From NCBI GenBank assembly GCA_947462335.1, contig OX381704.1:23700442-23764441 (forward strand): a DNA stretch of 64,000 bases, given 5' to 3'. A model generated the notes under the pieces. That model saw nothing but the letters and a program-made list of their open reading frames with translations, had not been told where the DNA came from and did not search any database. This document shows positions 1 through 64,000 of this stretch, piece by piece (position 1 is the stretch's first letter; every line of letters begins with the position of its first letter). Both the position numbers and the translations under genes were made by a program. Source of the stretch: Harmothoe impar. Its lineage: Eukaryota > Annelida > Polychaeta > Phyllodocida > Polynoidae.

Positions 1-767
1 AGTAATGGACAGAGCTAGGCCAATGTTAGTTAGTTAGACATTCACAAACATGTTTCATACGTTACGCTTCTTCTTTTAAACGAAATTTAATTCTGGCATC
101 ACAATGTGTAAGTATTTTAATTTGGGTTCTTTCTTGTAACCCTTTAACAAGGCCATGTAATTGGTGTTGAATTTGGGTGGGACCAGAAAGTCGCTGTTGT
201 GTCGTTTAGCTCCATATTTGTGTATATTTGCAAATACTTCAGGTAGAACGGAGGTGAAACCCCCCTTTTTTTTGTGAAATTAAGGGTGATTATTTTCGTT
301 ATTCATCAAAGAGAATTTTTTTTCATAATTTCAATTTCTAGTCAGAACCTGCACATTTACCCAAAATATAGTACCCGGTAGGTCGGAAGTCAATATTTTA
401 GCTTTTATCTGTGGTGTCATTTTATTCAATCTGCGGAGAACCCTGTACGCTCCTTGTGCATGTGACTAGTATGGTAATTGGTTTATTGTACCAATTGTAC
501 CATCTTTAAGGTCATGAGTAGGGAACTGCTACTATATGTTTCAGGTGAACATCCATTCCTCTCCGCCACACGTCCACCTCTGTGTACCACTGTGACTGGT
601 GCACCATCTACTTAGTGACAAAGAGCCGCCACGTTTATCACTTTCATTTGATGGCAGTATGACAGGAGTGGAGAGCAGAGCTAACAGACCATGGAGCACC
701 AATATGTGTACACCAGCAGCAGCCTCCTGTATGCAGCCTCCTGCACCTGGCACACACCTCCAGCTGC
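1..767. other. Intergenic or intronic DNA, nothing recognised
   Basis: I see no coding exon or repeat structure that I can support here. The short open frames at 541-865 run on into the tandem array that follows and look fortuitous. Confidence 0.5.
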
Positions 768-1395
768 CACACCTGCAACTTAATCATAAACTTGACACTA
801 CTAGCTGCTACACCTGCAACTTAATCATAAACTTGACGCTACTAGCTACCACACCTGCAACTTAATCATAAACTTGACGCTACTAGCTACCACACCTGCA
901 ACTTAATCATGAACTTGACGCTACTATAGCTGCTACACCTGCAACTTAATCATGAACTTGACGCTACTATAGCTGCTACACCTGCAACTTAATCATGAAC
1001 TTGACGCTACTATAGCTGCTACACCTGCAACTTAATAATAAACTTGACGCTACTATAGCTGCTACACCTGCAACTTAACCCTTTAGGGCCGACCAAATAA
1101 AGAATTTTCTGCTGATGGGGCCGGGACTTTTTTACAGAAACTTTCCCAGGGCCGAGCCTTTGCTAAATCCCATAGAGTTAAGATGACTATAGTCGATGCT
1201 CGGCCTCCCATGGCATTGACTATAGTCGATGCTCGGCCCCCCATGGCATCAACTATAGTTGATGCGCGGCCCTAAAGGGTTAATCATGAACTTGACGCTA
1301 CTATAGCTGCTACACCTGCAACTTAATCGTGAACTTGACGCTACTAGCTGCTACACCTGCAACTTAATCATTAACGTGAGGCTACTATAGCTGCA
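768..1395. repeat. Tandem repeat, about 39-43 bp unit
   Basis: About nine copies of a unit containing CACCTGCAACTTAATCATGA followed by ACTTGACGCTACTA, with period 39 to 43 bp because some copies lack a short TATAG segment. The array is interrupted at 1079-1279 by a TTAA-flanked element. At about 1400 a second element interrupts it, and a decayed fragment of the repeat resumes at about 1631. Confidence 0.85.
1079..1279. mobile_element. TTAA-flanked MITE (piggyBac-like), 201 bp
   Basis: The element begins CCCTTTAGGGCCG and ends with its inverted copy CGGCCCTAAAGGG. It has TTAA on both sides (1075-1078 and 1280-1283). The interrupted tandem repeat shows the empty site, because each unit carries a single TTAA at this point, so the duplication is certain. 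A TTAA target and termini starting CCC are typical of piggyBac-type elements. Inside are repeated ACTATAGTCGATGC motifs. It has no coding capacity. Related copies are at 4945-5159, 7317-7531 (decayed) and 59356-59591. Confidence 0.8.
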
Positions 1396-1399
1396 ACTT

Positions 1400-1630
1400 A
1401 GGGAATGGTAATTTTTTAACAACAGGGGGGGGGGGGGGTTGGTGGATTTGGAGGGGGGGACCAAAAAAATTTGGACCCCTTGAAGGGGGGGGGGGGACCA
1501 AAAAAATTACACCCCTTTTTTGCGGAAACGCCCGCACGTTACGGGACCAAAAAAATTCTGACCCGCTCGCGCTAAAAATTAAAAATGCACTGACCCCCCC
1601 CCCCCTTGTTAAAAAATTACTTCACTCCCT
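1400..1630. mobile_element. G/C-tract inverted-repeat element, copy 1
   Basis: The left end reads GGGAATGGTAATTTTTTAAC and the right end is an inverted match ending ATTACTTCACTCCCT. Inside are a G-run, a C-run and repeats of ACCAAAAAAATT. It sits between two parts of the tandem array, which shows it is an insertion. The same terminal pattern (AGGGAGTGATCATTTTTTAA) recurs at 20165-20437, 20470-20719, 56546-57518, 58216-58567 and 58853-59092. Confidence 0.7.
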
Positions 1631-2787
1631 CAATCGTGAACTCGACGTTCCTTTCCTTAACAGTTACTTGCTAGTGCAGTATTGGTGCCTTGCCTTTAAT
1701 ACGCCCATACTTTAATGCACTGGGGGTATGCCTTTTGGTCATTTAATTCCACGATTTACATAACAGCTCTAACGGTGGATGTAGTATAGATAACTGACTG
1801 TGACATGGAGTGGGCGTGCCCGCAGGGTCTTGATCTATACGACCTCCAACTGAGACCAAAATACGTTAACGATACATCTCGTCCTTGGTCACAAACGTCA
1901 ATATTGTCCCTACGTATTGATAACAGACAATAAAGAGGGTAGGGTGCCAGGCTGCCAGCACAATGATAACTACGGCTAATAAATAATGTTGTTTCAGTAT
2001 GAACTAGCGCAAACAGCATAACACAATGTTAGTATTAGTGCTGCATTGTTGAACTTTGTATCCAGTTATATATACAGAACTATTGGTACTGCGTGCTTTA
2101 CACCAGAGGTATAAAAATACCTGCTCAGCTAAGTGCAGTAGTGAAGCCCTGTGTCAGCACAGACACTCATCCTGAGGGGCCATTTCAGGGTGGTGGGAGA
2201 GGCATCTCCCAGACTACTGCCAGTCTTAGACTCAATATATCGCCCAATACAAAGCTACCATCTACATAGTTGAGCAGTGAGCCTGGTGTGTGGGTTGGTC
2301 GGCATTGACCTTTACTTCAGGGAGGGAACATTCTGCTGTAAGCCTCCCCATAACTCGTCTTGCAGCACCACAGACATGAGCTGTCTATTTACAATAGCTG
2401 AACTATGTTTCCTCTTCTCATTAGCATTAGTCACAGATAAAACACACACACTAAACATTCATGGACAACCAGTGGTACTGGTTTTCACCGCCCCCCTTTT
2501 TTTTCATGAGCATCGATATAGATATACTCTTATCATATACCTTCTACCCCTGCACACAACCCTTTCTGTCCATGTACGTATATAGTCTACTCCTGTAGGC
2601 TGTACACAGCCCCACCGAACACATTCTATATTAATTATGTGCCCCCCGCTATCAATATATCAATTATAACAGATACTACCGTATTCCCATTGTACACATT
2701 AAAGAAAATTAAAAATTAAAAAGACATCAGATATTCATCAATTAGAATAGCAGCTATCCCATCTTAGCATTTTTTAAAGTGAGCCCA
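1631..2787. other. No gene recognised
   Basis: AT-balanced DNA with a short decayed remnant of the tandem array at its left edge. The ORFs at 1756-2019 and 2277-2585 have no splice context or family resemblance that I can see. Confidence 0.45.
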
Positions 2788-2836
2788 GGCTCGCCTAGCA
2801 TGTTGGCCACGAAGTGGCCTACATGCTAGGCGAGCC
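2788..2836. repeat. Short near-perfect hairpin
   Basis: GGCTCGCCTAGCATGT is followed, after a loop that is itself palindromic (GGCCACGAAGTGGCC), by the inverted copy ACATGCTAGGCGAGCC. It could be a small MITE core or a cruciform-forming sequence. Confidence 0.7.
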
Positions 2837-3625
2837 AAGCACTTCATGCAGTTGTCGAAATTTATGGGCGCACCAGAATTTACGGTGTGATTTTTGATTC
2901 TGTGGAGAACCCTGTACGCTTGTATCTGTCTCCCTTTCTGGCTATGAACTTGTATAGTCTACCCCTGCACACAGCCTCCTACTCCGGTATATTATAAAGC
3001 CTCTAGTGGCATCTATCTGTGCCTCTCTCTGTTCATGTACTTGGCACGAAGGAGACCAGAGGGAGTGCTCCGGTGGTTGTGGTGAGAAGATGGGTGGGGT
3101 GGAGGATGGGAGGTCGGGGTGGAGGTGGGGAGGGGCCTTGGGGCCTGAGGACCTGGGCTGGCTGCTGAAAGCCCTGTGCTTCCTGGGGGCAGGCCCTCCC
3201 GGTGACTGATGATCGGATTCAGCCCCTCCCTACCCCCTCCCACCCACCTGGGCGCCCTGGGGTACATCATTGACCCTAAAGGCACCCCCTCCCCCCTACA
3301 CACACCGCCTCCAGGGTGGACACGAGTAATTTAATGATCCCCGGTAATCACCCTAACGGCCGCAGTCGGCAGGAGAAAGGATCTGAAAGGGCGGAGCTGC
3401 AGTGCCTATCCCCCCCCCCCCCCCCCACCTTCCTGTTAGCCCCCCCCCCCCCCTGCCCCTGGCCCAATCCGCAGGCTGCAGGTTGAATGGCGGTAAACAA
3501 CACGACCAATGCTGGCACAAACAACATGTAGCATGGCCTTCACCACCTGTGTAGCGCCTCCCCCGGTTCTCAATGATCCGAGTTGAGTTTAGATTTGTAT
3601 TTGGCCATTTAGATCACATACATAG
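2837..3625. other. G/C-rich stretch with C-runs, no gene recognised
   Basis: Purine-biased DNA at 3060-3210 is followed by pyrimidine runs and long C-tracts at about 3410-3460. The overlapping ORFs on both strands at 3006-3303 are what such composition gives by chance. Confidence 0.4.
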
Positions 3626-3775
3626 ACAAATGCCAACGCCCATTGATACCGTCTCTGTTGTATTTCACGAGTGGGGGCTGGGGCAGTATCCCACGAAGCT
3701 GCAGGCTGAGTGGGATGCACCCCAGCCCCCACGAGTGAAATACATCAGAGCGGTATCAATGTAGTTGGCATTTGT
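3626..3775. mobile_element. Long-stem hairpin MITE, copy 1
   Basis: An inverted repeat of about 57 bp per arm: the left arm starts ACAAATGCCAACG and contains GTATTTCACGAGTGGGGGCT, and the right arm is its inverted match ending GTTGGCATTTGT. The following 100 bp also match the region after a shortened copy at 55,830-55,925, so the dispersed repeat is longer than the hairpin. Confidence 0.75.
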
Positions 3776-4489
3776 GTTTATTTTTTTATTTGAAGCTATT
3801 TAATTAAGGGAAAACTATGTTTTGATAGCCCATTGAATATGGCTACATTGTATTCAATGGTGCCATTGGATATGGCCATCCAGTGCTTAAGCATAGGAGA
3901 TCTTGTATTTCCAAAAAATAAAATAGGGAGTTTTTCAATAAATGCCAAACTTAAGGTGTTACCAATCTAGAGTCACAAACTGCACAACTCACCTGATTTT
4001 CTTCTTTGGAAACGATTCTTTGGTGGCTCTAGAAAAGACAAAATTGAAAACAAATGGTTATTAAATAGTGACATTGGGGAGCAATAGGGTAAATATGTAG
4101 TATTATCAGTAGTAAAGTAAAACTATTGTCAACAGAAATGACACCACAAAAAAATGGCATCTTTACCAATTGTAACAACCAATATTTACTTATAAATTGG
4201 CACACTTTTAAAAATATTTTTTGGTACCGGGTAGTGGTGTTTTAGACGATAAAAATCGAGGACGTGCTTCAATACAGCGTTACTAAAGTTCAATATTTAT
4301 GTACATACACAATGTATATTGCCCTGCTTACTCACTAGATACGTACATTTTATCTGCCTTTATCATAGGTCACCCTTAGAAACACTGATACAATATGATA
4401 AAGTTCAACACCGGTATCTAACACTCTGAGGTAGGAGGCATATTAATGGCAGTTACTGGAGCCGAACTATGGCTTAGGCCACCTTTTTT
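3776..4489. other. No gene recognised
   Basis: AT-rich DNA. The first 100 bp belong to the dispersed repeat shared with 55,925-56,010. Nothing else stands out. Confidence 0.4.
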
Positions 4490-4857
4490 TGATAACTTGG
4501 ATTACGGGCACTCAGAGCAAATATTTTGGGGGGCGGGAGGAAAAAAAAAAAAAAAAAAAGCTGCTCTTCTGTACTGAAAATTCCGGGGGGCGGGAGGGAA
4601 AAAAAAAAAAAAAAAAAAAGCATGCAAAAGTGTTCTTTCGGCTATCAAATCAAGGTATATTGAGAAATATTCCCAAATATTCCAAATTTTGAAGGCCTAA
4701 TTTTGGGTGTTTGCTAGTCAGCATGTACTTTTTTTTTTTTTTTTGCAAAAATTCTCAAAAAATCCCAGCGGAGGGGGGTAAAAAAATAAAAAAAAACTTT
4801 TTTTTTTTTTGCAAAATGCCAAAATTCCCATCGGCGGATCCGTAATCCAAGTTATCA
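4490..4857. mobile_element. Inverted-repeat element with poly(A)/poly(T) arms
   Basis: It starts GATAACTTGGATTACGGG and ends with the near-perfect inverted copy CCGTAATCCAAGTTATC. The left half has two purine blocks with runs of about 18 A, and the right half has matching T-runs, so the whole element could fold back. It has no coding capacity. Confidence 0.7.
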
Positions 4858-4944
4858 GAATAAAACGGCCTTAATGATCTCAATACATCATTGTTGTTCC
4901 ACGAAAGCTATCATGCCCATATCAATATGTTGGGGCAGTATTAA

Positions 4945-5159
4945 CCCTTTGAGGACCACATGATGCCGCAAGCCTCCATGTTTATGTGTTGTCATGATGC
5001 ACCAATGCAGTAGTGGGGAATAACTCATCAGCACTGCGTTGGTGCATCATTACGACCCATAGTGTCGGCATGATGCATTTAAACAGCACTGGCGAGGTAC
5101 TGTATTCATGCATCAGGTCAACAAAGTCAACATTCAAGTACTATTCTGCCTTTAAGTGG
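4945..5159. mobile_element. TTAA-flanked MITE, copy 2
   Basis: Flanked by TTAA at 4941-4944 and 5160-5163. It begins CCCTTTGAGGACC and ends with the imperfect inverted CTTTAAGTGG. The interior contains several GATGCA/TGCATC motifs (for example TCATGATGCACCAATGCAG). Same class as 1079-1279, with a different interior. Confidence 0.65.
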
Positions 5160-5163
5160 TTAA

Positions 5164-7147
5164 CCATGGACCACTGATCAGGTGGGCCTCTAGTATGTAA
5201 TCAATCTCCTTTAATGAACATTCTGTGAGCTCGTAGGTAAATATTTTGGATAAGGAGATGGAAACTGCAGCTGGCAATGAACTTGATTATACAGTTATGT
5301 GTCTGAACACCCACACGTACAGCAGGTTCCTCGGTCGCAATATACACGTTATAAGAGGCGAAACATGCTGAAAGTTCACACATACAACCTGCGGGTTATA
5401 TATGCTTTCACAGAAAATCTGACACAGATTGAATTCTATCAAGCTTTATTGACGTCTATTATATGCCCCAAGTTTTGTAAAAAAACAACAACAAAAAACA
5501 CAAAAAAACAACTGAATATTAGCAAAATGTTCACGATTACGGTATTCATATATTGAATTACTGTTTATTATTATATCTCAAGTTTTACTTCTTTCCAAGC
5601 ACAACGCGATTGAGATAGTACAAGCACATATGCAACCTAACCAGGGTAGGACATATTTATGGGGGACTGGGTTAAAGCAGGCAGAATATGGCTTGTACGC
5701 CAGTGTTACTTTGAGGTGGATTGCTACGATGTAGTAGATTTTGTATTGATTTGTCCGAAGGTCTGTAGACGTTGTGAAGATTCAACACACGCTGGGATGA
5801 CGTACACCAGTCTGTTTACACCGTGTATACAAGTTTAACATGACTAGTGGGAACCGTTCTACCAGCGTGTTGTAGCTGGATGTATAAACATGCACTCTAT
5901 ATGTGAGGCACACTCTGCCCTGCCAACAGCTTATAACTGTACCTATATATTATGTACCGTAAATTCTTGCATATAAGACCCAAAAAAAAAGTTTTTTTTC
6001 AGGTCACCCAACGGACCCTATGTAATTAGACCCAACCCATGTTCTTTTATGCAATTTTGAAGACATTTCTGTATTTTCAACCTTTTTCAAAATCAATTTT
6101 AGGGTTTGCAGAGAGGCTAGTTAGTACATTCATGTTAAAAACAAAGAAAAGAAAATTAAAAATAAAAAACACAAAAACTACCGACCCTTCATTTTCCTCC
6201 CATGTTACCCGAAACAAACATCTTTTTTTTTTTGGCTCAAGTCTATAGCTCGCGTATTAACCGTACTCCCAACTTTGACAAATCATATTAGCTGCAGAGG
6301 GTTTGATTTTGTCGACTTTAGTACTATAGCATACATCTAAAAACTCACGTATAAGCATCACCCTGACTCTGTCCTGATCCTTTATTTAGCCGCAATGGCG
6401 ATATGACTTGCATACTAGCCATGACTTCTTCTTTGAGTGAATTTACGGTAGTCTATGTACCCGTCTAACACCAGCTGCTCTGCCATGTGGTGTTACATGG
6501 GCACAGACAAGTACTATTTGAGTGGTTTGTAGGTCCGTTTTACTACTGAGCATATATTGAACTAAATACTGAAAGCCATTCACATAGAAACTGCCATACA
6601 TGCTATCTAAATCAATATACAGAGTATCCAAGTGTACCTGTGATTGCGTTTCAATAATATAGCCCGTGCAATAATGGCTATTGTGCTGTGTTGTCTGTAT
6701 TTGTTTAATACTTGTACTATATTTTCCTTTCACAAATATGTATACCATTTAATCAGGCTAATAGCTACCGGGTATTGACAGTAATAAGTCTACAGTAGTC
6801 AACGAGAGACGGCTGCTGAAGTAGAGCAGGCTGCTGTATGCTCCCATCCTCCTCTCTCCCTCCACAATCCATACACGACATACTCTGACTGACGCTAGTA
6901 GTAGCAGTATGTCTATTTACCCCTATTTATCATGTATTCTAATCTAAACACTCCACCCCTGTTGTGTACAGCCAGTGCTAGCGGCGTCCTTGGGGCTGAT
7001 TAAACCCCCTAGAGGTGGAGGTGTGTGCACGTGGGCGGGGACCACACAACGTGCACACCCCGTGTAGGATCAATAGCAGCACGGCCGCCTCCTTACAGGG
7101 GCTCCGGGTATACCATTCCACCCTCTCTGAGATATAAACATATCTGA
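5164..7147. other. No gene recognised
   Basis: AT-rich intergenic or intronic DNA with A/T runs. A motif near 5958 (CCGTAAATTCTTGCATATAAG) is echoed near 16,900, so parts are probably dispersed repeats. No coding exon can be supported. Confidence 0.4.
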
Positions 7148-7312
7148 CACAGCCAAAAATAATTTTCTCATTTCAAGAAAATAAGATAAATAAAACTCAC
7201 CTGGCGAACAAATGACTAGATTTAAGAAATCACTTTTTACTGTAGTCATTTGTCCGCCATGCGAGTTTATTTATCTTAGTTTCTTGAAATAAGAAAATTA
7301 TTTTTGGCTGTG
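7148..7312. mobile_element. 165-bp foldback element
   Basis: A nearly complete hairpin. The left arm begins CACAGCCAAAAATAATTTTC, continues through a segment containing GATAAATAAAACTC, and is matched by an inverted right arm ending in GGCTGTG. The arms are about 70 bp with a small loop. No clear target duplication was found. Confidence 0.75.
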
Positions 7313-7316
7313 ATAT

Positions 7317-7531
7317 TAAAGGGCCGCATCCTACTTTAATGCGTTCTGCTCTTTGTTTTCATCATGCATTAATGCAGCCCTGGTGAGTACTCACTAGGGC
7401 TGCATTCATGCCGGCCATATGGGGTTGATACAATCCAGAATGGTCTGCATAACGCATGAATGCAGCCTGGCAAGTACTCACCAGGGCATAATGCCATAGC
7501 AGTATAGCACTATGCGGCCCCTAAAGGGTTC
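7317..7531. mobile_element. Decayed TTAA-type MITE, copy 3
   Basis: The left end (AAAGGGCCGCAT) and right end (ATGCGGCCCCTAAAGGG) form an imperfect inverted repeat. The interior contains ATTAATGCAGCCCTGGTGAG and its inverted copy. The left terminus has lost the first bases of the family, so the boundary is approximate. Similar interior sequence is seen at about 14,380-14,545 and 61,010-61,095. Confidence 0.5.
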
Positions 7532-7967
7532 TACACCACTACAGCATATCACACAACACTTCTGCTGGCTACTTACCAAGTACATAAGTTACTACTGTTT
7601 GATATGCCACATACTTCGGCCGTCTTTAATAGGACATAGTGATTTGCACTTGGGCTTTACATAAATGAACAGAAAGAATATCCCCCTTTGATACGTACAA
7701 AGCACTGTGTTGGATACACTGGCATGTTTTGTCTGGCAGGTACTTCAAGCAGGGAGAGAATTATGTACTTTGATATCAATATCTTACTTAGTAAACACAT
7801 GGTAATCGATACACGTCAATAATGGGATTCACATAATATGTACTGACAAGAACTACTACCCCAGTGGCACGATATCAGATCTCCAGTTGCCACACTCATT
7901 AAACCACAGTACGTAAAACTATTCCCCTTCATGATGTACACAATTTCCCCATATGATAGTGGCTGGC

Positions 7968-8285
7968 CAATGTTGCCGAAAACCTTTCATTGACATCTTA
8001 CGCAGGCCATTTCGCTCTCACGCAGGCCATGTGAATATTGATATTCAAGGTGCCCATATAAACTTCATCATAACTGCGAAGAATTTGGAAAATAATTGAA
8101 TATCAAACAACTTCACTAAAATTACTCTATCTTCGCTTCTAATTGGCCGATTTGAAAAATTCTTTCAGCATTATAAAGCTGAGATCATGGCAGGCCATCC
8201 TGGCCTGTGTCTTAAGGCCCTACGACGGCCATTAGGATTCTACGCCGGCAAAGGCCGGCGTGCCGGTGTCATCTCGGCAACACTG
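7968..8285 (-). mobile_element. hAT-like MITE, 318 bp, copy 1
   Basis: It starts CAATGTTGCCGAAA and ends CTCGGCAACACTG, with 6-bp direct repeats GCTGGC at 7962-7967 and 8286-8291. It is the inverted-orientation relative of copies at 9375-9712 and 16498-16827. These share internal text on mirror-like phrases such as ATGGCCTGC and AAAGAATTTTTCA. The CAGTGTTGCC terminus is typical of hAT elements, though hAT duplications are usually 8 bp. Confidence 0.75.
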
Positions 8286-8335
8286 GCTGGCATGTGACCA
8301 ATCTGAATTAGTAAGTTCGACAGTAACGGTGTTGA

Positions 8336-8605
8336 CAGAGTTCCCACAGAAATTTCAGCTTGAAATTCCATGACATTCCATGATGTAATCTCAAATTTCC
8401 ATGACATTCAAAATATTCTTGGTGATGTCAGGCGGCTTGGCACTTGAGAAAATTGCTAAAACCTAAAAGGGAAATGGTGCATTCTAGGAGATTTTGTAAT
8501 ATTAACCCCATTATTTTCACTTTCCATGACATTCCATGACACACGACAAATCTTCAGAGAATTCCATGTCAACTTTCAAATTCCATGACACGTGGGACAC
8601 CCTTT
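8336..8605. mobile_element. Dispersed repeat with CCATGACATTCCATGA motifs
   Basis: It starts CAGAGTTCCCAC and ends GTGGGACACCCTT, an imperfect inverted pair. The interior repeats the phrase TTCCATGACATTCCATGA. The inverted form (TGTCATGGAATGTCATGG, AATATTACAAAATCT) occurs at 28,200-28,345 and 29,150-29,185, so this is a dispersed nonautonomous element, possibly hAT-like. Confidence 0.55.
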
Positions 8606-9374
8606 AGTATCATATATAGCAGATGTGTCAATCATTATTCATAAACATTTTCAAAACCCCTGAACTTTTGTCTTTTGCCAATATACACACGTAGTTGTAG
8701 TTCTAATCTGCCCGTGTAATCTAGAAATCCGACAAAAGTGGGGGGGTTGGCACATTCTGACATGGTTTATGGTTTGTTCACATTTTTAGTGACCACTAGC
8801 AGTGACATGCGTGTTGATAGATACGTTGAAATTGCCCATAGAAACACGTGCCTTCCAAATTACCTTCTTTTCTATTTGCATGAGCCAAAAAAACCTTTGA
8901 AATGGTATAACTTGGCAATGCACAGGGCTTGAAACAAATGATATAGAAGCGCATTATTAGAAACTATCAGAGTAATGGCCATGGGAGTAGCTGGCAGCAT
9001 GGAGCGGTTAACACCAGCATACCTCATTGTGATTCACACCACTGAGGGGGGCTGAGCTGCTCATCTGCCAACTCAACCAATGAGCTGTTTTTAAGCTCTA
9101 TTAGTCTGAGTCTGTGAGCTGCTCCTGTTGGTGGAATCCTGCCAGGCTTATGAACCATGCCTCATCCACACGGCAAGCTGCAGAACAATACAGTGTTAAC
9201 CCATAGTGTGGTATGCCCTTTGTGTTCATCATTCATGGATTCAGCCCTGGGGAGTAGTCCAGAGATATAAGTTATTGGCGGAATCCCCCGAAAATCCTTG
9301 AAATCTAAAGAGGGCAGGACTACTTATACCAGTATGTTTACACCGTGGGTACACATTTAACACGACTAAAGTAT
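8606..9374. other. No gene recognised
   Basis: The segment around 9190-9330 resembles the interior of the TTAA-type MITEs (CATTCATGGATTCAGCCCTG). Nothing coding is supported. Confidence 0.4.
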
Positions 9375-9712
9375 CAGTGTTGCCGGCGTAGAATCTTAAT
9401 GGCCGGCGTAGGGCCTTGGGACGCAGGCCAGAATGGCCTGCCATAATCTCAGCTTTCTAATAGTGAAAGAATTTTTCAAATCGGCCAACTAGAAGCGAAG
9501 AGAGGGCCATGTTTGTAAAATTGTTTTATATCAATCATTTTTTCAATTTCTTTAAAGAGTTTGCATACAGTATAAATCAATTCATAATGAAGTTTATTAA
9601 GGTTTGAAATATGAAAATTCATATGGCCTGCATGAGAATGAAATGGCCTGCGTAAGATGCCAAGACGCAGGCCACATTGGCCTGCGTTGAGAAAAAGTTT
9701 TTGACAACACTG
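9375..9712 (+). mobile_element. hAT-like MITE, 338 bp, copy 2
   Basis: It starts CAGTGTTGCCGGCG and ends TTTGACAACACTG, with exact 6-bp direct repeats AAGTAT at 9369-9374 and 9713-9718. Same family as 7968-8285 and 16498-16827. No coding capacity. Confidence 0.8.
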
Positions 9713-9718
9713 AAGTAT

Positions 9719-11396
9719 TCATCCCCAAAAAACATACTGGTTTTATTTCACGCTGTACATATTTTCGTGGAATTTGCGGAAATTAAAAATCTGTGAAATA
9801 TTTGTATGCAATAAATACCCGCGAAATTGCCGATTTTTTTCACCTTTTCACGAAAATGTATATCTCCCATGAATATAAATACTCTCACAGCATGTGTAAC
9901 CTAAATGCTAGACACACCGTTTTCTGTCAGCGTCTTAGCATGTGACAGCTAGAAGGCGCAGTATTACCAGTTACCAGTTGCCAACTCCGTAACCTGAGCT
10001 AACTCAGTAATGAATAACCAATACAGCGGCTAGGTAGATGTCAGCCACGTAACGACTACCGCATTAGCCCGTAAATACATACAATTATAAACGCCTGGGT
10101 GCTTACTAAGTTCAGCTCCTCTATGACCCTGCCCTTATATAGAACCAGCGCTTATTTAATACCAGAATGTATTACATAATTTGTTTCAAGACCTCTGTCC
10201 CCCTAGGGCTATATTTGAGGCCTGCTCTTATTTAAGACCCTGAAGCTAATATACGGGTCAATACGGTAAACAGGTAGCCGATAATGGTAGAGGTGCTGGG
10301 AGTACTCGTAGCTGATTCACATCTTGCCTATTAACCGGCATGCAGACTTTGGCCACATCCTATGAACCCGCTAACCAGTGGTATTAATTCATGGCACTCG
10401 GTATTGTATATTCATATAATATCTGTCCTCTAACCACTAAAGGTTTTTCACAATTCAAATTTTCTCTCTTGCCTTGTTCAGGGATGAGTGACAAATTGAG
10501 AAAACCTTGAAATTTTAAAATGAATGCCGGTGAATAGTGGTCCCCTGTCGGTACTGGTAATTAGATACCTTTCCCATGACTTAATACAAAACCTTTAAAA
10601 CTTGAAAGTTGAACTTGAGATGTCTTAGAAACTTGAAACCCCTTGAAATCAATGGAAAGCTTGAAGAATTGCATTCCTGATTATATAAAAGTCACTTTAA
10701 TGTGGTGAATCAGGGGCTAGAAGGAACATCCCTGGGTGAATGCATGCTGAGAGAATCGTCTTTAAAGAGCCGGTAATTAGCCTGCACTAGAGTAGAGTTG
10801 AATAAGTTGCCACCATCTGTTGGGTTTCGTTGAATGACAGCACATCATACCACTGATTCGTCTAATCCCGGGTTCCTCGGCATAAATCCTCTCTTGAACA
10901 TAAACTAATCTGATTAAGTGTCCTATAGATGATACAGGATAAAGTGGATCGACCCTCTTCGTGAAAAACCAATGCTAGCAGTGATAAGTGCCTGCAAGTG
11001 TAAGATCAATAACAACCCTAGTATAGCAGTCTACAGTGTAAAAACACACCAAACTAGGCCTGACACGGGTTAAAAACATACGGAAATACTCTCTGTATGC
11101 TAAAGGTTTGGTTAGATGATGTGTTATAGTTCAGGGCCTTGTGACTAAAAGACACCCCCTCTTTTCTTCTTCGTGATGGCAGTCGATAATACAAGCGTGA
11201 TTACCCCACAGGGGGCATGTAATTAAAGGCTAGCTATTTAAAGACTGAAAGAAAAGGGCTAAGACGAGTGAGTATAGTGCTGGTGTAAAGCAGTAGTTTA
11301 AGTGTGTCGCGTGGAGTGACTTAAGACAGCTGAGTATTGAAGACAGGACTCCCCTCACCATCATCATCACTATCTTCATCATCATCGCCAGCATAC
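9719..11396. other. No gene recognised
   Basis: AT-rich DNA with several old-looking repeat fragments (for example around 9740-9890 and 10,440-10,680, with repeated ACTTGAAA phrases). The last 100 bp may be the 5' part of the candidate gene that follows. Confidence 0.4.
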
Positions 11397-11515
11397 ATGG
11401 CATCTACAGCTCCTCTTCTACACCTGAAGGAGGAAGACCGTCCACAGCCCATCTCCCATGTGTCTTCCATCGTCCGCCTGGAGGGGTCAGAAGCCGGGGA
11501 GCAGCAGGAAGAGGG
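11397..11515 (+). CDS. Candidate first coding exon, unrecognised gene
   Basis: An ATG in good context (ACATGG) opens a 39-codon frame starting MASTAPLLHLKEEDRP, ending in an acidic Q/E-rich stretch and a clean donor (GGG|GTGAGC). Upstream in frame is a serine-rich run from ATC/TCA codons. The exon ends in phase 2, which does not match the phase-0 exons at 11,649 and beyond. Either an exon is missing between them, or this is not part of that gene. I do not recognise the protein. Confidence 0.35.
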
Positions 11516-11648
11516 GTGAGCAGGGAGGAGACAGTGGGCAGCAGGAGGGCAGGAGAGGGGGAGGGGAAAGTGTCAACATGTGGAAGCAGAGCATCACCAC
11601 TAAGTCCCCAGTAGGCTGGCAGCAGCCTGGAGCTGGAGTGTCCTTCAG

Positions 11649-12945
11649 CAGGCTGTTGCTGCTGCTGCTGCGGCTGCTGGAGGTGCTGGAGGTGGACAGG
11701 AACAGGAGGAGGATGGCGTTGGTGCTGCTGTGGTACTGGAGGAGGAGGAGGAGGCGGGGGGCGTCATCTCTGGTGCCCGGCAGCACGACGACTGCAGCCA
11801 GGTGAGACGGCAGACTGGGGTGTGGGCGTGACACGTCACCAATCAATCACTACCCCTCCTCCTGCACCCCTGGTGTTCCTGCAGCAGCTCCTCCAGGGCC
11901 TGAAGCAGGCTGTGACTGTATCAGGCTGCACACAGTTACCTACACCACTTACTGCTGCTCCCCCTCCCCAGGCCACCCTACTACAGCAGCCACACAGCAC
12001 CTGTGTCGTCGTCTCCCCTCCTCCAGTCTGTTCAAAGGCCACCATACTACATCCCAACCTTAATGCCTCAACCCCATGCAACTACCCTGTCTGTTACTGA
12101 GAAAGTGGGGAATACATCTCTGGTCAGTCTCATGTAGGGGGAGACCCAATTACCATACCATCACGATATACCTGCCAGGTAGCACCTGGTATCTAAATAG
12201 CATCTGTCTTATATAGGCACTTGAAATGCTTCCAACCGCAATTGCCTGTTTAATCTCACCTGCGCTTATACATGTTAAAGTCCCTGTCACCCCTTGTGAC
12301 TAGGTTTCAGGGAGGTCCTATCATTCGGTTAAATGAGACGGCCAGACCAGCGCTCTTTCAAGACTGCTTAAACAGGCAATTACGGCACATTATCACGCCT
12401 ATTTGCAGGCCGCTCAGCGACATTATCATGCTATCGACATGGTTGTGGTTATTGTCAAATATGATCCATGTCAATCTGAAGTGGATTTTTGTGAGTCACG
12501 ACATTTACAGTCATGATATAGCCAGGTAATTGATCTACCCGCGACCAAAAAAGGCCCACACAGAACGGTGCCAACATGACCAAATTGTCATTGTCAAACT
12601 ATCAACATTGGTTGTGATAAAGAATGAATTCTTTTTATTATCATTATTAATAATATCACAGGACCAGTCACGTGAGCATCTACCAGGCCAGTGCTGGGTG
12701 TTGGTGATAGCCTAGGGGTGTGTGTGGGAGGGGTGTCGTTGTGGGAGGGGTGCTGACGAAAGGAACGGTCATTTGCACTGACACAGCAATTTTCTCAGAA
12801 GCTGCCAGCACCAGTGCCACCCACCACTCTGTCCTGGGGCACGTCAACATTTACTACTCCTACTACCACTACCATTGGCACTGTAGCACCGCAGTGTAAT
12901 ACTACAAGTGCTGCTGGTGGGTGGGAGTGTCCAAGGGACACACTG
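11649..12945 (+). CDS. Candidate spliced gene, low-complexity protein (three phase-0 exons)
   Basis: Three exon-like blocks have good splice signals and compatible phase. At 11,649-11,801 (51 codons; acceptor CCTTCAG, donor CAG|GTGAGA) the product is rich in Ala, Gly and Glu. The block from 11,885 (acceptor TTCCTGCAG) starts QLLQGLKQAVTV and becomes Pro/Thr/Ser-rich; a stop lies at about 12,100 if no donor is used earlier. At 12,799-12,945 (acceptor TTTCTCAG, donor CTG|GTAACG) the product starts KLPAPVPPTT and is Thr-rich. The composition resembles activation regions of transcription factors, but no DNA-binding domain is in view, so no function is given. The start and 3' end are not established. 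Confidence 0.4.
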
Positions 12946-15086
12946 GTAACGTGTGGGAGTACAGAATATGTATGCATACATGTAGTGAATTTCCTTGTAA
13001 CGGCCACCCTTTAATGCAGACACTTTTTAAAAGTCTCAACAGTATTATCAGAATCGATGATAATCGACTCCCTTTACACTTTCCTTAGTTCTAAAGGTTG
13101 CCACATTAAAGGAATTGGCTATATAGTAACGGCTAGTGTGTGTCCTTGGATGTCAACTCTCAACCTACAACTGAGCACGGACCCCCATCTCTGTATACTA
13201 CTACCCTTAACCCTAACCCCAACCACCCTGAGGGAAGGGGCTGTCATGTTAAAAACAGCTTGCCACGCCCTGAATGTCATTGCCCCCTATATCTATATTC
13301 TAGTGCCGCCCTACACAGATGGAATCGCTCATCCTTGTAACCTAGACACGTTGGTGGCTGCACCCTGGAGTCAGTAGTCCATAGGGGGTGGAGGAGGGGG
13401 GGGCGTGTCATCCATCTCTGAGCAGTACACCTTGTGACGTCAGGCCACAATCAGCTCCCCCAGTGAGCGGCGGCCCGCAGTGCGAGCTGCTGCCTGCGTC
13501 ACGGGGCAGCCAAATATTCAATGCCTATTGATCGCACCGGGGGACGGCCAATTCCCGAATCTGAGCTAGCTTACAAACCGGCGGGCGGGGGGAGGGCTGG
13601 GGGTAGTACTGGCGGCCTGTGTGAGCCCCTCTAGTGACACGCAATTAGAGGCCGGAATAACATCACCAACACCAGCTTTATAGCCGCTATTGGTGCTGGC
13701 ACCTTCTTTCTGCCTCTACAGGGCCGCCTCGGCAGGGGACGAGTCTGCTCTAGTCAGCTAGATGCACGTTTTAACACTGCGCCCTGCAGGAGGGACTAGT
13801 AGCCTGATTTATGACCCTATCTGATGTCACTGTGTCACCTGAGATGGCCAGGCATTGCTTCTTGAAGTGAAGTGTGGCCGGAGGGGATGGCACATCTCTA
13901 ACTGTCGTCATTAGCACGGCTCAACTCTGTCATGCCAATGAGTCTCCTATTGGATTTCGTGCTAAAGGCACATCCCCAACTCTGACTACTTGTACTACAG
14001 TAGTAAGGGAACGTTTACAAATGTCCTCACCTATTTTGAAAGGCACTCCTCTCCCGCCCCCCCCCCCCCTCCTTTATACTGCTTTGGGAAAATTGACCTG
14101 TGTATATGTGTGGCCTGGTCACATTTCGTCACTATACCCAAAGACCCCACACCCCATAGCTGGGGACCTAGTTGTGAACGTTCCCTTTTTAGGAGAGGAG
14201 GAGTCTTGTCTATGCCTGCTTCCAGCCGTAGAGAATACTCAGTGACGCCATTTGACAACTGAGCTTCATTAGCCTGCCTCATTAGAGCCAATCGATACAC
14301 CCACACATTGACAAGGCTTTACTTCCGTGTTAGCAGTCACAGGACGGTTTGTGTTACATCATGTAACGAGCTCACTCACCGCACATGCATTAGTGCATCA
14401 TGCCAATGCTTCGGGAGTGTATCAACCTCATAAGTTCTACATGATGCTCAAATGCAGCAGTTGCGAGTTACTTGCCAGGATCATGTTGACATTGAAAAGC
14501 GCATACTAGGGTATTAAAGCCTTATGGTGCCCTTATAGGGGTTAATAGTCTAAGCACATCCATAGAAGTTGTCGCCTGACTGCACCCCCTCTTTTGATGC
14601 ACTACTACCACGATATAACACCCCTATAAAAGTCATCGCATCCAAGTTTAATAAATGTGAGTACTGTGGGGGCTTAATTTGTAACTTAATTCAATATAGG
14701 TAGCTATTAAAATTATTAATCTATTTCAAGATGACAGCTGAGGGACTATGTAATCGTTCTTTTATTGGGGAACGTTCACAAATAACGTCACCGGCTAGGC
14801 GGCTGGGTGGGGGAGGTCGGCTTTCGATTTGTACATGACAATTCGTCCAAAATAATAATGGGTCCGTTTGGGGTCATGATCAAATGCTCTCAAAATAGCT
14901 GACTGCATTTCTGAGCATTCCTTTGAGCTATTCTTTATAATGGAAACTCAGATAGAAGGGAACCTCTTCACTTCAAACAGTCGCGACTTCCTTTCTTTGG
15001 TTCCCGCCTGTAATGTTCCAATCAGAGCTTAATGAAGGGGAACGAGTTTGGCTGGTCTGCCAACACTGCCCTAAGAGTAAGGATTG
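12946..15086. other. No further exon supported
   Basis: Contains a GC-rich stretch (13,390-13,760) and a segment resembling TTAA-type MITE interiors (14,380-14,545). Further exons of the gene at 11.6-12.9 kb could be here, but I cannot point to one. Confidence 0.35.
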
Positions 15087-16289
15087 CAGGGATGAAAGTC
15101 AGGTTTGATAAAAAACCTTGAAGATAATGGTAGTACCAATGAACAGGCTGCGCAGCGTGCGACAATCGCAAGCGAAGCGCCGCGACCTGCTAGGGGGGTC
15201 TGGGGGCATGCCCTCCCAGAAAAATTTGTAATTTCTAGAAGTCAATGGGTGTATTCTAATGCATTTTGAGGCACCATTTGTAATGAAACAATTTTGCAAA
15301 GATTTGAAGGAAAACATGAATTTATTGCCAATCTCCACACAAAATTCCTCAAATCCTCAAACTGATGGAAATATTATAAGAATAAATGTAATGTTCAGAT
15401 ATAAATTTCATTAATCAATATTCACTTGTCAGATTCCATACATGTATGTATACATAGTTTTTAAGTTCTCAAGTTCCATAGATTATATTGACATTTTTCA
15501 TTATAGCTCAAAGGGGTCGGCAGAGCTCGATCTCAAACCACCTGGGCGTGGAGGGGGGGGGGGGGGGTGAGCTGAAAAAGGCCTACATTGATAGAATTGA
15601 CTATAGCATCGGTACCCCCCTCTTTGTTTTCAATAGTCTAGGCCACAGTTAGTAGGCCTACATTGATGAGATTGCCTGACCAAAAAATTAGCCCTCCCTT
15701 CCAAATTGATACATTTTAGTAGCGGCAGCAAATTGATACATTTTAGTAGCGGCTGCAAATTGATACATTTTAGTAGCGGCAGCAAATTGATACATTTTAG
15801 TAGCGCCATGAGCATCTGCTCTCCAAGCACATGACCCATGGCAGTCATGCCTTACTGACTGCCTAAAGATCTGCTGAAGAGTGAACCTTCTCCAAGCATG
15901 GGTACATGCACTTTATAGACTAAGGAGCTGTTGAAGAGTGTAAACACATAGCATTACAGTAGGAGCTTGGGCCTCAAGGTTTCTCAAGTTAACTTGAGAT
16001 TTTCCCTGAAAACCTTGACACTGAGACCAGTGCAATGGAGCCCATCTGTGTGTATATAAGACTACTGGAGGCGAATCAGTCGATTTATTTTTTATTTTGG
16101 GGAGTTATGAGAGGATTTCCCCCCCATTTTTTTCATAATTTTAGTAAAAATAAAATTAATGAAAAATAATTTGTCAAAAAAAAGAAGATTAAATGAGATA
16201 TAGTACTCGAAAATGAATATCCCTGATTGTATTTTTAGTGACTGAAAAAACCCTGATTTCAGGGAAAAACTTGAAGACTTTCATCCCTG
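15087..16289. mobile_element. hAT-like nonautonomous element, 1.2 kb
   Basis: Termini CAGGGATGAAAGTC and GACTTTCATCCCTG form a perfect 14-bp inverted repeat, flanked by exact 6-bp direct repeats GGATTG (15,081-15,086 and 16,290-16,295). The interior contains a 27-bp tandem array and a G-run, but no transposase frame. The termini fit hAT; the 6-bp duplication matches the other hAT-like elements in this window. Confidence 0.8.
15703..15808. repeat. 27-bp tandem repeat, four copies
   Basis: Unit AAATTGATACATTTTAGTAG followed by CGGCAGC, starting at 15,703, 15,730, 15,757 and 15,784. The copies are nearly identical, and the fourth is incomplete. It lies inside the hAT-like element. Because 27 is a multiple of three, the array stays open in some frames; the short minus-strand ORF across it is a consequence, not a gene. 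Confidence 0.9.
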
Positions 16290-16497
16290 GGATTGAGAGC
16301 AGCTCTGCTTGGCCACATGTTGTTTTTACACACATGTCAGCAGCCTACCTCAATCACAACACACTACCCCAACAACAACAACCGACACTACTGTAAATCC
16401 TTGTGTAGAAGCTGCACCTTATACGCGAATCAAAATCCCAGTGCGGCTTAATAGATTCCTCCAAGGTAGGGGCATAGTTTATACCAGGGCTTGAGAA

Positions 16498-16827
16498 CAG
16501 TGTTGCCGAAATGACATCGGCACATCGTCTTTTGCCGATGTAGAAATCGTAATGGCCAATGTGGGCTCATCAGACATTGGCCATAATGGCCGGCCATGAC
16601 CTCAGCTTTTCAACAGTGAAAGAATTTTTCAGATATTCTTACTAGAAGCAAAGTTATAGTTCTTGAAGTATTATCCAATGAATTTACATTTTTTCATGGA
16701 TTTTGTAGGTTCTCATTAGATTATACATGTAGTTCATATGGCCTGTGTAGAGAGCAAATGACCTGTGTAAGGCCTCGCGACACAGGCCACATTGGCCTGT
16801 GTGCATAAAAAGTTTTCGGCAACACTG
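16498..16827 (+). mobile_element. hAT-like MITE, 330 bp, copy 3
   Basis: It starts CAGTGTTGCCGAAA and ends TTTTCGGCAACACTG. The flanking hexamers TGAGAA and TTAGAA differ at one position, as expected for an older duplication. The interior matches 9375-9712 (for example CACATTGGCCTG and AAAGAATTTTTCA). Confidence 0.75.
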
Positions 16828-19800
16828 TTAGAAGTATGTTATAATACTTAAAAGTAGCAAAATCAGACACCAAATGTGGCTTATAAATCATAGGACAAGT
16901 TGGGCTGCGGCTTATAAACGGGTTAGGCTTATCAACGAGAATTTACGATACCAGACAGAGCCGTGAGGGGGACCAGACACAGCGCCGGGAAGGGAGGGGG
17001 TCGGGAGGTAGGGTTCACCACCACCCGACAAGTCAATATGTAATCTCTGGAGTTGCTCAGCCGTCAGGTACGAGAGGGAGGCGTGATGAATAGCTCCATT
17101 CTGAGCGCCACTCAATCCTGACCAGCCAACATTGTCAGTAGATACAATCCACATAACGGCAGCATAGTACAACTCAGTGGGTAGGAGTAGGGAGGCAACG
17201 ATGCCCATTTATAGATCAACGATCGGGCATTTTGTAACAGAAATCAACAGACAATGAAAACCCATAGCTTGCATCGATCATACCGTGCCAGAGTTCTGTA
17301 TACATTTTTTCTGAGTAGACTTTGATTTATAAATATTTCATCATTGTTATGGTAGACACACTATTTACATGGTCCCTAAGCCACGGAGCGTCTCATGTAT
17401 CAATTAGAGTACCAATGACTGTATGTACGCTGGAGGAAACATAATCCTTCCACAAATAGAGACAATAATACTCCACTGTGCTCCGTCACGAATCTCATTT
17501 CATGTTCACATATACCTACCGTATCGTAGACAGGTGTCCACTCTCATGGCCAACCTGTGAATAACAATAGGGATGTTGGGGGAACTTGTAAGCTTACAGA
17601 ATCAACCTTTTAAAATAACAACTTGGGGATTGATATCTGATAGACCGCTCAGATTAAATGCTATGGACAGGGTTCCAAAAATCATAATTTTCACAGACCA
17701 CATTTACTTTTAAAATAAGGAAAAATAAAGAAAAAAAAGTGGGACTCGAGAGGGCTTGGCCACTGGGAAAATTCATAATTCTAGAAAGCACATGACATGT
17801 ACATTTTATTACAGTGCATTAGCTGCATTTTGTTACAATGAATGCCATTTTGATCAGGGAACCCTGTCTGGCGGTCCTAGGGCGTTAATGCACTTCATGT
17901 ACTCCTATATTGTCCCAGTAAGCTTACCCAGTCCAATTTCGATGTACTTTATAGCTTTATACTTTGTGTACCTTGTTGGACACTAGGGGCGGTGATAAAA
18001 CTTATTCTGTTATTGACGAAAGGTGCTTATGTAACGATGGGGTCATCTTTTATTACCGCACATATTACGTACCCCTCTAGGCGCTCGATGAGGGAAGAAC
18101 ATTTGCATAAAGTGACTGTACCTGTGCCTAGACAAAATAAAAACCTTACAAACTTGAAACTTGAAACTATTAGGAAACGATAGTTTTGCACTGGTGAAGC
18201 AAACTTTAGTCACACACAACCTCTGACAATGGCCATGGCCCTTGTGATTTCTACTATTCAATGGTTTATCATGGGTTGGTACAATGGACAGCCTGCCGGA
18301 TTAAGATAAACTGATAAGCTAGGTCAACGTAACAGCCCACAATCCCATCTTGATAATGTTCGAGATAGATATGAATTTTCAGTATTTGCCACCAGAACAT
18401 GATTACCACAAGCATGTGAGCACGACAGGTCCTCCTTTGTGCCTCTACATGGGTAAAAATCGACACAGGCGACAAAACCCTTTTAAAAATCGACATGAGC
18501 GACATGACCCTTTGAAAGATCGACGGACACAGAAAATTTGGAGAAAATCGACCTATAGAGAATTGTCTTGGAGTTCTTTACATAAAAAGTGACGCAGTGA
18601 CATGCTGTTTCCCCATAGAAGTGACACGGCCAAAAATCTGAGTACCCATTTAAAGGCACTCTTTTCTGACTATGCATATTGGGTCCCATTAATAGAAAAG
18701 TGGAGATATGGTAGTTACAGGGGTTGTTATTCTTGGTACATATAACAGGTGCTAACGGATGGAATTTAGACCTGGAAATAGGACTCCCAGTATTGACACA
18801 GTACTCTGATGACCCAATGGAACCATCCATTGTTTATTGATGGTTTCTGAAAAGTTGACTTTTTGTTTCAGCAGCTGACGACTATTGGTATGGCTGCAAA
18901 TGCCTCGCAACATCGCCAAGTGTCTGGATGATGTCAGAGCCGACCACACAGGTGACAGCTGACTCAACTTTTGAGGAAGCTTCATACAGCTTTCGTAAAT
19001 ACGCTCAGCATATCCAGATGTGATGCCATACTTTGGTAATCGTAAATTCTAGTCCAAAGACTATGAGATACAATGTTACCACTGTAATGAGAAACATGTC
19101 TGCCGAATGAATATAAAACCTGAAAAAATAAGCGTTTCAAGAAACGTGTTGGAATAAAGTAGGCAATGTTAACCAATACAACGTAGCGGTACATGTATAG
19201 GTTTTCAACGAAATTCAAGGGAAACAATTAAGGTTACATCTTTTTGCTACCTATGATCAGATCACCATCAACTTTTTTTTTTCGTATTTGGCCTAACGTA
19301 TTTACTATGACATCTTGGTAGTCTGTTATTCCTTACCACTATCACAATACATTACATAATGACCCACAATCGATTATAACATACAGGTTCTGGAGATCCC
19401 TAATCAGCCTGGCCACCTGAATGGGCAGACCAAGTAGCTAGAATGCCACAACCATAATTGGGTTTATCCTATCTACCTGGTTCAATAGAGGACGCCACGC
19501 ACCACAACACTTTGTGAGGCCATGGCTGGATTTAGATTGTAAGAAGGTGATTTACTACTTCAGTAAAAGCGTTAATCCTCGAGGATCTAGACTCACAACC
19601 GATGTCGGTGGAATTTTAAAGGGTGCAAAATATTCAATCCTGATTATACTACAGATGAACTTCTGATACACGCATTGAACATTTGTATGGCATATGATAA
19701 TTAGTCTCTAGGATGTTTCAACATGCAAATCTTGTAAAGCTGAACGCGGAAAAGAGAAATATTTTTGTACACCAGTTGGATTTTGTATCTGCTACCTGGT

Positions 19801-20164
19801 AATAACTTTGTGATGTTATCAATAAACGATTTAAAAAAATAACTATTTACCCCTCGAGTCAAAAACGATTTGGTCTTATCAGGAATGCAAGAGTGGAGTG
19901 CCCTCTCCCCCAGCCCCATTTAAAGGGCCCCTGGACCCCTAAAATGCCTACTTGACTTCAGTCTTCTAGAAATCGACAAAGAACAAGATCCATTTCGTAA
20001 AATCGGGAAGGGCGATTGGCATTTACATGAGATGGTGGGGTCTTGGACCCCAATTATGGAGGTATGGTGGAAAGGCGTGACATGGTCAAGGGGTGGGGTG
20101 GATGTGTCCAAAATGACCCAAAAAAGCGCACTTTATGTTTTTAAGGTCCCTTTTTATAAGCCTA
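16828..20164. other. No gene recognised
   Basis: AT-rich DNA with many short ORFs on both strands and no splice-bounded coding block that I can defend. A small repeated phrase (AAATCGACA...GCGACA) occurs at 18,458-18,550. This region should contain intron 1 of the PRKAR2-like gene on the minus strand. Confidence 0.4.
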
Positions 20165-20437
20165 AGTGAGTGATCATTTTTTTTAACAACGGGTGGGGGG
20201 GGGGGGGGAAGGAGTTTTGACCCCTTCAACGGCTTGACCGGCGGGATTTGGGTGTAAAAAATTTGGACCCCTCTTGGAGGGGGGGGGGGGGTTAAAAAAA
20301 TGTAACCTGTTTTGAGCCAAAAAGCCTGCGCGTTACTAGTATGCCTCAAGCAGTCAAGGGCCCGCTCGCGCGCCAATTTTCGACCCCAAGGGGGAGGTCA
20401 AAACTGTCGACCTGATGTTAAAGAACGATCACTCCCT
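20165..20437. mobile_element. G/C-tract inverted-repeat element, copy 2
   Basis: The left end AGTGAGTGATCATTTTTTTT and right end AACGATCACTCCCT form an imperfect inverted repeat. The interior has long G-runs and the phrase TTTTGAGCCAAAAAGCC, which recurs at 20,560-20,590 and about 57,160-57,350. Confidence 0.65.
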
Positions 20438-20469
20438 AAACGGGCAACATTTTTACGCCTCCTAAACTA

Positions 20470-20719
20470 AGGGAGTGATCATTTTTCAACATTTTTTACC
20501 ACCCCCCCTTACGGCTGAAAATCGGCTCGCGCGCGGGCCCTTTGAAGCATAGTAACGCGCGGGCTTTTTGGCTCAAAACAGGTTAAATAATTTTGACCCC
20601 CCCCAGAGGGGTCCAATTTTTTTGGCCCCCCCCCCCCGGTCAAGGGGTCCAACTTTTTTTGCCCCCCCCCCCCCCAAACCCACCACCCCCCCCCTGTTGT
20701 TAAAAAATGATCACTCCCT
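20470..20719. mobile_element. G/C-tract inverted-repeat element, copy 3
   Basis: It starts AGGGAGTGATCATTTTTCAA and ends GTTAAAAAATGATCACTCCC, the best-preserved inverted termini of the family. The interior is mainly C-runs separated by AATTTTTTTGG-type spacers, roughly the inverse of copy 2, 33 bp away. Confidence 0.75.
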
Positions 20720-21029
20720 AAAGAGGATAAAAAGGGGGGAGGGGGTTCATTTATTTAACAACACTCAACAGGGTCAGGCCCAGGGAGGAGGTGGGGTGGC
20801 CAATCCCTAACTGCAATGGTTAAATAATGAACAGTAAAACTAAAGGTAACAAAGAAATGTTAACCAAACATGAATAATCACAAAACAGTCAGTGAACATG
20901 ATAACAGAGTGAGTGTCTTGGGATGGGGCGTTATAACGGTACGTCCATTCAATGTTGGGTAGGACTTGGAGATGGGACTCCATTTCTGAAGCAGTTGGCT
21001 GCTTTGACGGAATCATGACAGTTGCTTAC

Positions 21030-21258
21030 CTGGCTCCTCCTCAGACGAATCTGTCTGCATTGGCTCGTCATCTTGTGAGCCACCAAATGTGACACCTTTC
21101 TTTGTTGACGATTCTGACTTGTACTCAGTCCTACTCTCGCTTAATGTATTGAAATATTCCGCTGCAAACTGGACAAGATCTGAAGGTTTTTCTCGTAGCA
21201 CAGAGACTGTGAAGTCTTGTAGCAAATCGGTTAACCCTGCCGGTATTTCGAACTCCAT
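21030..21258 (-). CDS. PRKAR2: cAMP-dependent protein kinase type II regulatory subunit, first coding exon (partial)
   Basis: Minus-strand exon of 229 bp, from ATG at 21,258 to donor G|GTAAGC. The product starts [20 protein letters not shown] and continues through [12 protein letters not shown]. This matches the N-terminal dimerisation/docking domain of PKA RII subunits (IPxGLTELLQ...PxDLVEFAxxYF), the four-helix bundle that binds A-kinase anchoring proteins. After it comes a Ser/Glu/Asp-rich linker, as in RII. In the family this is followed by the pseudo-substrate site and two cyclic-nucleotide-binding domains. Their exons were not found in the 21 kb to the left, so the first intron is long or the rest is outside the window. 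Whether it is the alpha- or beta-type copy cannot be told. An upstream in-frame extension exists, but homology favours this Met. Confidence 0.85.
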
Positions 21259-22050
21259 GTCGCGTGTCTGCAGTAATAATCCAGTATGCGACTCGATCCT
21301 ATTGTAAAACGTATTCACACACAACTAGCACCAACTATCTATAGACAATAATGCGGATTTCCACGTAAATCCATTAAATACATCGACAGGTTTCCTCCAG
21401 GCACTGTGTTGTTATCCACTGATCAACCTGTAGTACAACATTCTGAGTGACGTCACTAAGCCGGCATATTCCTACGCACGGCTGCTAGCGTCTCTAAGTT
21501 TCGTAAATACAACTATCTGTTAGTAGAACGTAATATTGGGGTGATAACTTAACAGTTCCTGGTCAGCTTCTGCGTTGAGCTAGAATAAAACATTATACAA
21601 ATACAGACAGACATAATGAGAGTAAAGAACTATGGCGTCTTGCGCGCTCAATAATGTTAAGTCCGGGAGTGATTTGGTTACGCGCCAAGGTAGTCCCGTT
21701 CAAAGGGCACTTGCTGTCTCAAAAACCCTCTACCCACCCCCAGTTGTGGTCAGTGGGATAGGCCTTGTCCGTGTGCGATGCATTGCATCTGAAAACTCAG
21801 AAAAGTACTGATCTACTGTACAGATATGGGCACACATAAACGAAAGTAGCCACACAGCCGGCCATACATTTGTAAGCCTCCAAGCCTGGGCTATAGTTGT
21901 ACAAATTCTCACCAGGTGTCCGCGTCTCAAGTTGGTTCTGCAATTTAACACTAGACGGGGGTACCGCATGGGAGGCGGAATCTCCCGCCTTCCAACCTCG
22001 GCTATTTCATGTCGAATTACAGTAGCCTGTTCATGTTGCCCCCTGCCCAT
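21259..22050. other. 5' flank of the PRKAR2-like gene
   Basis: About 0.8 kb between the PRKAR2-like start codon and the left end of the Polinton. It should contain the 5' UTR and promoter, but I see no clear TATA box or defined element. The minus-strand ORF at 21,730-22,050 has no recognisable product. Confidence 0.4.
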
Positions 22051-22784
22051 ATGGCTCAGTCTCGAGACTTTGTAACAATTGTAAAGTCTTTGACCGGGTG
22101 ACGTCTTTGGCCGGGTGACGTCTTTGACCGGGAAGCGTTATTATAGCATAAATAGACCTATATAGTAAGAAATGGGTGGAAAAAGTCAAAGGATATTTTC
22201 ACACTATATGAAAGGAAATTTATCTAAAGTTTGTTATATTCATATGTAGGCCCTAGGCCCTTGTACGTGTATTATAGCATTATATTATATTTTTTCCTCT
22301 GCCTGGTCAAAGACGTCACTTTCTATATTAGTAGTGTAGAGGTGGTTCGAACGTGGGGAGTTTTTCACAGCATCAATATACTGTGTAACATCTTGCTTTA
22401 TTACCTTGCAATTGGTATCTCTTTATTACCTTGCAATTGATATCTTATTATATATGAAGAAACGTCACAAACATATTTAGAGCGTCAACATTTTCTATAC
22501 TTTTTCAACAAAATATTGTTAACCATTGTATGAGTATTTCTAAAAAACGCGTTGTTGTTTATATCTTTGGAAATAAAAGATCTAGAACTACGTAGACTGG
22601 AGTACTCTGCTTAAAACAAATAATATTTATTTCCTGGGAACCTTTTGGGAGCGTAGGCTACATGTTATACAATTCAGCCCACATGAGATTTTATGTATAC
22701 TGTTAGGTTGTAACACGGAAGATCTTTACACCTTTTCACACTGATTATATATTCATAGGACATCATGTACTATATGACCTGAGG
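22051..22784 (+). repeat. Left terminal inverted repeat of the Polinton
   Basis: Matches the inverted sequence of 51,781-52,404 with substitutions and indels. Near the tip are three iterations of GTCTTTGACCGGGTGAC (22,085-22,135), and an inverted partner (GGTCAAAGACGTCAC) occurs near 22,305. A 25-bp unit containing TTATTACCTTGCAATTG is duplicated in tandem at about 22,396-22,445 in this copy only. Long matching blocks include the segment around 22,335 (GTGGTTCGAACGTGGGGAG) and around 22,745 (ATTCATAGGACATCATG). Confidence 0.85.
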
Positions 22785-23144
22785 TGACATTTTTGACATA
22801 CCGGTGTCCATGTCAGCAGTTAACCCATTAACCTCAGCAGTTATCCCTTAACCTATAGTTGAACGGTCTACACTTGACATGCATCCTACACTACCTCCAG
22901 GCTCTTTCCCTGCTCATTATTTTAACCACCTCGGGGTAGCGGAAATATAACAAGTATGGTATACTATGCCACAACCACAACCCTCAGGCTGAATATGTTA
23001 TGTGCAGAATTCATCTCTTATACCGTGTTAGGGATCATATAAGGTTAAGTCTCCACACCACAGGTTATGTTACTGAAGAAATACATCACAACCAGGTCAA
23101 TCACATGTCACAGTACATGTATATCATTATTTTATCTCAGTTTC

Positions 23145-23152
23145 TATATAAG
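23145..23152 (+). promoter_or_regulatory. Putative TATA box
   Basis: TATATAAG lies 90 bp before the ATG at 23,242 and 36 bp before a plausible initiator region. It sits just inside the left inverted repeat, as expected for the promoter of an outward-end gene. Confidence 0.5.
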
Positions 23153-23241
23153 TAGCTTGACTCCATCATTCCGCGTTCAGTTGTGTACTTTCACTTCACA
23201 GCTAACTTGTGTAACACGACACGACACGTTGAGTTTACATC

Positions 23242-24707
23242 ATGACTGATTCACAGCAAGAAGTGTTATCTCCTGTCAGTGGAGCATCACATACACTCAA
23301 GTTTTCAGAAGATGAAGTATACATCTCGGTTTGTATTTTTTGCGTTATTACATCCTATGCATCAGCTATATCATATGTTTTGGGAACATTGCTGTCTCTT
23401 TATATTCTACTTGGTCTATCTGTACATTATGATTTATATCTTACTAGCATAGTAAAATGTGATAAGTGTTATCAACATATTTTTCAGTCAATATTTTCTT
23501 TATATGATCTTTGTAGGATGAAGAGCTTAACATGGGCACTGGTGTGGTACCTCACTCCATACACTCTGAAGTCGCACACATCACCCCAGCCTTTCTCCCT
23601 CTGGGAGTTTCACAGGCAGAGATGGCACACGCACCAACAACATTAAATGTTCCAGCGAATGCCCGGTCTCTGTCTCAGAGACGTGGTTTCACGGGCAGAC
23701 ATCTACGTTCACCCTCCCCTTCCTTAAGAGAGGGTGAACTGCCCCCAACCCCCGCTGCTCCTTCCCGACCCAAAAAGCCTTGCTTCTCTAAAGTAGACTA
23801 CTTACCAAAGGACACAGACAGTATTGAACCATATCAGGTAAAGCATAACATACCCAGGGCAAAACCTGTCTCCTGCCGAGGTAGGCTTTATATGAGTACT
23901 GGTCTTTCCTCTACACCTAAACCTCACAGGTTGTTCTATAGTTTAGGCCAAAATTTATATATAGAAAAATGTACACAGGGGAATGATGACAGGGTTTTGA
24001 GAATTAGTTTATGGCATACAAATGCCATAAATAAGCTACAGAGGGCTGCAGCTAGGTACAGCGCACTCCTAGACTTTGATGCGCTATGCCAGATAGAAGG
24101 AGCGAGAGAAGATATCATGAAGGCGTTAAGTCTCATGGATCATGCTAACTTTGTTGGTTATGCTCTCTCTCTTGGATCCATGCTGTTTCTTACTGTTGAA
24201 CCCAACAGGTGTCATGTTAGTCTAAGAAAATGGTACAGACCCGCCCCTACTAAAGAAGACCCGCAGGCAGATCTGAAGCCTTGTCGTGATGGGATCATGC
24301 TAAACTATGATCAGTTCAAGAAGTTTGTAGAATTCATGCAAGACGATCTGTTACAAGAGCTCCCTGATTATGCAATGCATGTTTTTTCATGCGACAGAAC
24401 AGATCATGAAGAGAGTGGCTGTTCAGTATGCAACGTGGAGGGGTTACTCCCTATGCAGAGGACGTATACAAGGCATCTTGATTCTGGTACTTTTTTAATT
24501 CTGTCTTATTTATGCTCTTTTTTCATTTCTTTTCATGTAGTATGGGATTTAAATAGAAAATTTAATATGTATTTTATAAAAAAAGTTTGTCTCAAGCAAT
24601 ATCCATTGTTATTTTTATGTCAAAACCTGACCTTACTTTGTTCTATTTTTACAGAGGCAGAAAGGATGTCTGAGCTATGCGATTCAGATGGGATGGCAAA
24701 GGAGTAG
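23242..24707 (+). CDS. Polinton plus-strand protein, three exons, unrecognised
   Basis: Proposed exons are 23,242-23,316 (donor GAA|GTATAC), 23,517-24,486 (acceptor TTTGTAG, donor CTG|GTACTT) and 24,655-24,707 (acceptor TTTTACAG). All junctions keep one frame and give about 365 residues. The first part is Ser/Pro-rich with basic patches (SQRRGFTGRHLRSPSPS). The second part looks globular, with a helical segment (INKLQRAAARYSALLDF) and a cysteine pair (CSVCNVEG). The second intron is 168 bp and in frame, so an unspliced read-through would insert a hydrophobic segment. A poly(A) signal (AATAAA) is near 24,771. I do not recognise a family. It is the first gene inside the left inverted repeat. 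Confidence 0.65.
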
Positions 24708-24933
24708 AAGTAGCAGATAGAAGATATAAAAAAATGCATGTTATCGATGTGTAATAATTTTATTCATGAATCAATAAATTTGTCTGCATTTGGAACAAAT
24801 GTAAAAGATTAAATATCATCCATGTATCTTGATTTTTCGTCTCGTTGCTTCTCAAAATGGTCCAATCCGTTTATTAAACTCCATCTGGTGATCCGAGTTA
24901 TCCAGGCTGGTTATTTCACCTCAGTCACATCCA

Positions 24934-26432
24934 TCAGGACAGTTCCTGAAATGAAAAAGTGTTTATATAATTTCTATCTCATTTTTAATAAAGTATTGAA
25001 AAAACTTCACTTCAAATATCAATCAAACAATCATTATAAAGATGTTTAACTTATAAAGCCTTGCAACTTATGATGACAATAAAAAAATTTAAACAAAATT
25101 TATTGTTATAAAATGTTTAAACATGTAATAAAATATTAACCTCACGTCATGAACTATATCTTCATCCTCATAATCAGTTTCATCATCATCGTCATCAATG
25201 ATATGAACATCTGGAAACCTCCTTTCTGTACCGTCTTCATCCTGTTTCTCCTCATCACATCGGGTGGTGCTAACATGACCGTGATATCTGTGTGATCTAC
25301 CTAACTCTGACTTATTCAGTGAGTTGGGTTGATACAGTTGGGGACAATAGGGGGTAGAAGGTTGAGCAGTATTGGGAACAGGTACGCTGTCCCTAGCTAT
25401 GTTGCTTGCTGCAGATTGGGGCATGGGCATCATGAAAGTAGGTCCACTCCAATGTTGATAATATGGAGTTGGATCTACACACATTGAATTATGTGTAGCA
25501 CCATTCTGATTTATATCCCCATTTTTTGAATAGGGAACAGGAGGAGGAGGGTAACGGGGGTTTCCCAACCATTGAGAGTGAGGTGTGGGATGGATGTAGT
25601 TTACTGCAGCATGAGGAGAGGCATGAGCATGGGGGAAACTATTGAGAGATGGTATTGGAATACCTCCCGAGGACCCCCCTCGGCTTACATGAGGCTGACT
25701 AGCAACAGCTGATCTATCTTGATGCACCACCGGGGTAGGTAAATGACCACCTGAGGAGCCACGTTGATCATTTTGTCTGGTATATTGCAGAGAAGGTGTT
25801 AACCCCATCTCACTCACTGGTGGAGGGACTTGTCTAAGATTTATTATATGCTGATGGGTATCCTTCACACTACTGATCATTCTATTCCTGTTTCTACTCT
25901 GCCTAATGAACATGGATGCTCCATAGGATCCCAGGGTGCATGGAGTAGAGGACACGGCCATGAATCGTAATGTTCGGTGTGAACTTAATATCAAGTCTTG
26001 AACTCCCAACATTGACTGCCTATATGACCAAGTGGCGTCAAGAATCTTGGTTCTTACGGCATCACTTGGAATCCAATTTCCCGTGATCCCCCCTAGCATG
26101 CTGTTCATGCATGATGATAGTTCGTTGATGCTATGCAATGCATGCCTATAAAAAATGTAAAAAACATATTTCAACAATGGCATATCTTATACAAAATATT
26201 CAGTATCATTTATATTGAATATAGCAATATTAATGTATAACATATCAATACCAAACAAAATATTCAGATTGAATAAAGCAATATCATTATACACCGACTC
26301 AATATCAAATCCTGTCCTATTGATTTTCATCACCAAATTGTATACTCGCCTGACATCAGCTTCTACATCAATCAGCACTTGATCCACACTGTTATTCCAT
26401 ACCCCAGGTGATGTAGAATTATCGGTAGCCAT
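24934..26432 (-). CDS. Polinton minus-strand protein, Pro/Ser/Gly/Asn-rich, unrecognised
   Basis: An N-terminal exon runs from ATG at 26,432 (MATDNSTSPGVWNNSVDQVL) to a possible donor at 26,295 (TCG|GTGTAT). A second block, open from about 26,145 to 25,150, has a helical start (SINELSSCMNSMLGGITGNW), a long Pro/Ser/His-rich middle and an acidic C-terminus (a run of Asp near VHIIDDDDDETDYEDED). A donor after VHD (GAC|GTGAGG) could join a short last exon ending at 24,934. The junction between the first two blocks is not settled: the obvious donor and acceptor differ in phase. An ATG at 26,183 could start the second block separately. No known domain. Confidence 0.45.
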
Positions 26433-26553
26433 GACTTTTATCTTCTGATTTCTAATCGTACGTCGTCTGTCAGTATGGATTGAAACAGTCTACCTGTCAC
26501 AATGATTCTCATATTGCAATCCACACATGCTTATATACCGTTTCTTGCACTAT

Positions 26554-26910
26554 TCATGCATTCATAACTGGGTAGGAGGAAATGTTCAGGAGCATTGTAT
26601 ACTCTGATTTCATGTTCAACATGAGCTTGTACAAGGACATTGTTATAACACTATGCAGACTCTCACCATTGTATTCCTGTATACTACCCATACCTTCTGA
26701 ATAAACCATATGATTCAGCATTTTACTGCTCTTCTTATACACATCCTGATGATCATAAATATGTAACTCACGTTTATACCCCTTCCCAATATCTATATAA
26801 AGTTTTTCGCTGCATCTAATCTTTCCCACTCTTTCTTCCTGTGACTTCCCGTCTGGATAGGTAGGTAGATTTACAGCTTTGCACTTTAGTTTAAACAGTC
26901 TCACATACTC
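26554..26910 (-). CDS. Open coding block without its own ATG, probable 3' exon
   Basis: The minus-strand frame is open for about 116 codons and ends at 26,554. It has a globular-looking composition (KLYIDIGKGYKRELHIYDHQ, HSVITMSLYKLMLNMKSEY). The frame has no ATG upstream before a stop, but an acceptor-like ATATCCAG sits near 26,917. It may be the last exon of a gene whose start is elsewhere. No domain recognised. Confidence 0.35.
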   Translation of the reverse strand, partial: EYVRLFKLKCKAVNLPTYPDGKSQEERVGKIRCSEKLYIDIGKGYKRELHIYDHQDVYKKSSKMLNHMVYSEGMGSIQEYNGESLHSVITMSLYKLMLNMKSEYTMLLNISSYPVMNA

Positions 26911-27330
26911 AAGACATCTGGATATACAAAGTAAGGATTTATGTGTACCCTATCCCTGATACTAATTGATTCCACGTGGTAAAACATTTACAATCATTCA
27001 TCCTATTCTAACCCTGTAAGGCCTACATCTCGTTTTGTATAGAAAAGGGAAAAAGAAATGGAGATGAAAGTTGTCCTCATCTTTTAACATAGTTTTTATT
27101 TTAAAATTACACACATACAAATGCATATATTCCATCTTTATGTCCTTTTCTATTGTGATGTGGGGACTTTCTTAGGAAAATCGAATTCCCCTGAAACGTC
27201 CTATACTATGCCCACTCCCCTCAGTGTTTACAACTATCTGATTAGCAGACACACAAAACACGCCCACATCCACATACTGACATCCACATGCACACACACA
27301 CTAACACAGTCACACAAACACCCCCATGTA

Positions 27331-27332
<2 letters not shown>

Positions 27333-27363
<31 letters not shown>
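27333..27363. repeat. (CA)n microsatellite
   Basis: About 15 CA units, preceded by a CA/CC-rich region from 27,255. The ORFs on both strands across it are artefacts. Confidence 0.95.
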
Positions 27364-27719
27364 CACACTTCGCCGCTGTTAAGAATCTTGACTTGGCCGT
27401 TCCTCGGGCGTTCCTAGGTCCAGAGGGGGATGACACTGCAATTCCGCACTGCGTCTATTGCGTTGTACAATCCAGTGTCATGGGCATAATATGTCACCTA
27501 AAAAATATACTACTTATTGCTCCTATCTCCTTATGATCTCACCAAATCATTCCTGTTGTTATTTTGAACACTCCTCTTTAGTTTTGTATTATGCGTATTT
27601 TTGTCATGTATTTTGACACTAGATGGTGCAGTGGTGTTCTCCCCCTCTGTTCTGACCGGAAGTCACTATGTTTGGGCCGTGTGATTCACACCAAGACGTG
27701 TAAAACTGCAGCTTGCAAC

Positions 27720-30700
27720 ATGTTGGCTTCTTTTCTCTTTAGTATGCTGTTTTTTAGCATAAATGGAGTACCATGCCCTGGACACACTAGGTGCGAGTGT
27801 CTAGGTGGATACATTAGTTGTCGAGGAGTAGTAGCTTTACCGGATGTTTTAGTCAGCAAACTTTACCCACTCAGAGACACCCCGGCTACTTTAGCTGATC
27901 TACGCGGCTCAGCCCTATCAGAAACTGTCATGAGACGGTTTCTTAGAGTTTATTCTTCTCTACAACGCGTAATAATGACAGAACAGTTGGAACTCCCGTG
28001 TCATTACATGGCTAGACTACAATCTGACTTTCCACGAGTTAGTTTTGAAACAGATTGTCAGGTAAGTTAGTTATATCTGGGAGATAAAATGGGTGTAAAC
28101 TGAGTGTAAACATCTGGTATATTGGGGGAGCAGAGGGGTCACCAGAGCGCTTTTGAACCATTTGGAGCTACTATATTCCAGTTAATTTTATGCACTGTCC
28201 ATGGTTCCTACGTGTCATGGAAAGTCATGGAATGTCATGCAATTTGAAAGCTCGCTGGAATGTCATGGAATTTTGTAAAAAAATTGTCATATGTCATGGA
28301 ATGTCATGGGAATTGAAAATAATAGAATTAATATTACAAAATCTCTGAGAATGTACCATATCAGGATTCGACAAATCGCTGTGCCCAATGCCCGTGACAC
28401 AATAACAATTCGCCTGGGCACAGAAATATTTCTCACTTGTGCCCACTGGACACAGCTGGCCACATTTGGTATTTATATCTTGAGCTTACATTTATATTAT
28501 ATGCCTACGTTTTCTCACAGTAACATTATCGGTAATACTTAGTACCACGTAGCTCCACAGCCACCCCCTCTCCCAACTGACAGAGTACATGCAGCCCCTC
28601 CTGGTGTGCAGTGGGTGCAACAGCTCTACAGCCTAGTGTCTCACTTTCCCTGTAGGCGGCTCCACCCCCCAACTGACAGAGTACATGCAGCCCCTCCTGG
28701 TGTGCAGTGGGTGCAACAGCTCCACAGCCTAGTGTCTCACTTTCCCTGTAGGGGGCTCCACCCCCCAACTGACAGAGTACATGCAGCCCCTCCTGGTGTG
28801 CAGTGGGTGCAACAGCTCCTCAGTTTATAGCGCCATAAGCCATACGTATTATGACCACATACTGGCCTGTTATAAAAGTACTTCATGGCGTTTTCTCCTT
28901 CCTTAGGTTGACATTGGAAATATCTACCCTCCTCACACAATGTGAAAAAGAAAACATTGAGTATTCAATTTTGTTATCTTGGACACAAATATTATTTGCC
29001 GGACACAACTTTTTTCACTCTCTGTGCTCAGTGGACACAATCAATTGTCAACCCCTACATATGCTTTCCAGATTTTACACATTTTCTTAGGGGTTAAGCC
29101 TCATGACCCCGCACCATAATTTTATAAATGTCATCGAAATTTGAGATTTTTGTCATGGAATGTCATGGAAATGTCATAGAATTTTGATCTGAATTTTTTT
29201 GTGAGAATCCTGACTGACTGACTGACTGAATGACCCCAAAAAACATGAGAAATAACATGAACTAAATCCCAGGATGAGAATAATGTTTTCACTGACATAT
29301 GATAAAACATAAGATACACACTTTGTGCTATAATATTATATTAGGTCATTCCATATACACACACACACACAAATCATTTTACCTCTCACTACCCCCATGT
29401 GTACGTCTCTTACAATGTTGTATTTTACAATATAAATTCTTTTATTTCTTGTTTTAGATGTACGCAACTCCTTTTTTTAGTATGAATGGCGATGAGATTA
29501 CAGTGGAGGAGACTGTGCCGATTATGGCAGGTGTGACAAATGCTGAGGTCTTTGCTATGTCTACTGACATGAACACTGACATAACTGTGGAAAATAATGT
29601 GACCGCTGACAGCCTATTGTCTATGTCTCAAGCTGGGATGTCAACGCAGCACGATGCAGAGATGATAAAGGAACAAGAAAAAGCTGCCGATCACTCAGTA
29701 TGTCTCATGATAAAAGAGTTGATCTCTTGCATGCATAAGCCTCTCATAATACAGAAAAAAAGAGAACAGTCTACAGTAGCCACTCAAGCAGGATTTTCTT
29801 GCTTTAAATGTGACTTGTCTTTTATCAACAGTCCGGGTCTTTTTAGGCATAACAGGATAAGACATTCATTGTTTCCATTCAGATGCATTCACTGCAGTGT
29901 AGGCTATGCTAGAATAGGTGGCCTGACAAAACATTTGAAACTTGCTCATGGTATTGTTGTAAAAAAAGTAAATTAATTTAATGCTATAATGATGATTTTT
30001 TTTGATTTTTTACTTTCTAGAAAACAACACAAAACATTTCACCATCCGTTGACAATGACAAGACTATAACCACTATGATTGAAAACTTAGTAGAGGTTAT
30101 GTATGTACCGGTAACCTTCGCCTCTCAACCTAAAAGCAGCGATGTAGCCACCCAGGCAGGTTTGACGTGCATGGAGTGTGGATTTCGTTTCTTTTCTAAT
30201 TCATCTTTGCATCGCCATATGAATTACTATCATAGCAGCATGTCATTCAAATGTCAGATTTGCTCGGCATCTTACGACAAGATGGATGCTATGTTACATC
30301 ATATGAAAAAACAGCATGTTGTTCGTACTTTCAACCGAAAAAAATAAAATATCATGTTTTACAATGACATAATGTGTTAACTTAACATTGATATAAGACA
30401 TATTATCTCTTGTTACACTCTTATCTACAGACCGAGTATAGTCGATTCCCTCCCCCAACACCCCCAACTGACAGGACTACATGGTATAGAGATGCTGCTT
30501 CAGTTCTCTCTCCAACTAGCCATCATCCTACAGTGTTTCAAAACGAGTCTATGGTATACCATAACAAGGTGAGGGATAATGTTATAAGATATACTGTAAA
30601 ACCTTAGCTTTTTTTGTGTAATATGCTGCCATCTCACGGTACATGTTGGAAAATATTACTATTCAGAAAGAGACTAAGCATGACCCCTTTTAGTGAGTAA

Positions 30701-33700
30701 TCTGGACTATAGTGGGATGAACAGCAGCATGCTGACACCTCATGATGCATGATGTAAAATACTGCTATTCAGAACGAGACTCAGTTTGATCTGTATGTCT
30801 ATGTCATACGGACCATCCTGACGGTCTATACCGGCTAACTATCTGAGTAATACATCAGCTCAATTATTTTTTTCAGGAGAACCAGATAGACATGAAAGGT
30901 CTCGTGATGCCGCTTGTGAGTGGAATCTCTTCTGTCGTGGTAATCCTGGTGCTGGTTGTAATTGGATGTCATTTTAGGCGGTGGGTGGGTCGTATACCCT
31001 CAGCATGTCGTGAGTAGTTATTTAGCATAGCACATCATCCATTTCATTTCATGTAGAGATTGGCTGATATATATCATCCCTTTTAAAATTTATTCATGCA
31101 GTTATAAACATGTATTTTGCTAAAATATAATGTTGCTCGAGATATTACTACTAACACATGTATAATAAGAATGATGTACAGAAGTAATAGCATGATATAT
31201 TATCCCTGGTACTAAAGAGAATAGCATGGGTATGACATAGTGCATGATTTTTCCATGTAATACAATACGCTATATTCTACTTCACTGTTGCTTATTTAAA
31301 AATTTACATCTGACAATCATTTAAATTTTTTTAATATGTTTTAATTACAGAAGACGACTTGAAGCACGACTCAGGAGACCCCGTGACCCCATCTGGCTCG
31401 GGTCAGGAGAAGACGACTCTTCAGGAGAGTTCAGCCGCGGTGGTCACGTCACCCTCCAGATGGGCCAACTGGAGACGACGAGCTCAAGTCGTGAAGGGGA
31501 GAGTGAAATCTAACGTGAGTTGAATATAATGAAAAAATTGACAAAAAAAAACTAACTTTATTTAGCATATTTTATTGAAACCAAAATACCATGTTCTAAT
31601 ATATATTATTCTACTTCTTTACATTTTGTTTCATATATCATATATGGCTGTATACATCGATACATTGACTTAATATTCTACAGTTACCATGCGCGACTGA
31701 GACACAGAATATAACCCTGGAGTAATCATGTACAGCACTGCTACTACAGATTTTTTTAAATTTGTTTTGAATCTCAGCTCCAGTCTTGTGTTAGCCTTTC
31801 GTATGATTGGAAATACGCCATCTTGTATGTTTAAATGGCTTTGTACATTGAAACAGAAGAGACAATTCCCGTTGACAAAATCTTTTTTGGAGAATGAGCT
31901 ACCCTGCCCTCTAGTAACTGCTAAGAATGCTTCATATTCTTCCGCGAAATTATTGTTAGCAAAATCAGGTTCCATAGGGCGGTCAGGTACGCTATGCGAT
32001 CCTACTTGTAGGGATACATAGTTTAGATCAAAATGTTCAAAATTATATGGGGACTTAGTATAACTCCCTGTGTATGCATCCGAGTCTACTAAGCCGAGCA
32101 CTAGTAAACTTGGGATTCGATCTGCTAGAACTTGTGAAATAGAAAATGAGTTCACAGCTGATGGAATAACATGGTTTCTCATGTAAACCCTGGGATATCC
32201 ATATATCGCGTTCTTGCCTTCAGATAACAGTTCGCTGTGTCGCACTAATACCTCTGGTCTTATCTTAACATAAGTTACAGTGAGGTACATGTTTAATATG
32301 TTTAATTTGTATTTTGTGGCATCAGTACTTGCAATTAATCTAAAAGCATCCATCGCTTGATAAAAGGTTAAATACATGTTGAGTCCGTTTAATAGAAATT
32401 TATTCAGTTTTTCTATATATTCTAATCCTATAGGTCCTTTCACTACTATTGACTTTCCACTGTTCGTCAGAGCATGCCGAGCCATTAATCCTGCATTTGG
32501 TTTCTTTGCATCTGTGGTGGGTAACGCAGTCCCGACCCCTTCTGTGCTATCTTGAAAATATCCACGCTGTTCTCCCAGTGATGTTTTAGCTTCTTTGTCT
32601 ACTGTAAGAATCATTTCTAAATAGTTCTTGAAAGGAAACATAGATCCTACATCAGGATTCACCTCAGTACCTGACATGGTAACTCCAACTTGACTGAATA
32701 TGCTATTCAGAGGGAGGTTAGTCAACGTTACAAGATCGGTGACATCTACGTCTTCATCTGCTCCTTTGGTTATTTTCATCTCTATTGTCATGGATGTCTG
32801 AGAACCGTCTATGTAGCCACTACTGTACGGTTCTATGCGAAATCCTATAGGCGATCCACCGCTAATAGCCGATTTTGGGTAGTATCTCACTCTCTCAGTG
32901 TCTAAAATGGAAGTGTCCATTTTTGGAGGTTCAAATACTGCTAATTTAGAAGAAAATCCCTCTTCACTTTCGCTGAATTTATATTCTTGCATCCTGTTTT
33001 TATTTTTTCTTAGCAGATTTTGAACCAGACTTGTTACTCCTTCCAGCTCTGATATTCGACTGAGTGTTTCGTTTCCTTTGCAGCCTTTTTATTGTAGTCC
33101 CAGGGCTGCGTTTCTTTTTATCACTACGCCTGGGTGATGTGGTGGACTTTTTTTTCGTTTTTTTCCTAACTCCTGTACCACTACTAGTACCATCGGACAT
33201 CTTGAAAGTTATGTTTTCTGTGTCTGGTCCATCTGCACGTTTTTCTTTTTCTTTAGTCTGCTCTAATACTTGCTGTACAGGCGATATCAGTTTAGGATGA
33301 ATTATTTCTTTTTTTGAGTTTTTTTTTGCGTTTCCTCCGCCTATCACTCGATGAAAAGAATGCATCCCAGTTTGATCTGTGAAGTTGTCCGTTGGCACAC
33401 TCCTACTCTTAGACTTTGGATCTATGCTCCTAGACCATGCACCAACACTAATTCCGATTGGAACTAAAACCATGCTGAAAATCTATATGTCGCCTCTTAT
33501 GATGTGAAGTGTACAGTATGACACTGAACCGTCAAGTGACATGGCGCTTCCGCTGCAGTCGTTCAAATACACATGGAGGGTTGTCATCCGTTCTTGGGCT
33601 AACGGCACATACCTCACGTGACTTGGTTCAAAAATATTTTTGTTGCAGTCTTTCAATCGCAACGAAGTCAATAAGTTGACCTGTCTCTCATTGAATGCTG

Positions 33701-36347
33701 TTGCTTCTACTACATCACAACACACATGAATAGGAGTATTTAACATAGCCTTTGAAATAACTACGCCTTTTGCAGTCATAATGTAAAAATCAAGCAGTCC
33801 AATTTTCCATGTCTCATGACGACTAAAAAAAAAGGAACTAGGTAATGTTACAACAAAATCAGTTCCTTTGTTGTTATAATGAAACCCTGACATATCCTTA
33901 GAGGTGAGGTAAAGATACATGACGTCCTGTCTCTTCTATCCCCTTTACAGATCTGTCAACTGTGATTCGGGTATCCAAGTATTATACTTCTTTGGCCACC
34001 CCAACCACTTAACCAAAACCTCTACCCGTTTTTTGTTCTTTGGACCTACTGTCCTTCTCTGTAGTTCTTGTTCCACTTCGTACATAGTTTCTTCATCCCC
34101 TTTTACAATGACTTTTTGCAATTCCTCTTTGTAAAACTCTCCTACAATACTCTCATTGTCCCATGATTTTATCTGGTATTTCTGGAAACCCTGATGCATC
34201 CGCCTATGAACAATGGTGTATATCATTTTTGTCCATGAATGGTCATATGCCCTGTGAAAAGTTTCTCTTAAGTATGACAGCCTGACTCGATCCCCTACTT
34301 CAAACTGATATGGTGTATTGGGACCTGTCTTGGTTCTTTTGTCGTCGCGTTTATACTGCCAATGCCATAACTCAGTTTTTTCTGTAGCGCACATAGCTTC
34401 AGCTGGGGAAGAATTTAATGCTGAATGGTTAGAATTGTTATATGCATCAGTCAAATCCTGTAAATGATCTATCCAATTGAAGTTGTTATGAGCTCGAAAC
34501 ATCCGAGCAATTCTCATGCGCAAAGTCTGTATCACGCGCTCTCCGTGAGATGTTTTTATCTCATTGCTAGTTAAATAGTGCTTTATCTGTCGAGACAAAA
34601 AAAATTGCTTCATTATTTTTCCGATAAATTCAGAACCATGATCTGTTCGAATGGTGCTTGGCTCCTCATTGTACAGGAATATCTTTTCAAATGCATCCTT
34701 CAATGTAACACCTTTTAAATCTTTCAGCGGTTTGGTGTACAAAAATCTGGTGAACACATCTACACAAACTAAAATATATCCATATCCATCGTTGTCATCA
34801 CTGTGATATTTCATAGAGAGACAATCAGAATCCCACATTTGATCCTTATAGCTCGCTATGACTTTAGGGCGAGGAAATCTTTTTCTTGCAGGTTTGAATA
34901 ATGCATAACTGTCTTGATCGGCCAACCATGATTTTATCTTTTTCAGCGTGATTTTATATTTTCCTTCTGACTTAACAGCTTTGTAAACAGTGCCAGCGCC
35001 TGTGAATCCTGCTGCATGATTAGGATCATAATATATACTATTTAAATACTGATTGATTTCCTTCTCTGTTGTAGAATTAGGTGTTGAGGGTTCCATTTCA
35101 TGTACGCAAATATGAGCTGTTTCAGGCTTTCCAACCGTTTCTCCAACCCTCTGAATGAGTTCCTGCGTTGCTCCTCTTAGGACGGGGGTTGAAACGTGTA
35201 ATGGTAGAAGGAGCAGATTGCACTGCTTTATGAGCTTTTACTGTATTATCTGTTTCTAATTTTTTGCTTTCAACACTGTTTTCTTTTCTTTCAGGCGGAA
35301 CGCCGGGTGGCGGGAGTGGCGCAGAGAGTGATAAACGCGATAGCTCTGACTCCTGATCCCCCGAGTGAGATGCCTTCTTGTGGGACGGAAGTGATGTCAC
35401 CACAGTCCGACGCCCGCCCTGATTCTGAACTGACGCCCAGTCATGTACCTGTCGCTCATCCTCACCCTCATGTTCCACCGCAGAAGGTGCAGCCTGAGAT
35501 TCCTTCAGCTCCAAATTTGATTCAGGAAACAGGAGAGGGAGGGTGGAATGTTGAGGCGGATGGGATATATCCTGACGCCGTATGCGCTTCCGCAGAGTCG
35601 GACCATTCCACAACCCTCCCCACGCACCCTGCCTCTTCTCAGAATTTGATTGAAGATCTTCAGCCGTCTCTGATGCTACCTTCTCCAACCTGGCGTCCGA
35701 CTGCTCGGATGATGTCTCAACCTCCTGCTCCACCAAACCCTCTGAATTATTGGTCGGATCCTTTTCAGAACCTGCCTCAGACATCACCTTTCTCTCAGCT
35801 AGATGATCGTTTTGGATATGACTCAAGACTCCCTGTTCAGTCTGGGACTCCAAATTTGCTTCCTGCGCCTCCGATCCCGGGATCAATGACTTTCTCTCAT
35901 CCCCAGGACGACGCCACAGTCGTCGAGTATGAGGACGAACACTATTCTGAAGAGCCTCGGTATGATCGATATTTACCACCCGGGATACATCGTCAGGTAA
36001 GCGGCTTGGTGAGTCGAATTGGGGTCCCTCCCTCTGTGAAATCCCATGATGCTGAATTGAAGATCCGGGAGGTGCTAAAAGATTTGAGGTCTCCGAGAAA
36101 GAGGTTGCCTTTAACCCCTTCCCCTTCGACGTCCCCTTCCCCTTCTGAGTCGGGATCTCTGCAGTGTGATGGTTCAGATCAGACTTTGTGCGAAGAGGAT
36201 GAGATGGAGGATGCAGCTGTAGCGGCGCCTCAGAGGGCTCAGCGGTCTGGGTCTCATCTGATGAAGGAGATTTCTGATCCATATGGCCGTCTTCCTCCGC
36301 TGTACGACCGTCTCCGACCGCTGAGCCATCATCATAAGACGTGGTGA
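27720..36347 (+). CDS. Spliced single-pass membrane protein encoded by the Polinton (predicted)
   Basis: Five coding blocks have good splice signals and consistent phase: 27,720-28,061 (donor CAG|GTAAGT, phase 0), 30,431-30,568 (CTACAG; AAG|GTGAGG, phase 0), 30,877-31,009 (TTTTCAG; donor C|GTGAGT, phase 1), 31,351-31,514 (AATTACAG; AAC|GTGAGT, phase 0) and 35,295-36,347 (TTTCTTTCAG; stop TGA). The predicted order is: signal peptide (MLASFLFSMLFFSINGVP); ectodomain with six cysteines (CPGHTRCECLGGYISCRG) resembling a leucine-rich-repeat N-cap; Pro-rich stalk with an NES sequon; one membrane segment (SGISSVVVILVLVVIGC); Arg-rich juxtamembrane region; and a long Pro/Ser-rich cytoplasmic tail of about 400 residues. 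A longer in-frame start at 27,591 exists. The 3.8-kb fourth intron contains the capsid and integrase genes on the other strand. The last exon is antisense to another long ORF. The splice model is inferred; no homologous protein was recognised. Confidence 0.55.
28190..29200. repeat. Dispersed repeat material within the first intron
   Basis: The edges (28,200-28,345 and 29,150-29,185) carry TGTCATGGAATGTCATGG motifs matching the inverted form of 8336-8605. The left edge CATGGTTCCTACGTGTCATG resembles a hAT-like terminus. The interior holds the 96-bp tandem repeat. Probably a host nonautonomous element or nested elements inserted into the Polinton. Confidence 0.5.
28573..28826 (+). repeat. 96-bp tandem repeat, about 2.6 copies
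   Basis: Units start at 28,573, 28,669 and 28,765 (CCAACTGACAGAGTACATGC). The period is 32 codons and one plus frame stays open through it, containing the phrase HPPTDRVHAAPPG. Each unit contains an acceptor-like CCCTGTAG. The core CCCCCAACTGACAG...TACATG is also found at the start of the membrane-protein exon at 30,431, in the same reading frame (PPTDR). Confidence 0.8.
29458..30347 (+). CDS. C2H2 zinc-finger protein of the Polinton, two exons
   Basis: Exons 29,458-29,967 (donor AAA|GTAAAT) and 30,021-30,347 (acceptor TTTCTAG) join in phase 0 to give about 278 residues. After an acidic/Thr-rich N-terminus come two finger pairs. Exon 1 has CFKCDLSFINSPGLFRHNRI...H and CIHCSVGYARIGGLTKH...H; exon 2 has CMECGFRFFSNSSLHRHMNY...H and CQICSASYDKMDAMLHHMKK...H. 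Each pair is preceded by the same phrase, VATQAG, so the exons look duplicated. The ATG at 29,458 directly follows an acceptor (TTTTAG), which is phase-compatible with the donor at 28,061. It could therefore be an alternative 3' end of the membrane-protein transcript, or start after a 5' UTR exon. Likely a nucleic-acid-binding protein. Confidence 0.6.
31670..32992 (-). CDS. Polinton major capsid protein
   Basis: 440 residues from ATG at 32,992. The length, position next to the minor capsid gene, and strand-rich composition match the Polinton PY protein, a double jelly-roll major capsid protein. Typical phrases include VRYYPKSAISGGSPIGFRIE near the start, NGLNMYLTFYQAMDAFRLI in the middle and FNVQSHLNIQDGVFPIIRKA near the end. 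In the family these proteins are predicted to assemble into icosahedral particles. The ORF is uninterrupted. The assignment rests on pattern recognition without an alignment. Confidence 0.8.
   Translation of the reverse strand: MQEYKFSESEEGFSSKLAVFEPPKMDTSILDTERVRYYPKSAISGGSPIGFRIEPYSSGYIDGSQTSMTIEMKITKGADEDVDVTDLVTLTNLPLNSIFSQVGVTMSGTEVNPDVGSMFPFKNYLEMILTVDKEAKTSLGEQRGYFQDSTEGVGTALPTTDAKKPNAGLMARHALTNSGKSIVVKGPIGLEYIEKLNKFLLNGLNMYLTFYQAMDAFRLIASTDATKYKLNILNMYLTVTYVKIRPEVLVRHSELLSEGKNAIYGYPRVYMRNHVIPSAVNSFSISQVLADRIPSLLVLGLVDSDAYTGSYTKSPYNFEHFDLNYVSLQVGSHSVPDRPMEPDFANNNFAEEYEAFLAVTRGQGSSFSKKDFVNGNCLFCFNVQSHLNIQDGVFPIIRKANTRLELRFKTNLKKSVVAVLYMITPGLYSVSQSRMVTVEY
33000..33473 (-). CDS. Small basic protein, possible core or DNA-binding protein
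   Basis: 157 residues from ATG at 33,473, strongly Lys/Arg/Ser-rich in the C-terminal half (KKTKKKSTTSPRRSDKKKR) and ending in a lysine tract. It lies between the two capsid genes, with 7 bp to the major capsid start and 9 bp to the minor capsid stop. Position and composition suggest a structural or genome-condensing protein such as those of adenovirus-like particles, but no specific homology is visible. Confidence 0.65.
   Translation of the reverse strand: MVLVPIGISVGAWSRSIDPKSKSRSVPTDNFTDQTGMHSFHRVIGGGNAKKNSKKEIIHPKLISPVQQVLEQTKEKEKRADGPDTENITFKMSDGTSSGTGVRKKTKKKSTTSPRRSDKKKRSPGTTIKRLQRKRNTQSNIRAGRSNKSGSKSAKKK
33483..33920 (-). CDS. Polinton minor capsid (penton-like) protein
   Basis: 145 residues from ATG at 33,920. 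The N-terminal part (VVTLPSSFFFSRHETWKIGL followed by LDFYIM) follows the pattern of Polinton minor capsid/penton proteins: a 'TLP...' strand, then 'WxVGLxEI'. The remainder is strand-rich (RMTTLHVYLNDCSG). It is short for a complete single jelly-roll of this family, so it may be reduced. It sits between the integrase and the basic protein, as in other Polintons where capsid genes cluster. Confidence 0.65.
   Translation of the reverse strand: MYLYLTSKDMSGFHYNNKGTDFVVTLPSSFFFSRHETWKIGLLDFYIMTAKGVVISKAMLNTPIHVCCDVVEATAFNERQVNLLTSLRLKDCNKNIFEPSHVRYVPLAQERMTTLHVYLNDCSGSAMSLDGSVSYCTLHIIRGDI
33945..35096 (-). CDS. Polinton integrase with C-terminal chromodomain
   Basis: 383 residues from ATG at 35,096. 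The catalytic core has the three acidic residues of the DDE retroviral-integrase fold: Asp in WDSDCLSMKY, Asp in IRTDHGSEF, and Glu in SHGERVIQTL, with 33 residues between the last two. The N-terminal part is helical (KITLKKIKSWLADQDSYALF). The last 50 residues (VEVLVKWLGWPKKYNTWIPE) form a chromodomain with its aromatic cage pattern. Chromodomains on Polinton and chromovirus integrases are thought to steer insertion through histone marks. The ORF is intact. Confidence 0.93.
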   Translation of the reverse strand: MEPSTPNSTTEKEINQYLNSIYYDPNHAAGFTGAGTVYKAVKSEGKYKITLKKIKSWLADQDSYALFKPARKRFPRPKVIASYKDQMWDSDCLSMKYHSDDNDGYGYILVCVDVFTRFLYTKPLKDLKGVTLKDAFEKIFLYNEEPSTIRTDHGSEFIGKIMKQFFLSRQIKHYLTSNEIKTSHGERVIQTLRMRIARMFRAHNNFNWIDHLQDLTDAYNNSNHSALNSSPAEAMCATEKTELWHWQYKRDDKRTKTGPNTPYQFEVGDRVRLSYLRETFHRAYDHSWTKMIYTIVHRRMHQGFQKYQIKSWDNESIVGEFYKEELQKVIVKGDEETMYEVEQELQRRTVGPKNKKRVEVLVKWLGWPKKYNTWIPESQLTDL

Positions 36348-36426
36348 GTTGAGCTGAGTTAAAATGTTTTTCTTGAGTTTTCATTTTACTATATTCCTCA
36401 AATGGAATGGTAATGTATTTCCTCAT
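35122..36426 (-). CDS. Polinton low-complexity protein, antisense to a plus-strand exon
   Basis: 434 residues from ATG at 36,426. The first 15 residues (MRKYITIPFEEYSKM) look structured and resemble the start of proteins found at this position in other Polintons. The rest is Ser/Glu/Gln/Lys-rich and probably disordered. It lies 25 bp upstream of the integrase start and 4 bp downstream of the next stop codon, in the same packed cluster. About 1.05 kb is fully covered by the plus-strand exon 35,295-36,347. In this register, third positions of each strand lie opposite second positions of the other. Function unknown. Confidence 0.55.
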   Translation of the reverse strand: MRKYITIPFEEYSKMKTQEKHFNSAQLTTSYDDGSAVGDGRTAEEDGHMDQKSPSSDETQTAEPSEAPLQLHPPSHPLRTKSDLNHHTAEIPTQKGKGTSKGKGLKATSFSETSNLLAPPGSSIQHHGISQREGPQFDSPSRLPDDVSRVVNIDHTEALQNSVRPHTRRLWRRPGDERKSLIPGSEAQEANLESQTEQGVLSHIQNDHLAERKVMSEAGSEKDPTNNSEGLVEQEVETSSEQSDARLEKVASETAEDLQSNSEKRQGAWGGLWNGPTLRKRIRRQDISHPPQHSTLPLLFPESNLELKESQAAPSAVEHEGEDERQVHDWASVQNQGGRRTVVTSLPSHKKASHSGDQESELSRLSLSAPLPPPGVPPERKENSVESKKLETDNTVKAHKAVQSAPSTITRFNPRPKRSNAGTHSEGWRNGWKA

Positions 36427-36430
36427 GATG

Positions 36431-36745
36431 TTACAATAATGGAATAAGGTTTTTCTTCACAGAAATCAATAGATGTAATATCATAATGTGAGACTTCTGT
36501 ATCAACCTAACTCGTTTTTCCTTTGTTATTTCTTTATCAGCTAATGTTGTCAATGTCTTGTGATGTGAGGATATGATATCCTTTGTTTTTTTACCAACCG
36601 GTAGACGTAGTATGTTTCTTATGATTTCTGAAAGACACTCTGCCTGCTTGTCTGATGCTGTGACTAATAATGCTTCTCCTTGCACTATATCACATGACAT
36701 AAGCAACCTGAGATAAAATTCACAATCTCTCAACCTTTTGGACAT
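36431..36745 (-). CDS. Small Polinton protein with hydrophobic C-terminus
   Basis: 104 residues from ATG at 36,745. It starts MSKRLRDCEFYLRLLMSC, has a basic helical middle with KTKDIISSHHKTLTTLADKE, and ends in a hydrophobic stretch (IMILHLLISVKKNLIPLL). It resembles small proteins commonly seen beside the ATPase in Polintons and adintovirus-like elements (pattern 'SKRL..LL...ECA.N(V/I)L...KK.L..LA'). A role in particle maturation or membrane interaction has been guessed for that group; I cannot confirm it. Confidence 0.55.
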   Translation of the reverse strand: MSKRLRDCEFYLRLLMSCDIVQGEALLVTASDKQAECLSEIIRNILRLPVGKKTKDIISSHHKTLTTLADKEITKEKRVRLIQKSHIMILHLLISVKKNLIPLL

Positions 36746-36859
36746 TGTGTTGTGACGTGTTCATTCACACGCTGGTTCGGTGAGGTGTTATCTTCACTCC
36801 TGTTCAAAGTGAAGTGGGGGGAATCATTTCACGTACCCATATTTATACCTTGTCCTACC

Positions 36860-37558
36860 TCATCCATACGTGATGAGATTTTCACCAGGGAAAATGTTTG
36901 TGAAAATTCTAGCTCTCAACCGAGGAGAGTCTGATGACATATGGCGACTGACATCTGCTGGGTGTAGAGAAATTAGTTGATATCCGTATGCTTTTTTTAA
37001 TACACAATCACGGTAACTTTGCTTCAGGATGTCACCTAATCCTGTTTGTTTTGATAATACATTTATCTGACTAATATCCCTAGGGTTACATAACACAAAG
37101 AAATAATGTGTGTTCATGGAAAGATTACGACTACATTTTCCCTGTGCATATAGATTTTGTGCAATATACAACACCGAAATAAATTTATGATGAGCATACT
37201 TTGTGAACAAGTTTTGAGCCTCCACACTCTTCACCACCTCTTCCATTAAGTCATCTAACACTACAATGCAATGTCGAGAGCCGTCTGTAAAAATGTTCAG
37301 ATCTTCTTCATTTGGAATTCCTCTTCTAAATTTTATTCCGGGTACTGTTTTTCTCATCTCTGAAAAAAGAGGCTGGTCTACTGTCATACAATACAACACT
37401 TCGTGTACAGGTGTATCATATATTACATTTTTGAACTTGAGTATTTTGTGAACAAGTGTGGTTTTTCCACTCCCACTGACTCCTGATACAGAACTATTGC
37501 ACGGGGATTTCAATGGGGGAAAAATTGTCCCCTTGATTGATTCAATGCAGTGATCCAT
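36860..37558 (-). CDS. Polinton genome-packaging ATPase
   Basis: About 232 residues from ATG at 37,558 (MDHCIESIKG). An in-frame GTG extension to 37,624 is open, but the ATG gives the family's usual length. The Walker A motif is GVSGSGKTT and the Walker B motif is CIVVLDDLMEE, with a downstream sensor-like NPRD. This is the A32/FtsK-HerA type ATPase that drives genome packaging in related viruses. It lies between the polymerase gene and the small protein at 36,431. Confidence 0.9.
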   Translation of the reverse strand: MDHCIESIKGTIFPPLKSPCNSSVSGVSGSGKTTLVHKILKFKNVIYDTPVHEVLYCMTVDQPLFSEMRKTVPGIKFRRGIPNEEDLNIFTDGSRHCIVVLDDLMEEVVKSVEAQNLFTKYAHHKFISVLYIAQNLYAQGKCSRNLSMNTHYFFVLCNPRDISQINVLSKQTGLGDILKQSYRDCVLKKAYGYQLISLHPADVSRHMSSDSPRLRARIFTNIFPGENLITYG

Positions 37559-40500
37559 GATGCAGATGTATGCTCCGTACTGTTGCAGTGACCGTATCTG
37601 ACAGCTAAATGAAGTATATGGCACAATCCCAAGCGTCTTATAACTATTTACTGCTGCATGAAATCCCTGTCACCCTTTAAGTTCTCCCAAAATACGCTCA
37701 TCATATCAGTACCAGGAAAAGTATGTGGGTTCGATATTTCAGCCATTTTTTGACTCAATGCACAAGTAAAATATGCATTGTTACTAAATCCAGGTTGAAC
37801 GATAAGTAAGTCTTTGGTTTGTTTTAGCATGGAAATTATCTGAAATTTGATCATATCAATTTTTTGCCACACAATTTGGTTCATGATTTCTTCTCTGTCA
37901 TTGTACCAAGATGATTTTGGATTTATACTTTTTACAAGGCTGTTCACTTTTTCCAATTTTCCAGTAATTAAAATATCCTGAGCAATATCATGTCGATCAT
38001 TATACAATGCCATTTCATATGCAAATAAATGAGAGCATGATGTAAAAATGGAACCATGTTTTTGTAACGCTATCTGATAATCCAAAGAGAGGCAGTGTTT
38101 CTCCCCCTTTAAAACAAAAGTATTATGGTTTTCCCATGGGTTTAGAGTGGATTTTAGCGGAATAGTGTCTATGCCATTTTCAAGAACCTTTCTTTTGACA
38201 TAGAAAAAATTAAATCCTCTTCTAACCTGTCTGTATGTCATAATACCATTGTGTATGGGTCTGAAACCAATGTTTTCAGCAGAACCTGTTACACGATCTA
38301 TAAGAGCTTTTTCATATAATATTTTAGGATTGATGAGAGCAGACTTGTTTATCCCTTTAGCCTTAACACAGTCAGGCTCATGCTCACGAGATAGGTGATA
38401 GGTTTTAGGAGCTATAGCTATGATTTCATCTCCTGTTGCTTCTATTTTAAACAACCCGCGTTCCCTCTTGTCAAATTTTCTATGTCTATCACAACACTCC
38501 CTAGGAAACCAGTGTCCCGCTGATGCTCTGAACGGTGATCCTTCTGAGTCTAAATCATAGCATCGATTGAAGATAGCATCATTGAATTCATCCAGTTTTG
38601 AAGGTTTAACCACGTCCTGTATTGACTTTCCAGCAATGCTAAGATACAAACTGTCAGTGTCCATGTGAGTTAACTCAAAATCTTTCCTGTCCACATAATA
38701 GTCCAGACAATCATAATAAAATTCAAGCATTTTCAATTTTGCTGTTTGTAATATTGTAAATGCTAATTGAATAGGAATATCGAGATCTATTTTCTTTTTG
38801 CTCATTTCTATTTCATACATTTCCCCAGGTAAATCAGTAGCCTTTTTAAATGAAGGATTGTTTACAGCTAGATGAGCCTCATGCATGCTGTGTACATATT
38901 TTACATCACTGTGTTTAGTTTTATCTAACAGCAATGATCCATACGACGCATTTCCTAAGATTTTACAAGTTTCTCCCAATATAACTTTAGAATTATCCAC
39001 GTCTCCTTCTCGTCTCGCTGATGAAATGTAATCACAGAACCCTTCGAAACATTTCTCAAATCGATACTCTACTACATCATATACCCTACTGACTTGTAAT
39101 CCTCTCTCTAAATACCACTTCAATAAATTTGTAGCTAAAAATATTTTACTCGCGGCCATCCCACCTACCAATAGTTTTCGAGAATCGGTAAATATTCCGG
39201 AATGCCGTGAAAGACTATAACTCTGCATAGTGGGTCCCCAATCGTCAAAATGCACCTCAGAATTACAGAATATTGGAGCCATTTCACTGAAGTATTGATA
39301 TGGGCTAATGTCTCGTTCTTTTCCAATTGGCCATATATCAGGAACCTTAATGTCGACCTGAAGGAATCCAGTCAATGTTCCATTCTCCACATTTTGTAAA
39401 ATAGTCTCAGTGCTTACAGGTCTTGGATAATTCAAATAAAACTGTGGGAACATTTCTTTTATACTATGTCGAATATCAGGATTGTCCCTTTTCATCTGTG
39501 CAAACTCACATTCATATATCACATTTAGATTGATATTTCTATTGCTAATGTATTTTTCTCGGTCAAGTGTAGCTATCCTCTTTTTTTCTTGCATCTCTCT
39601 AGTTTTTTGGGAAGTGGAATATTTCCGGGTACCATCTGCATTACGGTTAAATCCGCATATCTCAGGGTCGTGACCATGAGTCCAGCAGCCATGAAATTCA
39701 TATCCTATAGATACAGTGTCTCCATTTTCATCCAATGACGTAGCAAATCCATCTAGTAGATAAGGTCCTACGGGGAATTCCTTTCCTGAATTCAATTTAT
39801 GCTGAATCTGGATGTTGTCTTTTTTCCCTATCCAATTTAGCCATTGATACATTTCCAAGTGGGACCAACTTACTTCAGGTTTAAATCTTCTTTCTTCCAG
39901 TCTTCTTATAGGAAAAAGAACTGGTAATTGTTCTCCCAGAGCAAATAGATAAAGAGCATTGCAGTCATATCCTTCAATGCTTTGGCAAATACGTTGCGGA
40001 TTATTTCGTATCTGACTTTTTCCCACTTTAGCATGTCGTTTGAATACAATACTAGGACCACCGAAAGCACACTTTTTAATTTTGTGAAACAGATCGTCTT
40101 GCATCCGATTGAAACTAGCAAAATATTTGTTATTTTCTTTAGCATGTTTGAACAACAGGCGTCGTGCAACTCCTGGTGCTGATATTGCCACTTTAAACAC
40201 ATCCACTCCCATGTTGAAATAATATTTTTGCAACTTCTCTGCTCCAGTAACGAAGGGACCTGTGTCTAAATTTGCATAATACTCTAAGAAATGCTCAAAT
40301 CTTGTCATCTCTTTTTCATTCCATATTTGAAGTAGATCCATGTATTTCATTTGTCCTGTTTTGGGTGGAGAACCTCTACATCCCAATGCTTGCCATTCCT
40401 TGTGTTCAGCATTTAACACATTACAGTTTTTCAGTTTGGAAAAGAAAGCGTCATATGGTGGTAATTGGTTGTATTTCAACTTTTCAACAGAATCAAACCA

Positions 40501-41815
40501 TTCATATGGGAAGTAGCTCTTTGATTCTTGAACATCATAAGCTTGAAGGAAACGAGAATAATTACAGCCAGGTGCCAAAGAATTGCTGATATCCAAAAAT
40601 TTATATTTCGATGTAGCGATAGTCGTGTATTGGTTGCATTTTTTTACAACATAGGACATATCAGAAGCGAGATGAAGATGCTTAGGAAAATATTTTTTTA
40701 TCAAATTTAAATCATATTTGGATGAATTAAAACCCAAAACTGGTACAGTTGCCATGTAGTTTTCAAAACGAGTAACTAAATTTTGTACACGATATGAATG
40801 TGTCCTGCGAGCCTCCTCATGATCCATTCCTCCGATGTTTGGATTAGAAGAATTTTGAACTGTATCTTCTGTTTCTTTCTGTATGTTTGCTCCTGTTTCA
40901 GTACGGAAATCTTTCAAAACGGTGTTGTGTTGATTCATAGATTGTTCAGTAATTTGTGAGATAGGAAACTCAATAAGTTGCGCTTTCAACTTATCGATGT
41001 ATGTAGACCAACGCCGAGAAGCTAGCTCATAACATTTTGCTTGGATCTGTTCTAGTCTGTCGCACATCTGTTTAACTAAATTATCAGGATCCTCATCAAC
41101 AATGCAGTGAGGGAGTGTAAATCCTTCGACGTTGGATGCTATACTGACGCACACTGGAATATGCTCTGTAGTCCACTGGGTGTTATCTTGATTGGGTTCT
41201 CTGTTCACTGGCTTTAGTATAGACTCAAAATCGTACACTACAAACCATGGAAAAAACTGTAACCATCCTTCTGTGCTGATACCTAGTGTCTGCTGTATTT
41301 CATCAAAAAAAGACAAGTGTGGATGATATATTCCTCCAGGAAAATTATACTTCACACGGTCTGAACAAGATTTCTCATGGCATTTTGTATGATATGAACG
41401 TTTGAAAGCTCTTCCACAAAATCTACATCCATACTTTTTGGCATATGCTGAAAAATTAGTTATAAGGCTAAAGTGATTTTGATATAAATTTAGATACATT
41501 GTTCGAGCTGCATCATTCTCGTCAGTGAAGAAAGAATTATATACACGCTTACATGTTCCATCCTGAGACAGGGAATAAACATATACCCTAACGTCGAAAC
41601 ATTTCTCAAAATCAGGTAAATCTTCAAAAGATATACCTTTGTATTGTTTTGCACGTGAGGGAAGATCTGACACACCGAGATGTTCTTGATATATTTTCCA
41701 TTTAGCATAGTATGCTTTGGTTCTTCTTTCTATGTTCCTACTTTTGTCCACGTGCCAAGCTAGACAACGAAAAGCACATAGATTATCTTGAGAACGAGTA
41801 CCAGAAATATTCATT

Positions 41816-41830
41816 GAAATAATGCTATGA
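41816..41830. repeat. LINE target-site duplication, left copy
   Basis: GAAATAATGCTATGA, identical to 48,881-48,895 just after the poly(A) tract. It lies inside the polymerase coding sequence, so the same few codons are present twice. Confidence 0.97.
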
Positions 41831-42775
41831 GGGAGAGAGGGCGCCACCAGCACCAGTAGTTGACCCCATCACGAGCTCAGCACTATATGCACGTTTTCTA
41901 AGACAATTGACAGTTCTGTAGGCTACTTCTAGTGCCTCAAATACGATTACAGATCAGGGATCATTGAGGAATCCAGTATAATAAGTTTCTGTGAGTAGAA
42001 ATACTATAAATGAGACACTCAACTGGTGGCTGGGCGATATAAGAAGAAATTGGTGCACATAACAGCAGCATTAGTTTGGCAACTCTCCTACAGAGGGTGA
42101 CACTTCCAGGGACGTTCGCCGGCGAAACGGACAACAACAAACCGCCGCAGTGACTAGAGGACTGCACCGTTGGAAGCGGTAGGCCGCTGTGAACACACAG
42201 AACTTTTCTGGGAGTCTCTAGCCCTTTTCTTTGTGATTCCACAAATGAATCAACAGGTTTATATGTATTTGACTGTTACTCCTGAACCAATTAACCTAGA
42301 GACACCCAGCACGCGCCATTTTAAAGATAATTTCGTCCCCGTCATTCTGAGCTATAGCCTGTCTCGCTAAGCCAAACGAGGCCGGTGCTACGCCCGTCAG
42401 AACGTTCACACTAAAATCGGGAGAGGGAGCCACCATATGCACTAGTCACTCACTTCCACACAAGGTGGCGCCTATATGGTTTTGAGATATTGCATACTGA
42501 CAATCCACTGCTCCCTGGTAAGCAAACAGTTAGGCCTGGTGCAGTAGGGCCTGATTAAACTGAGTCAAAGTGTGGGAGGATAGTATGTAGCAGATGAACA
42601 TAACTCTGTATCCACGTGTTTCAAATTGTGATGACATCACAGATGCCCAGAAAATAATGAACATTTAAATTATAGTGAGCCATAGGGTCGACTCATTGCT
42701 AGCTGTGCCTCCCCAAAACTTTGAACAAATATTTTTATACAACAAAATTTACCAGCCTGTGAGAGTCGGCCCTGT
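41831..42775 (+). promoter_or_regulatory. LINE 5' UTR, likely internal promoter
   Basis: About 0.94 kb between the target duplication and the ORF1 start. LINEs of this group carry their promoter here, but I see no specific element. A minus-strand read of the first bases appears to extend the polymerase frame through a GTG; this is an artefact of the insertion. Confidence 0.5.
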
Positions 42776-44293
42776 ATGCATAAAGTCACTGTTCAACTTA
42801 ACATAATGCCAGCAACAGATGCGATCTCATCTGGGGAAGGGGAGGCCCCAATGGACCACCATAATTCTGACAAGGGAGCAAAGAAGCGAATGCCAGAAGA
42901 GGCAGGACTGTCTGATGAAGATGGAAGTACGGACAGAAAACTAAGAGTCACCGAAGAACCACACCACAATGCACCTATCAAAACTACCACCAAACCCGCT
43001 GCAGACAGTGTTGAGGGCGAGGAAGAGCTCAGTCTACTGGTACTTGCTAAGACCCTTGCTCGTATTGAAGATAGACTGATTAGAGTAGACAATACTGGAC
43101 AGACTACATCCAGCGATATTAAAGAATTTCAAGAGGACCTGTCGACCCTGGCAAATGATGTAGAGGTAAACAAAGGTGATATCGAGGAGCTACAGGAACA
43201 GGTGGCCAAACTCCGGTCTGATCTGACTGAGACCAAGGCAGAACTGGAAGAAACTAAGGCAGGGATGAAGGCCAACATGGTGCACATAGACAAAATTGAA
43301 GACAACAATATGAGACAAGAGGCATATTCCAGGAAACTAAACCTTATACTGGACGGTCTTCCAGAGGGTCGGAACGAAACTCCCGACTCTCTGAGATCTG
43401 AAGTGGGGAAAATTTTATGGCGCCAAACGAAAGTCGAAAACAGCTCCATTGACGTGGTTCACCGCATCACCAGAAGCTCTGCCCAAACATCTAAACCAAA
43501 CTCACCAAGGCCTGTTATCATAAGGCTAAAATTCTTGGATGCCAGAAACAAGGTATGGGGACAGAGGGCGGAGGTGGGAAATTACACCGAGAAAGGGGCG
43601 CAGCTGTGGGTCAGCGAGGATATCCCCACTAAACTAAGGGGCGAACTATCTAGGGTCAAGAAGGCTTTCTGGGTGGCCAAGAATCATGGCTCATTCAGGG
43701 ACGTGCGTATGTCAGGCACCACCCTGTATCTCAATGGGAAACCATATAACAAAGACAACTGGAGTACTCTGCCTGAATGGCTAGGGCCAGAGGCTATGGC
43801 CACCATGGAGAGTGAGGACGCTCTGGTATTCTTTAGCAAAGCGTCCCCTTTTAGCAACCACTTCCACGCTGGGTTTGAGGTAGATGAAAAATCCTACTCG
43901 TCCATGGAGAAATATCTTGCTATACAACGGTGCATAATCGCGAGAAGACAAGACCTAGAGGCACAAGCATGGAAGATAGATCTGCCTGCCAAGCTCAAAG
44001 GTATACTCTACAAATGCAAAGATGAACATAAGGATGAGTGGATCGCGAAATCAAAGTCCATCACGAAGAAAGGTCTCAGGGAAAAGGTAATGCAGAACCC
44101 CTATGTTCGCCAGCGCCTCCTCAGCACAGGAAACAAGACCATTGGAGAGGCCTCAAAGGACACAGTATGGGGCATCGGGATGAGGCTGACGGACAAGAAC
44201 GTGCTTAACAAAGAACTATGGTACGGAAAGAACCTGCTAGGGGTTGTTCTTCAGGAAATTCGACAGGAACTTCAAAATGATGGCCAAGAATGA
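42776..44293 (+). CDS. LINE ORF1 protein: coiled coil, RRM-like region and C-terminal NADAR domain
   Basis: 505 residues from ATG at 42,776; a second in-frame ATG at 42,806 is an equally good start. Residues 1-75 are acidic and disordered. About 90-180 form heptad-rich coiled coil (IEELQEQVAKLRSDLTETKA). About 180-300 match the RRM-like/C-terminal region of L1-type ORF1 proteins (SRKLNLILDGLPEG, DVVHRITRSS). From about 347 to 500 there is a NADAR (YbiA-like) domain: DALVFFSKASPFSNHF, FEVDEKSYSSMEKYLAIQRC, a basic helical part, QNPYVRQRLLSTGNKTIGEA, DTVWGIGM and GKNLLGVVL. NADAR proteins include enzymes acting on N-glycosidic bonds of ribosides and ADP-ribosylated guanine. ORF1 proteins bind element RNA; a NADAR fusion is unusual. 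Confidence 0.85.
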   Translation: MHKVTVQLNIMPATDAISSGEGEAPMDHHNSDKGAKKRMPEEAGLSDEDGSTDRKLRVTEEPHHNAPIKTTTKPAADSVEGEEELSLLVLAKTLARIEDRLIRVDNTGQTTSSDIKEFQEDLSTLANDVEVNKGDIEELQEQVAKLRSDLTETKAELEETKAGMKANMVHIDKIEDNNMRQEAYSRKLNLILDGLPEGRNETPDSLRSEVGKILWRQTKVENSSIDVVHRITRSSAQTSKPNSPRPVIIRLKFLDARNKVWGQRAEVGNYTEKGAQLWVSEDIPTKLRGELSRVKKAFWVAKNHGSFRDVRMSGTTLYLNGKPYNKDNWSTLPEWLGPEAMATMESEDALVFFSKASPFSNHFHAGFEVDEKSYSSMEKYLAIQRCIIARRQDLEAQAWKIDLPAKLKGILYKCKDEHKDEWIAKSKSITKKGLREKVMQNPYVRQRLLSTGNKTIGEASKDTVWGIGMRLTDKNVLNKELWYGKNLLGVVLQEIRQELQNDGQE

Positions 44294-44441
44294 TGTCAAA
44301 GTAACTGACACTACACCTGGGTGTAATAACATGGTGCTCTAGATTCACTCAATATATGGGTGCATCAAAATCGTCAAAAACTCAAATGTCCAACCTCTAA
44401 ACCGGTTACTGAGCATAAAATCAAAACCTATTTCGAGTTAC

Positions 44442-44762
44442 ATGAAACACGTGGTTTACGGAGCAACTATTTTATTTTTTTATATGCTCTGTTGTGTTCT
44501 TTTTATATGTTTAAATGTTATGTGTGTGCGCAATGTTATGTATACCATTTTAGAGGTAGTGTTACTGTGTCTGTTTTTTGTGGTGTGCCACCGGCACGTG
44601 CTGAGGATGGCTGATAAATCCCTGTATCTACCCTCTTGCAGTTTGGTGAGTCAGCAGGTAAACATACAACAGACCCACTTAAAATCATTGATACAACTAA
44701 AACAATGTATAGCCCCCCAAAGGAGTATGACCCATGTCCTGAATTCAATTGGTTATGAATAA
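44442..44762 (+). CDS. Small ORF overlapping the LINE ORF2 start (uncertain)
   Basis: An ATG-initiated frame of 106 codons in the ORF1-ORF2 spacer. Its N-terminal half is very hydrophobic (ILFFYMLCCVLFICLNVMCV). Its stop TAA at 44,760 overlaps the ORF2 ATG at 44,755, an arrangement that could allow termination-reinitiation. It may also be chance in a T-rich spacer. No homology recognised. Confidence 0.25.
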   Translation: MKHVVYGATILFFYMLCCVLFICLNVMCVRNVMYTILEVVLLCLFFVVCHRHVLRMADKSLYLPSCSLVSQQVNIQQTHLKSLIQLKQCIAPQRSMTHVLNSIGYE

Positions 44763-47700
44763 TCGCACTGGAATTATTGACTTGTGTTCTTTTAATGTCA
44801 ATGGTATGGGCTTAAGAGACAAACGAAGGGCTATTTTCAAAAAGTTGAAAGAAGAAAATTATAATATTGTATTTCTCCAAGAAACCCACTGTACGATGGA
44901 TGTAGAAAAGGTATGGCAAGCCGAATGGGGTGGGGATATGATATGTGCACACGGCAGCTCAGCATCTAGAGGTGTAGCCATACTATTTAGCAGGGAATAC
45001 CCTTACAAATGTCTTGATAAAATCCTAGATATCAATGGCAGGTACATAATTCTACACATTGAGGTGCAGGGAATAGAATACATCTTATGCAATATCTATG
45101 CTCCAACACAAAATTATGAAACTGAGCAGATGGCCGTTCTGGATGAAATATCAGAGGGGCTAAAGAGATATGAGGTAGAAAACTTTCTCATCGGAGGAGA
45201 CTTTAATGAAATATGTGACTTGACCATAGATCGGAGGGCTAATAATCAAACAAACAGAACAAATAAGCATTACAGGGAACAGTTACATAGTCTGAAAGAC
45301 AGCCTGGGTATGGTGGATATTTGGAGAGTTCGACACCCCTCACTACGTAGGTACTCCTTCCACAGACGAGAACAAGCCTCAAGAATTGATTTCTGGTTAA
45401 TATCTGAACATCTTTCAGGTGTAGTGTATAAAACAGATATCAAACCTGGAACACTTTCTGACCATAGTGCAGTAACAATGGGAATTTCCTATAGTAACAG
45501 AGACCGGGGCCCCAATATTTGGAAGTTCAACAACACCCTTCTCTCTGATGAAAAGTATGTTAAACAGCTAAAAGGTATGCTTGTGGAATGTAAAACAAAA
45601 TATCAAGACCTGGCACCAAATAAAAGGTGGGAAATTCTGAAATATGAAATAAGAAAGTTCTCAATAAAATATAGCAAAGAGAAAAGGTTAGAATCTAAAA
45701 GGTCTGAAAAGGATCTGACAGACAGTATGAATAAGCTAACGGTAGCATTTGATGAGGGCTGTGACGTGAGTGATGAATTAGAAAGTGTGAAGAGAGACCT
45801 TAAAGATATTGAATTGAAAAAGGCCAGAGCAATCATGTTCAGGTCAAAAGCTAACTGGTCTCAGGCAGGGGAACGACCAACAAAATATTTTTTGAATCTA
45901 GAAAAGAGGAACTTTCTGGACAAACTCATTACCCAGCTAGAGGATGAAAATGGCCGTATTGTTACCGAAGACAGGGATATTCTTAATGTACAGAAACAAT
46001 TCTACAAGACTCTATATTCACAGGATTCTAGGGAACTAGATGACATTGATGATAGGTGCCCCTTCATAGAAACAGACAACTTAGCCATATTATCCGAGAA
46101 TCAGAGAGAGCTGATAGAAAGACCCTTATCAAAGTCAGATTTTCTCGCTAGTCTAAAAACCCTGAAAAATGGGAAATGCCCAGGCACTGATGGGCTGAGT
46201 GCAGAGTTCTATAAATTTTTCTGGACAGATATCGGGGACTATGTAAGCCAAAGCCTTCTACACGCAATGGAGATAGGAAGTTTAAGTCAAGAGCAGAAAA
46301 GAGGCATTATAACCCTTATCCCTAAGAAAGAAAAGAATAGACTTAAGCTTGGGAACTGGAGGCCAATTAGCCTATTAAATACGGACTATAAGATTTATAC
46401 CAAGGCACTTGCAGAGAGAATGAAGCCTCATCTCCCTAGTATCATTAGCACAGATCAGTCAGGTTTCGTCAGGTCCAGATATATAGGAACAAGTATCCGC
46501 ACAATTGAAGACATATTATCATACTCCACAAAATATAAATGCCCAGGGATCTTGATGGCAATAGATTTTGAAAAAGCATTTGACAAGATACGATGGGAGT
46601 TCATTTTTAGTGCGCTTGAGAAGTTTGGATTTGGAGACAGGTATATATCATGGGTCAAAATACTATACAAAGACATTGTAGCCTGTGTTATAAATAATGG
46701 GTTCACGAGTGACTGGTTTGAACTTACATGTGGTACCAGACAGGGGTGTTGTCTCTCACCATTCTTATTTGTTATAGCTGTAGAACTGTTAGCACATAAT
46801 ATACGCATGAATGTAGATATAGATGGTATCAAACTTAGTGGTAGAGAAGTAAAGATAAGTCAATTTGCTGATGACACAACTTGTTTTATTAAATCAGCAA
46901 CAGCTCTTGGTCATCTACTGGACTGCCTGAAGAGATTTAGAAGATACTCTGGCCTAAAGGTTAATAGATATAAGACACAGTATCTTGCTCTGGGAGGTAT
47001 TAACACGGCCCAAGTAGGGCTAGAGAACATTAGGTGGAACGACAGACTGGTGGTATTGGGCATTACTGTGACAACGGACAGGACAGAAGCTCAGAATTAT
47101 CTATGGAACTTTAAACCCCAAATACAGAAAATCATGACCATTAGCAAAGATTGGAGACACCGAAACATATCACTGAAAGGTAAAACTATTATTATTAACA
47201 GTCTAATGCTCCCGTGTGTCATGTATCCTGCCTCAGTCACTTCTACACCACCTAGAGTAATAAATGAAGTCAACAGAATAATCGACAGGTTTTTATGGAA
47301 CTCAAACAGAAACAAGGTTGCTAGAAATCGGGTACAGGTACAAACTAAACATGGTGGTCTGGCGGTAGCAGACCTCAAAACAAAAATCATTGTATCAAAC
47401 ATAAACTGGATTAAAAGACTCTATATGAATCCAGCCATGATCCCAGGTGAATTTGTAAAGTTACTTCTAAACGAGACATCGGATCTGAAACTGTTTATAC
47501 GCACAAAGTCGGATGTCAACATACCACAGGAAACTCACCCATTTTATCATCAGGTTCTGAGTGACTGGCATGAATTCCATAATGTATCATTAGCTCAAGA
47601 AGCAGAGGTACGCAACGAAATATTGTGGAACAACAAGTTTATTACTGTTGACCATTCACCTATATTTTGGAAGACCTGGAGAGATGCTGGTATTGTTAGG

Positions 47701-48531
47701 ATTGAAGATATATTGATCAGCGGAAGTTTTATGTCAGACACTCAAATTTCACAAAGGTATGGTGTTAAGTGTAACTTCCTTCAAGCTCTACAAATCCGAA
47801 ATAGTATACCAGGCCATTGGAGGGCTAGTCTATCTGATGGTGATGTTGAGATCCCTGAAGACTGTATCTGGATCATTAATAACACACCAGATATAGTAAA
47901 CATTTTTTCTACACCAAGCAGAGAGTTGTATTGGATAATACTTTATAGATACTCACAGGTCATAGCAAAGAATGAATGCAAATGGGGCAAAACCTTCCCG
48001 ATGATCCAGTTAACAGATTTAACATGGCATGATATATATGTCTGTCCATACAAGGTGACTAGAGAGACAAAATTACAATCCTTCCAGTATAAGGTGCTCC
48101 ATAGAATACTCGCATGTAATAAATATTTGTCTGACATACGAGCAAAGGATAGCTCAGAATGTTCATATTGTGATGGTGTGGCTGATACTCTAGACCACTT
48201 CCTTGTTAAGTGCCCACCAGTAGCCTACTTTTGGAGATCTGTTATAAAATGGATGAATCTGATTGCAAAACTTGATACTGGTATGTTAGATGAGCATGAA
48301 CTAATACTTGGGGTATGCAGGAAAATTCCAAACAGAGATATCATTAATAACATACTTCTCAGAATCAGGTTCTATATATATAGACAGCGCCTGTACCATA
48401 AGTGCCAACTTGATATACTGCAATGGTTAAGAGAATTCAAACATTGCCTTCTGTCTGAGCAATATATATGTAATATTGAAAGAAAGCAAAAGAAGTTTAA
48501 AAAATGGGTAACGATTCTGAACTCTATATAA
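44755..48531 (+). CDS. LINE ORF2 protein: endonuclease and reverse transcriptase
   Basis: About 1,258 residues from ATG at 44,755. The N-terminal AP-endonuclease domain (residues 1-230) shows SFNVNGMGLRDKRRAIF, FLQETHC, IGGDFNEICD, ASRIDFWLIS and LSDHSAV. A linker with KANWSQAGERPTKYFLNLEK leads to the reverse transcriptase: LIPKKEKNRLKLGNWRPISL, MAIDFEKAFDKI, GTRQGCCLSPFLF and the catalytic QFADDTT. Near the C-terminus is a CCHC motif (CSYCDGVADTLDHFLVKC). It nicks target DNA and primes reverse transcription on it. No internal stop or frameshift is visible. Confidence 0.95.
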   Translation: MNNRTGIIDLCSFNVNGMGLRDKRRAIFKKLKEENYNIVFLQETHCTMDVEKVWQAEWGGDMICAHGSSASRGVAILFSREYPYKCLDKILDINGRYIILHIEVQGIEYILCNIYAPTQNYETEQMAVLDEISEGLKRYEVENFLIGGDFNEICDLTIDRRANNQTNRTNKHYREQLHSLKDSLGMVDIWRVRHPSLRRYSFHRREQASRIDFWLISEHLSGVVYKTDIKPGTLSDHSAVTMGISYSNRDRGPNIWKFNNTLLSDEKYVKQLKGMLVECKTKYQDLAPNKRWEILKYEIRKFSIKYSKEKRLESKRSEKDLTDSMNKLTVAFDEGCDVSDELESVKRDLKDIELKKARAIMFRSKANWSQAGERPTKYFLNLEKRNFLDKLITQLEDENGRIVTEDRDILNVQKQFYKTLYSQDSRELDDIDDRCPFIETDNLAILSENQRELIERPLSKSDFLASLKTLKNGKCPGTDGLSAEFYKFFWTDIGDYVSQSLLHAMEIGSLSQEQKRGIITLIPKKEKNRLKLGNWRPISLLNTDYKIYTKALAERMKPHLPSIISTDQSGFVRSRYIGTSIRTIEDILSYSTKYKCPGILMAIDFEKAFDKIRWEFIFSALEKFGFGDRYISWVKILYKDIVACVINNGFTSDWFELTCGTRQGCCLSPFLFVIAVELLAHNIRMNVDIDGIKLSGREVKISQFADDTTCFIKSATALGHLLDCLKRFRRYSGLKVNRYKTQYLALGGINTAQVGLENIRWNDRLVVLGITVTTDRTEAQNYLWNFKPQIQKIMTISKDWRHRNISLKGKTIIINSLMLPCVMYPASVTSTPPRVINEVNRIIDRFLWNSNRNKVARNRVQVQTKHGGLAVADLKTKIIVSNINWIKRLYMNPAMIPGEFVKLLLNETSDLKLFIRTKSDVNIPQETHPFYHQVLSDWHEFHNVSLAQEAEVRNEILWNNKFITVDHSPIFWKTWRDAGIVRIEDILISGSFMSDTQISQRYGVKCNFLQALQIRNSIPGHWRASLSDGDVEIPEDCIWIINNTPDIVNIFSTPSRELYWIILYRYSQVIAKNECKWGKTFPMIQLTDLTWHDIYVCPYKVTRETKLQSFQYKVLHRILACNKYLSDIRAKDSSECSYCDGVADTLDHFLVKCPPVAYFWRSVIKWMNLIAKLDTGMLDEHELILGVCRKIPNRDIINNILLRIRFYIYRQRLYHKCQLDILQWLREFKHCLLSEQYICNIERKQKKFKKWVTILNSI

Positions 48532-48880
48532 TTTTTGGACACACTTCAGCGGTCCCAGTTCCAGATTTCTTTGAAAGATAGCAGATCGAACATGTACTAG
48601 GAACAAATATGATGGCCTAATATAAATACATAGATGGCACGATACATATATACATATATATATACACCAGTATACCATTATCTGTATCATTAGTAGCATG
48701 AACCATATATATATATGATTATACTAGTCTGTAGCGCACAATGTATTGTCCCGTAATGTCCTGTAATGTCCTGTGGTGTTCTCATATACCAAAAAAAAAA
48801 TTAGCGAACAAATGTATTCTTGTAGACACATTTATCATGAATAAAGAACGAGCGCTGCTCTATAAAAAAAAAAAAAAAAA
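48532..48880 (+). other. LINE 3' UTR and poly(A) tail
   Basis: Contains TA-rich repeats (ATATATACATATATATATAC near 48,645) and iterated TGTCCTGTAATGTCCTGT at about 48,750-48,775. It ends with 17 A directly before the target duplication. AATAAA is at 48,840. Confidence 0.8.
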
Positions 48881-48895
48881 GAAATAATGCTATGA
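48881..48895. repeat. LINE target-site duplication, right copy
   Basis: GAAATAATGCTATGA, identical to 41,816-41,830. It begins directly after a run of 17 A. Confidence 0.97.
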
Positions 48896-50832
48896 CTATT
48901 TTGAATATGCATTGGGACTTTCTGAAAATGTTTTTTCTGTCTTCCAGCTCCTATGACATATCCCATTCTGTATATGAAATATGTGATATTTGTGACATAC
49001 ACTTTTTCCCATTTTGTTGAATCTCGAGATTTAGTTATATTTTCTATAGACGTATTTTCTTCCAGTTCCCGTAGCAGTGCATGAATATCATCAGGAGTAG
49101 AGATCCTGAACGGCATATCTAATATGGTATTGTTATAATACGCGGTGTAATACCTATATTCACCAGTTTCTATGTTTCTCAATATAGTTCCAAATGCAGC
49201 ATTAAGCTTAAATGTGTGAGATTCAGTTGATATTATCCGCTGTAAGTGAGGTCTCATTATAATAGTCTCACCATTGAAATCATCAATAGGAAAGTTATAT
49301 ACAGCTCTAACTATTCCAGCATCATGGGTTGCATGTATAGTATCACGGTTTTCCTGATATATGTGCATGAACTGATAATCTATCCTGATGTTACCCTGAT
49401 CATCACGCGCTATCCATGGCGGGTCCACATTGTTTTTGTTTTTTTCCCAAGGCATTCTCATGTCTGGGTTGTCTATTCTATCCACTCCATTACGTGTGTG
49501 GTGAATCTTTGCTCTGTGTGCATGAAGTTTGTAATGAGCATCAAAAGTTTCATCGCAGTCATTACATTTCAATTGTCGTTGAGTATTATGCAATTCATCT
49601 CCATGTACAGAATGTCTGTGTCCCGCCAATTCTCTGTAAGAATTAAAGCTAACAAAACATGTATGACATGAACATGAGTGTTTTTTATGTCGAAGATGTG
49701 ATTGATAATGTTTTTGAAACAGCTTAATGTCCAAAAAATGTCGTTGACATTTACCACATCTATACCCAGGGCTGTGACTGTTACCAACTTTGTTACATGT
49801 GATGCAATTAGAAGTGCAGCGACCACTAACGCCAGGTGTTGTATCCTCATCGTAGATTTGCATCATTTGCTGATCCAGTAGCCGTGCTTCTATTTGCATC
49901 GCTCTTGTATTGCTGCCCTGATGAGCTTTATCTTGAACTCTCTTGGTACATCCAGCTTGATGGTTGTTGAGAGAACGTTGTGAAGGTAAAAGTGCATTAC
50001 AAATGCTACACTGATAACATTGGCCACTGCATAATTCCTCATGTCTTCTTTTAGTCAAATTAGATGCAAATGCTCTTCCACATGACTTGCACTGCTTGTC
50101 CTGAGAATGAAAACAATCAATATTTTAATTTTTATATTTTACAGATGGATCAGATCTTACTTCTGAATGAAAACCGGAGTTCAAGGTAAAAACACAAGAT
50201 GGTGAGAGAGAGCGAGAGAGAGAAACATGACCAATGTATCCACTTATAGGATACCGCATACAAGGAGAATATTTATTTGGAAACGGCAATATTGTGATGC
50301 GTCAGGATGGTGTATTGTTATATCTTTTTCTTGGTTCTGAGTATACGTATAGTTGACGTCATAACGTTGACCAGTGCGATAGTATTTTAAACATAGACCA
50401 CTTTATGTACATCGTATATATCATATAAGTAGGATAGTTTGGTTACTCACCATTATTTTTGTAGACATGTATGCTATATTACTATATAAAAAATAGCTGT
50501 ATTGATAAGATGATTTTCACTTAATAAGATTGACATCAAGAATGCTAGATAAGACCTATGCTCGTATATATAGGGGTGATACCGCTGCATACCTTAGCTT
50601 AAGAAAATGATGCTGTTGAATTATTCATGATGAACAATGAGTGAATCGGAGGTGTGATGGCAAAGGTTAAGTTGAAGAAGGACATTGATATATGTGGACA
50701 GATGTAAAGTAAATGATCATATCATGACACATGGAATATTTTTATACGAAGATGCAATTTTGAAATATAAGCTCAAAATGCAAGAGAAAAAACAAGAAGT
50801 ATTTAGATGTAGTTGTTTTCATTTTTATTGTG

Positions 50833-51181
50833 TTAAATTTTAAAAGTATTGTCAATGCATGCAAAACCACATCCTGTAGGTTTGGATTTGAGATGAAGTA
50901 TATCGTCAAGCTTTTCATGTATATCCCTCAGAATGTGATGGATATCTTGTATCTGATGCTGCAGAGATGTCAGATCTTTCATGGTTTCTCTTTCAAAGAT
51001 TGAAGTCTCCACTGCATTTTCGATGAATGTTACTGTCAAAAGAAAGAAAAAATTAGCTCATCATATTAAAATATCGATAAAATTGACACTATATATGACA
51101 TGTTAAGATTTACATACTATCTTTAGAAATATCCATAATGAATGAAGATGAACAGGATAATGTGTGTATGATGTTATCCAT
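50833..51181 (-). CDS. Small coiled-coil protein of the Polinton, two exons
   Basis: Exon 1 51,118-51,181 (ATG at 51,181; donor A|GTATGT) and exon 2 50,833-51,032 (acceptor TTTTGACAG) join in phase 1 to give 87 residues. The middle is a short coiled coil (LTSLQHQIQDIHHILRDIHE followed by KLDDILHL). The C-terminus has two cysteines (GCGFACIDN). It is the last gene before the right inverted repeat on the minus strand. Function unknown. Confidence 0.55.
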
Positions 51182-51780
51182 GAGGTAAAGTAAATCGTAC
51201 TGTAACAACAAGTCTCCAACCAGCCTTATATACGAGCAGTACAGTCACACACCACCACACCTGGCGCTGGAGTTACACGCTGTCTAAGGCTGAACATGGA
51301 ATGCCCAATTTGATACCTAGTTTTTCCAGTCACCATACAACATGCGTCCAATTTCATGTAATATCTTATCATTGTAACCCAAGTTGCATTCTAAATGTAA
51401 AGGATCATCCTGACGTACTTGAAAAATATCCATTTTATATAGGCGTTAAGAGCAGTATGTATAGTACAATGATTCAATGTTATATGTTTTTGTTGTACTG
51501 ATGTCATGCCGTGTTGCTGAGATTTATACCCTGACAAGAAGAAATATAATCAAGTGTGAATTGATGATCCACAGCCACTATCCTTAGGGTGAAAATGTAA
51601 ACATGAGTATAATGTCAAGGTTAACTCCCCACCCAACATTTATGTATTCGATGTTGGCTTGATGTGCTTGGCATAACTATGCCCTGAGGTTGACATGACA
51701 GGCATAGACGGTGTCAGCCAACAATGTTAAAGGTTAGATGACCCTGCTTTAGTTTTATGTTCTATCATGTGCATTTTTAA
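51182..51780. other. Spacer between last Polinton gene and right inverted repeat
   Basis: About 0.6 kb, probably containing the promoter of the small minus-strand gene at 51,181. A CACACACCACCACACC stretch is near 51,246. No other gene supported. Confidence 0.4.
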
Positions 51781-52404
51781 CCTGAGGTCACATAGCGCAT
51801 GATGTCCTATGAATATATAATCAGTATAAAAATGTGTATCTATGGATGTTCCATATTACAAGTTAACAGTATACATCAAATATCATGTGGGTTGAATTGT
51901 ATGACATGTACGCTCCCAAAAAGTTCCCAGGCAATAAATATAATTTGTTTGAAGCAGAGTAGTCCAATCTACGTAGTTCTACATGTTTTATTTCCAAGGA
52001 TATAAACATCAACACGTTTGCTAGAAATACTCATACAATGATTAACAATATTTCTTTGAAAAAGTATAGAAAATGTCGACGTCCTAAATATGTTTAAGGC
52101 ATTTCTTTATATAAAATAAGATACCAATTGCAAGACAATGAAGCAAGATTTTACACAGTATAATGATCCTGTGAAAAACTCCCCACGTTCGAACCACCTC
52201 TACACTACTTATATTATGTGGAAATTGAAGAACTACATTGTCCAAAGTATAACCATCCGCATCACATTTTTCAAATAGTAGAGATATGGAAAAAAAGTAA
52301 TTTAAATGTGGCTTCCTAGCCTCCTGGTCAAAGACGTCACCCGGTCAAAGACGTGACCTGGTCAAAGACTATCCAATTGTTACAAAGTCGTGAGACTGAG
52401 CCAT
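51781..52404 (-). repeat. Right terminal inverted repeat of the Polinton
   Basis: Inverted counterpart of 22,051-22,784, about 110 bp shorter. The tip carries three GGTCAAAGACGTCAC-type iterations (52,325-52,370). The inner limit is where CCTGAGGTCACAT stops matching. The many differences from the left copy suggest the two ends have diverged since insertion or were not homogenised. Confidence 0.85.
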
Positions 52405-54465
52405 GTATACCCACTCTGGGACCCCTCCAATTGATGGAATTCCTTCTACCTTTTGTAATAGCTGTTTTCTTGTCGCCAGCCCCGGGTCGCCAGCACCAGC
52501 TTGTAGCCACACCCATTCGGCGACCACTCCCTACACTGAAAATCCATAGATTGAAAGGGTTAGTCAGTACAGACTATCCTAGGTTGGTCATATGAGTTGT
52601 ATTCAACTAGTTGGGGCCACCTGTCATGACCACTCAGTGGCTCCCCCTGGAAATAAAAAGACTAAGCTGGGTTGGTCAGTACTGACCAACCTGACAACAA
52701 TAACTGACCTAGGTTGGTTGTATAGGCAGCCGAAAAATGACTAACTAGGTTAGGCACTAGTGACTGAGAGGTTGGTCGTATAGGGAGCCTAGGAATATCA
52801 GTGTATAGGGGGCGAAAGCTTACCTGTTTACTTTTAGTTGTGCGGGTTACGAAACCCTCGAATCAGGACAGGGAATCACGGCGCGGTACGTATTAGGTAT
52901 GGGCGCTTTAGTCAACTTGAAGATTTCTCCTTCCATAAGCATCCCTTTCGTAACAAATTTATAGTACAGCAGGGGGCATGTCTGATACACAAATCTATGA
53001 AAGGAGGCCCAGTAGAGATCTTTATTTGCTGAGAAATAATATTTTTTCCGAAATTCCCCATAGCGTGACATCACTTCCTGTCCTGATTCGAGGGTATTAA
53101 ATCACCTGTTTTTTCCGTGGCATCGGGTTACTTTGACACCCTATGATGGTAGATGGATATGACGGTGAGTAGTATATTGAAATGGAAATTTGGATGAGGC
53201 TCTTTGTTTTGATTTGTAAGTAGTATAGGGAAATGATAGTTCCCATCTGGTAGGTTTTAACGGTATGATTTGAGTAGGACTAGCTAAATCATGTAAAATG
53301 ATACCCCAATGACGGTATAAGTATATAACGGTGAGTTGTTTATTGGAACAAAAAATTTGGATGATGCACTTTACATAGTAGTATAGGGAAATGATAGTTT
53401 ACATCTGGCAAGTTTCGATGGTCATTTCCATGAGTAGTATATGGAAATGTTAATTTTTAACGGTGATATTTCATGGTTTGGATTATCATTATTTTTGTTT
53501 TCAAAATTTCCAATTGAATATTTCCTACATCAATTATATGTGTCTCCTTTTCTCTACAGCTTTTCTTAACCTCTAACCTATCCCGAGAGAAACGAGTATG
53601 CCACAATCAGGAGAAGTACGCCTATATAGAATTGATAGTTTTATCATTAGGAATTGAATTGAGTTTGTTATATTATTGGTCACTTATATCATGAGGGCGA
53701 TATTTCCCGACTAAATAGTTCTAGTACGCTACAATGCCTTAACGTCATATCAGTTGAGGGTATGATTTGCGTAGAACTACACACTATATATGATGGCTCT
53801 GAGGAAGCATTAACATTTACCATGATTTAGGGAATTAAAAATCCTTGAACTTGGGGGATTCGTCACTATATGACAACAATGGGGTGGTGAAATTTCTTAC
53901 CCTCCCCCCCCCCCCCCCCCCCTCTCTGAACGCCCGAAATCGTTTAGCGGCTCCTGCGACGATAATTCCCTCCCCTACCTTTGAACAATGGCAATGTTTG
54001 GCTTTTTAACATTTAGTCCCTTTTCCACCTTTCACCCCCCAAAATGTACCATGTTTTAATGACTTTTAGTTCCGAGAAGACTAATCATAATAAACTCTGT
54101 AATTTATATTTAATTTATTTATTCTTCGACAGACAATACGCATACATACATTCTCGCATGGTTTCTCGCTTTTACAAGTGCGTCATGCCAATGGCAAGGA
54201 TAGCGGTCTTTCCTTACATGTGCATATACCCAAGATTTTCAAGTATATATTATTCGCAGGTACCTTGGGACATGTTAAATAAGGTAGACCACAATGTGAA
54301 ACAAACTCTCAATAATTATAATTCAAATATCCTGGCTACTGCCATTGGAACCTTGGGAGATCATACATAAATGCAAAATTATTGAATAAATACAATACGA
54401 TACGTAATGACACAATTATTATTAAATACAATGTATATTTGAATAAATACTTATTCAACTACAGA
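52405..54465. other. Intergenic DNA with degenerate repeats
   Basis: At 52,560-52,800 there are several copies of a TAGGTTGGTCGTATAG-like phrase, partly inverted. At 53,135-53,470 a block of about 170 bp is present twice in degenerate form (phrase AGTATAGGGAAATGATAGTT). A C-run is at 53,905-53,922. No gene is supported. The 3' end of ALG10 begins at 54,466. Confidence 0.5.
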
Positions 54466-57400
54466 TTACCACATAAACCTTTGAAAGTCAGTCTCACTGG
54501 GCCATCGGAAGGGTTTCTCTATGAACATATATATTGTAGCTGCATTTACAGCCACATTCAGTATAGTTTCCAGAGTTAGTGCAAAGTATGAAGCAGGTTT
54601 CATATTAAGTCTATATATAAGATATGGCACTATGAAGTACCTAAACTCTAGCAACATCTGCGGGATGAGATTAACACAGATACATGTGATGAAGACTAGT
54701 TTCCACAGCCCTGACTGATGCCACACCTGGTGTAGCATCCCCCAGACAGAGAAGAGGTACACTGGGGTTAGGAAGTATTTGGCAAGCTCATGTCTTCTGA
54801 AGACTTTGGCCCAAATGTAGAAGGTATAATGTCTGTTATCGGCAAGAAGATATTTATGTGCCACTGTGAACTTCCAGATGAGTGCCGTGCTTAAGGCAAT
54901 AAATATCAGCACTAACACGGGGTGTCTGTAAAGGAACTTGAAGAAAGCTACGATTTTCTGGAATGATATGAGATGCATGAAGGAAAATCCAGCTGAGAAG
55001 GCGGCAAAGTAGAATACTTGTGGGAAGTTGAGGCTGACTTGGTGGTCGTCTTTAGCACCCACTACAATGCTGCCATTCACACACACAAACACAACAAACA
55101 CCACACACACCAGCCCGTACGCCCACAGCTTGGACACACACTGACAAACAAGATGACTCAGCGACCGATAATCTCCTTTCAGTCCATTAACCACCTTTCT
55201 AAGCACTTGGAAAATGAACCCAAACTGCTGGACCTCCTCCTGGGTGATGTCCTTCTTCTCCGGCTGCATCCAGTCGATGACAATTCTCTCGGCAGTGATT
55301 CCCGCACAGAAGACGACCCAGACGACATTTGTCTGCCGGAAAAGGACAGCAGTGACGCCGGCGGCAGCGGCGTGGACGTGGTTGCCCCTGAGGGTGAGGA
55401 GGTACATGAGGAGGACCCAGAAGGTGGCGCCGGCGTCTGTGTAGTACAGGAAGCTGAAGAAGTAGAGCAGCGGGAAGAAGCTCACTGCCCCCGCCGTCAC
55501 CAGGCACCGCCACTCGTCACAGGTCTGTGGGGATGTCTGTCGTGATGAAATCAAGTAAAGAATTTATGAACAATATGTGTGTAAAATAATAATATATCCA
55601 TTTTCAAATAATACACCTTGATTTATTACAATATTCTAGAAATTGGAATAGATGTGCATTTGGAATTACTTGTTTAAATCATAGAGGTATATGCATTTCT
55701 ATGTTTAAATTAACAAATCAAATTAGATATGACAGAGATTTCCAGGAATCAGTGCATTGATTTGTGAAATTACTAACATTGAATTCGGTCTTGTAAACAA
55801 AAATTCTATGACACTTTGGCAATTTTATACATAGACAAATGCCAACGCAGGTTGAACGGGATACGCCCCAGCCCTCACGAGTGAAATACATTAGAGATGG
55901 TATCAATGTAGTTGGCATTTGTGCTTATTTAAAAAAAAAGTTTGAAGCCATTTGATGAAGGAAAAACATTTTCTTAGCCCATTGAAAACATTGTATTCAA
56001 TAGTGGACAGTACAGTACTTATTGTTAAACTTACTTAAAGGATAGAAAATCTTGTATCTAAAAAAAAAAATCAAAAAAAAAAATCATATGTTATCTACCT
56101 TTTCGCGGAGGTATAGTTGTCTACTTAGACAAAGGAAAAGAAGGCTGTTCCCCGTGGCAAATCCTACATTGACTGCACGTAGCCAGAAGGTAGTGCAGGA
56201 CACAGACATGGAGATGTCAAACAGCCAGTGGACGGGTCTCAGGATGGCCACTGTGTTGGCGTACAGCCCCGGTAGGGTGGTGATCATAGGATCCCACTGG
56301 AAATTGAAATACATTGTATTATACAAATTATTATATAGCACATCAGGTATTGCTGCTATTGAAGTAACATTAGTGAGTAGGCCTACTTATTTTTTAACAA
56401 CAACCCTTTGACCGGGAGGGGGGGGCTAAGACTTTTGGACCCCTGTGTTGTTATAAAAAATAGCACACTTTTATTTTATCTGCACCTCAACAAGGGAACG
56501 ATCAGGTGACCATTTTCTTCAAGCCCCAAGTCTTTGAGTGCCCTTAGGGAGTGATAATTTTTTAACAACAGGGGGAGTGGTGGGTTTCCGCGTGGAGCGT
56601 GCAAATTTTTTTTACGCCCCCCCCCTTAAGGCTACCGCAGACGGACCTGATCCGATCGGCCGATCGAGTCAGGCCATATCAAACATGTTTGATTGGGCCG
56701 ATTCGATCGGGAGGACGTCCCCGGAGACCAACCCGATCTGCCTAGCTACCGATCGAGTCGGGCCCGTCTGCGGTGGCCTTTAGAGCCGAAAATCGGCTCG
56801 CGCACAGGCCCTTTTAAGCATAGTAAGGCCACTCAAAAAAAAAACCTGGTTTCTCACCACCAAGCACTGAAAAATATGATGAGGGCGTTTTTTATTCAAT
56901 TTTTTAAATTTTTTTTACTAAGGGCCAAAATGTATAGGAAAATGTAGACTTTCTGCGAACAAATTTCACACTTAAGTATTTTAGCGTTTATTAATTTACA
57001 GAAGTTGGAAAATGTAAGATATTCCTACGCCACTGCATTACTGACAGTATAAGCTTTAATTTGATACCAAATATGACAATATTTCTCAATATCTAACACA
57101 TTTTTTCATTAAAAATATACAAAATAGAAAAAAATGTTTTCCCCAAATCATGATGCAGGCTTTTTGGCTCAAAACAGGTTAAATTATTTTGACCCCCCCC
57201 CCACCAAGAGAGGTCCAAATATTTTTGCCCCCCCCCCCCCGCCCCGTAAAAAATTTGGACCCCTTGACCGGGGGGGGGGTAAAAAATGTAGACCCCTCTT
57301 GACTTGGGGGGGGGGTCAAAAAATTCAACCTGTTTTGAGGGAAAAAGCCCGCGCGTTACTATGCTACAAATTAAGGGGCGCGAATGCGCGCGATTTTCGG

Positions 57401-57745
57401 CCTGCCGGGGGGGGGGGAAATTTCGACCCCTCTTGGGGGGGGGGGGGTGAAAAAATTTCGCACGCTCCGCGTGAAATCTCACCACCACCCCCCTGTTGTT
57501 AAAAAATGAGCACTCCCTTGGTAGATAAACTAGCGCAGCATTTGATTTTGACTCACTTGGAGTTGGACACTTACCTCAAAGTACTGACCCTTGCAGTAAT
57601 GCTGCACCTGTGGGATATGGAAGACCTCGTCCATATATGGCTTCATTTGTCGAGATTGTATTTTGAGGAGAATACATGATGTCAATGAGAAGAAAAACAC
57701 AATAAATTCAAAGACAGAAAGCCACGAAGCACCGGCGACTGCCAT
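54466..57745 (-). CDS. ALG10: Dolichyl-phosphate-glucose alpha-1,2-glucosyltransferase (ALG10)
   Basis: Exons 57,575-57,745, 56,099-56,296 and 54,466-55,524, all joined in phase 0, give 475 residues, close to the family's usual 473. The enzyme adds the third and last glucose to the dolichol-linked oligosaccharide in the ER membrane. Diagnostic phrases are YMDEVFHIPQVQHYC in exon 1 (the conserved acidic loop), WDPMITTLPGLY at the start of exon 2, and FRQTNVVWVVFCAG, KYLLADNRHYTFY, LEFRYFIVPYLIYRLN and the terminal FQRFMW in exon 3. Many hydrophobic segments fit a multi-pass membrane protein. The head-to-head neighbour is TPRKB. Intron 1 holds several MITEs. Confidence 0.96.
55826..56010. mobile_element. 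Shortened copy of the hairpin repeat at 3626
   Basis: Contains ACAAATGCCAACG, CGCCCCAGCCCTCACGAG and GTTGGCATTTGTG, with most of the left arm missing. The following phrase (TTGAAGCCATTTGATGAAGG) matches the flank after 3775. It lies in ALG10 intron 2. Confidence 0.7.
56546..57518. mobile_element. G/C-tract inverted-repeat element, copy 4 (ALG10 intron 1)
   Basis: It begins AGGGAGTGATAATTTTTTAA and ends GTTAAAAAATGAGCACTCCC. Near each end is the inverted pair CCGCGTGGAGCGTGC / GCACGCTCCGCGTG. The interior has long G- and C-runs, an AT-rich middle and a nested MITE at 56,629-56,779. ORFs on both strands over the G/C runs are artefacts. Confidence 0.7.
56629..56779. mobile_element. 151-bp MITE with 3-bp TTA duplication (Harbinger-like)
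   Basis: Termini AGGCTACCGCAGACGG and CCGTCTGCGGTGGCCT form an inverted repeat with one mismatch. The match continues inward with GATC-rich sequence (CGATCGGCCGATCGAGTC). TTA flanks both sides (56,626-56,628 and 56,780-56,782), as in PIF/Harbinger elements. It is inserted into a G/C-tract element. Confidence 0.7.
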
Positions 57746-57959
57746 GTTTACATACAGATACAAAGTTAGGCAACTTCATTGTTTAGTATTATTTTGCTTT
57801 TGATATAACCATCAAATCATGTTATTGAAACACGCGTTTCATCTTAATAACGAATAACATATACATGATAATATTTCAAAATAATCCAATACTGTTCTGG
57901 AGTAATTTTAGCGAAAATAGGTCAGATCCGAAACGGTTGCATACTTCTTTAGCTGAAGA
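57746..57959. promoter_or_regulatory. Shared promoter region of ALG10 and TPRKB
   Basis: 214 bp separate the two divergent ATGs. No TATA box is evident and the sequence is AT-rich. The spacing indicates a bidirectional promoter, but I cannot define factor sites. Confidence 0.55.
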
Positions 57960-60241
57960 ATGGCGATCTACGAGTGCCCGAGTCCACTGCATAAAGGCTG
58001 GAATATTTCGCTAGCTTTATTTGATAATGTTGAAAACTGCAAGGAGCTTAAAGCTATGGTGATGGAGGGTACACTGACAGTTGGTCTCCTTAAACCATCA
58101 ATGGTAAGTGTTGGTATTCACCGATTATATTTCAAAAGCACCTATTATCGCCCAGGTAATGTGGCGAGCCGGCGGTTCGACTTCGCTTCAGATGTTCAGC
58201 TGACAGCCTCTAGGTAGTGTTCATTTATTAATTACAGTGGAGGGTGGTGAGATTTGGCGCAGAGTGGCGAAAATTGTTCATGCCCCCCCCCCTCGAGAGC
58301 GCGTGAAATGTTGCCTGCCCCCCTACGCCGAAGACGTCGAAAATTTTTCACCCACCCCCCTTTGAACTTTAGACTAGTAATAGTAGTAATACTAATACTA
58401 GTAAGTAACGCACAGGCGTTTTGCTAAAAAGGTGCTACATTTTTTACAGCCCCCCCCCTCTCAAGAGCCTCAGCCTCGTCGAAGAGGGATCAGAATTTTT
58501 TACCCCCACCCTCAGGAGGGGTCGGAAATTGTTACGCCCCCCCCCTGTAAATAATAAATGAACACTCCCCAGTACGGTAGTACTATAAGACTCTAGACCA
58601 CATTGATTCTCAGTCCGGGCTCCGTACCCGGGCCCGGAGCTAAAAAAAAAAAGCACATCATAAACCGTCATCCCTAACTACAAGGGGGCTTCCATAAAGT
58701 ATGTACGCACGAAGGGGGGGGGGTATATTTTCTGGAAATCTTTGCGTACACATGAACCCTTTATTTTAGTGCGTACAAGAACTTAAGCCAGTTTAGGGGG
58801 GTGTCAATTTCTGAAGAAAATGTGCATACATACTTTATGGAAGCCCCCCAAAGGGAGTGATCATATTTTAACAACAGGGCCCGATTTCGACCCCTTGAAG
58901 GAATGTAAAAAGTTTTGACCAAAGAGCGCCCACCCATTCAGGCCATTGCATGCTTCAAAAGGGCCCACGCTGTTTTTCCACCCAAGAGAGGTCAGAATAT
59001 GTGTATGCCCCCCCCCCCCCCCCGCGCCTTCAGGAGGGGTCGAAATTATTTACAACCCCGCCCCGTAACTTATAAATGAACTCTCCCTTAAGGTTGAAAG
59101 TTAAGCCGAGGTTAAGGACTCAACTCATGGGACGAGTTTTAACATGGATGGGAAAGTTCCCCGGACATATGTTAAACATTTTAATAATTGTAGACTTATT
59201 ATTCTTCATAGATTCTAGACAAGTTCCAAGCTGTTATCGCGGGTACACAAGCCATCCATCACGAACTCAACAACAACCGGGTAACAAAGATGCTGCAGAC
59301 TGAGCTCCTCTACTGCCTCTCACCAAACAAAAACGTGAGTCTTTTAAATGTTTAACCCTTGAATGACTACATACCAATTTACCCTTTGTGGGCGAGCATC
59401 AACTATAGTTGATTCCATGCCTGGGCGAACATCGACTATAGTTGATGCCATGGCAGGGCAAGCATCGACTATAGTCATCATAACTCTATGGGATTTAGCG
59501 TTATAGGCTCGTCCTTAGTCTTAGACAAAACTACTGCAAAAAGTCTCGCCCTCCCAGCTAACAGTATCAAATTTTGGCCGCCCTCATAGGGTTAATGGAA
59601 AATACCCCTTGCCGTGGTGTATGATTGCAGCCCTGGTAGCAACTTGAATTAAATCACATTCTATGTCAGTTTATGATGACCAATCTTTAGAGTCAACTAG
59701 GAACAGACGCAGTGTTTTCTACAGATATGCAACCCCAAATTTATCAAGCTCTGTAGGTGTATTCTGAAATCTTCTGCATGTTTTTTCCCATCGAATAAAT
59801 GGCCGCTTTCATTCAGATTTCAGATGCGTTTCGTAGGTTTGGCATGGGGGACAAAGATAGTTCTGTTCTTGTTTGTGAGATACACAAAACGGGTGAAAGT
59901 CAGATGCCACTCGTCCAGCAGAACGTGAAGGGAACCTTAGAGGACATCAGCAAACTGAACCAAATGGCCAATGATGCTCAAATAAAAAAGGTAAAAGTTT
60001 AAAAAAAAAAAGTCTTTGAATTTACAAGTAAAATTCTCTTTCTTTGCATGTTATAATGTATTGTTTTCTAATGTCCCATTTCGTTAAATTAAACTAAGAT
60101 ATTATGCAAATCTAATGAGAGTAACAAAGTAATGTGCCCATCATTTTTCAGATCTACAAGGTTCAGGAACCAGAGCTGAAGGTCGGCACGTTTCTAGAGG
60201 CTGTGGTTAACCGAATAGCCGTCAAGGACTTTGCTTCGTGA
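57960..60241 (+). CDS. TPRKB: TP53RK-binding protein (Cgi121 subunit of the KEOPS complex)
   Basis: Exons 57,960-58,103, 59,212-59,334, 59,817-59,990 and 60,152-60,241, all phase 0 with consensus signals, give 176 residues (family about 175). TPRKB/Cgi121 binds the Bud32/PRPK kinase in KEOPS, which makes the t6A modification on tRNAs. Family-like phrases are ALFDNVENCKELKAMVMEGT (exon 1), ILDKFQAVIAGTQAIH and LLYCLSPNKN (exon 2), ISDAFRRFGMGDKDSSVLV (exon 3) and IYKVQEPELKVGTFLEAVVN (exon 4). A poly(A) signal (AATAAA) is at about 60,362. Intron 1 holds four MITE-like insertions. Confidence 0.95.
58216..58567. mobile_element. G/C-tract inverted-repeat element, copy 5 (TPRKB intron 1)
   Basis: It begins AGTGTTCATTTATTAATTAC and ends AATAATAAATGAACACT. 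The interior has C-runs and GAAAATTTTTCA-type spacers. It is a diverged member of the same group, with CATTTATT in place of CATTTTTT. Confidence 0.6.
58684..58849. mobile_element. 166-bp MITE with CTTCCATAAAGTATGTACGC termini
   Basis: GGGGGCTTCCATAAAGTATG is repeated in inverse at the right end (CATACTTTATGGAAGCCCCC). The interior keeps further partial symmetry (GCGTACA...GTGCGTAC). It has no coding capacity. Confidence 0.75.
58853..59092. mobile_element. G/C-tract inverted-repeat element, copy 6 (TPRKB intron 1)
   Basis: It begins AGGGAGTGATCATATTTTAA and ends TTATAAATGAACTCTCCCT. It contains a long C-run (59,008-59,024) and the CCCCTTGAAGGA phrase seen in copy 1. Confidence 0.6.
59356..59591. 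mobile_element. TTAA-flanked MITE, copy 4 (TPRKB intron 2)
   Basis: TTAA occurs at 59,352-59,355 and 59,592-59,595. It is the inverse-orientation relative of 1079-1279, with GCATCAACTATAGTTGAT, GCATCGACTATAGTCATC and the shared phrase AACTCTATGGGATTTAGC. Termini CCCTTGAATG and CCTCATAGGG are partly decayed. Confidence 0.7.
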
Positions 60242-60828
60242 TCAATCATTCAAATCAACTGTGCTGCCATTTTGTATATACCCATCCCTATACGTCGACA
60301 TGATGTGATTCAATTTTCATATTCTCTTATTCATCGTCCACCATGTGGTTTAAACAATCACAATAAATACACGTCATTTCAAATATGTCATTTATTGTTA
60401 TGTATCACAGTGATCAGCAAATACGGATTATAAATTACAACGCACAACTCCCCGTCCACCCTCTCCTATGAATCATAAATTACATTCATAATCGAATCTC
60501 TTCACAACATAGACATTATCATCCAAAGGCGACATTCAGGTCTGATACAGCTCCCTGTATATATCGGGTAACAACTTTTAATCATTCATTCAACAAGAAA
60601 AAAAAACCATCACTAGGTTCAAGCACCACAATACTCATTAATTATACACCCATGGCCCACATACTGATTCTCACGAAATGACATGGCCTATCCTTTACTA
60701 ATACAGTGGTAGCGTACCGCTGGTTTAATACTATTAAAGTAGGGTGCTACCTACACGTAGACACCCCCTATCGTGGAGAATAATAGTTAATGACCAGGGA
60801 TGCCACAGTGTCAACAGGGACTAGTGAA

Positions 60829-63800
60829 TTATAAAAACAGCTGTCGGAGTTCTTCAGCTTCTTTGGCCATGTCTTCCACTGTCCGCCACTCGGAGGGCTC
60901 CACGTTTTTATCGTGGGTTTCCAGCTGCAAGTAAAGTAAGAGAAGGTGTATCTTATTCGTGGTAGATGATCCCTTCCCCGAGGGATCATCTAAAGAACCC
61001 TTTATGTCAACGCTGTAGGGTCGGCATGATGCATTCAGGGAGCACTGGTCTGATACCCAACAGGGCTGCATTCATGCACTATGATGGTAAAGGGCATACC
61101 ATATAAAAAGCACTAGGTGGTCTTTAAAGTTGGTATCCCAATTGAGGTGACTAGAATTGATCTCTCAATAATTACCTGAAAGTCCTGAATGTATACCTTT
61201 CTTCTGAAATGGGTGATTAATTCTGGTTACCAAGAGCCTTAAAGGCTTTAATGTAAAGTGTTTAATAATATCTAGATCTACAGCTTTCATGGAGAAAACT
61301 CAAGCATTGGCAAACCATCTGAGATATGCTGCCACCTATGCAGATGTCAATGAACTAAAGTGTTCATGAAAGGAGTTGAGCTACTGGGTCTGGAATGGGA
61401 ATATCTTGTAAACACTATACACAGCTGCCACCTTGCGGTTTAGAAGAGAGGTATGCTAATTGCTTTATTTTTGACTGCTCAGTGAAAATTCATTTTTGCT
61501 AATATGTGGGGATTTTTGTATGGAAATAGTTCTCATAGAGCTTTAATACTTTCACATATGTCTTGTCACATCAGCATGCCTATCACCATGCTGGAAGTGG
61601 AAATTCGTCACCACAACAGTTGGGATACCAACTTTAAAGGTTTAGCAAGGCTTCTAATGAATATTATGTTAGCTTTAGAGTTGGTATGACGTCTTTGCTT
61701 ATCTAGCAGTCCTCAAGAGAAAAACTATATTTAAAAAGTGAAGAAGATCGAGAGGTAGATATTGGAATGGACCTACCTCTTCATAGATGTCGTCATTTCT
61801 TTTAAAATCACCACCCTTGCGGGGAAGAATGTGGTAGTGTACATGCTGGAATGAATTAAGGGGGTCATTAAATCGTGCGTTTAATTAGGGATTCACTGTC
61901 TTCTCCTTTAACATTATATGTAAAGAGCATAAATTGTCTTAAGCTGAAACCGAGTTGGAAGAGTCAATGAGCAGGGACTTAGAAATGAACTAGAATTCTT
62001 ACAAATGAACTAGGTTTGTGTAATTCAAAATCAAAATTTTTAATTCATTTCTATTGTTCAAAAAAAGTGCCACTCCCTTGGTCAACAAAAATGGGAAATC
62101 TCACGACTTTGATCAACTCTTTGCAAGAAATTACCATAATTTGATACAGAAATTCCTTAGAAAAAAATCATGAAATTCCTGTGAAAGGAAGGAACCATCT
62201 GTGACGATAGTTAATATTTTCATGCATCTACGGTAGTTGGTAAGGTACCCATATGCTCTGGCCTGCCTCCGGGCCGTCCTGCATGCCCAGTGTCCGTGAG
62301 GTACAGTGGTGGTGTTTCTCCACCAGCCTGGATACGGTCTGTACGGTAAGGCTCAGGTCGGCCACCTCTGCAGCCGTCAGGTCGTCATAACGCGCCGCCG
62401 CACGCACAGGGGACACGAGCACATCTACTTTGTCAAGGTTTCATGTACTGCATCACAGACTACCAGTGGTCACTATATTATATAACAAGGCCCGGACAGG
62501 GGACACGATCACATCTACTGTGTTAAGCCCCCCCCCCCCCCCCACCACACACACACAATAGGGCAGAATTTGCCAAATTGCCCCCCCGCAAGAGGTTTCA
62601 CATTCCCCGGTCGATCGCTGTAATTTATTAGTAATTTCATTTTTCAAAAATGGGTTGCCCCCCCGCACACGCACACCTCGCCTCCCTGATAGGCCCAAAG
62701 TCTTCCCTGTGTATAGTGAGGTAACTTTTCATCTATACCAAGTAGCAGTAACTGCTACCAGTGCATTTAAGAGGATACGTCCAGGTATGACGGGTTTCCT
62801 GTTGACGAAGGCATATGACAAGGCTGTCCTGTAGAAAACACAGGAGGAGGGGATGGTCACCTGACCAAACTGGTACTCGCTGACGCTGTCAATTGTCGCT
62901 GTAAATATAGGATATCTTATTAGCAGAAACTGGTTACATGTGTAGACACAGATATTGCATAAAATGTATATGAAGTACAGAAATGAACGCAGTATAAATC
63001 TCAAAGAAATGGTCCACAAATCTATATGGGTACATGTTCAGAACTTTGCATTGGTCAGATGTTTCTCTGAAAGTTAGCCAAGTAGGCAGTGGTATTCTAC
63101 ATGCCAGATATAAGCAATGTTGGTCTGGATTTTGTGCATTATTATCTCATGGGTTTCTCTTTGTGATATATGGAAAAGTTCTAAAAAGAAGAAAATACTT
63201 GCGCACATCTTTTAGCAAGAAATGAATAGGACAACAAATATTTCTAAACAGAAACACATTTTCCCCAGAAAAAGTAACCCATAGACCATCTTTTGCTTGT
63301 AACATTCTTTCTCCCAAATACGTGTACGATTAAAGGAAATTAACAATCCCATCAGTGGCAGTGAATCTAAGTCCACTCACGTGTCGTCCTTGCAAGTGTG
63401 GGCCCGTAGAGGTCGTGACGTCGGTGTGACTCCACCGGCATCTCCTGACGCCGCGTGTGGAGAGCCCCAAGGTCAATCTCCACCACCTGCACCCCAATCT
63501 CCTCCCCCAGGTCGGCAAGCACCACGCCCCACGGGTCCACCACCTGTCAAACGGCAATAATAGCAGTTTAAATTCCCATATTTAACTTTAATTAAAATCT
63601 ATCATATTCAGTAGCTTAGGAATTAACATATCATTGGGGATTGAGTGCGGGCATCTGGTATCCCACATTCATAGTCATACAAGTAGACTCACTGTACCCA
63701 AGTATCAAAGCAACCCTCCGGTATGCTAATTCGATTGAATATACAATGAATTAAGAACTGTCAGGGTTCCCACTATTTTCTCAGTTTTAACTGACTTCTA

Positions 63801-63968
63801 ACTGACAAATGACAGGTGGGAACCCTGAACTGTTCAATATGAATGTACAATAGTATTAGTACTGACCATGGCATGTCCGTAGGAGGCCCGTTTGGGGTGG
63901 TGCTGCCCCACCTGGGCTGCCGCTATCACATAACACTGGTTCTCGATGGCACGAGCTCTTAACAAAAC
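60829..63968 (-). CDS. NitFhit: NitFhit: nitrilase-Fhit fusion protein, 3' part (partial)
   Basis: Minus-strand exons in order: 63,867-63,968 (starts [20 protein letters not shown]), 63,381-63,543 ([20 protein letters not shown]), 62,779-62,898, 62,249-62,419, 61,778-61,846 and 60,829-60,924. All junctions agree in phase (0, 1, 1, 0, 0). The first two encode the end of a Nit1-type amidase domain (deaminated glutathione amidase in vertebrates). The next exon crosses into Fhit ([16 protein letters not shown]). Then come [20 protein letters not shown] and QDGPEAGQS, the histidine triad [14 protein letters not shown], and the tail [15 protein letters not shown]. Fhit hydrolyses diadenosine polyphosphates. 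The single-chain Nit-Fhit fusion is known from flies and nematodes, whereas vertebrates have two genes. The 5' exons, including the Nit catalytic cysteine, lie beyond 64,000. Confidence 0.93.
60930..62248. other. Introns of NitFhit, with a decayed TTAA-type MITE
   Basis: Apart from the exon at 61,778-61,846, no coding sequence. At 61,010-61,095 the phrases GTCGGCATGATGCATTCAG and CAGGGCTGCATTCATGCA match the interior of the TTAA-type MITEs at 4945 and 7317. Confidence 0.5.
63762..63827. mobile_element. 66-bp minimal hAT-like MITE
   Basis: Termini CAGGGTTCCCAC and GTGGGAACCCTG are a perfect 12-bp inverted repeat flanked by exact 6-bp direct repeats AACTGT (63,756-63,761 and 63,828-63,833). 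The inside is essentially spacer with CTGACTTCTAACTGAC. It lies in a NitFhit intron. Confidence 0.75.
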
Positions 63969-64000
63969 CTGGACATGAGACAACATCGGAAGCGAAATGC

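Follow-up and report, generated by a model that had tools for sequence, protein, structure and literature searches.

A YbiA-type NADAR domain at the C-terminus of ORF1 in a full-length LINE of the annelid Harmothoe impar

The locus contains a full-length LINE

The window, that is, the whole 64-kb stretch of Harmothoe impar DNA analysed here (contig OX381704.1, positions 23,700,442 to 23,764,441), contains a LINE whose parts are listed in Table 1. The sequence-only reading had described this element as full-length and open, and such description was borne out by the perfect 15-bp target-site duplication at its flanks (GAAATAATGCTATGA), the terminal A run, and an ORF2 with endonuclease (EN) and reverse transcriptase (RT) domains. 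The element thus has the features by which a LINE is recognized, namely EN and RT in ORF2, the duplication, and an A-rich 3' end. ORF2 was listed with a TTG start at 44749, giving a 1260-aa frame, and its first ATG lies at 44755. A second copy of the LINE was not found within the 64-kb window. Copies were present elsewhere in the genome, and their alignment covered most of the element.

Table 1. Parts of the NADAR-bearing LINE, in window coordinates
Feature	Position	Strand	Basis
Full-length LINE, 7050 bp	41831..48880	+	target-site duplication at both flanks; EN-RT ORF2, terminal A run
Left target-site duplication, 15 bp	41816..41830	.	perfect direct repeat of 48881-48895
Right target-site duplication, 15 bp	48881..48895	.	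perfect match to 41816-41830
5' untranslated region	41831..42775	+	left boundary to first ATG of ORF1; in-frame stop upstream at 42722
ORF1, 505 aa	42776..44293	+	open frame; open ORF1 also in own-genome copies
Coiled-coil region of ORF1, about residues 90-175	43043..43300	+	several coiled-coil Pfam models, every one under its cut-off
RRM-like region and C-terminal domain (CTD) of ORF1, about residues 181-345	43316..43810	+	profile A1 positions 4-113 vs L1 ORF1p 2ykp (E 4.2e-06) and 2ldy (E 5e-05)
NADAR domain, ORF1 residues 355-500	43838..44275	+	PF08719 E 6.8e-24; 8bau, 2b3w
E378, equivalent of E43 in P. nicotianae NADAR	43907..43909	+	8bau alignment; role after PMC11543638
R385, equivalent of K50 in P. 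nicotianae NADAR	43928..43930	+	8bau alignment; LINE rows
E458, equivalent of E125, YbiA-type catalytic glutamate	44147..44149	+	8bau alignment; PMC11543638; LINE rows
ORF2 (1258 aa counted from its first ATG), with AP-type endonuclease, reverse transcriptase, and a zinc-binding motif	44755..48531	+	Pfam and PDB matches
3' untranslated region and terminal A run	48532..48880	+	sequence

ORF1 joins an L1-type RNA-binding protein to a NADAR domain

The sequence-only reading had placed a NADAR domain at the C-terminus of the LINE ORF1, and had proposed to check it against the Pfam NADAR family. In the Pfam search, PF08719 matched residues 355-500 of the whole ORF1 with an E-value of 6.8e-24 and 85.4 bits, far over the curated cut-off of 35.1, and the C-terminal piece by itself with an E-value of 5.3e-25. 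All the NADAR motifs named in that reading were found in the ORF1 translation. When the PDB sequences were searched with the C-terminal piece, two entries were returned, the NADAR 8bau (9.5e-07) and YbiA 2b3w (0.00033), which also confirmed the domain. Chance or mis-annotation of the NADAR was ruled out by the Pfam and PDB matches and by its recurrence among relatives.

A profile was then made from the C-terminal parts of seven ORF1s (A1, 7 rows) and compared with the PDB. Its back half matched the NADAR 8bau at 4.1e-26 (positions 159-313), and its front half matched L1 ORF1p structures 2ykp, 2yko, 2ldy, and 2w7a (best 4.2e-06, positions 4-113). Since the profile matched solved relatives at both the front and the back, the order RRM, CTD, NADAR was backed at both ends. 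An RRM and CTD homologous to those of L1 ORF1p, which define a type II (L1) ORF1, were therefore found by profile. The Pfam model Transposase_22 was absent from the 7 families that matched the window ORF1 at E <= 0.01, and from the best 25 of 33 families at E 1. Judged by these homologies, ORF1p is an L1-type RNA-binding protein, with putative coiled coil, RRM, and CTD, that carries a C-terminal YbiA-type NADAR.

ORF1-NADAR proteins recur in databases and in the Harmothoe impar genome

Three database protein searches returned 4, 7, and 106 proteins, respectively. PF08719 was found in 41 of the 106 matches of profile A1 and was absent from the other 65, which look mostly like NADAR-less ORF1s. 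The window protein and 41 of the 44 PF08719-bearing ORF1-like database proteins were aligned (A2), with P0015, P0045, and P0048 omitted, as well as P0004, which has no Pfam label.

The 1.51-Gb genome was searched with the ORF1 protein. The sequence-only reading had taken absence of the C-terminal region from all related copies as evidence against the fusion, and the results showed that 80 of 85 scored matches extended to query residue 464 or further, i.e. into the NADAR, in a search that the NADAR-containing query skewed toward NADAR-bearing copies. These 85 matches were a subset of 3586 first-look candidates, and several were pieces of one copy. A genome search with PF08719 gave 150 scored places out of 3484 candidates, all of them over the cut-off, and 125 of the 150 lay in open frames of at least 300 aa. 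The four best places were shorter stand-alone frames of 183-268 aa (L147-L150). In the control set of this search, 3 of 14 named genomes matched, all three of them bacteria by name.

We studied 39 loci, 36 taken from ORF1 matches reaching at least query residue 499 and three (L144-L146) from the PF08719 search. Among the rows left out before counting was L015, which contains a stop. The NADAR was present in 39 of 39 loci, which is no measure of frequency because the loci were picked for it. The RRM/CTD profile matched 35 of the 36 loci from the ORF1 search and one of the three from the PF08719 search; the match was partial in L113, L123, and L131, and none was found in L119, L144, and L146. 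Of the 16 longer loci, all but L123 (15 of 16) had an ORF2. The LINE label of the 20 short loci is based on ORF1 homology, since ORF2 was sought in the 16 longer loci.

The ORF1-NADAR occurs with unlike ORF2s

The window ORF2 matched PF03372 (5.1e-15) and PF00078 (1.5e-39), both over their cut-offs, and PF13966 (1.8e-05) slightly under it. Its best PDB matches were L1 ORF2 proteins (8uw3, residues 9-878 of the 1260-aa frame, E-value 2.8e-101), far ahead of R2 with 5.6e-15. By this homology the window ORF2 is L1-like (L1/Tx1 group), and Tx1 itself belongs to the L1-like ORF2 group. Alignment of the L108-L119 ORF2s with it covered the greater part or the whole of the protein (in L118 it reached residue 842), with best pieces 41-98% identical.

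Three further loci, L120, L121, and L122, had a homologous ORF1-NADAR (PF08719 E 4.3e-31, 2.1e-18, and 4e-22, respectively) and shorter ORF2s of 973, 948, and 962 aa, which matched RVT_1 and, weakly, endonuclease models. The match of these ORF2s to the window ORF2 was confined to part of the RT, with 21-29% identity. For L120, no L1 ORF2p was matched in the PDB at E 0.001, and the best match was R2 (3.4e-13); for L122, R2 (6.8e-12) came ahead of L1 ORF2p (1.5e-09). L121 matched 8c8j (3.9e-13) and L1 ORF2p (4e-12) ahead of R2 (2.2e-07), so its ORF2 may still be nearer L1. All three were about 90 orders of magnitude weaker in their matches than the window ORF2 against L1. These comparisons indicate that the ORF1-NADAR occurs in the same genome with an L1-like ORF2 and with much less L1-like ORF2s (with the caveat on L121), and suggest that the cassette perhaps moved between LINE lineages, because it is found with unlike ORF2s. 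Exchange of ORF1 between LINE lineages has been reported for other ORF1 types (PMC4120745).

The family moved recently and its NADAR is under purifying selection

Over 6.5 kb, L108 was 99.7% identical to L109 and 99.5% identical to L110. Each of the three copies is on a large contig of its own (C6, C15, and C20), and the match stops at the element end. Such near-identity on separate contigs indicates that the family moved recently. Identity between the trio and the window element was about 89%.

The sequence-only reading had proposed a dN/dS comparison across copies. Between the window element and L108, L109, and L110, dN/dS was 0.074, 0.074, and 0.077 for the NADAR, 0.130, 0.130, and 0.139 for the RRM and CTD, and 0.165, 0.173, and 0.174 for the N-terminal part of ORF1. 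Against L111 and L112, the window element gave 0.046 and 0.075 for the NADAR and 0.139 and 0.131 for the RRM and CTD. The corresponding NADAR and RRM+CTD values were 0.066 and 0.234 for L108-L111, and 0.063 and 0.099 for L111-L112. They were 0.104 and 0.103 for L112-L108, and hence the NADAR value was not below that of the RRM and CTD in every pair. L119 gave a NADAR value of 0.267 over a partial frame, a short open piece. Within the L108-L110 trio there were too few changes for an estimate, and L114 was saturated. Apart from L119 and the near-identical trio, NADAR dN/dS between open copies was thus 0.046-0.104, below the rest of ORF1 in most pairs, which by this measure indicates that the NADAR is under purifying selection.

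Catalytic positions of the NADAR are conserved

The key residues of the P. nicotianae NADAR are E43, K50, and E125 (PMC11543638). By our own reading, 8bau is this protein with numbering two higher, which agrees for E43, K50, E125, and D130. In the alignment to 8bau, these three key residues corresponded to E378, R385, and E458 of ORF1, respectively. We compared 76 LINE NADAR rows, consisting of the window protein, 40 database proteins, and 35 sequences from the Harmothoe impar genome; the incomplete NADARs P0015, P0045, P0047, and P0048 and the truncated P0004 were excluded, and the 35 genome rows came from loci picked for matching the NADAR region. Both E378 and E458 were Glu in 76 of 76 rows. 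Position 385 was Lys in 58 rows and Arg in 15 (including the window protein); Gln, Cys, and Ala each occurred once, so that 73 of 76 had Lys or Arg and three had another residue. For the E. coli C7 NADAR, changing the K50-equivalent Lys to Arg is described as keeping in vitro guanine-ADP-ribose hydrolysis and losing DarT1 rescue, i.e. antitoxin function (PMC11543638). Of the 399 columns scored in the ORF1 alignment (42 rows), 12 were invariant, and 9 of these 12 fell within residues 350-500.

The Glu at E458 is the mark of the YbiA subfamily; DarT1-linked NADARs have Asp at this position and phage NADARs have His. The Asp that characterizes DarT1-associated (BC4488) NADARs was accordingly absent from the window protein. 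Both the fusion and the enzyme class put forward in the sequence-only reading were supported by the Pfam and PDB matches together with the conserved catalytic positions.

These residues bear on whether the NADAR is mainly a reader of ADP-ribose, which would steer the RNP toward ADP-ribosylated chromatin or toward strand breaks and so help target choice, with hydrolysis incidental. The P. nicotianae NADAR was crystallized with bound ADP-ribose (PMC11543638), which is consistent with binding of this kind. A reader would, however, have no need of the two catalytic glutamates that all 76 LINE rows retain, and we consider a reading role improbable.

The fusion is old

Trees of the RRM+CTD and of the NADAR were compared for 37 ORF1s, with P0031, P0033, P0035, and P0040 (short), P0047, and three non-LINE proteins omitted. 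The two trees had 19 of 34 splits in common, while in 2000 shuffles they shared 0.24 on average and never more than 4, and their path distances were correlated with a rho of 0.77 (maximum 0.29 in 300 shuffles). From this congruence we concluded that the ORF1-NADAR is an old fusion whose halves have been co-inherited.

The RRM-part tree also included NADAR-less ORF1s, 58 of the 65 candidates, which could be trimmed to fit. The starred group (97) of this tree held 38 NADAR-bearing ORF1s and two NADAR-less ones, P0049 and P0093, and the remaining 56 of 58 NADAR-less ORF1s stood on the opposite side of the starred branch. P0049 and P0093 may be losses or broken pieces. Their position inside the NADAR group would also fit a functionless passenger domain. 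Such an explanation has very little to recommend it, given the NADAR dN/dS range above (L119 and the near-identical trio excepted), the invariant residues, and the congruent trees.

In NADAR trees, from which P0047 was omitted, the LINE NADARs formed one side of a branch against sampled cellular and viral NADARs (starred 99 in the first tree; starred SH-aLRT 98 in the second, which added L147-L150 and also omitted L109, L110, L112, and L119). The non-LINE sample was narrow. It comprised 17 of the 80 genome loci and 5 of the 19 viral loci obtained when scans were seeded with one NADAR type, together with P0008-P0010 and, in the second tree, L147-L150. The stand-alone L147-L150 grouped with prokaryotic and phage NADARs (starred SH-aLRT 98; starred 97 in a wider tree). 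The wider tree, thinned by 21 rows, added ten phage or plasmid NADARs and E. coli YbiA, and YbiA fell on a long branch within a set of LINE rows that had weak support. With prokaryotic, phage/plasmid, and own-genome stand-alone NADARs sampled, an AU test of a single LINE NADAR clade gave p 0.327, by which such a clade was neither rejected nor shown.

Recent capture of a host NADAR was not supported, as the genome's own stand-alone L147-L150 group with prokaryotic and phage NADARs. They share the Pfam family and the catalytic residues with the LINE NADARs, but stand apart from them in this grouping.

A possible guanine-ADP-ribose hydrolase on the element RNP

For NADARs that have been characterised, the activity described on DNA is reversal of guanine ADP-ribosylation (PMC11543638, PMC11125620), and guanosine ADP-ribosylation in RNA is also reversed by NADARs (PMC11833690). 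Taking ADP-ribose off nucleic acid is therefore the best-supported activity for the domain; the sequence-only reading had suggested, as tentative uses, the element's own nucleic acids, the nicked target, or the countering of host ADP-ribosylation. In the cited parts of these reports, NADARs did not act on RNA adducts at phosphate ends or the 2'-OH (PMC11833690) or on thymidine adducts (PMC11125620), and YbiA and the T4 NADAR were weaker on RNA than the DarT1-linked NADAR (PMC11833690).

By analogy with these enzymes, the reading that we consider the most likely, and to which we give an even chance, is that the NADAR is a guanine-ADP-ribose hydrolase on the element RNP, which would clear the element RNA or cDNA. 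The NADAR of ORF1p would hydrolyse ADP-ribose from guanine. ORF1p would coat the element RNA and accompany it to the target, and because of this the hydrolase would act in cis, on element RNA, first-strand cDNA, or exposed single-stranded target DNA. Left in place, this guanine-ADP-ribose would block reverse transcription. The marks would most likely come from a candidate host guanine-directed ADP-ribosyltransferase. Animal examples of guanine-directed enzymes are clam CARP-1 and butterfly pierisin, and guanine-N2 ADP-ribosylation activity is described in six clams (PMC11209040).

Several observations were counted against the hydrolase reading: the Arg at 385, the weaker RNA activity of YbiA and the T4 NADAR, the dN/dS of L112-L108 and of L119, and the three rows with neither Lys nor Arg.

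The conserved catalytic residues would also serve an enzyme acting in trans, stripping ADP-ribose from host proteins or soluble derivatives and so blunting a PARP-type antiviral or DNA-damage response; in a similar way, metazoan RNA viruses have been proposed to have gained Macro and NADAR domains against host ART adducts (PMC9503650). Nevertheless, the demonstrated NADAR substrates in the cited work are guanine-linked (PMC11833690, PMC11125620), and in the examined members the NADAR is joined to an RNA-binding ORF1 (the front half of L123 excepted), which points to a nucleic-acid substrate. We therefore regard action in trans as unlikely.

YbiA-like N-glycosidases are known for damage clearance of riboflavin intermediates. 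E. coli YbiA is annotated as an N-glycosidase, and four database ORF1s are labelled 'ribA/ribD-fused' by their source, so the domain could in principle be a small-molecule enzyme of this kind, unrelated to ADP-ribose. We think this most improbable, as it is hard to see why a retroelement would retain such an enzyme on an RNA-binding protein, and the tested YbiA proteins also cleave guanosine-ADP-ribose (PMC11125620).

Going beyond the hydrolase reading, we propose tentatively, and with clearly more doubt than belief, that the ancient ORF1-NADAR cassette may serve retrotransposons as a counter-defence, with the NADAR dedicated to erasing guanine-ADP-ribose from element RNA or cDNA.

Relation to known systems and implications

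The window element shares a LINE ORF1 with a NADAR with Tx1 LINEs of Crassostrea gigas, and its L1-like ORF2 is of the group in which Tx1 is placed. The sequence-only reading had left open whether the fusion had been described. It had: according to a short passage of PMC12477816, the ORF1 of several C. gigas Tx1 LINEs appears to contain a YbiA-family NADAR, and RNA processing was suggested. Because of this mention, the window element belongs to a known, little-studied kind. Compared with what that passage reports, the present analysis adds the selection, the catalytic residues, a full-length copy, the L120-L122 kinds of ORF2, and the counts; judged from its ORF2, the L120-L122 kind may be new relative to the Tx1 report in print. 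The same source describes a YbiA-family NADAR in the Pol of Ectocarpus Gypsy elements, which are likewise retroelements but of the LTR type, with the domain in the N-terminal region of Pol rather than at the ORF1 C-terminus (PMC12477816). Beyond PMC12477816, no report of a retroelement NADAR was found in the open-licence literature among the matches listed, and the word NADAR is absent from the main text of PMC10294476, on bivalve transposons.

Among ORF1 types, as set out in parts of PMC4120745, the L1 ORF1p (type II) resembles the window protein in its RRM and CTD (2ykp, E 4.2e-06), but ends at the CTD without an enzyme domain. The type IV ORF1 of CR1/L2 LINEs resembles it in having an enzyme-like domain common to different ORF2 lineages, and differs in that this domain is an esterase and not a NADAR (PMC4120745). 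DarT1-NADAR antitoxins share the NADAR family and the E43 and K/R50 positions, whereas they have Asp at the E125 position, where the window NADAR has Glu, and a partner DarT (PMC11543638). No DarT-like partner was noticed within the LINE.

It has been called unclear what NADARs do across eukaryotes, animals among them (PMC11125620). The many NADARs in LINE ORF1s of this genome, with 39 loci studied and the compared ones constrained, give this question a concrete and assayable setting. They add an enzyme-bearing ORF1 type that is found with unlike ORF2s, and point to nucleic-acid ADP-ribosylation as something that retroelements may face. If the counter-defence reading were true, some invertebrates would possess an as yet undiscovered defence against retroelements in which nucleic acids are ADP-ribosylated, and CARP-like enzymes would be candidates for it.

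Residue 361 and the placement of the stand-alone NADAR frames

In the alignment set, residue 361 (window ORF1 numbering) was Asn in all 76 of 76 LINE NADARs, whereas it was Gln in all 29 of 29 cellular NADARs. When aligned to the window NADAR, both E. coli YbiA and the solved NADAR structure 8bau also carry Asn at this position, and because they share it, Asn361 is a marker of a subfamily rather than of LINEs. In the tree, all four stand-alone NADAR frames of the genome (L147-L150) grouped with prokaryotic and phage NADARs.

NADAR frames with unusual architecture

Within the sequence retrieved for three loci from the PF08719 search (L144, L145 and L146), the ORF1-like frames measured 812-1020 aa; between their RRM/CTD-like part and NADAR lay a linker, which was short in L146 and, in L144 and L145, long and rich in Pro, Gln and Ser. 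Of the ORF1-search loci, L122 had an additional 336-aa frame between ORF1 and ORF2 (L122:4293-5303), which resembles an SGNH esterase by eye and had no Pfam match at E 0.01. Another, L123, had a 516-aa frame (L123:3-1553) in which two CCCH-like zinc fingers, recognized by eye, precede the last part of the ORF1 CTD, with a NADAR after that; no ORF2 match was present in the 8-kb locus. This frame is possibly a host gene derived from an ORF1 tail, or possibly an element with a different front half.

Genomic surroundings of the LINEs

The window LINE apparently inserted into another element (33945-41853 and 48835-50058, minus strand), which by eye looks like a Maverick/Polinton-type element; from the translations, its DNA polymerase B-like gene apparently resumes on the far side of the LINE. 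The related copy L108 on contig C6 has tandem repeats of roughly 130 bp on either side, related to each other, as if it had inserted into a satellite.

Positions of frames around the window LINE and of stand-alone NADAR frames
Feature	Position	Strand	Remark
Integrase-chromodomain-like	33945-35096	minus	translation read by eye
Open frame, 434 aa	35122-36426	minus	overlaps opposite-strand frame 35307-36347
Open frame, 346 aa	35307-36347	plus	overlaps opposite-strand frame 35122-36426
ATPase-like	36860-37624	minus	translation read by eye
DNA polymerase B-like	37648-41853	minus	translation read by eye
L147, stand-alone NADAR frame	C19:3415138		
L148-L150, stand-alone NADAR frames	G000:C21:30057793-30084570		three frames within 27 kb
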